A DNA stretch of 24,614 nucleotides from a virus. This document shows, in pieces, positions 1 through 24,614 of this stretch. The translations under genes and the position numbers were made by a program. Numbering within the stretch: the first letter of the stretch is position 1; every line of letters starts with the position of its first letter. The notes beneath the pieces are model-generated. The model had not been told where the DNA came from and did no database searches. It saw only the letters and a program-made list of their open reading frames with translations. Location of the stretch: positions 1 through 24,614 of the IMG/VR virus record IMGVR_UViG_3300019889_000038. One strand, written 5' to 3'.

Positions 1-303
1 TACTACGGGTATCTCAGGGCAGCGATTGAGGGCTTCCTAGTTGCAAAGCCGTCCATTCGGCTTGTATGGGTTATTCCGTATAAGAATACCGGGCTGAATA
101 CGACAAACTATCCCATCGTTGTTACAGCAATCAAAGCCGTCTGCGCCGCATACGGCGTACCGTTCGTTGACCTGGGCGCTGTTGGTATTGTCAATTCGCT
201 GACATCAGCAACGATGCTCGGCGATGGCATTCATCCAACAGCTACAGGCTCACACAAGATGCTCGCGCCATGCATAAAAGCTGCGATCTTATCGCAAATG
301 TAA
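1..303 (+). CDS. SGNH/GDSL-type hydrolase, C-terminal part (5' truncated)
   Basis: The reading frame is open from the first base to TAA at 301-303, giving the last 100 residues of a protein whose start lies outside the window. Near the end it reads GDGIHPTATGSHKM, which matches block V of SGNH hydrolases (the D-x-x-H that supplies the catalytic Asp and His), preceded by a beta-strand/helix pattern (IRLVWVIPY, VPFVDLGAVG) typical of that flavodoxin-like fold. SGNH esterases are often carried in phage tail regions, where they deacetylate surface polysaccharides; that role is inferred from the position just upstream of tail-tip genes. The catalytic Ser and the Gly/Asn blocks are not in the window, so activity cannot be judged. 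Confidence 0.72.
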   Translation, partial: YYGYLRAAIEGFLVAKPSIRLVWVIPYKNTGLNTTNYPIVVTAIKAVCAAYGVPFVDLGAVGIVNSLTSATMLGDGIHPTATGSHKMLAPCIKAAILSQM

Positions 304-312
304 GGGAACCGA

Positions 313-810
313 ATGAGCGCGCTAACTGAGTTTTATCTAAACGGGCCTTCGTCTGTTGTGCAGCTAGAGACGTGCGAGATATCGCACCCTAGCTTCACAC
401 GGACGTACTACATTGTGCGCAACGCCAGCAGCGGCGTAACTGCACGGCTTGAGAATGGCGCGCTACAGTTCTTTGAGTATTTCCCGATGCAGATAACACC
501 GACAGGCTCAGATAACGACCTAGAACAATCAATGAAAGTCACATTCGGTGACCTGGGTACGATCCTGCCCACAGAGATGGACCGGTGCAGTGTGGCGGGC
601 TCGTTTGTGACTAAACCAACACTGATCTATCGCACGTATCGCAGCGATGATCTAAACAACGTGATGGACGGGCCGAATCGCTTTTTCGTTAGTAACGTAG
701 CCTTCAACGGTGACGGTGCGAGCTTCACCGCAGACGCGCCATCCACTAACAATAGTCGGACAGGCGAGATATACGCACTGTCGCGGTTCACGCCGTTGCG
801 GGGCTTCTAA
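313..810 (+). CDS. Phage tail protein, DUF1833-like
   Basis: This 165-residue soluble protein starts at ATG 313, 9 bp after the SGNH gene, with the purine-rich AAGGGAACCGA in front. It has the look of DUF1833 phage proteins: alternating strands, a central MKVTFGDLG segment and a conserved position immediately before an NlpC/P60-like gene and a gpJ-like gene, the usual order in several siphophages. DUF1833 members are thought to belong to the tail tip but have no measured activity. There is no signal peptide or membrane segment. Its stop shares one base with the next start (TAATG), suggesting translational coupling. The family assignment is from recalled pattern and gene order, not from an alignment. 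Confidence 0.6.
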   Translation: MSALTEFYLNGPSSVVQLETCEISHPSFTRTYYIVRNASSGVTARLENGALQFFEYFPMQITPTGSDNDLEQSMKVTFGDLGTILPTEMDRCSVAGSFVTKPTLIYRTYRSDDLNNVMDGPNRFFVSNVAFNGDGASFTADAPSTNNSRTGEIYALSRFTPLRGF

Positions 811-1163
811 TGCTCAGCATCGATCAGCTCTTAGACCGCGTATCCACGCGTGACTATAACTGTTGGGACTTCACTGTGGAAGCATGGCAATATCTCACTG
901 GCGACGATCTAAGGCCGCGCATGCCTGGGCTGCGTGGCACATTCGACCATCGCAAAATCAGCTTCCAGGGCGCACGTCGATTCACGCGACTAGACGAGCC
1001 TGAGAGCCCTTGTCTTGCGTTCATGGAGCGCCCCAAAGACGAACCGCACATCGGCGTGTACTACCTGGGCCGCATCCTGCATTTGCCCTCAAATTCTATG
1101 GCAGAGTATCAAACCCTGCGTGTTGCAATGCGGGCATTCAAAACAGTCAGGTGGTACAAGTGA
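810..1163 (+). CDS. NlpC/P60-like tail assembly peptidase homologue
   Basis: The 117-residue product begins at ATG 810 inside the TAATG overlap. It has the essentials of a compact papain-like NlpC/P60 fold: Cys18 in YNCWDFTVEAW at the start of the first helix, and His80 in PHIGVYYLGRILH on a strand, with His91 as a possible third polar residue. In many siphophages a protein of this class sits just before the tail tip gene (lambda gpK and relatives) and is thought to cut peptidoglycan or help tail-tip assembly. It is shorter than cellular NlpC/P60 enzymes, and the region between Cys and His is compressed. The next gene overlaps its stop by 4 bp (GTGA). Confidence 0.65.
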   Translation: MLSIDQLLDRVSTRDYNCWDFTVEAWQYLTGDDLRPRMPGLRGTFDHRKISFQGARRFTRLDEPESPCLAFMERPKDEPHIGVYYLGRILHLPSNSMAEYQTLRVAMRAFKTVRWYK

Positions 1164-4100
1164 CGACCGTAACGATTTTTCGCAATCCGCTTGAACTTGA
1201 GGCAGGGGAAATAACTGAGAACGTCGCAGACATTCACGCATTTCTAAAGAGCCAATGGCCGAAGCTGCCCAGCACTGCACGCATCTATCATCGTGCGCTT
1301 GCATCGTCATGTGACGTTACCCCGAAGACTGAGCATGACATTGATGCGCTCGGCAAGCTTACGGGCAATCTGTATGTTGTGTTGTACCCTGAAGGATTTG
1401 AAGTCATCGCGATCATCGTTGCTGTTGTACTTGCAGCAGTCGCAATCGGACTCTCGTTCCTACTTAGGCCGAACACCAAATCGTCAAATCAAAATCAAGC
1501 CTCACCAAACAATTCACTGTCTGACAGGCAGAATCAAAACAGGCCGAACGAGCGTATACCTGACATTGTGGGCAACGTGCGCTCAACGCCTGACCTTATC
1601 GCTGTGCCGTATAAAGTGTTCATCGACAATCAGGAGGTTGAACATTTTTACGGCTGTGTTGGTAAAGGGCAATACCAAATTGAAAAGACGTTCTCAACAG
1701 CGATTGATAACCCTAACATTGTTTGGGATGTGAAGGACGATACAACGCCGTTGCAGGAAATTGACGGCTCATCGTTTGCGATCTACGGGCCGAACACCTC
1801 ACCTAATTCTGGCGATGCTCCACAGCTTTCAATAGGCCCAGCGATCAACACGCCTGTGGTGAATATCCAGTCTTCAAATGCGGTGAATGGTCAGGTGTTA
1901 CGCGCGCCAAACGATCAGAACATAATAGGCAATAACAACATTCGCGCGACAGCATCAGGCACACTGCAATCGAACGATTCTACAATTGACTTCACAGCAT
2001 ATTTTGCTGTAGCTGAGGAAGTCACTTTATTTTTCCTTGCTGTTGACCCAGGCGGTCACCGACCGAATGCACCTTTAGACGGGCAATACATAGTTCTCGC
2101 AGTCACAGCTAACGAGCTGACATTCGCGAATCCCAGTGCGATACAACCCGGATGGTCGTCACTTGGCTCGTACACTGGCGGCGCGAGTAATTACCAAAGC
2201 CCAACACTTATTGGTAATGCAGATAAGCACGTTGGTCCGTTCATTTTGAACGTTGGCACCATGACTGAAGTGTGGGCAAACTTCGTTGCGCCTAATGGTC
2301 TATATAAGGTCAGCGGCGATACAGGCAATCAGTACGCGATTGATGCAAGCATCACACTCGGAATCCAGGCACTAGATTCAAACTACCAGCCTGTAGGCGT
2401 TGAGTTGCAATTCGTGATTACGTTGCACGGTTCGGCTGTTCTGCAAAATCAACGCGGCGTGACATTGAAAGCTAAGTTGCCCACACGTGACGGTGGTTCG
2501 ATTGCGGGCGTTTGCCAGATACGCGCTATTCGCACCAATGACACAGACAAGACATGGAGCGGTACGAACGCCGATCAGGTGCAGTGGCGTGATTTATTCG
2601 CTGTATCACCTATCGGTGTAAATCACTTCGGCAACGTCACTACAATACAGACATTGACGTATGCAACTGCGAGTGCGCTATCTGTCAAATCACGCAAGCT
2701 CAACATGCAAGTCACACGGCTGCTGCCAACATACGCGAGCGGTTCGGCCAGCGCTCCGATTGCAACGCGGAATGCTGCTGATGTACTCATGTATCTAGCG
2801 ACTGACCCATTTATAGGCGACAGGACTTTAGCGGAGATTGATATTGTTGAAGTCTATTCTGTGCTTGGCAACACTGGCGAGGTGGTTAGCTACTTCGGTA
2901 CGTCTGTAGTAGCTGAGTTTGGTTACACCTTCGATGACTCACAGGTTTCATTTGAAGAGTCAATCAATGATTTGATGCAGGCGACATGTTGCGTAGCGTT
3001 CCGCAGAGGCAGCGTGATGTCTGTTTCTTTTGAGCGCCAAACCGACAACAGCACATTACTTTTCAATCATAGGAACAAGATTCCTGGGAGTGAAACGCGC
3101 ACCATCACCTTCGGGAAGACAAACGACTATGACGGCATTGATCTTGATTATATTGATCCATTCGCGCCGAATTATCCCGATGTTGACACAACGGTTACGC
3201 TGCATTTTCCGCCAGATCAAAGCGCAGTAAATCCTAAAAAGGTTACAGCCGTTGGTGTACGCAGCAACATACAGGCATGGTTTATCGGATGGCGACTATA
3301 CAACAAACTGATTTATCAAAACACAATTGTTGAATTCAAATCGACACAGGAAGCGGCGATGCTTGTATTACAAAGCCGCATTCTCGTTGCTGACAACACA
3401 CGTGCGGATACGCAAGACGGTGAGCTTACCGGGCAAGCTGGGCTGACGCTCTCGTTGTCACAGCCACTCACCGCAATTGAAGGCCACAGCTACACCATAT
3501 TTTTACAACGCTACGATTTCGCGGTAGACAACATAGCCATTACATCGTTGGCCGGTGACATCACCACAGTTTCAGCAGGCGTATTCAAATCGCAATCAAT
3601 AACTATCGCGCGTGTGCCTGCTGTGCCCGTTGTACTAGACCCTGAGAAGTTTGCTAAAACAACGTATTGGATCATCGATCAGACAACGAGCAGCACTGTT
3701 GCGCAGGCATTCCTTTTGGCAGAGAAGACACCAGAGGACGCAATGCAGTACAGCGTCAAAGCTGTGAACTACGACAACCGTTATTACAGTCGTGATAAGG
3801 ATTTCATCAACGGAAGCATTGCAGCAAACAACGGCGCGTATATACCTAACACTGGTTTCGCAGCAGGCACGGAAGACCCAGGCTCAGCGCCATCACACGG
3901 CGCGGAATTCAGACTTGATACGTCACGCCATGCGCCAGAAAGCTTACCGGGCGGCTCGCTGTCACTCGAATATTTCACGCTTGATTTCGTCACGGTCATC
4001 AACGGCGGAACCGGCTGGATAAACCCAGTTGCGAATATAAGCGGCACGGCTCTGAGCGCGTTTGACAGCCCCGATACGTTTCCGGCTGCTGTGCCTGTAG

Positions 4101-4195
4101 CTGTGACGTTTGCGGGCGGCGTCATCACAGCCGTTGCAACTGACGGCGGCTTTCTATGGGCTCAGGTTCCGACGCTCGTTGTCGCTGAGGCGTAG
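1160..4195 (+). CDS. Tail tip / host-specificity protein (gpJ-like)
   Basis: I place the start at GTG 1160, which overlaps the previous stop as GTGA and has AGGTGG a few bases upstream; this gives 1011 residues. An in-frame extension to 1010 would run through the previous gene and is unlikely. Residues about 81-102 form a hydrophobic segment, followed by a low-complexity Asn/Gln/Ser stretch and NNSLSDRQNQNRPNERIPDIVG, the layout seen near the N terminus of lambda gpJ-type tail hub proteins. The remainder is beta-rich with fibronectin-like character, ending in a Gly/Val/Ala-rich domain that could bind the receptor. Such proteins form the tail tip, contact the host and seat the tail tube. The stop lies 1 bp from the stop of the convergent DNA polymerase gene, with no visible terminator between them. 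Confidence 0.8.
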   Translation: MTTVTIFRNPLELEAGEITENVADIHAFLKSQWPKLPSTARIYHRALASSCDVTPKTEHDIDALGKLTGNLYVVLYPEGFEVIAIIVAVVLAAVAIGLSFLLRPNTKSSNQNQASPNNSLSDRQNQNRPNERIPDIVGNVRSTPDLIAVPYKVFIDNQEVEHFYGCVGKGQYQIEKTFSTAIDNPNIVWDVKDDTTPLQEIDGSSFAIYGPNTSPNSGDAPQLSIGPAINTPVVNIQSSNAVNGQVLRAPNDQNIIGNNNIRATASGTLQSNDSTIDFTAYFAVAEEVTLFFLAVDPGGHRPNAPLDGQYIVLAVTANELTFANPSAIQPGWSSLGSYTGGASNYQSPTLIGNADKHVGPFILNVGTMTEVWANFVAPNGLYKVSGDTGNQYAIDASITLGIQALDSNYQPVGVELQFVITLHGSAVLQNQRGVTLKAKLPTRDGGSIAGVCQIRAIRTNDTDKTWSGTNADQVQWRDLFAVSPIGVNHFGNVTTIQTLTYATASALSVKSRKLNMQVTRLLPTYASGSASAPIATRNAADVLMYLATDPFIGDRTLAEIDIVEVYSVLGNTGEVVSYFGTSVVAEFGYTFDDSQVSFEESINDLMQATCCVAFRRGSVMSVSFERQTDNSTLLFNHRNKIPGSETRTITFGKTNDYDGIDLDYIDPFAPNYPDVDTTVTLHFPPDQSAVNPKKVTAVGVRSNIQAWFIGWRLYNKLIYQNTIVEFKSTQEAAMLVLQSRILVADNTRADTQDGELTGQAGLTLSLSQPLTAIEGHSYTIFLQRYDFAVDNIAITSLAGDITTVSAGVFKSQSITIARVPAVPVVLDPEKFAKTTYWIIDQTTSSTVAQAFLLAEKTPEDAMQYSVKAVNYDNRYYSRDKDFINGSIAANNGAYIPNTGFAAGTEDPGSAPSHGAEFRLDTSRHAPESLPGGSLSLEYFTLDFVTVINGGTGWINPVANISGTALSAFDSPDTFPAAVPVAVTFAGGVITAVATDGGFLWAQVPTLVVAEA

Positions 4196-4196
4196 T

Positions 4197-5537
4197 CTAC
4201 TTGATTGCGCCCCAGTTCGGACCTGTGCCCGTATCGACGCGCACAGGGATTGACAGCGGGATAGCGTTTTCCATGATCCACTCAATGCGCGCATACGCCT
4301 GCATCTGAATCGGGCTGTCATCGATTTGTGACCAGTCCAGCTCATCATGCACAGTGAGCGCGGGCACACCGACGATATCAAACAGCCCTTCTTTATTGCA
4401 CTGCACCATTGCCTTTTTGATACCGTCCGCATTCGTGCCCTGGGTACGACTGTTGAGCGCTGTATGCGTTTTGGCTCGCTTGATATTCGAGCCGTATTCC
4501 GCAGTAGCATGATTGAATCGCAGCGCTGGTACTTTGATGAACTTCTTAGCTGTGTCGTCCCATTCGTTTTTAGCTGGTTCCCACAGGTTGAAACGTCTGC
4601 GTCGTCCGAGAATGGTTGTGATGTAACCTTTTTCTTGCGCTTCATCGCTACACGCTTTGATAGTTGCTTTCACATACGGGTTACCGCTATGGTAAGCCTC
4701 TAGCAATGGCAAAGCCTCTTTCGTGCTGATGCCCAGTTCAGCGGCCAGCAGGTCAACACCCATTGCATTCATCAGACCGAAGTTGATTGTCTTAGTGGGC
4801 TTACGTTCAAGCTGCTTACCTGTATTTATACGAATCATCTCGCCGGTGACATCGTGATAATCCGTGCGCGGGTCATTGCGGTAGCGCTCGCGCAATTCAT
4901 CGGACCCAGGACCAACAGCGTAATGTGAAAGTATCCGATACTCGTACTGTGAAAAGTCAGTCTTGCGAAAGCACATGTGCCCATAGAAGGGTACAAACGC
5001 TGTGCGTATTTCCTTGCCTAGTTCCGTGCGAACAGGAATCGTTTGCAGATTAGGGTTATTAGACACGAAACGACCAGTACGGGCACCGCCATCAACATTA
5101 CGTAATGGTTCAAAAGAGCAATGCACAATACCGTTGACGTGCCGCTCAAGTAGAGTGCCGCGAATAAAGGTGCTTTCAATTTTGCCATGCTGTCTAATCT
5201 CCAACGCTAACTTTGCAACAGGGTGTGGTACAACCTTCAGGTCATCAGCGGTGATGCTGGGCTTCTTCGTCAGCGGTGTGATGCGGTACGGAATACCTAT
5301 CGCGTCGAATGCCTTCGCGATGTCACCTGTGGGCACGCTGGATGATGTGTCAATACCTGTTAGGTGTTTGAATTCCGCAATCTTGTCTTTCAACGCTGCG
5401 GCAATCATTTTTTCAAGCTGATATGTACGCTCAAGGTCGATACGCACACCCTGTCTGCGCATGGAATGAGCAACCGTATTAGGTCGCATTCCATGCGATA
5501 CAGTTCTAGCAAGTTCTCTTGCTGCATGATGGGCCAT
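4197..5537 (-). CDS. Family A DNA polymerase, polymerase domain (separate frame from its exonuclease)
   Basis: The frame holds all three PolA polymerase motifs. Motif A is TDFSQYEYRILSH (about residues 193-205), motif B is ERKPTKTINFG (Arg245, Lys249, NFG 252-254) and motif C is VHDE (396-399). A normal thumb/palm entry segment, GGARTGRFVSNNPNLQTIP, is also present. The motif B Tyr found in E. coli Pol I is replaced by Asn in NFGLMNAMG. The first 25 residues of this frame look non-homologous; the family-like sequence begins at MRRQGVRIDLE (ATG 5462), exactly where the upstream exonuclease frame loses its family resemblance. Other possible starts are ATG 5537 and 5489, none with a good ribosome-binding site. 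The protein may therefore be made by a -1 frameshift from the 5405-6217 gene, as a separate subunit, or the break may be a mutation or sequence error. It copies the phage genome. Confidence 0.88.
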   Translation of the reverse strand: MAHHAARELARTVSHGMRPNTVAHSMRRQGVRIDLERTYQLEKMIAAALKDKIAEFKHLTGIDTSSSVPTGDIAKAFDAIGIPYRITPLTKKPSITADDLKVVPHPVAKLALEIRQHGKIESTFIRGTLLERHVNGIVHCSFEPLRNVDGGARTGRFVSNNPNLQTIPVRTELGKEIRTAFVPFYGHMCFRKTDFSQYEYRILSHYAVGPGSDELRERYRNDPRTDYHDVTGEMIRINTGKQLERKPTKTINFGLMNAMGVDLLAAELGISTKEALPLLEAYHSGNPYVKATIKACSDEAQEKGYITTILGRRRRFNLWEPAKNEWDDTAKKFIKVPALRFNHATAEYGSNIKRAKTHTALNSRTQGTNADGIKKAMVQCNKEGLFDIVGVPALTVHDELDWSQIDDSPIQMQAYARIEWIMENAIPLSIPVRVDTGTGPNWGAIK

Positions 5538-6217
5538 TGCTTGAGCAGAATTGGCAGTATCAGCGCAGAGTCTTGTTCGGCATACGGACCCACAAGCTTA
5601 GGTGACGTGCGGTAAATGTTTGACCGCTGTGAGCGTGTTGGATTGCCGCCGAACGCAGCCGCGCACCACTCGTACAGCTCGTTAGTCTCTTTCTTATCGT
5701 CCAGGTACTTCTTTGCAAGCGTGTCCAGGTCTACGTTTTCGTCCTCACTGATTAGCGCTTCTGCAAACTGAACATCGTGAACTTCACCCGTAACAAAGAT
5801 GTTGTCTTCACATGTGGTGCCAATGTCGTATATCGCGTTTGCGTAACCCTTTGGTATATGCGGCGTGTTCGCGAGCGAGTCATATATGTATTGATCCACT
5901 GCGGCGGGCGGTAAGTTGAGGTGCGTATCAACAGTGTGCTTTTTGGGCAGGTAGAAGCTGCGCGACTCGTTGCCCCAGTACGCCGTGATGGAATGCCCAA
6001 CGATATCGACCTGACCACGTGACCAACCGGCCCCATAGTCAAAGTCCTTTTCGTGGTTCTCGGTGTCATGGGCAATGAAGCTACAACCGCTCAAATCTGG
6101 CCACTGGTGGGGCTGTAGCGGACGCCAGCCGGTTTCGCGATGCCCAGGCAGGGCGCGTAGCTGCGTACGGGCTCTGAGGGGCGCAGCGATCGTATCGAAA
6201 AGGGATTCGTAAGCCAT
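5405..6217 (-). CDS. Family A DNA polymerase, 3'-5' exonuclease domain (N-terminal half)
   Basis: This 270-residue product has a DnaQ/PolA-type proofreading exonuclease. Exo I is FIAHDTE (Asp51, Glu53), Exo II is YANAIYDIG (Asn127, Asp131) and Exo III is YAEQDSALI (Tyr212, Asp216). It then enters the usual linker to the polymerase, QWPIMQQENLLELYRMECDLIRLL. After that the frame reads PCADRVCVSTLSVHISLKK and stops, whereas the -1 frame continues the polymerase as MRRQGVRIDL. It starts at ATG 6217, overlapping the upstream stop as TGATG. The 133-bp overlap with the polymerase ORF is unusual. With the downstream frame it would form a normal-sized PolA of about 690 residues lacking a 5' nuclease domain, as is common in phages. 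Confidence 0.83.
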   Translation of the reverse strand: MAYESLFDTIAAPLRARTQLRALPGHRETGWRPLQPHQWPDLSGCSFIAHDTENHEKDFDYGAGWSRGQVDIVGHSITAYWGNESRSFYLPKKHTVDTHLNLPPAAVDQYIYDSLANTPHIPKGYANAIYDIGTTCEDNIFVTGEVHDVQFAEALISEDENVDLDTLAKKYLDDKKETNELYEWCAAAFGGNPTRSQRSNIYRTSPKLVGPYAEQDSALILPILLKQWPIMQQENLLELYRMECDLIRLLIPCADRVCVSTLSVHISLKK

Positions 6218-6405
6218 CAGACTTTAGCCGCGATGATGGGCGCTGGGTAGGTTTGCTCTTGGCTAAGCTCGTGAATGTTGCTCTGAATAGTTTCAACAAG
6301 TTTACGAGCGCGCGCTATTTGCCCTGTAGTTGGCACCACATTAGCCGAAAGTAATGTGTGAATCTCACGTAAACGTTGCGCATCTGCATCACGAATGCTA
6401 ATCAT
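6217..6405 (-). CDS. Small hypothetical protein in replication operon
   Basis: A 62-residue, probably helical protein. I choose ATG 6405 because it overlaps the upstream stop as ATGA; an in-frame ATG at 6420 would add five residues and lie deeper in the previous gene. Its own stop overlaps the exonuclease start (TGATG), so it is wedged between two coupled genes and probably translated with them. The sequence MISIRDADAQRLREIHTLL is charged and helix-forming, with no cysteine pairs or membrane segment. I do not recognise a family. Position suggests a minor partner of the polymerase, but this is only context. Confidence 0.6.
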   Translation of the reverse strand: MISIRDADAQRLREIHTLLSANVVPTTGQIARARKLVETIQSNIHELSQEQTYPAPIIAAKV

Positions 6406-6602
6406 CGCTCGATACCCCACACCAGCGGGCCGCGCTCAATGGCAGCGATGCAGTATTCGGTCATCTTGTCTGTGGGTTGATATTTACTTTTGTTATGCTC
6501 GCACACCGCAAGTTCGCCAGCCGCTTTACTGGTACTTGCTACAACATGCAGCGTTGCACTGCAACTATCGCCGTTCAATAGCTCTACTCGAAATACGTAC
6601 AT
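6402..6602 (-). CDS. Small hypothetical protein in replication operon
   Basis: A 66-residue protein starting at ATG 6602 with GAGGG about 6 bp upstream. The N-terminal half reads as beta strands (YVFRVELLNG, ATLHVVAST) followed by a helix, resembling small phage proteins that describe a modified property of a host or phage polypeptide, but no named family is recognised. A 65-bp gap without a clear promoter separates it from the clamp-like gene upstream. It overlaps the following 62-residue gene by ATGA, so the two are probably co-translated. Confidence 0.6.
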   Translation of the reverse strand: MYVFRVELLNGDSCSATLHVVASTSKAAGELAVCEHNKSKYQPTDKMTEYCIAAIERGPLVWGIER

Positions 6603-6667
6603 GTGCGCCCTCGTCAGAATGGGATGTAAACGGCGCGTACGTGCGCGAGTTGCTTATTTAGACTTAG

Positions 6668-7855
6668 CTAGAACGGTATGCAATCACAGGACAACCCACC
6701 GCCGCCCTGATATTTGATAGGTAGTCCGCAATCACGACAGTTGCCATCATAATTACTTGTAGCAATACGGTGTCCAAGCGCAACAGGCGCGTTAGGGTCA
6801 ATAGCATCGGCAACTTCTGTACCGTGTGTCATAGCGCCACGTATCATTACTGTGATTGCCTGATTCTTACGTGTGCCCAGTTTCACTAGCGCTGCGCCAC
6901 TAAAGAATGTGCGCTTGTTCATCGTCTGATCGTCATAACGCTGCACAAACTTTTCAATCAGCTTGATAGAAGCGATGCTGTAAATGCGTGAGTCGTTGAT
7001 GCCCGATACGTCCAGTGTCAGTGACGCGTTTAGCGAGTCTTGTTTGCTAAAAGGATGTGAAGACGCTTTACCATTCCAGCAATAAACCTGCCCGTCTTCA
7101 CTGAAAGGTGCAAGCTGCTTTACAGCAGTGAACAGCCCGATAGGAAACGGTATCTTATCGCCGGACATGTTGAGCAATGAAACTGCATCGGGATACTCGC
7201 CTATATAGCGCTGCGTACGTATCCAGCTTTCATCCTCGTACCAGAATGTGACGGTATCTGTGCCGTAGCCGATACCGACGATGGGCTTTTGAGTCTTCAG
7301 CAACGCCTTGACGCAACCAATCGGCAGCAGAATCCCAGGCGGCAAATCCCAGCCGTGGAACGCTTCGAGCACAACTGCGCCATTGGTGCCCACACATGTG
7401 TTTGCCTGTAGCAGAATAGCGCCGTCTTGCAAGAGCTGCGCCTTGTCACTGACTACGACTGAAACCGCTTTCAGCGCGGCTTTTATCTTGTCATCAGCTA
7501 CAACCTGCTTTACGTCGGGTTTCGCCCATTGCATCGTTGATGGATCGCACAGCGGCACGTATGCCTGAAAGTCGCCACTCTGTACGAGCAATCTGTCAAA
7601 AGCAACGTGTGAAATGCTGTATCCAGGCGAACAGTTCTCTAGGGCTGCAATCAGCTTTGCGGTGTTCGGCGCGCAGTGCAGCTCTTCCACGATCCGCACG
7701 CCAGCAGCAATAAGGCCATCAAACGCAACGGCGGTATGCATAAACAACATGCAGTGCCGTTGCGTGTCGTGACCACTGGGGCGCTGAGCACAACTGATGA
7801 AATCCAGCGCCACAAGTAGCGAGTTTACGAATGGCTCAATCGTCATACTGGGCAT
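6668..7855 (-). CDS. Sliding-clamp-like protein (DnaN / Pol III beta fold) with C-terminal zinc ribbon
   Basis: I take ATG 7855 as the start because GAGG lies 6 bp before it; upstream in-frame starts run into the preceding gene and ATG 7846 is an alternative. The product has 395 residues, close to bacterial beta clamps plus a tail. The middle reads like clamp domain 2, with ILLQANTCVGTNGAVVLEAF followed by PPGILLPIGCVKALLK and, later, WIRTQRYIGEYPDAVSLLN, the counterpart of the clamp strand ending in a small-Pro-Asp. The last section ends in ITVMIRG where clamps have their final strand. A C-terminal CRDCGLPIKYQGGGGLSCDC looks like a zinc ribbon not found in cellular DnaN. A clamp would tether the PolA-type polymerase encoded downstream. 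The assignment rests on pattern, not alignment. Confidence 0.6.
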   Translation of the reverse strand: MPSMTIEPFVNSLLVALDFISCAQRPSGHDTQRHCMLFMHTAVAFDGLIAAGVRIVEELHCAPNTAKLIAALENCSPGYSISHVAFDRLLVQSGDFQAYVPLCDPSTMQWAKPDVKQVVADDKIKAALKAVSVVVSDKAQLLQDGAILLQANTCVGTNGAVVLEAFHGWDLPPGILLPIGCVKALLKTQKPIVGIGYGTDTVTFWYEDESWIRTQRYIGEYPDAVSLLNMSGDKIPFPIGLFTAVKQLAPFSEDGQVYCWNGKASSHPFSKQDSLNASLTLDVSGINDSRIYSIASIKLIEKFVQRYDDQTMNKRTFFSGAALVKLGTRKNQAITVMIRGAMTHGTEVADAIDPNAPVALGHRIATSNYDGNCRDCGLPIKYQGGGGLSCDCIPF

Positions 7856-8249
7856 CGTCAGCCTCGTCCGTAGAAGGTGCAAACTCGGCTGGTGTATCGC
7901 AAGGCACAAACGATGTCCAGGTGACTTTTTCACCAGTCGCGAGATTGGTTATATGCGTCGCCTTCACCGCAACTGTCGATGGAATGCACGCGATGCCACC
8001 AACACGATGACCTTCGCGACTACTGTTACACTGTGGGCACCGCTCGCCCGCCAATACTTCAGGCAGCGTACTTTCGTCAACAGGCGGCAATTCGATAGCC
8101 GGTACTTTCTCTGCCTTTGCAATCGATAGCGGTAACTCTTTCAGCGCTGATTCGTCACCATGCGCGAAGCGCACAAGAGCATCTAACAAGGCACCCTGAC
8201 GGTTGATTTCTTTGATCTGCGCTTCTTTACGTGCGGTTTCGTGCAACAT
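7836..8249 (-). CDS. Hypothetical protein with a CxxC motif
   Basis: A 137-residue protein starting at ATG 8249 with a strong AGGAGA ribosome-binding site about 9 bp upstream. The N-terminal 30 residues are a charged helix (MLHETARKEAQIKEINRQG). The centre has RCPQCNS, half of a zinc ribbon, with further Cys residues in GIACIP and FVPCDTP. It ends in a very acidic tail (STDEADDAQYDD), a feature often used for contacts with SSB or polymerases. It overlaps the clamp-like gene by 20 bp, so the pair is probably coupled. I do not recognise a family; a replication accessory role is inferred from its position between helicase and clamp genes. Confidence 0.65.
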   Translation of the reverse strand: MLHETARKEAQIKEINRQGALLDALVRFAHGDESALKELPLSIAKAEKVPAIELPPVDESTLPEVLAGERCPQCNSSREGHRVGGIACIPSTVAVKATHITNLATGEKVTWTSFVPCDTPAEFAPSTDEADDAQYDD

Positions 8250-8261
8250 GTCAGTCTTCTC

Positions 8262-9902
8262 CTAATTCCAGTGGTGTCCCAATACCTTTGCGTGCTTCAA
8301 GTTTGTTTGAACGCGCAGGCGGCGAGGTGTTTTCAAATTGTTGGTCAACTGCAAAGCTTCCCTCACAGTCGAAGGAACGTAACCGGCAAAACTAGACGGT
8401 ATTCGAGCGGTGTTGTCTCCCATATATCTGGATTTCCACCACTCTTTTGCTTCCGAACTAGAAAAGCCGCCGTGCTCCAACTTTACGAAGTCGTAGTACC
8501 GTTGCTGTCCCATTGGCCCGCAGAAGTACGTCACGCGCAGGTACGGCTTGTTTCCTGACGGTGACGGCGCTTCTGAATAGTGCGTGTGCATAACGTCGAT
8601 GATTTCTACCTGCGCGGCTTCTGTGCGCAATACTTCATGTATACCAGCAGCCGCCGTAATCTTTGGTCGCATGTCGAACAAATGCGGGCAATTTATGCAA
8701 ATCGTAGCGCGCGTATGGTTGTAGAATCCGCAAGCAGGACAGATTTTTACGGGTGCAACACCCATCACTGTTTTCTTACCGCGCATGTGCGGTATGTTCG
8801 GGTCATTTATCGGCCCTAAACGTGCAGTGTTTCCAGCAAAATCCATCACTAAACCGTACTCTTTTCCAGGCGCAGGCCGCGTAAGCCTACCCAGCATTTG
8901 CACCCACAACCCTGTTGAGTTGGTTGGAAGTAGCATACCAATCATATCAAGAGCTGGGAAGTTGAAGCCGGTTGTCAAAACCCTGTGATTGATACACACA
9001 ATGTTTTTGCCGCTCTTGAAATCTTGTATATTCTCATCGCGTGCATCATCTTTCAACTCACCATGTACGATACTCGTTGGCACGCCATATTTACGGAATC
9101 GCTCCGCGATGTGCTCAACATGTTTTACGCTTGCGCCGAATACAAGACAGTGATTGCGTGACGCAAGGTGCTGCACCATTTCATGAACTGCGGCGTTAGT
9201 AATCGCATCAATGTCAATAGCCTTAGCTACTTCCACGTCGTTGTACTCGTTATCGGCACCGAGTGTGAAATTAGATACGTCAATCTCAGTATCAGGCCGC
9301 TTCGGGCGGATAGGGCATATGTAACCCTGTGATATCAGCAGGTTGAAGTTCTGCATATCCGTCATGTCATAGCAAATGTCCGTGAACACTCCGCCGTTAG
9401 TGAGCAGTCCCATCCCTTGCCGGTAGCACGTAGCCGTGAGCCCAACGACCTTGAGATACGGATTGATGCGCTTTAGACCTTCGATCACGCGGCCATACAT
9501 CGAAGCATCTTTGCCGCTCATCAGGTGGCATTCGTCAACCATCAACAAGTCACGATGACCAAACTGTTCAACGTTCTTTACAACCGAGCCAACACCGCCG
9601 TAAATAATTGGTGCATGCACATCCCTGCGTTTCAACCCAGCCGAATAAATTCCTGTAGGTGCGTCCGCCCAGTTATCACGCATACCCGCTTCATTTTGTT
9701 TGATAAGTTCTTTCACGTGCGTCAAGCACATAAACCGTTGCCTGGGCCAGCGCTCAAGCGCGCTTTTCACAAGCATAGTTTGCACTAATTCTTTGCCCGT
9801 ACCTGTGGGCAGCGCAATAACAGGATTCCCAGTATTACCGAGTGCAAAGTAATCGTATACTGACTGTACGGCACCGTGTTGATACCAGCGTGGTGTGTGC
9901 AT
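8262..9902 (-). CDS. Superfamily 2 DNA helicase with C-terminal zinc finger
   Basis: The 546-residue protein has a full SF2 (RecG/UvrB/XPB-like) core: an N-terminal TPRWYQ Q-like motif, Walker A LPTGTGKE (about 31-38), motif II DECH (123-126), motif III TAT (156-158), and motif VI QMLGRLTR (335-342). A four-Cys finger, CPACGFYNHTRATICINC (Cys388, 391, 402, 405), follows, then a C-terminal domain with a WW segment. I prefer ATG 9902, where the TPRWYQ motif begins; a GTG at 9938 would add 12 residues but would overlap the nuclease gene. Phage SF2 helicases of this kind are thought to assist origin melting or recombination. The gene follows the nuclease gene by 5 bp. Confidence 0.88.
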   Translation of the reverse strand: MHTPRWYQHGAVQSVYDYFALGNTGNPVIALPTGTGKELVQTMLVKSALERWPRQRFMCLTHVKELIKQNEAGMRDNWADAPTGIYSAGLKRRDVHAPIIYGGVGSVVKNVEQFGHRDLLMVDECHLMSGKDASMYGRVIEGLKRINPYLKVVGLTATCYRQGMGLLTNGGVFTDICYDMTDMQNFNLLISQGYICPIRPKRPDTEIDVSNFTLGADNEYNDVEVAKAIDIDAITNAAVHEMVQHLASRNHCLVFGASVKHVEHIAERFRKYGVPTSIVHGELKDDARDENIQDFKSGKNIVCINHRVLTTGFNFPALDMIGMLLPTNSTGLWVQMLGRLTRPAPGKEYGLVMDFAGNTARLGPINDPNIPHMRGKKTVMGVAPVKICPACGFYNHTRATICINCPHLFDMRPKITAAAGIHEVLRTEAAQVEIIDVMHTHYSEAPSPSGNKPYLRVTYFCGPMGQQRYYDFVKLEHGGFSSSEAKEWWKSRYMGDNTARIPSSFAGYVPSTVREALQLTNNLKTPRRLRVQTNLKHAKVLGHHWN

Positions 9903-9907
9903 AGCAA

Positions 9908-10768
9908 TTATTGTACCAGCGGATGGTGATGAATGCACCCTGTTTTTATTGTTTCGTCACTCAAATACTGCTTGAATCCGTTGCAGTACCACTGCTTGTT
10001 GTGTGCAGGTTGCGCGTAAACACAAGAGCGGCAATTTACTAACACAGCAGCACCCTTGTGACAAACCTGCAAAGCGTCACAGTATTTGCATTCAAACATG
10101 GCTGGGTTCTGGTGTAGTTTCTGTGGCGCTGTCTGTGACAAGATGACAAACTGAGCCTTTTGCAGCTCTTTCTTACCTAGTTCTAGGTCGATAGGCTGCA
10201 CTTCTATGTGCAGGCGGTCGTCATCTTTGTTGACTTGAAAATACGCGACGTGATAAAGGCCCTTTAGCAATCCATACGTTGCGGACTGTGACCAATGCAG
10301 CGGCTTAGCGCGCTGGAATCCCTGCTTTTCTAACGTGTTCCACTTGTCACCTGACTTGTTTGTTTTGAATTCAAGCAACATCCAATGTGGATAGTTGTAG
10401 CGCGCGGGCGGTAAACCTATCGCATCCATCGATCCGCCAAAGTGACCCTCAACGGCGTTGACTGTTATCTGTTTGCCTGTGTCCTGGTCGCGATCCATGA
10501 CCGTCCAACCTGCCCACAGTAGCATTTGAATAAACCACACTTCCTCACGGTGCCCGCGCTGCCAAAGACGGTACATGCGCGGCTCAGCAACGAAATGAAA
10601 CATCCAACGAAATTTGTACCAAAGGTAGCGTGAGCAACTGTTGCCAATCTCTGACGCGCCTAAGTGTCTGCGGTGTCCGTCATCGAACGTCATAGAGAAC
10701 GCGTCGATGTCAGCCCTAATCATTGAGGTGAGCTGTTGCCGGTCAAGCAGTGAATCCAGGTTTAGCAA
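9908..10768 (-). CDS. PD-(D/E)XK nuclease, Cas4/RecB-like, probable Fe-S protein
   Basis: This 286-residue protein shows the RecB-family catalytic set: His73 in RGHREE, Asp115 in GGSMDAIG, Glu133 and Lys135 in LLEFKTNKS, and Gln161 in SQSATYG. Cys45 lies in an ASEIGNSCSRYLWY motif, and Cys227, Cys230 and Cys236 form C-x2-C-x5-C near the other end. One N-terminal and three C-terminal cysteines is the 4Fe-4S arrangement of Cas4 and AddB. A second set (Cys246, Cys249, Cys262, Cys278 with nearby His) could bind zinc. The start is TTG 10768 with AAGAAGG just upstream; ATG appears only 15 codons later. The likely role is 5' or 3' end resection for Sak4/SSB-mediated recombination. It overlaps the zinc ribbon gene by 7 bp. 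Confidence 0.82.
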   Translation of the reverse strand: MLNLDSLLDRQQLTSMIRADIDAFSMTFDDGHRRHLGASEIGNSCSRYLWYKFRWMFHFVAEPRMYRLWQRGHREEVWFIQMLLWAGWTVMDRDQDTGKQITVNAVEGHFGGSMDAIGLPPARYNYPHWMLLEFKTNKSGDKWNTLEKQGFQRAKPLHWSQSATYGLLKGLYHVAYFQVNKDDDRLHIEVQPIDLELGKKELQKAQFVILSQTAPQKLHQNPAMFECKYCDALQVCHKGAAVLVNCRSCVYAQPAHNKQWYCNGFKQYLSDETIKTGCIHHHPLVQ

Positions 10769-10902
10769 GATACCTTCTTAGGCGTGCAGACTGGGCATTC
10801 TGTAGAGCTGACGTAACGGATGTATTTGACGTGCTCAGTGGTTTTGCGAATCACTGCGAAGCATTCAATACATTTGACTATTTCTGGCATGGTGTCTTTC
10901 AT
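10762..10902 (-). CDS. Small zinc-ribbon protein
   Basis: A 46-residue ORF starting at ATG 10902 with AGGGG 7 bp upstream. It has two CxxC pairs, KCIEC (Cys11, Cys14) and ECPVC (Cys36, Cys39), spaced as in a minimal zinc ribbon. It lies between the SSB gene and the nuclease gene and overlaps the nuclease start by 7 bp, so it is probably co-translated with it. The ribosome-binding site forms one arm of an 8-bp inverted repeat (10908-10936), which could limit its translation. Function unknown; possible adaptor or DNA contact for the nuclease. Confidence 0.62.
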   Translation of the reverse strand: MKDTMPEIVKCIECFAVIRKTTEHVKYIRYVSSTECPVCTPKKVSC

Positions 10903-10907
10903 AGAAA

Positions 10908-10936
10908 TGCCCCTGCGCAGATAACACACAGGGGCA
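10908..10936 (-). terminator. Hairpin between SSB and zinc-ribbon genes (attenuator or RBS-masking stem)
   Basis: A perfect 8-bp inverted repeat, TGCCCCTG at 10908-10915 and CAGGGGCA at 10929-10936, has a 13-base loop and is followed in the minus-strand reading direction by ATTTCT. The tail has few Us, so it would terminate weakly. Its distal arm holds the AGGGG ribosome-binding site of the zinc-ribbon gene. Either partial termination after the abundant SSB message or masking of that site would fit. Confidence 0.5.
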
Positions 10937-10955
10937 CTCTCTTGTTGCGGTGTGG

Positions 10956-11798
10956 CTACTGCCAGCCGGTTGGCGGCGTGCTGGGCTGTTGCTGCTGGAA
11001 TCCGGCCCCTGGGTTCTGCGGCGGCGTGAACTGCGGTTGTGAGTACTGCCCAGGTGCAGGCTGTTGCTGCGGTGGCGGTTGCTGCGGCGGTGCGCCGGTT
11101 GGTCCGTTCCACGGCGCTGTTGCTCCGGGTGCAGCCTGTGCGGGCGCAGGGAAGCCGCCCTGTGGCGGTGCAAATCCGCCCTGGGGCTGCTGCGGTGCGT
11201 ATCCGCCCTGCTGGGGCTGGTACTGCTGTTGCTGCGGCGGCTGAGGCTGTCCAGGGGCAGGGAACTGCAAGGGCGCGCCCTGTACCGGCTGCTGCGGTGG
11301 CGGTTGCTGCATCTGCCCTGGGTTGAATCCGCCCTGTGGCTGTCCACCAAAGCCCTGCTGAGGCGCAGGCTGCTGCGGCGTGAGCGCACCGGCTGTGCCC
11401 TCTTTCCCTGGGACGATGCCGTTGATTGTCTTGAACGCCGTAACGTTGTTGTACTTGCCATCGTTACTGACGGTCACGATCAGCGGACGGTTGTACGTCA
11501 TCTGAGTATCACCAACTTGCTCGGTCAGGCCCATTGCGGCAAGCATCGTCTTGTATTGCTTGTGGGCAACCTCGCAAGATGCAACGCTCTGATTCCAGAG
11601 GTTGAATCTGTTGAACAGCTTTCGTCCCGTATTCGGGTGATTTGGCATGACGGTAAAAATGACTTTGAGCAAGCCGCCCGTCTGATCGTTGGTACGTTCC
11701 GCAGCATCTTCCGTGACTACAACCGGGTAATCACCCGCGTCTAGAAGTTGTGCGCCAGTGTAATACTCATAGAGTGCTGGATTGAAATTGATTTGCAA
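10956..11798 (-). CDS. Single-stranded DNA-binding protein, DUF669 family, with Q/P/G-rich tail
   Basis: Residues 1 to about 130 fit DUF669, a phage family that pairs with Sak4-type recombinases and is regarded as an SSB: FNPALYEYY at the start, LDAGDYPVVVTE, TGRKLFNRFNLWNQS and QYKTMLAAMG. From about 138 to 280 the sequence is a low-complexity tail of Gln, Pro, Gly and Ala with loose repeats such as QGGFAPPQGGF. It ends in PTGWQ rather than the acidic DDxIPF tip of cellular SSB. The start is TTG 11798 with AGGGG 8 bp upstream. It coats single strands made by the helicase and nuclease. The tail is unusually long for this family and may drive condensate formation; that last point is inference. 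Confidence 0.82.
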   Translation of the reverse strand: MQINFNPALYEYYTGAQLLDAGDYPVVVTEDAAERTNDQTGGLLKVIFTVMPNHPNTGRKLFNRFNLWNQSVASCEVAHKQYKTMLAAMGLTEQVGDTQMTYNRPLIVTVSNDGKYNNVTAFKTINGIVPGKEGTAGALTPQQPAPQQGFGGQPQGGFNPGQMQQPPPQQPVQGAPLQFPAPGQPQPPQQQQYQPQQGGYAPQQPQGGFAPPQGGFPAPAQAAPGATAPWNGPTGAPPQQPPPQQQPAPGQYSQPQFTPPQNPGAGFQQQQPSTPPTGWQ

Positions 11799-11844
11799 AG
11801 TAAAAGCCCCTTTAGTGCCGAGTTGTAACGCATGTTGATGTAAA

Positions 11845-11866
11845 GCTGCATGCTGCCCTATGCAGC
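11845..11866 (-). repeat. Inverted repeat at the end of the Sak4 gene
   Basis: GCTGCAT at 11845-11851 and ATGCAGC at 11860-11866 form a perfect 7-bp stem with an 8-base loop across the Sak4 stop codon. It lacks a U run, so it is more likely an RNA-stabilising or processing element between Sak4 and SSB than a terminator. Confidence 0.4.
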
Positions 11867-12529
11867 AATCTTGTTGATAATGTGTGTAAGATTTGCTGGT
11901 TCAAACTCGTCTAGTCGTCCGCTGCGATCCTTCGCGTCGTACTGATGATCTGCACGCGTCCTAAGCCAACGCTGACCTGCCTTGTCAACGAAGAGATTGA
12001 ATGTCTCGTCAAACAAGTAAGGCGTCTTCTGGCCGAGTTTCTGCCCTGGGTATGATGGTCCGTAAAATGATGCACCCGTTGTCTCATCAACGGTGCGCTC
12101 TTGCTGAGCAATAAAGTACACATGACGATACTGCAAATCCCTGAAGGCGCGAAAGCGCAACATTATTTCTTCTGTGAGCTGCCCATATGCCTTGCGCGGG
12201 TCTTTGTGATTCTTGAGTGCGCTAGTCAGGCAAGCATCTGCAATCTCACTGATGGAATCTAAGCCCACGGTTTTTATTCGCTCGCCATCTTGCCTGTTCA
12301 GCAACCATGTGTAAACGGTATCCAGTTGTTGCAGTGTTGTAATGCGCGTGTACGGCACTTGCAGGCGATTCAGCGAAAGTAGGCCGTTCTCTGCGCTGAT
12401 TGCGAACGGCGCGGGTGCTGTCGCAAGCAAACACGTTTTACCAATGCCCGAACGTGAGTAACAAAGCATCTTGACGCCAGTTCTGGCAGAGATACCGTAT
12501 GTTGATTCAATAAGAAATGGTGCGTTCAA
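11858..12529 (-). CDS. Sak4-like RecA-type ATPase (single-strand annealing recombinase)
   Basis: The 223-residue protein carries Walker A SRSGIGKT (25-32), an AISAENGLLSL strand-loop typical of Sak4 and other phage AAA_24 ATPases, and Walker B TVGLDS (87-92), followed by DLQYRHVYFIAQQE, the usual next strand. Length and order match Sak4, a short RecA/RadA relative that promotes strand annealing and depends on a partner SSB. The DUF669 SSB gene follows directly, as expected. The start is TTG 12529 with GAGG 7 bp upstream and overlaps the preceding stop (TTGA). Likely partners are the Cas4-like nuclease and SSB in this operon. Confidence 0.85.
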   Translation of the reverse strand: MNAPFLIESTYGISARTGVKMLCYSRSGIGKTCLLATAPAPFAISAENGLLSLNRLQVPYTRITTLQQLDTVYTWLLNRQDGERIKTVGLDSISEIADACLTSALKNHKDPRKAYGQLTEEIMLRFRAFRDLQYRHVYFIAQQERTVDETTGASFYGPSYPGQKLGQKTPYLFDETFNLFVDKAGQRWLRTRADHQYDAKDRSGRLDEFEPANLTHIINKIAA

Positions 12530-12720
12530 TTACGTACCTCACGACGGAACAATCTGAACAATTCGAGTATCGTTATCTTGCAGGGGTTAATTTCAATGCT
12601 AGTAATTGTCGTACCACCTTTACGCATCGTGCCTTTGATGGCGTCTTGCGCTTCGAGCAGCGGGCGAATCTGTTCGTCGTTTACGTTGTAGTCGTAGATC
12701 AACAGTCGTAAGCGTTTCAA
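12526..12720 (-). CDS. Small hypothetical protein upstream of Sak4
   Basis: A 64-residue basic protein that begins at TTG 12720, overlapping the preceding stop as TTGA, with ACAGG 5 bp upstream. It contains a strand-rich start (KRLRLLIYDYNV) and a Gly-Thr-Thr-rich middle (RKGGTTITSIEINPC). Its own stop overlaps the Sak4 start as TTGA, so three consecutive genes are chained through the same type of junction. No family recognised. Its constant contact with Sak4 suggests it is translated in step with it. Confidence 0.55.
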   Translation of the reverse strand: MKRLRLLIYDYNVNDEQIRPLLEAQDAIKGTMRKGGTTITSIEINPCKITILELFRLFRREVRN

Positions 12721-13262
12721 ATGAGCCTGTCTTTCGATGGGAAAACGATTTCAAGTGTGGGAGTCCCAGGCGTGATAGTTAGCGCGGGTTCAACGATTGC
12801 TTGCCACTCGGGAGCGGCCTTGCGATACGTGCCAACAGATAGACGCGGTTTCCACCCGATCATTTCGCGTGCAAGCTCTTCAGGTAGTTCCAACTGCGCA
12901 GCTTCGGCCTTCTTTGGGTCTAAGTTGTAGTTACGGCGCTTGCCTATCTTGACTTGCTCGCCTGTGCTCAGCAGTTTAGTTTCGTCGCCCTCGTGCTTGT
13001 CAGCACTTCCCAGCCCGCCAACAATCATTACCCGCAACCTAAGCTCTTCTGATTCCCACCACTTGCGCGCAGCTTCGGCATTGTGCCATTGCTGCAATAT
13101 CTCAACTTGTTGTGGTAGCAGTACGATTCCAGACAATGCCGTTTCTCCGTACAAGAATTGATTTCGTAAGTGCTGGGCAGGTTCCACGTTATCCACATGC
13201 AACAGAGGCACATCAATAGCGTTGTTGCTGAACAACCATGTTATCCGCTTTATTTCCAGCAC
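12717..13262 (-). CDS. Phage replication-module protein, DUF7173-like
   Basis: A 181-residue protein and the first gene of the leftward replication operon. GTG 13262 follows an in-frame stop, so it is the furthest possible start; no clear ribosome-binding site precedes it. The segment ARKWWESEELRLRVMIVGGL, then GDETKLLSTGEQVKIGKRRNYNLDPKKAEA, has the layout of a phage family (DUF7173 in my recollection) found next to SSB and nuclease genes: a helix, a short strand pair carrying a Leu-x-Gly-type turn, then a basic NYxLD segment. The C terminus (YRKAAPEWQAIVEPALTITPGTPTLEIV) also fits. Function is unknown; association with the annealing recombination system is inferred from conserved neighbourhood. 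Confidence 0.62.
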   Translation of the reverse strand: MLEIKRITWLFSNNAIDVPLLHVDNVEPAQHLRNQFLYGETALSGIVLLPQQVEILQQWHNAEAARKWWESEELRLRVMIVGGLGSADKHEGDETKLLSTGEQVKIGKRRNYNLDPKKAEAAQLELPEELAREMIGWKPRLSVGTYRKAAPEWQAIVEPALTITPGTPTLEIVFPSKDRLI

Positions 13263-13492
13263 TTACGATGTTTGAGCGGCTAGTAACAGGCGGTTAGATT
13301 CTGCCTATGATGCGCTCATCGCAAACATAGATAAGCCGTTCCTGAGCAATACAGGGCTGTTACTGGCCACGGTCAAAGGGCGTGGTGCAACGCAGGCTCA
13401 TAATGCATCAACTTAGCCTTTGCCCAGGTTAGTTTTTGCAAATGCTGCGTTGTCAGCACTCATTCAACATAGGGGCTTAGGTAGAAAAAGTC

Positions 13493-13511
13493 AATGGCGA
13501 ATCTCGCCATT
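13493..13511 (+). repeat. 19-bp palindrome, likely operator or short terminator
   Basis: AATGGCGA and TCGCCATT form a perfect 8-bp stem with a 3-base centre (ATC), followed by TATTCTTTT. The symmetry suits a dimeric repressor such as the RHH-like protein encoded just downstream; the T-rich tail also allows a weak plus-strand terminator. Confidence 0.5.
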
Positions 13512-13524
13512 TATTCTTTTCGTC

Positions 13525-13538
13525 AGTTGTGTTAGTTT
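13525..13538 (+). promoter_or_regulatory. Copy of the 14-bp recurrent motif (12/14 match)
   Basis: AGTTGTGTTAGTTT differs from TGCTGTGTTAGTTT at two positions and sits 7 bp before the GTG start of the RHH-like gene. Other copies lie at 18955, 19444, 21654, 21672, 21806 and 21824. Confidence 0.45.
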
Positions 13539-13545
13539 TGGGTTC

Positions 13546-13734
13546 GTGCCTGAAGATAAAGCCGAACCAACACGCAACGGCATATCAATGCTCGGAAACG
13601 ACAAGGTTCTACTGCTGAGATTGCGCAAGTATTACTTAGATAGCGAACATCATTCGCCGTCTACATCTGCGATCTACAGAGAAGGACTTAGAGCGCTTGC
13701 CGAAAAGTTAGGTGTATGCCTTGATACCCCATGA
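13546..13734 (+). CDS. Small DNA-binding-like protein, possible ribbon-helix-helix regulator
   Basis: The 62-residue reading from GTG 13546 (or 48 residues from ATG 13588) ends with VLLLRLRKYY followed by SPSTSAIYREGLRALAEKLGV. A short beta strand followed by a Ser-capped helix with YREGLRAL is the pattern of CopG/Arc-type ribbon-helix-helix proteins. It is the first gene of the rightward operon and adjoins a palindrome (13493-13511) and a copy of the 14-bp motif, which suits an autoregulator. Neither start has a clear ribosome-binding site. It overlaps the primase gene start by 14 bp. An in-frame extension to 13420 would cross these control elements and is unlikely. Identification as RHH is tentative. 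Confidence 0.45.
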   Translation: MPEDKAEPTRNGISMLGNDKVLLLRLRKYYLDSEHHSPSTSAIYREGLRALAEKLGVCLDTP

Positions 13735-16006
13735 AATGACCCAGTATGTTCAATGGGTCAACTGGCGCTATGAACTAGACGGCGCAGGGAAACCCACAAA
13801 AACACCTTATAACCCTACTTCCGGCAAGCATGCCAGCTCCACAAATACCAAAACTTGGAACAGCTTTCAAACGGTCGTTGCTGCGATGGCAACAGGCCAT
13901 TACAGCGGTATTGGCTTCGTACTAGCGTCTAGTGATCCGTACACCATCATCGACTTAGACGATCCGTACAAAGACGACGCGACCGAAGAGGAAGCGCTTG
14001 AAACACGCACACGTCACGGCAAAGTTATAGGCATGATGGACACCTATACCGAATGGTCACCATCCGGTAAGGGTATGCATGTAGTTGTGCGCGGGCGTGT
14101 TCAGACGGGCAGACGACGCGGCAAGATCGAAGTGTATAGCACTGAGCGATACATGACGATGACCGGCAACGTGTACCACAACGCCGATATCAAGGATCGT
14201 AACGACCTATTGCAAGAGTTATGGGCTGACTTAGGACCGCCAGAGTCAAAGACTGATTTTGTTGTACGTGAGGAAGCGCAGAAGCACACGGACCTTGAGA
14301 TTTACAACATCGCGATAAATGCAAAGAACGGTGACAAGTTTTACAAGCTCTGGCAGGGCAACTTTCAAGACGCTGGTTATCCAACACAGTCGCAGGCCGA
14401 CTTCGCATTAGTGAACATGCTAGGTCTGTATTCAAGGAACTGGGCACAGATAGAGCGTATGTTTCTATCGTCAGGCTTAGGCTACCGGATTGTTTCAGGG
14501 CAGAAAAGGAAGTCACGTAAGTACGTCCCGGACATGATCCGCCGCAGCTTTGATAATCAGGAACCTGACATCGACATTACTCAGCTAGTAGCTAAAGCGG
14601 AGTTACAGTTTAGCAAGCGAGTACATGTAACACAACCCGCTGTGCCTGCACTTGAGTGGGATATGCCGCCGGGGCTGCTAGGTGATATAGTGCGGTTCAT
14701 CTATGCAGCAGCGCCGCTACAAGTAAAAGAGGTAGCGCTTGCGGGTGCGTTGGGTTTGCTCGCTGGCATTGTGGGTAGATACTACAACGTTAGCGATGAA
14801 GGACTCAACCTTTATCTACTGGTACTCGCACCCACAGGTACAGGTAAAGAGGCTGCGGCGCGTGGCATTAGTAAGCTGATGGGTGCGGTTGAGAAGCTTG
14901 TGCCTGCTGCATCATCGTTTCGCGGTCCCGCAGAGATTGCATCAGGGCCAGCGCTCACTAAGTACCTCACTGATACATCGCCGTGCTGTCTCAGCATCCT
15001 GGGTGAGTTTGGTTTGCGCCTGCATCAACTCTGCGATCCGAACGCGCAATCGCACATGGTTGGTATCAAACGCTTGTTGCTCGACCTATTCCACAAGTCG
15101 GGCAAGTCGGGCCAGATACAGCCGCACATCTACAGCGACAAAGCCAAGAATACTGAGGTACTGTTTTCACCCAACTTTACGATGCTGGGCGAGTCAACGC
15201 CTGAAACTTTCTATCGATACCTAGATGATTCGATGGTAAGCGATGGGCTGTTGCCGCGTTTCGCCTGCATTGAATACACAGGCAAGCGTGGCGAGTTGAA
15301 CCGCAAGCACACAGAGGTAAAGCCCGATGCAGACCTAGTGCAACGTATGGCCGACCTAGCAAACAACTGCCTGGGCATGGCTGCGAACAAACGCGTCATT
15401 GACTGCATGTACACACCAGAGGCACATGATGTCTATTATTCGCTTGCTAGCCACTATACAAAGCTCATCAATGACGATTCAGACAACGAAGTCACCCGTC
15501 AGTTTTACAACCGTGCCCACATCAAAGTTATGAAGCTCGCGGGCCTAATAGCTGTGGGCGTCAATCCGATATACCCCGTCATCACAGTTGAGTACATCGA
15601 ATGGGGCCGCAACCTTGTTGAACGTGACATCACCAACATCATTCACAAGTTTCAATCGGGCAAGGTTGGACGCGAGACAGGCGAAGCTAATCAGGTTGGT
15701 GAGGTTGCGAACTGCATAAAAGAATACCTGTTCAAGCCGTATGGCCCAACGATGGCGAAAGCGCTCGTTGACGAGGCTATGCACAAGTCACACGTGATAC
15801 CGCATTCATACATAAGCAGGCAGTGCAGCGCTCGTGCGGCGTTTCGACTAGACAAGATGGGCAGTTCCTTTGCGATACGCCGTGCGCTCAACTCGCTACA
15901 GCATGACGGTGTGATTCGCGAAGTGAAAGAGCATTTGCTTTTCGAGCAGTTCGGCAAAAGGATGCAAGCGTACATCGTCACTGAAATGGATGCATTCACG
16001 AAATGA
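13721..16006 (+). CDS. Primase-polymerase / helicase fusion (NrS-1-like AEP domain plus DUF3987-like ATPase)
   Basis: The N-terminal part is an archaeo-eukaryotic-type primase of the NrS-1 group: QWVNWRYELDGAGKPTKTPY, the metal-binding IDLDD (Asp78, Asp80), the SPSGKGMH strand (113-120) and IEVYSTERYMTMTG (136-149). A helical linker follows, ending with SQADFALVNMLGLYSRNWAQ. The C-terminal half is a P-loop ATPase with Walker A APTGTGKE (about 370-377) and SILGEFG (about 425-431) where DUF3987/helicase relatives have hhhDE; the Asp is replaced by Gly. I favour TTG 13721 (AGGTG 7 bp upstream; gives the family-typical IPHEM start) over GTG 13712. It would prime, and perhaps unwind, the phage genome. 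The next gene overlaps by ATGA. Confidence 0.83.
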   Translation: MIPHEMTQYVQWVNWRYELDGAGKPTKTPYNPTSGKHASSTNTKTWNSFQTVVAAMATGHYSGIGFVLASSDPYTIIDLDDPYKDDATEEEALETRTRHGKVIGMMDTYTEWSPSGKGMHVVVRGRVQTGRRRGKIEVYSTERYMTMTGNVYHNADIKDRNDLLQELWADLGPPESKTDFVVREEAQKHTDLEIYNIAINAKNGDKFYKLWQGNFQDAGYPTQSQADFALVNMLGLYSRNWAQIERMFLSSGLGYRIVSGQKRKSRKYVPDMIRRSFDNQEPDIDITQLVAKAELQFSKRVHVTQPAVPALEWDMPPGLLGDIVRFIYAAAPLQVKEVALAGALGLLAGIVGRYYNVSDEGLNLYLLVLAPTGTGKEAAARGISKLMGAVEKLVPAASSFRGPAEIASGPALTKYLTDTSPCCLSILGEFGLRLHQLCDPNAQSHMVGIKRLLLDLFHKSGKSGQIQPHIYSDKAKNTEVLFSPNFTMLGESTPETFYRYLDDSMVSDGLLPRFACIEYTGKRGELNRKHTEVKPDADLVQRMADLANNCLGMAANKRVIDCMYTPEAHDVYYSLASHYTKLINDDSDNEVTRQFYNRAHIKVMKLAGLIAVGVNPIYPVITVEYIEWGRNLVERDITNIIHKFQSGKVGRETGEANQVGEVANCIKEYLFKPYGPTMAKALVDEAMHKSHVIPHSYISRQCSARAAFRLDKMGSSFAIRRALNSLQHDGVIREVKEHLLFEQFGKRMQAYIVTEMDAFTK

Positions 16007-16668
16007 ATGTATTCATCGGATGTGAAGAAAGCGGAGTTATACGTGACGCATTCCGGGCGCTTGGACACAACGCGTACTCGTGCGATCTAAAACCATCGTG
16101 GAATAACTCACCTTACCACTTTCAAGCTGACATCTTTTACGCGCTTTCATTACAGCCGCCTGATGGCGGCTGGGATTTAGGCATATTGCACCCTGAATGC
16201 CGCTATCTATCAGCATCAGGCCAACACTGGATTGGTAAGCCTGGGTATGAAAACCGAGCGCAAGATGTTGAGGAAGCTGTTGCGTTCTTCATGCGATGCG
16301 CAGAGCTGAAGCATGCTTTTCCGCGTCTCTGCATTGAAAACCCTATAAGCATTATGACGAAGCGTTACCGCAGGTGGAATCAAAAGATTCAACCGTACGA
16401 GTTTGGCGATGACGCAAGTAAGCAAACATGTTTGTGGACCTACAACTTACCGTTACTGAAGATTGACCCACTCGCTAGATGTGATGGTCGCTGGGTCACT
16501 AATCCTGTGAACGGTAAGTTAGTCGAGCGATGGAGCAACCAGACGGACAGCGGGCAAAACCGCTTAGGTCCATCAGAGAATCGCAGCGCACTTCGCGCAG
16601 AGACATACCCAGGGCCAGCGCAAGCAATGGCGTTGCAGTGGGGCGCATTACCGCGAATAGCGGCATAA
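16003..16668 (+). CDS. Phage DNA methyltransferase-like protein
   Basis: A 221-residue Rossmann-type protein of the phage family usually annotated as DNA cytosine methyltransferase-like. It begins with MNVFIGCEESGVIRDAFRALGH, an SAM-binding motif I with the following helix, then AYSCDLKPS. Next comes WDLGILHPECRYLSASG, where motif IV of 5mC enzymes would read PPC; here it is PEC (Cys66). LCIENPIS follows (112-114, ENP in place of motif VI ENV). It is too short to hold a full target-recognition domain. It may modify phage DNA or be a non-catalytic relative. It starts at ATG 16003 overlapping the primase stop (ATGA). Its stop falls in a repeated palindrome (16667-16678). Confidence 0.68.
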   Translation: MNVFIGCEESGVIRDAFRALGHNAYSCDLKPSWNNSPYHFQADIFYALSLQPPDGGWDLGILHPECRYLSASGQHWIGKPGYENRAQDVEEAVAFFMRCAELKHAFPRLCIENPISIMTKRYRRWNQKIQPYEFGDDASKQTCLWTYNLPLLKIDPLARCDGRWVTNPVNGKLVERWSNQTDSGQNRLGPSENRSALRAETYPGPAQAMALQWGALPRIAA

Positions 16669-16692
16669 GCATGCTTTTATAAGGGGACGAAC

Positions 16693-16911
16693 ATGGAACA
16701 GCCACAACTAACACTCACGCCTATTGATGAAGCACCAATGACAACCAACCTACAGCTAACCGAGAACCCGGATTTGATTCGGTCGATGCGTTATTACGAT
16801 CATGTCCGGCTATACTTCGATTGTGGCGATGCTGGTTTCGTATCGTTGACACGCGAGCAGGCTCGAAACGTTATATCTGAGCTAGAGCGCTTTTTAGGCG
16901 GCGCAAGATGA
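16693..16911 (+). CDS. Small hypothetical protein
   Basis: A 72-residue protein starting at ATG 16693 with a strong AAGGGGACGAAC ribosome-binding site. The C-terminal half, VRLYFDCGDAGFVSLTREQARNVISELERFL, reads as two strands and a long helix, a pattern common in tiny phage early proteins. The N-terminal third is proline- and threonine-rich and probably flexible. Its last bases overlap the next start as ATGA. No family is recognised. Confidence 0.65.
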   Translation: MEQPQLTLTPIDEAPMTTNLQLTENPDLIRSMRYYDHVRLYFDCGDAGFVSLTREQARNVISELERFLGGAR

Positions 16912-17015
16912 CCAGCGAACGCATAACCTGTATCAATGTTGGTCGTTGTCTCACTTACCTGTTCTGTGTTGCACTCGGTACGATTGTTGGCCTTGTATGG
17001 GAGCTGTGCAAATGA
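16908..17015 (+). CDS. Tiny single-pass membrane protein
   Basis: A 35-residue ORF starting at ATG 16908 in the ATGA overlap with the previous gene and ending in an ATGA overlap with the next. After a short N terminus it has one hydrophobic helix, CLTYLFCVALGTIVGLVW, so it is probably an inner-membrane micro-protein. It is shorter than known holins and lacks a charged tail, so a lysis role is only one possibility. Its reality is supported by the two exact four-base overlaps. Confidence 0.55.
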   Translation: MTSERITCINVGRCLTYLFCVALGTIVGLVWELCK

Positions 17016-17284
17016 AAGCCATCAATCCACCCATTGCAGGATGTGAGAACGTAACCGTAATGCTCGGTGCTAGTCAGCCCGAATATAATCCATTGCCCGC
17101 GCTGGTGCTCAAGACTCAAGAGCGGCACGTAATCACGCGATGGGAATTCTCAGATGAAGAGCGCGAAGCTATCGCAAACGGTGCAGACCTTGTAATTCAA
17201 ACGCTCACGTTCGGGCATGCATTCCAGCCCATCAACATGCAGGTACTAGACCGCGACGAACTACCGGACATCAGCACAACGTAA
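17012..17284 (+). CDS. Small hypothetical protein
   Basis: The 90-residue product begins at ATG 17012 (ATGA overlap, GGGAG upstream); an in-frame ATG at 16946 would overlap the membrane micro-gene and is rejected. It reads as a small beta-rich protein (VTVMLGASQ, HVITRWEFSDEEREAIANGADLVIQTLTFGHAFQPINMQV). The segment from EFSDEERE to FQPINM occurs in many unnamed phage proteins as I recall, with no known activity. It is the last gene of the rightward unit and is followed by the terminator at 17304-17330. Confidence 0.65.
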   Translation: MKAINPPIAGCENVTVMLGASQPEYNPLPALVLKTQERHVITRWEFSDEEREAIANGADLVIQTLTFGHAFQPINMQVLDRDELPDISTT

Positions 17285-17303
17285 GCATGCTTTTTCTTAC
17301 ACT

Positions 17304-17330
17304 AAAGCCCCTGTGAATATCAGGGGCTTT
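17304..17330. terminator. Bidirectional rho-independent terminator
   Basis: AAAGCCCCTG and CAGGGGCTTT form a perfect 10-bp stem with a 7-base loop between two converging gene groups. The terminal A:T pairs give a short U tract for both directions. It ends the rightward primase unit and the leftward small-gene unit that stops at 17344. Confidence 0.75.
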
Positions 17331-17343
17331 GTAAGCATGCTTT

Positions 17344-17484
17344 TTACCATGATCCTTTGCGCCGTTCGTCGTCTATAGACTGACATGTTGCGCAGGCATT
17401 GTTGGCACCACTCCGACCATTACATTCAGGGCAACGCGCAGTGTCGTGCCATGCGCGTACAAGGTTGCGAATAAAGCTCAACAT
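17344..17484 (-). CDS. Small zinc-finger protein
   Basis: A 46-residue ORF (ATG 17484 to TAA 17344) with a four-Cys finger, RCPEC (Cys18, Cys21) and ACATC (Cys31, Cys34), after a hydrophobic, basic N-terminal helix (MLSFIRNLVRAWHD). The tail is highly charged. The purine-rich GTAGAAAGATGG lies upstream. It is the last gene before the terminator. The finger resembles zinc ribbons in small phage proteins that dock on RNA polymerase or DNA, but nothing here proves a role. Confidence 0.55.
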   Translation of the reverse strand: MLSFIRNLVRAWHDTARCPECNGRSGANNACATCQSIDDERRKGSW

Positions 17485-17530
17485 ACAGAGCCATCTTTCT
17501 ACGTACGTTACTACTCAAACAACACATGCG

Positions 17531-17695
17531 TTATGGTTCGCCTGTGATGGCTTTGTTATCCTTCTCATGTTGTTCTGCTGTGCTGTCGTGCATAACTTGC
17601 TGCACTTCGCTAGCGAACTTTAGACCGATGCCCACAGCTACGATCATCAGCAAAAGCGCGATGAACCGCAGCGCGGCTTTATCCCAGGTGCCCAT
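17531..17695 (-). CDS. Small membrane protein, possible lysis accessory
   Basis: A 54-residue ORF from ATG 17695 with one N-terminal membrane helix (FIALLLMIVAVGIGLKFA) followed by a polar, helical C-terminal domain (SEVQQVMHDSTAEQHEKDNK). The N-in, C-out shape and size fit an i-spanin or small holin-like product, yet no endolysin gene lies nearby, so a lysis role is uncertain. No good ribosome-binding site is visible; no better start exists in frame. Confidence 0.5.
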   Translation of the reverse strand: MGTWDKAALRFIALLLMIVAVGIGLKFASEVQQVMHDSTAEQHEKDNKAITGEP

Positions 17696-17720
17696 GCAGG
17701 GGATAGTACCATGCTTGGAA

Positions 17721-17924
17721 TCATCTTTCTGACTCCTGTGTGTAGGGCTTGGCCGATTCGGGATCAGCGTGACGTGCTAGCTTGCGCGACCGCGTAGCGG
17801 AATCACGCGCGAACTCTTTCGCACCTTCGAGTGTGGTATACCCCGTATTTATTCGAACGCGCTTATCGCGATCGGAGAATTCCATCCAATATGTACCTCC
17901 AGGTACACGCCTGTAAACGCGCAT
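17721..17924 (-). CDS. Stand-alone integrase arm-type (AP2-like) DNA-binding domain protein
   Basis: A 67-residue basic protein starting at ATG 17924 in a TAATG overlap, with GGGTGAG upstream. The sequence RRVPGGTYWMEFSDRDKRVRINTGYTTLEGAKEFA follows the three-strand-plus-helix pattern of the arm-binding domain at the N terminus of tyrosine integrases, with the usual aromatic residue, basic strand and STG-like turn. There is no catalytic domain after it. Such free arm domains may compete with or assist integrase or excisionase at attachment-site arms. It could instead be a decayed remnant of an integrase gene. The resemblance is by eye only. Confidence 0.5.
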   Translation of the reverse strand: MRVYRRVPGGTYWMEFSDRDKRVRINTGYTTLEGAKEFARDSATRSRKLARHADPESAKPYTQESER

Positions 17925-18121
17925 TAGCTCACCCGCTTTTCGACGGCATCAACACGTGCCTCAAGCTTGCCTGTCAGGTGGTAGAACTGGCGCATGTCGC
18001 CTTCGATCACGGCAAGGCGCGATAGCAGCTCGCCGTGCCTTGCGGCGGCTTCAGCGCGATCCTGGGCGCGTGCTGCGGTGCTCTCAGTGCGCAGTGTGGA
18101 CGAGTCCGACCGATTGAGCAA
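17924..18121 (-). CDS. Small coiled-coil protein, possibly N-terminally truncated
   Basis: The 65 residues from TTG 18121 are nearly all helical and heptad-like, ending in RLAVIEGDMRQFYHLTGKLEARVDAVEKRVS, which resembles short phage and Acidobacteriota coiled-coil proteins with a membrane helix at the front. Reading further upstream in the same frame gives SVVLIGILLN, a piece of a membrane helix, and then ATG ACG CTG CAC TAA: a start codon followed four codons later by a stop. The intact gene may therefore have begun at that ATG and been broken by a nonsense change, or TTG is the true start. Its stop couples to the next gene (TAATG). Confidence 0.5.
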   Translation of the reverse strand: MLNRSDSSTLRTESTAARAQDRAEAAARHGELLSRLAVIEGDMRQFYHLTGKLEARVDAVEKRVS

Positions 18122-18348
18122 AATACCGATGAGAACGACCGATTAGTGCAGCGTCATGCATGTGCATTGCCTCAATCTTGAAGATAGTGTACCGCGTTAC
18201 AAGCTGGCCTGGGATGCTAACGAAACCATTTTCCCGCATCAATCGCTGCATCCAAACGCGATGACGCGGAAGCCTCTTCTACCTAATATCCCTGCGCGAT
18301 GTGTGCGACTGCCTTTCATAACTCAAACCTCGGAGAAATGTATCAATC

Positions 18349-18525
18349 CTACAGATAGCCGTAATATGTAACATCACCTTCGCGCCAAAGCTGCGTAAGA
18401 CCCTGTAACGTAACGTTGTCAGCGAGCACAAAGTGCTCAGGTGCAGGTCCGGCAGTGACACACGCGACAATGTTGGTCGCTTCATAGTCACGTTTCTTGA
18501 AATTGATGTTTTTGTAGATGGCCAT
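18349..18525 (-). CDS. Small hypothetical protein
   Basis: A 58-residue ORF from ATG 18525 to TAG 18349. It starts in a TAATG overlap with the 120-residue gene upstream, with ACAGG as a weak ribosome-binding site, and so is probably co-translated from the promoter at 18916-18944. It has mixed strands and helices (MAIYKNINFKKRDYEATNIV, then HFVLADNVTLQGLTQLW) and no cysteine pairs or membrane segment. No family recognised. The 227 bp downstream of it on this strand contain only very short or overlapping frames. Confidence 0.6.
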   Translation of the reverse strand: MAIYKNINFKKRDYEATNIVACVTAGPAPEHFVLADNVTLQGLTQLWREGDVTYYGYL

Positions 18526-18887
18526 TAGCGCACAGCCTGTTCTGTGGGTACAGCATCGACGCTGTACCCTTCGTGCTTACACATCCAATCCTGTGATTGG
18601 TTGGTGTGTTTGTGGAACCAATCCAATACAGCGATATCGTTAGAGAGGCCAGAAACAACAGCGACGCCATCACGCTTGATTGTGTATGTGCTTGCTGTGG
18701 CTTCGATTGTGACACAGTTAGTTTTCAAGTCAACAACTAGGCCACGATGCCGCGCAGCTTCGATAGCTTCGCCTTTGGTTTCGTAGAACATAGGGAAACC
18801 ATGCAAGTTGCACAGGTTAGCGTCTTCAATCGTGGAACCGAAGACAAAGGCGTAAGCGGCATTTACGGGAAAGTATAAAAGGTACAT
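18525..18887 (-). CDS. Hypothetical early protein
   Basis: A 120-residue protein starting at ATG 18887 with an excellent AGAGGAGAT ribosome-binding site and a dedicated promoter at 18916-18944. The sequence suggests a small alpha/beta domain: FVFGSTIEDANLCNLHGFPMFYETKGEAIEAARHRG followed by ATASTYTIKRDGVAVVSGLSNDIAVLDWFHKH, where the second part resembles a strand-turn-strand followed by a helix seen in other small proteins of this cluster. No named family. It is the lead gene of a two-gene unit. Confidence 0.7.
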   Translation of the reverse strand: MYLLYFPVNAAYAFVFGSTIEDANLCNLHGFPMFYETKGEAIEAARHRGLVVDLKTNCVTIEATASTYTIKRDGVAVVSGLSNDIAVLDWFHKHTNQSQDWMCKHEGYSVDAVPTEQAVR

Positions 18888-18915
18888 GTGTGCAATCTCC
18901 TCTGCAACAATTACA

Positions 18916-18944
18916 ACTGTATATAATCAAATGCACAATGTCAA
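18916..18944 (-). promoter_or_regulatory. Sigma70-type promoter P1 (18916-18944)
   Basis: On the minus strand TTGACA (18939-18944) and TACAGT (18916-18921) lie 17 bp apart, followed about 10 bp later by the AGAGGAGAT site of the 120-residue gene. The -35 hexamer matches consensus exactly, and the same spacer and -10 recur at 20957-20985. Confidence 0.7.
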
Positions 18945-18954
18945 CCGAATAATG

Positions 18955-18968
18955 AAAATAACACAGCA
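18955..18968 (-). promoter_or_regulatory. 14-bp motif next to P1 (13/14 match)
   Basis: AAAATAACACAGCA on the plus strand matches AAACTAACACAGCA with one mismatch and ends 10 bp upstream of the P1 -35 element, a position suited to an operator or activator site. It also forms one side of an AAAATAA / TTATTTT inverted repeat. Confidence 0.5.
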
Positions 18969-18971
18969 GCC

Positions 18972-19082
18972 TTATTTTCCTAAATACACGCATACCGCAA
19001 TGTAAGCAGTTGCGCCCGCAAGGAACGTGCTCAGCAACGCACTTACGACACATTCAGAGCTAAACATTTTATTGCGCATCAT
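18972..19082 (-). CDS. Tiny membrane protein
   Basis: A 36-residue ORF starting at ATG 19082, 2 bp after the stop of the gene before it (GAATAGGCATGATG), so the two are probably coupled. After MMRNKMFSSEC there is one hydrophobic helix, VVSALLSTFLAGATAYIAVCVYL, ending in GK. It is likely a membrane micro-protein. A second ATG one codon later is an alternative. No family recognised. Confidence 0.5.
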   Translation of the reverse strand: MMRNKMFSSECVVSALLSTFLAGATAYIAVCVYLGK

Positions 19083-19084
19083 GC

Positions 19085-19285
19085 CTATTCGCTCGATTCG
19101 ACAACATCACCAAAACGGTTGTATATCGCCCAGGTTGTCAGCTTGTCAAAAGCAACTGCGCCGCGTGCCTCGTCCAGTGTGTCAAATCCACCTTGCGAGT
19201 AGTTGTATGTCAAATCAACAACTTCAAACATAGGTGTATCTCCCATGGGCGCATCTGGCCCGTTGATTGCCATGAATGCCAGCAT
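19085..19285 (-). CDS. Small hypothetical protein
   Basis: Sixty-six residues from ATG 19285, which overlaps the upstream stop as TAATG. A second plausible start is ATG 19231, with GGGAG 8 bp upstream, giving the 48-residue product MFEVVDLTYNYSQGGFDTLDEARGAVAFDKLTTWAIYNRFGDVVESSE split by no motif I know. The latter has the compact strand-helix-strand look of small phage proteins, with a DTLDEAR helix start like a swapped or SPOR-like repeat, so the shorter form may be the main one. It is the middle gene of a three-gene unit. Confidence 0.6.
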   Translation of the reverse strand: MLAFMAINGPDAPMGDTPMFEVVDLTYNYSQGGFDTLDEARGAVAFDKLTTWAIYNRFGDVVESSE

Positions 19286-19416
19286 TAGTATTTCGCTCGC
19301 TCGTTGTATGTTGCACGCGCGTTAGCAGTGAATAAGCTAATTGGTCTGCGGTAGTGGATAGCATCAACTATTGCACGATCCATCGCCAATAGTTGCTCAA
19401 AATCTCGCTGTGTCAT
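19285..19416 (-). CDS. Small hypothetical protein
   Basis: A 43-residue, mostly helical ORF from ATG 19416, with the shared leader AAGTGAGGTT about 9 bp upstream and promoter 19439-19467 behind it. The sequence MTQRDFEQLLAMDRAIVDAI is amphipathic; the C terminus is basic and ends AKY. Its stop overlaps the next start as TAATG. The promoter and coupling make it likely to be real despite its size. Function unknown. Confidence 0.55.
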   Translation of the reverse strand: MTQRDFEQLLAMDRAIVDAIHYRRPISLFTANARATYNERAKY

Positions 19417-19438
19417 AGTGTGTAACCTCACTTGCACA

Positions 19439-19467
19439 ACAATAAACTAACACAACATGCAATGCAA
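19439..19467 (-). promoter_or_regulatory. Sigma70-type promoter P2 (19439-19467)
   Basis: On the minus strand TTGCAT (19462-19467) and TATTGT (19439-19444) are separated by 17 bp. The downstream leader AGTGAGGTT is shared with P3 and P4. A copy of the 14-bp motif lies between the two hexamers. Confidence 0.6.
19444..19457 (-). promoter_or_regulatory. 14-bp motif inside P2 (13/14 match)
   Basis: AAACTAACACAACA on the plus strand differs from AAACTAACACAGCA at one position. It lies within the P2 spacer, where bound protein would block RNA polymerase, so it is the best operator candidate of the set. Confidence 0.55.
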
Positions 19468-19507
19468 TATAAATCGTATCAATCTCAGCAAATAGTTTAC
19501 GGACAAG

Positions 19508-19536
19508 TAAAAAGGCCACCTCAATAGAGATAGCCT
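19508..19536 (-). terminator. Rho-independent terminator after the 100-residue gene
   Basis: In the minus-strand direction AGGCTATCTC and GAGGTGGCCT form a 10-bp stem with two G-U pairs and a TATT loop, followed by TTTT. It lies 20 bp past the stop at 19557 and separates that unit from P2. Confidence 0.7.
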
Positions 19537-19556
19537 GTGCGTAATACTGTCTTGTA

Positions 19557-19859
19557 CTATCGTGCGTTTGCAATCGCATCAGTTGCTTTTTTGAAACCGT
19601 CTGGACCGTAGAACACATCGACCATGTATGCAGACGCGCCGTGAACAAGCACAAACGCTTTGTAAGGATGTGTTTCGCCTATGTGCGGAATAAATCGCTC
19701 GATTGTGCCGATGACAGCATTACCACGTTTGACTTTCCACGTGTGAGACTGCGCGCCAACATTGGACGGGTTCAAAACAGTTGTAATTGCGTTGAGTTTC
19801 GCGTCACGCTCCGCGCGTGCCTTAGCTGCTGTGTTGGGCTGTTTCTTGAACATCTGCAT
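19557..19859 (-). CDS. Hypothetical early protein
   Basis: A 100-residue basic protein. I choose ATG 19859 (MQMFKK), which has AGGAGA about 8 bp upstream; an in-frame extension to 20003 would overlay the 52-residue gene. ATG 19853 is an alternative. The N terminus is a charged helix (NTAAKARAERDAKLNAI); the rest reads as strands (TWKVKRGNAVIGTIERFI, AFVLVHGASAYMVDVFYG) and a final helix (GFKKATDAIANAR), resembling a small binding fold. It is second in the unit driven by P3 and is followed by a good terminator. No family recognised. Confidence 0.68.
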   Translation of the reverse strand: MQMFKKQPNTAAKARAERDAKLNAITTVLNPSNVGAQSHTWKVKRGNAVIGTIERFIPHIGETHPYKAFVLVHGASAYMVDVFYGPDGFKKATDAIANAR

Positions 19860-19893
19860 ATCTGTATCTCCTGTGTGTATCGAACTGTTGTGA

Positions 19894-20052
19894 TTAGTTG
19901 ACTGAGGCAAACTTTTCAAACTTGACGACATCGTGCCAACCTGGGTTCTGCATGCGCGCGATACGCTCAGCCGTCCAGTAATCGGCAGCCTCAACCTCGA
20001 CAACTTTGTCCGCTACTCCCGCGTATCCCTTGAACGTCAGCTTATATGTCAT
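19894..20052 (-). CDS. Small hypothetical early protein
   Basis: A 52-residue ORF from ATG 20052, preceded by the common leader AAGTGAGGTTGTGAGCC and promoter P3. The sequence is a strand pair and a helix: TYKLTFKGYAGVADKVVEVEAADYWTAERIARM, then NPGWHDVVKFEKFA. The EAADYWTAERIA segment is like helices in small phage proteins whose strands describe a beta-hairpin, but no family is known to me. It is the first gene of a two-gene unit. Confidence 0.62.
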   Translation of the reverse strand: MTYKLTFKGYAGVADKVVEVEAADYWTAERIARMQNPGWHDVVKFEKFASVN

Positions 20053-20074
20053 GGCTCACAACCTCACTTTCCAT

Positions 20075-20103
20075 ACAGTAATTGTATCTCAGCACAATGT
20101 CAA
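20075..20103 (-). promoter_or_regulatory. Sigma70-type promoter P3 (20075-20103)
   Basis: On the minus strand TTGACA (20098-20103) and TACTGT (20075-20080) lie 17 bp apart. The first six spacer bases, TTGTGC, are identical to those of P1, and the downstream AGTGAGGTT leader matches P2 and P4. Confidence 0.7.
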
Positions 20104-20133
20104 CATAATAATTGCATCAATCACAACATACTG

Positions 20134-20736
20134 TCAGCAATAAATCAGACCATCATCGCCAACATACACATCGACCTCGCCAAACGCCTTAGATGTATCC
20201 GTCATATACTTGCCCGCGTCTTCTGACCAGTCGCCATCCCAGAACCCAGCGCCGTGCCCGTTACGCGTCAGCCAAAAGTCATGGCCAGCCTGTTTCGCGT
20301 TTCCGTCGATATCGCGCTCGTGCGCAGTCTCGAAAATGGCGCAATCTTTGATGGTGCGCGTGACAAAATCAAAACTCATGTCTGGAATTGTCTTACCGTA
20401 CAGCTCGTGCCCGTCCTCAGCACCGTCAGTGAAAAACATTGCTTCGATGTACGCGCCCAGGAATTCAGACTTTGCGATTGCATCGCGCATAATCTCACCA
20501 CGCGGAAAAACTTCCTTGCCTACAGTCAACTCCTGTGCATCGCGTGAAAGAGCATGCAGCGCAACGCCGTCATGCTGGTCCGAATCATCGCCGTTTGTCA
20601 GCGTGATATCAACCAAATCGCCGTCTTTCTTGTCAAACTCGAAACGGATACCGCCATCTGTGGGCAGGTTGCTCGCGGGCCAGTTGTTTCTAAACTCGCT
20701 AATTTCATCTTGGCTGACGAATACGATAAAAGACAT
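20134..20736 (-). CDS. Conserved phage hypothetical protein
   Basis: A 200-residue, very acidic soluble protein starting at ATG 20736 with GGGGAAA 8 bp upstream. The C-terminal segment GHDFWLTRNGHGAGFWDGDW is a recurrent phage signature I recognise from many unnamed early proteins. In that group it follows a helical part (DIDGNAKQA), as here. The acidic character (many Asp and Glu) could suggest DNA mimicry, but that is conjecture. It is the second gene of the P4 unit, 40 bp after the 52-residue gene. Confidence 0.72.
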   Translation of the reverse strand: MSFIVFVSQDEISEFRNNWPASNLPTDGGIRFEFDKKDGDLVDITLTNGDDSDQHDGVALHALSRDAQELTVGKEVFPRGEIMRDAIAKSEFLGAYIEAMFFTDGAEDGHELYGKTIPDMSFDFVTRTIKDCAIFETAHERDIDGNAKQAGHDFWLTRNGHGAGFWDGDWSEDAGKYMTDTSKAFGEVDVYVGDDGLIYC

Positions 20737-20776
20737 GTGCGTTTCCCCTGTACTTGTGCGATCTGTTGTTAGCGAT

Positions 20777-20935
20777 TTATTTTGCTGATGCGAGCGCTGC
20801 GCGCTGCCTAAGCGAGATTGCCTCAGTTAGCGAACGATAACGGAAAACCTGGTGCGCACTCATTGCCTTGCGAGTTAGTTTGTTTATCTCTGCCGTAATC
20901 TCTGCGTCAGTCATGTCTTGTATAAGTTTTTTCAT
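20777..20935 (-). CDS. Small helical early protein
   Basis: A 52-residue basic, almost entirely helical ORF from ATG 20935, with the shared GAAGTGAGGTTGCAGAC leader and promoter P4. The sequence begins MKKLIQDMTDAEITAEINKL, with a LTDAE-like helix cap, and ends in a basic helix (AISLRQRAALASAK). No family recognised. It heads the unit that also contains the 200-residue gene. Confidence 0.58.
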   Translation of the reverse strand: MKKLIQDMTDAEITAEINKLTRKAMSAHQVFRYRSLTEAISLRQRAALASAK

Positions 20936-20956
20936 GTCTGCAACCTCACTTCTCAT

Positions 20957-20985
20957 ACTGTATCGAATGGCTGCGCTAATGTCAA
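20957..20985 (-). promoter_or_regulatory. Sigma70-type promoter P4 (20957-20985)
   Basis: On the minus strand TTGACA (20980-20985) and TACAGT (20957-20962) lie 17 bp apart, followed by GAAGTGAGGTT. Both hexamers are identical to those of P1. Confidence 0.7.
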
Positions 20986-21004
20986 CAGATAAATCGTTTG
21001 TATC

Positions 21005-21463
21005 TCAGTCGTATGTGTATTTGCGCTGTCTAATGGGTTTATAGTCGCCCATGTCATCAGCATATTTCACAGCACGTGCGACCGTCCGCACTGACCATAT
21101 ATGCTCGCCATCCTTGTAGATGTGGAATATAGGCAAGTTACGCTTGCTCACTGCTCGGTTGATACTGTATTCGCGAAAGTTGACTGTATCGCCAAACTGC
21201 ATGCTTTCAATCTGCACCTGGATACGCGTCTTGTATGGTTTGCCCACAGTGGGTTTGAGTGGTTCAAGTTTCACAATGCGCGCATCCACATACTTAGCTG
21301 CTGTCTGTAGTGAGTATGTGGTCATTACAGTTTTCCAATCGCGCAGAACATGAAACACATTGTTGCCTCGTCTGCTGATCTTACGTTCTACCTGATATTG
21401 GCCGAACACACAAACCGTATCCACCTGCATTGCAGATAATGAATAAAACGTATCGTCATTCAT
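21005..21463 (-). CDS. Hypothetical protein with an internal tandem domain repeat
   Basis: I start at ATG 21463, giving 152 residues; the in-frame extension to 21598 is Leu/Tyr-rich and lies in AT-rich non-coding sequence. Two copies of a domain of about 50 residues are visible. The first is MQVDTVCVFGQYQVERKISR, then VFHVLRDW and TAAKYVD. The second is MQFGDTVNFREYSINRAVSK, then IFHIYKDG and RAVKYAD. Each is strand-strand-helix with a basic centre. The linker is LEPLKPTVGKPYKTRIQVQIES. Such repeats occur in small phage DNA- or protein-binding proteins. It is the most upstream gene of the leftward battery and borders the putative origin. Confidence 0.65.
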   Translation of the reverse strand: MNDDTFYSLSAMQVDTVCVFGQYQVERKISRRGNNVFHVLRDWKTVMTTYSLQTAAKYVDARIVKLEPLKPTVGKPYKTRIQVQIESMQFGDTVNFREYSINRAVSKRNLPIFHIYKDGEHIWSVRTVARAVKYADDMGDYKPIRQRKYTYD

Positions 21464-21573
21464 AGTGCATGTTTTACCATAGTTCCCAGTATAACGAGCA
21501 AGAATGTGTAACTCTATTAGAATGAGAAGTAAGTCCACGCATATGTATAAGGTATAGGTGGTAGTGATATACA

Positions 21574-21605
21574 AAATCTGCAATCTGTAAATCTGCAAAT
21601 CTGCA
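21574..21605 (+). repeat. Tandem AAATCTGCA iteron-like repeats
   Basis: AAATCTGCA occurs at 21574-21582, 21589-21597 and 21597-21605, with a partial copy AATCTGT at 21582-21588. Further exact copies are at 21792-21800 and 22112-22120. Confidence 0.6.
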
Positions 21606-21653
21606 CTGGTAAAATATGCATATCAATCACAGCAGCTATATGTCTGAATCAAG

Positions 21654-21685
21654 AAACTAACACAGCAAAATAAACTAACACAGCA
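21654..21685 (-). repeat. Direct pair of AAACTAACACAGCA, 18 bp apart (left of AT tract)
   Basis: Two identical 14-mers at 21654-21667 and 21672-21685 start 18 bp apart, just left of the AT-rich tract. They are the reverse complement of the pair to the right of it. Confidence 0.65.
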
Positions 21686-21805
21686 GTATTCTAGTGATTT
21701 TATACTATATTATATATATTATATATATTATATTCTTTATTATCTATAACTTACCTATTATAGAATGTACCCTGAGTATAACAACCTGGAGAAATCTGCA
21801 ATTAG

Positions 21806-21837
21806 TGCTCTGTTAGTTTTGTTTACTCTGTTAGTTT
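21806..21837 (+). repeat. Direct pair of the 14-bp motif in inverse orientation (right of AT tract)
   Basis: TGCTCTGTTAGTTT at 21806-21819 (13/14 to TGCTGTGTTAGTTT) and TACTCTGTTAGTTT at 21824-21837 (12/14) also start 18 bp apart. The spacing equals that of the left pair. Confidence 0.6.
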
Positions 21838-22156
21838 TAGTCACTCACACAAGGTGAGCTAATACCATATTAGTTAGTGTATGGTTATACATGCAATAGA
21901 TGCAATCACTTAGCATATGGTTGCTTGATAACGTGACTAAAACGTGACACGAGTGATCTGCATTCGATACGCTGTGATGTATACACAAATAAAGTTGGTA
22001 ATAAAGAGGGCCATACCCCTTTTTGGTGCTTCGATTGCCGCACGTTAGCGTCCCAGAATCCCCCGGTAATTTTTGAAACTCTTCTGCTGAGATTCATACA
22101 CACAATGCTAAAAATCTGCATACAAATATTTTCTGCACATTCACTGTGTAATTTAT

Positions 22157-22185
22157 TTGACATGCTGTGATTGCTGGCGTATGTT
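22157..22185 (+). promoter_or_regulatory. Sigma70-type promoter for the DUF1653 gene
   Basis: TTGACA (22157-22162) and TATGTT (22180-22185) are 17 bp apart. The ATG at 22192 follows the -10 element by only 6 bp, so transcription would start at or next to the start codon (leaderless mRNA). The alternative TTG 22171 start would lie inside the promoter. Confidence 0.6.
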
Positions 22186-22191
22186 GCTGAC

Positions 22192-23115
22192 ATGAGTCTC
22201 TACAAAGTGACACTATCTGAAGGTGGCGTGATGTACTTTTCGATTGAGGCGGTACAAACTCAGTTGATGGGTAAGCCGCGCGATATCAGCGACAAAGACT
22301 ATCGACGCCGTGTATTCCAGGGCATCATCGACGCGGACCCACTGCTGCATGGCCGTTCGGTTCTAGACTTGTATGAGGTGGATAAAATTGAACCGGGAGA
22401 GTCCCTACTTCACTATCCTGTGGGCACTCAGCCGCCCGCGAGACGAATTCTTGCTGGCGACACGGTACTAAATGGGTTATCGGTTGTTTGGTATGCGACA
22501 AGCCTTGTAAAGACGCTTGCGGGCAAGCCTGCGCAGTGTGGAACGAACTTTCGCCAGCCTGGGGAGAAGTATTGCGAGCGGATTTGCACGTTACCGCCGC
22601 ATGATCGTGACACGCCACATGAGGACAAAGATGGTCCGAAGCGTAGCAAGGCATATATTACAACGATTGAGCCTGCATTGTGCGAGGACGAAGGTTGTCC
22701 ACAGTTCGGTACGCCGCATGTTTGTATTACACGCGTTGAATCATCACAGGAAATGGAGATGCGCAGACTGCGTGCGTTCGTTGTCCTATGTGAAGAGAAG
22801 TTAGATCAGCGCTTACAAGGGCAATATACCAATGAGCAAATTCTAGGAATGCTGCTGAAAGACGCTCGCAACCTGATGCTCAAATATTCATGGGGCACGC
22901 GCAAAGTAGCGGAGGAGAAAACAGTGAGTGAGGAAGTCACAATTAGTTCTGTATGGCAGCATCGCAACGGCGAGGCATACACGGTACGTTTACTTACAAA
23001 CACAGCTTCGGCGAATCCGGCATACGTGCCCACAGTTGTTTATGAGGGCGCGCGCAATGGCAAGTTCTGGTCACGTCCGCTTGCTGACTGGCACCGCAGC
23101 TTCACACGCATCTAG
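22192..23115 (+). CDS. Hypothetical protein with Cys/His cluster and C-terminal DUF1653-like domain
   Basis: The 307-residue product starts at ATG 22192, directly behind a strong promoter and without a ribosome-binding site. Three parts are visible. First is an N-terminal alpha/beta domain (SLYKVTLSEGGVMYFSIEAV). Next is a probable metal-binding section with CGTNFRQPGEKYCERIC and later CEDEGCPQFGTPHVC, with PPHDRDTPHE between. Last, after a helical linker (RLRAFVVLCEEKLDQRL), is a DUF1653-like domain, VWQHRNGEAYTV then VVYEGARNGKFWSRPLADW. DUF1653 has the fold of a small beta-barrel and is common in phages without known activity. The combination is not one I recognise. As first gene right of the putative origin it may be an early regulator. 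Confidence 0.68.
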   Translation: MSLYKVTLSEGGVMYFSIEAVQTQLMGKPRDISDKDYRRRVFQGIIDADPLLHGRSVLDLYEVDKIEPGESLLHYPVGTQPPARRILAGDTVLNGLSVVWYATSLVKTLAGKPAQCGTNFRQPGEKYCERICTLPPHDRDTPHEDKDGPKRSKAYITTIEPALCEDEGCPQFGTPHVCITRVESSQEMEMRRLRAFVVLCEEKLDQRLQGQYTNEQILGMLLKDARNLMLKYSWGTRKVAEEKTVSEEVTISSVWQHRNGEAYTVRLLTNTASANPAYVPTVVYEGARNGKFWSRPLADWHRSFTRI

Positions 23116-23124
23116 GTGACAGAC

Positions 23125-23415
23125 ATGTCAGAGTACCCGCTCGAATATTGCAACTTTTGCAAACGTGAGACGCAGCGACGAAACAGCTTTCCGCTTTGCT
23201 TTTGGTGCGAGCAGCCGTATGGGACATCACCGGTCGATGATACGCACGATAACAGGCCAGTCGTGTGGGTGTGCAATCACTATGTTTCGTTTGAGGGTGA
23301 GCTTGGCGAGACGCGCGTGTTTGACAGCGAAGACAAAGCTAATGCATGGGTTGCTGATTTCGCGCAGCCTACACATCACGAATGGCGCGAGGCCACGAAA
23401 CACATTATCGAATAG
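23125..23415 (+). CDS. Small zinc-finger protein
   Basis: A 96-residue protein from ATG 23125, chosen because AGGTG lies 7 bp upstream; GTG 23116 is an in-frame alternative. It opens with a four-Cys finger, YCNFCKRE (Cys9, Cys12) and LCFWCEQP (Cys25, Cys28), followed by a strand-rich part (RPVVWVCNHYVSFEGELGETRVFDSEDKANAWVADF) typical of small phage accessory proteins. It follows the DUF1653 gene by 9 bp and is probably in the same operon. No named family. Confidence 0.65.
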   Translation: MSEYPLEYCNFCKRETQRRNSFPLCFWCEQPYGTSPVDDTHDNRPVVWVCNHYVSFEGELGETRVFDSEDKANAWVADFAQPTHHEWREATKHIIE

Positions 23416-23426
23416 GACGGATCACC

Positions 23427-23606
23427 ATGACTGTACCGGAGCTGCAACACCCATTCGAGCCTAACGAGCTGTTCCCCGGCGTCTGTACGCGGTATCACGT
23501 GTGGTTTGGCGGACAGGTCATGTGTGGGCAGGCTGAGAGCGCGCTAGTCCACTCGAATACAGCTACAGGTGACACACCTGCGCCTGATCTTGAGCCCACA
23601 GAATGA
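23427..23606 (+). CDS. Small hypothetical protein
   Basis: A 59-residue ORF from ATG 23427 with AGGACGG about 6 bp upstream; an in-frame ATG at 23382 would overlap the previous gene. It is proline-rich (PELQHPFEPNELFPGV) with two Cys (GVCTRYHVWFGGQVMCGQ) and an acidic, low-complexity tail. It overlaps the next gene by ATGA. No family recognised. Confidence 0.58.
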   Translation: MTVPELQHPFEPNELFPGVCTRYHVWFGGQVMCGQAESALVHSNTATGDTPAPDLEPTE

Positions 23607-23806
23607 GCGCACCACTAAACGACTATCGTAAGCGCTGCTTAGAGCAAACAATTGCCTGGGCAGAGGGACACAGTTTCCACAACCACGAAGACAACGAGTG
23701 CTGTCCTGACTTCTCTTGTTGTGTTCCTGACATGTTTCAAAAGGACAAGCAAAAGCGACTCGATTACCTTTACGATCTACAGCAGCGATACGGCCTCGTC
23801 CAGTAA
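23603..23806 (+). CDS. Small Cys-rich phage protein (CCPDFSCC signature)
   Basis: A 67-residue protein from ATG 23603 (ATGA overlap). It has an N-terminal helix (DYRKRCLEQTIAWAEGHS), then HNHEDNECCPDFSCCVPDMF and a C-terminal helix (KDKQKRLDYLYDLQQRYG). The CCPDFSCC element recurs in short unnamed phage proteins in my recollection; with the two preceding His residues it may bind a metal. Function unknown. The possible terminator at 23793-23820 overlaps its end. Confidence 0.65.
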   Translation: MSAPLNDYRKRCLEQTIAWAEGHSFHNHEDNECCPDFSCCVPDMFQKDKQKRLDYLYDLQQRYGLVQ

Positions 23807-23820
23807 ATGGGCGGGGCTTT
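23793..23820 (+). terminator. Possible terminator of the rightward DUF1653 operon
   Basis: GCCTCGTCC and GGGCGGGGC form a 9-bp stem (two G-U pairs) around a 7-base loop, followed by TTT. The U tract is short, so termination would be partial. It overlaps the stop of the 67-residue gene. Confidence 0.4.
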
Positions 23821-23910
23821 GCATTTCTATGTAAATAACGCTTGTGTTCTGCTGTCATTGTGCGTACATTGAGTACATCGGTTGCTGAGATTGATTTACG
23901 TAAGTTCAGT

Positions 23911-23939
23911 AACTATTTTTATAAAAACATAAAATAGTT
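23911..23939. repeat. Perfect 9-bp inverted repeat upstream of the Xis-like gene
   Basis: AACTATTTT (23911-23919) and AAAATAGTT (23931-23939) are exact reverse complements with an 11-base A/T-rich spacer. It may be an arm-type or repressor site of the integration module; nothing else in this non-coding stretch looks like a gene. Confidence 0.5.
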
Positions 23940-23967
23940 TGTACAAATTGCCGCACGTTGTGTTACT

Positions 23968-23992
23968 AATCGGTTGTCGCACAAAACCGATT
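23968..23992. repeat. Perfect 8-bp inverted repeat 20 bp before the Xis-like gene
   Basis: AATCGGTT (23968-23975) and AACCGATT (23985-23992) flank a 9-base spacer. Distance to the start at 24012 suits an operator for the Xis-like gene. Confidence 0.5.
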
Positions 23993-24011
23993 GATATGAG
24001 GGCCAAGTTTG

Positions 24012-24206
24012 ATGAAATTGTTACTTACCAAAGCGGAAGCCGCTGAAAGACTGGGGCAAGACGTTAGCGTCCTGGACAACTGGCGGTACAACGGCACTGG
24101 TCCTGCCTTTGTCAAACTCCCAAAACAGGTTATGTATGCGCCTGCTGACTTGGAAGCATTCATTACCAATTGCACAGTACAACCAATCCTCACGCACAAC
24201 GCGTAG
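24012..24206 (+). CDS. Excisionase-like / MerR-type helix-turn-helix protein
   Basis: A 64-residue protein from ATG 24012 (GAGGG 9 bp upstream; TTG 24009 is an alternative). It fits the HTH_17 pattern: LLTKAEAAERLGQDVSVLDNWR, then GTGPAFVKLPKQVMYAPADLEAFI, where the second part is the beta-wing and closing helix. Proteins of this type next to an integrase act as excisionase or as recombination directionality factors. Two perfect inverted repeats lie just upstream and may be its sites. The integrase follows by 17 bp in the same direction. Confidence 0.78.
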   Translation: MKLLLTKAEAAERLGQDVSVLDNWRYNGTGPAFVKLPKQVMYAPADLEAFITNCTVQPILTHNA

Positions 24207-24223
24207 AAAAAGAGGCAACTTGC

Positions 24224-24614
24224 TTGGATACATACGAAAAACCAGATAGTAAGTTTCGATGGTGTAGCTTTGTTGTTGATGGCAAGCGGTATCGGAAGTC
24301 AACCAAACAGACAAGCAAGGCAAAGGCGAGTACCGCTGCTGATGCGTTGATGCAGGCTGTGATTCAAGGTAAAAACGTCCAATTCAATAAGAAGAATCGT
24401 CCACCCACACTTGTAGAGTTTTCTGTGTACTTCCTCAAGTGCATTGAGGAAGGGCGTAGCTCGCCGAACACAAAGAAGTATTACAAGAATGGCTGGCGTC
24501 TACTCTCCACACAGCCTATTGCTGATATCCGCATCGATCGAATCACAACAACGATTGCTGACACTGTGACTGCGCCTGGGTCACCGTCGAACGTGAACAA
24601 CGCGCTTAGTACAC
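24224..24614 (+). CDS. int: Tyrosine integrase, N-terminal part (3' truncated by window end)
   Basis: An open frame from TTG 24224, with AGAGG 8 bp upstream, runs to the end of the window (130 codons). It has an arm-type start, RWCSFVVDGKRYRKSTKQTSKAKAS, and a helix (AADALMQAVIQGK). The core-binding SAM-like domain follows: PTLVEFSVYFLKCIEEGRSSPNTKKYYKNGWRLL, then PIADIRIDRITTTIADTV and SPSNVNNALS. This is the canonical layout of phage tyrosine recombinases. The catalytic R-H-R-Y residues lie beyond the window. It indicates a temperate life cycle. Other families with a SAM-like domain are less likely given the Xis-like neighbour. Confidence 0.85.
   Translation, partial: MDTYEKPDSKFRWCSFVVDGKRYRKSTKQTSKAKASTAADALMQAVIQGKNVQFNKKNRPPTLVEFSVYFLKCIEEGRSSPNTKKYYKNGWRLLSTQPIADIRIDRITTTIADTVTAPGSPSNVNNALST

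Follow-up and report, generated by a model that had tools for sequence, protein, structure and literature searches.

Oriented 14-bp sites dispersed over promoter-like regions and flanking an origin-like element suggest a shared operator set in a phage genome fragment

Dispersed, oriented operators are already known in cluster A mycobacteriophages, and in T1-like phages repeats of a related kind have been described with no role assigned. In mycobacteriophage L5 and cluster A, the stoperators are asymmetric 13-bp sites in short intergenic spaces and promoters, with an orientation that tracks transcription; in L5 they number more than twenty and are recognised by the phage repressor (PMC9283540). 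Phages T1 and Stevie carry asymmetric 22-bp repeats that are mostly intergenic and have one orientation relative to transcription (PMC4319613). The sites described here lie in IMG/VR record IMGVR_UViG_3300019889_000038, positions 1 to 24,614, the whole of which (24,614 nucleotides) is referred to here as the window. Like the L5 stoperators they are about 13 bp long, asymmetric, present in many copies and oriented with transcription, and like the T1 and Stevie repeats they are intergenic with a single orientation. They differ from those of L5 in having an unrelated sequence in an unrelated phage group, in forming 18- and 33-bp pairs and in flanking an origin-like element, with 13 sites in half a genome as against more than twenty. 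The T1 and Stevie repeats, unlike these sites, are longer, have another sequence (VWATAGCAYKWWTTGYTAAAAV) and belong to phages with a lytic lifestyle.

The window resembles Septimatrevirus- and Lokivirus-type siphophages (PaMx42, Halfdan, Langgrundblatt2 and XAJ2), with which it has in common a primase of 37–46% identity by alignment, a polymerase–helicase–Cas4–Sak4 gene order and an origin-like element downstream of the primase. Beyond these phages, it has Xis-like and integrase genes, a ribbon-helix-helix (RHH)-like gene replacing the HTH repressor-like gene, and the predicted 14-mer operators. Three of its genes bear on the analysis.

13546–13734, plus strand: 62-aa RHH-like protein, candidate regulator, at the position where most relatives have a small HTH repressor-like protein
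13712–16006, plus strand: primase/helicase (phrog_3022, DUF3987), with a weak NrS-1-type HBD match
24033–24206, plus strand: excisionase-like protein (HTH_17), a further candidate for the DNA-binding protein

Seven copies of a 14-bp word had been listed in the first-pass annotation, and recounting reproduced every coordinate, strand and mismatch count; all seven are non-coding on the gene map, where nearly all had been claimed to be. At up to three mismatches the word has 10 matches in the window, compared with 2.88 expected, and none of 100 dinucleotide shuffles reached at least 10. Chance is therefore not a sufficient explanation. With a PWM built from the seven sites, these score at least 19.6, clearly set apart from the next scores of 15.0 and then 12.7. 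The match at 15.0 (position 10036, minus strand), overlooked initially, lies inside the Cas4-exonuclease coding sequence and counts against the operator reading; 13 of the 14 best-scoring sites are non-coding.

The original list was correct as far as it went, and to it are added the 10036 match and six sites of a second class. This class II, TGYTGWGATTGAT, was recognised only after inspecting the sequence; its six sites are all non-coding, and its left half is common with that of class I, whose consensus and exact word is TGCTGTGTTAGTTT. In an unsupervised count of 13-mers, no other family in the window is repeated as often as classes I and II. A de novo search of the non-coding DNA, with a maximum of 25 sites set, also returned the motif, as a loose model, and the site list is for this reason based on the PWM and the 13-mer counts. 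Together the 13 strong sites have the joint consensus TGYTGWGWTWGWT and all occupy non-coding gaps, at 13.5 and 18.9–23.9 kb, in a window of which 11.7% is non-coding. They are listed below with one weak variant.

13525–13538, plus strand: class I, AGTTGTGTTAGTTT, 12/14, upstream of the RHH-like gene and primase operon
18955–18968, minus strand: class I, TGCTGTGTTATTTT, starting 24 bp upstream of a TTGACA-17-TACAGT box (18944–18916) of the gene at 18887
19444–19457, minus strand: class I, TGTTGTGTTAGTTT, between the two boxes of TTGCAT-17-TATTGT that precede the gene at 19416
19477–19490, minus strand: class II, TGCTGAGATTGATA, paired at 33 bp with the site at 19444
20081–20094, minus strand: weak variant of class II, TGCTGAGATACAAT, lying between the boxes of TTGACA-17-TACTGT and paired at 34 bp with the site at 20115
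20115–20128, minus strand: class II, TGTTGTGATTGATG, starting 25 bp upstream of TTGACA
21621–21634, minus strand: class II, TGCTGTGATTGATA, paired at 33 bp with the site at 21654
21654–21667, minus strand: class I, exact word, 14/14
21672–21685, minus strand: class I, exact word, 14/14, 18 bp from the 21654 site
21806–21819, plus strand: class I, TGCTCTGTTAGTTT, 13/14
21824–21837, plus strand: class I, TACTCTGTTAGTTT, 12/14, 18 bp from the 21806 site
22085–22098, plus strand: class II, TGCTGAGATTCATA
22163–22176, plus strand: class II, TGCTGTGATTGCTG, in the spacer of TTGACA-17-TATGTT (22157–22185), a promoter-like box of the rightward gene starting near 22183
23883–23896, plus strand: class II, TGCTGAGATTGATT, upstream of the Xis-like and integrase genes, paired with a weak copy at 23850, 33 bp further upstream

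We favour, with a probability of about 0.6, the reading that TGCTGTGTTAGTTT and TGYTGWGATTGAT form one phage-specific, asymmetric operator set for one regulator, probably phage-encoded, although class II could serve a protein other than the class I binder.

All 13 strong sites are oriented with transcription of the downstream gene, and in the divergent region the AT-rich arm is precisely where their polarity flips. Spacings of 18 bp and of 33/34 bp recur between sites on the same strand, and no site has an opposite-strand partner within 60 bp. Filling promoter spacers are the sites at 19.4 and 22.16 kb, the former agreeing with the earlier observation of a copy between a –10 and a –35 box, whereas several others begin about 23–26 bp upstream of TTGACA-like boxes, at 24–25 bp for two leftward promoters; these boxes are consensus matches, whose overall number in the region does not exceed that in shuffles. 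The motif could, then, itself be a promoter or activator element, either an activator box or a site for a phage-specific sigma factor or polymerase. Such an element would also account for the common orientation, and 24–25 bp upstream of TTGACA is an activator-like position. We nevertheless regard it as unlikely: the distance to the –35 and –10 boxes varies, with sites either upstream of the –35 or at differing offsets in the spacer, sites are paired at 18 and 33 bp, and the TTGACA boxes already present are near consensus, so that an additional promoter code would be unnecessary.

A further explanation is that intergenic segments were duplicated and the sites are what remains of them, with no function in binding. 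Adjacent genes of the small-gene battery do have common leaders, such as AACCTCACTT (family D2). The likeness between sites is limited to 13–14 bp within differing surroundings, and copies are found on both strands with coherent polarity from 13.5 to 23.9 kb, which makes this origin very improbable.

At 21.6–21.8 kb, the four class I copies have the inverted arrangement and 18-bp spacing that the first-pass annotation described. They form a single inverted repeat with 35-nt arms (21654–21688 and 21803–21837) that are 83% complementary and 114 nt apart, each arm holding its two copies as direct repeats. The AT-rich tract enclosed here had been associated with the 14-bp motif, but is not defined by it: relatives without the motif conserve the tract as an element in its own right. 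The tract corresponds to one arm, the right, of an origin-like element composed of 9-bp iterons and a box (family consensus TCAATGACTTAG) in inward-facing arm pairs.

21529–21569, minus strand: left arm, with box GGACTTAC and degenerate iterons TATACCTTATACATAT, assigned by eye and missed by the profile
21708–21758, plus strand: right arm, with AT iterons of 9-bp period and box TCTATAACTTAC, found by nhmmer with a relatives-only profile

The right arm matches this profile at E 0.64 in 1.94 Mb and at 0.0003 in its 900-bp region, and the iteron region has an AT content of 0.90 and an autocorrelation of 0.51 at the 9-bp period. Inward-facing arm pairs occur in 27 related loci and the reverse arrangement in 1, and the element follows the primase gene in many phages that are only distantly related; a limited literature search found no published description of it for this siphophage group. 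Genome-specific words, in the relatives other than the 14-mer, stand on both sides of the same arm (p ≤ 0.05) in 9 of 29 loci, the window among them, which is above chance. Cumulative GC skew has its minimum at 21–22 kb, a position only suggestive of a replication start at the element. Separately, the word TGTGGGCA was noted in connection with possible priming by a related primase.

Origins of the lambda type likewise have tandem sites, at roughly 18-bp spacing, beside an AT-rich stretch near the replication genes. The class I sites could be iterons of a replication initiator (the primase-helicase or a partner), in which case the inverted pairs would help to melt the AT-rich arm and the outliers would serve titration or autoregulation. 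The two 18-bp-spaced tandem pairs are symmetric around the arm, many relatives have the arm, as part of an origin-like element, close to their primase, and the skew is lowest here. Unlike in a lambda-type origin, sites are also dispersed on promoters, class II and several class I sites being far from the origin; the family already has a box and conserved iterons of its own, the 9-bp ones of the arms rather than the 14-mer, and relatives with homologous primases lack the 14-mer. An initiator is thus an improbable binder. Direct-repeat pairs flanking an AT-rich core, in a window that has an Xis-like gene and reaches into an integrase gene, also recall an attP with arm-type integrase or excisionase sites. 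The array is, however, 2.4 kb away from int, further copies lie at 13.5, 18.9 and 19.4 kb, and the core is kept in relatives for which no integrase appears among the annotations inspected; we consider an attP highly doubtful.

In primase-anchored related loci the 14-mer shows no excess, with 10 matches at up to two mismatches compared with 12.3 expected. A lack of the sites in relatives sharing the gene order had been proposed as evidence against the motif, and it is indeed absent; the comparison is a weak test because the primases are mostly less than 50% identical and the regulator gene is mostly a different one, the locus equivalent to 13546 being occupied in most relatives by a small HTH repressor-like gene. 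Collections searched through the primase or the 22183 protein yielded no close relative, and none that carries the motif, and matches to the 20137 protein were distant. A scan of the collections for two TGTTAGTTT cores 18 bp apart returned 13 loci, all unrelated. Dispersed repeats in loci L036 and L109 were rejected as operators, as they resemble –35 boxes and ribosome-binding sites instead. The locus with the gene before the primase closest to 13546 (L051) has the same gene order and a different, unconvincing repeat set.

Two proteins had been put forward as the binder. That encoded at 13546 has RHH-like features and a site directly upstream of its gene, and is the leading but unproven candidate; it has no significant match in Pfam, PHROG or PDB. 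One related protein alone matches RHH_1 (E 0.024), and a profile of seven sequences around the 13546 protein matches TTHA0139 at E 0.043 and ParD1 at 1.1. Its structure model has two helices (pLDDT 74), and a fold search gave no significant match. The duplicated-domain protein at 21005 found no support; its model (pLDDT 37) was uninterpretable and set aside, and it gave no DNA-binding match. General family scans recognised no L5-type repressor, which would combine an HTH with a stoperator domain and halt elongation when bound at its sites, among the window proteins scanned, and scans for Rfam families and tRNA genes found none. The true regulator may be encoded outside the window, because this is only about half of the phage genome.

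Under the favoured reading of one operator set, the regulator would occupy the –35/–10 spacer or the DNA just upstream of the –35 box, placing under shared control, most likely repressive, the promoters of the leftward small genes and of xis/int, the rightward promoter and the primase operon. At 21.65 and 21.81 kb the tandem pairs lie one on each side of the origin-like element's right arm, and their occupancy could therefore also act as a gate on the divergent promoters or on the opening of the origin. Since the word recurs at control regions and around the putative origin, one phage protein probably switches the promoters, and perhaps the origin, together. The first-pass proposal that a single phage protein links the replication region, the small-gene battery and the 21.7-kb element fits the enlarged, oriented site list well, its identification of that protein being the weaker part. 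A more ambitious scenario, which we think quite unlikely, is that a temperate offshoot of a phage group known chiefly for lytic members swapped the small HTH repressor-like gene beside its primase for an RHH-type regulator, silencing its genome through dispersed, direction-dependent, stoperator-like sites and holding one origin arm between inverted pairs, so that immunity would be coupled to replication control.

The comparison reveals an origin-like element common to a large siphophage group. As a further, unrelated case of dispersed oriented sites, with pairs flanking the putative origin, this phage would offer a tractable system for asking why their orientation is important and whether replication is controlled by immunity sites.

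The seven copies of the 14-bp motif listed by the first-pass annotation (class I) are genuine and correctly placed. With up to three mismatches allowed, the window holds 10 matches to the 14-mer against 2.88 expected, a count reached by no shuffle, and in a PWM scan the seven score at least 19.6, followed by 15.0 and then 12.7. The next-best PWM site, overlooked in that list, lies at 10036 on the minus strand, within the Cas4-exonuclease gene. The four sites near 21.7 kb form one inverted repeat of 35 nt with arms 114 nt apart. The set is also larger than described, comprising a second class that shares its left half with class I and whose 13-mer, TGYTGWGATTGAT, occurs in four exact copies and two with one mismatch, all non-coding. 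Because class II had been picked out by eye, all 13-mers in the window were counted without supervision, one mismatch allowed; the top two repeated families were AACTAACACAGCA (class I) and TATCAATCTCAGC (class II).

13525, 18955, 19444, 21654, 21672, 21806, 21824: class I sites
19477, 20115, 21621, 22085, 22163, 23883: class II sites
21529-21569: left arm of the origin-like element
21708-21758: right arm, the AT-rich tract

A joint PWM places 13 non-coding sites among the best 14 scores, non-coding DNA being 11.7% of the window; this ranking is partly circular, because the PWM was built from the same sites, and non-coding placement and orientation were not among its inputs. All 13 non-coding sites are oriented with transcription of the downstream gene, although, being confined to about six gaps, they are not 13 independent trials. 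In the divergent region, their strand flips from minus to plus at the AT-rich arm. Same-strand spacing of 33/34 bp recurs (19477/19444, 21654/21621, 20115/20081 and, weakly, 23850/23883), two same-strand pairs are 18 bp apart, and no opposite-strand partner was seen within 60 bp of a site. The evidence best supports reading the sites as a phage-specific operator set, predicted to be under one regulator; a rival is that they are copied spacers. Among described systems, the closest are the stoperators of L5, asymmetric 13-bp sites oriented with transcription in a way that matters for their function (PMC9283540), and the repeats, likewise oriented, of T1 and Stevie, to which no role is assigned (PMC4319613). 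The window set resembles both in layout; membership, which would depend on the repressor and on an effect on elongation, is not claimed.

Sites begin 24-25 bp upstream of the leftward TTGACA boxes at 18944 and 20100, and at a third leftward box, 20985, the sequence so placed is degenerate. TTGCAT-17-TATTGT has the 19444 site within its spacer and 19477 upstream of its -35, and the 22163 site occupies the spacer of TTGACA-17-TATGTT ahead of a rightward gene. In a rival reading, the motif would be an activator or promoter element. As promoter-like boxes across the region as a whole showed no enrichment over shuffles, the promoters predicted at the sites from consensus boxes are no more than plausible. 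Two other words were observed: all five window copies of AAATCTGC (21574, 21589, 21597, 21792, 22112) lie on the same strand of one divergent intergenic region, and the palindrome-containing TAAGCATGCTTTT (16667, 17283, 17333) lies between or after plus-strand genes downstream of the primase.

The record is a linear 24.6-kb fragment, all of it covered by the window. Positions 13712-16003 encode a phage primase (phrog_3022, E 1.4e-205), which has a Cas4-domain exonuclease and a Sak4-like protein beside it, and gene order matches Septimatrevirus/Lokivirus-type siphophages. No primase above 60% identity was found in the phage collection, and no close relatives among the viral contigs searched; among 80 viral and 21 genome loci aligned, the best full-length primase identity was 47%. 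At the right end lie an HTH_17 excisionase-like gene and the beginning of an integrase gene, suggestive of a temperate phage. These genes occupy 24033-24614, and the closest named relatives have no integrase in the annotations inspected. An unlikely rival reading takes the 14-mers for attP arm sites. The DNA polymerase (4197-6217) appears as two ORFs, 4197-5537 and 5405-6217, which overlap and are read in different frames, through a frameshift, an assembly error or a real split; Langgrundblatt2, XAJ2 and similar relatives have a single gene of ~2 kb.

An 8-mer, TGCCCACA (complement TGTGGGCA), is strongly over-represented across the phage group (loci L015-L109): 1.69 Mb of related loci hold 626 copies where 71 would be expected, and 93 kb of control loci hold none. 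The word ranks first among 8-mers in 39 loci and in the window, where its 17 copies (<2 expected) lie mostly within genes.

566, 1567, 2271, 2478, 5328, 7387, 8032, 9804, 10511: window copies of the 8-mer
11561, 15514, 17629, 20659, 21241, 22419, 23027, 23523: remaining copies

The helix-bundle domain in ORF904 recognises 5'-GTG, and 5'-GTGA and 5'-GTGG are template words of NrS-1 polymerase (PMC8718748). Since the 8-mer includes GTGG and the window primase weakly matches the NrS-1 helix-bundle domain, its copies may be candidate primase recognition or priming sites.

The AT-rich tract, previously tied to the 14-mer, proves to be a separate element conserved in relatives. In these, the non-coding stretch richest in AT is mostly found downstream of the primase, often with a 9-bp period. 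A profile made from relatives only (iterons TTATATTTA and box TCAATGACTTAG) found inward-facing arm pairs in 27 loci versus the opposite arrangement in one, some pairs resting on weak individual matches. The window tract matches it with E 0.64 in 1.94 Mb and 0.0003 within its own 900-bp region, the composition correction being large; the left arm was picked out only by eye. A replication origin is suggested by the AT content, the iterons, the inversion of the arms, the nearness of the primase and the window's lowest cumulative GC skew, at 21-22 kb. No description of such an element in Septimatrevirus-like phages (9-bp AT iterons with the box, downstream of the primase) was found in the papers searched. 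Of the two 14-mer pairs, the left one sits between the arms and the right one immediately outside the right arm; in a less likely rival reading, the 14-mers would themselves be initiator iterons.

Across 1.92 Mb of related loci the 14-mer is no commoner than expected, with 10 copies against 12.3. Several relatives carry a word of their own on each side of the right arm, such as ATTGATTAAAAGT in PSV3 and L041; such flanking words reach p<=0.05 in 9 of 29 loci, the window included, with zones picked after inspection and some loci mutually related. The gene directly before the primase in relatives usually encodes a small HTH protein, in named phages mostly with a PHROG match to a transcriptional repressor. 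The window, like a few relatives (L051, E 2.7e-7; more weakly L058, L063 and L036), has a different, unrelated 62-aa RHH-like protein there (13546), for whose fold the family, profile and fold searches gave no statistical proof. A regulator swap at this locus would explain the different operator in the window. Under the predicted operator reading, one regulator would probably repress the primase operon, the battery of leftward small genes, the rightward operon and xis/int jointly, with operator pairs flanking the origin-like arm.
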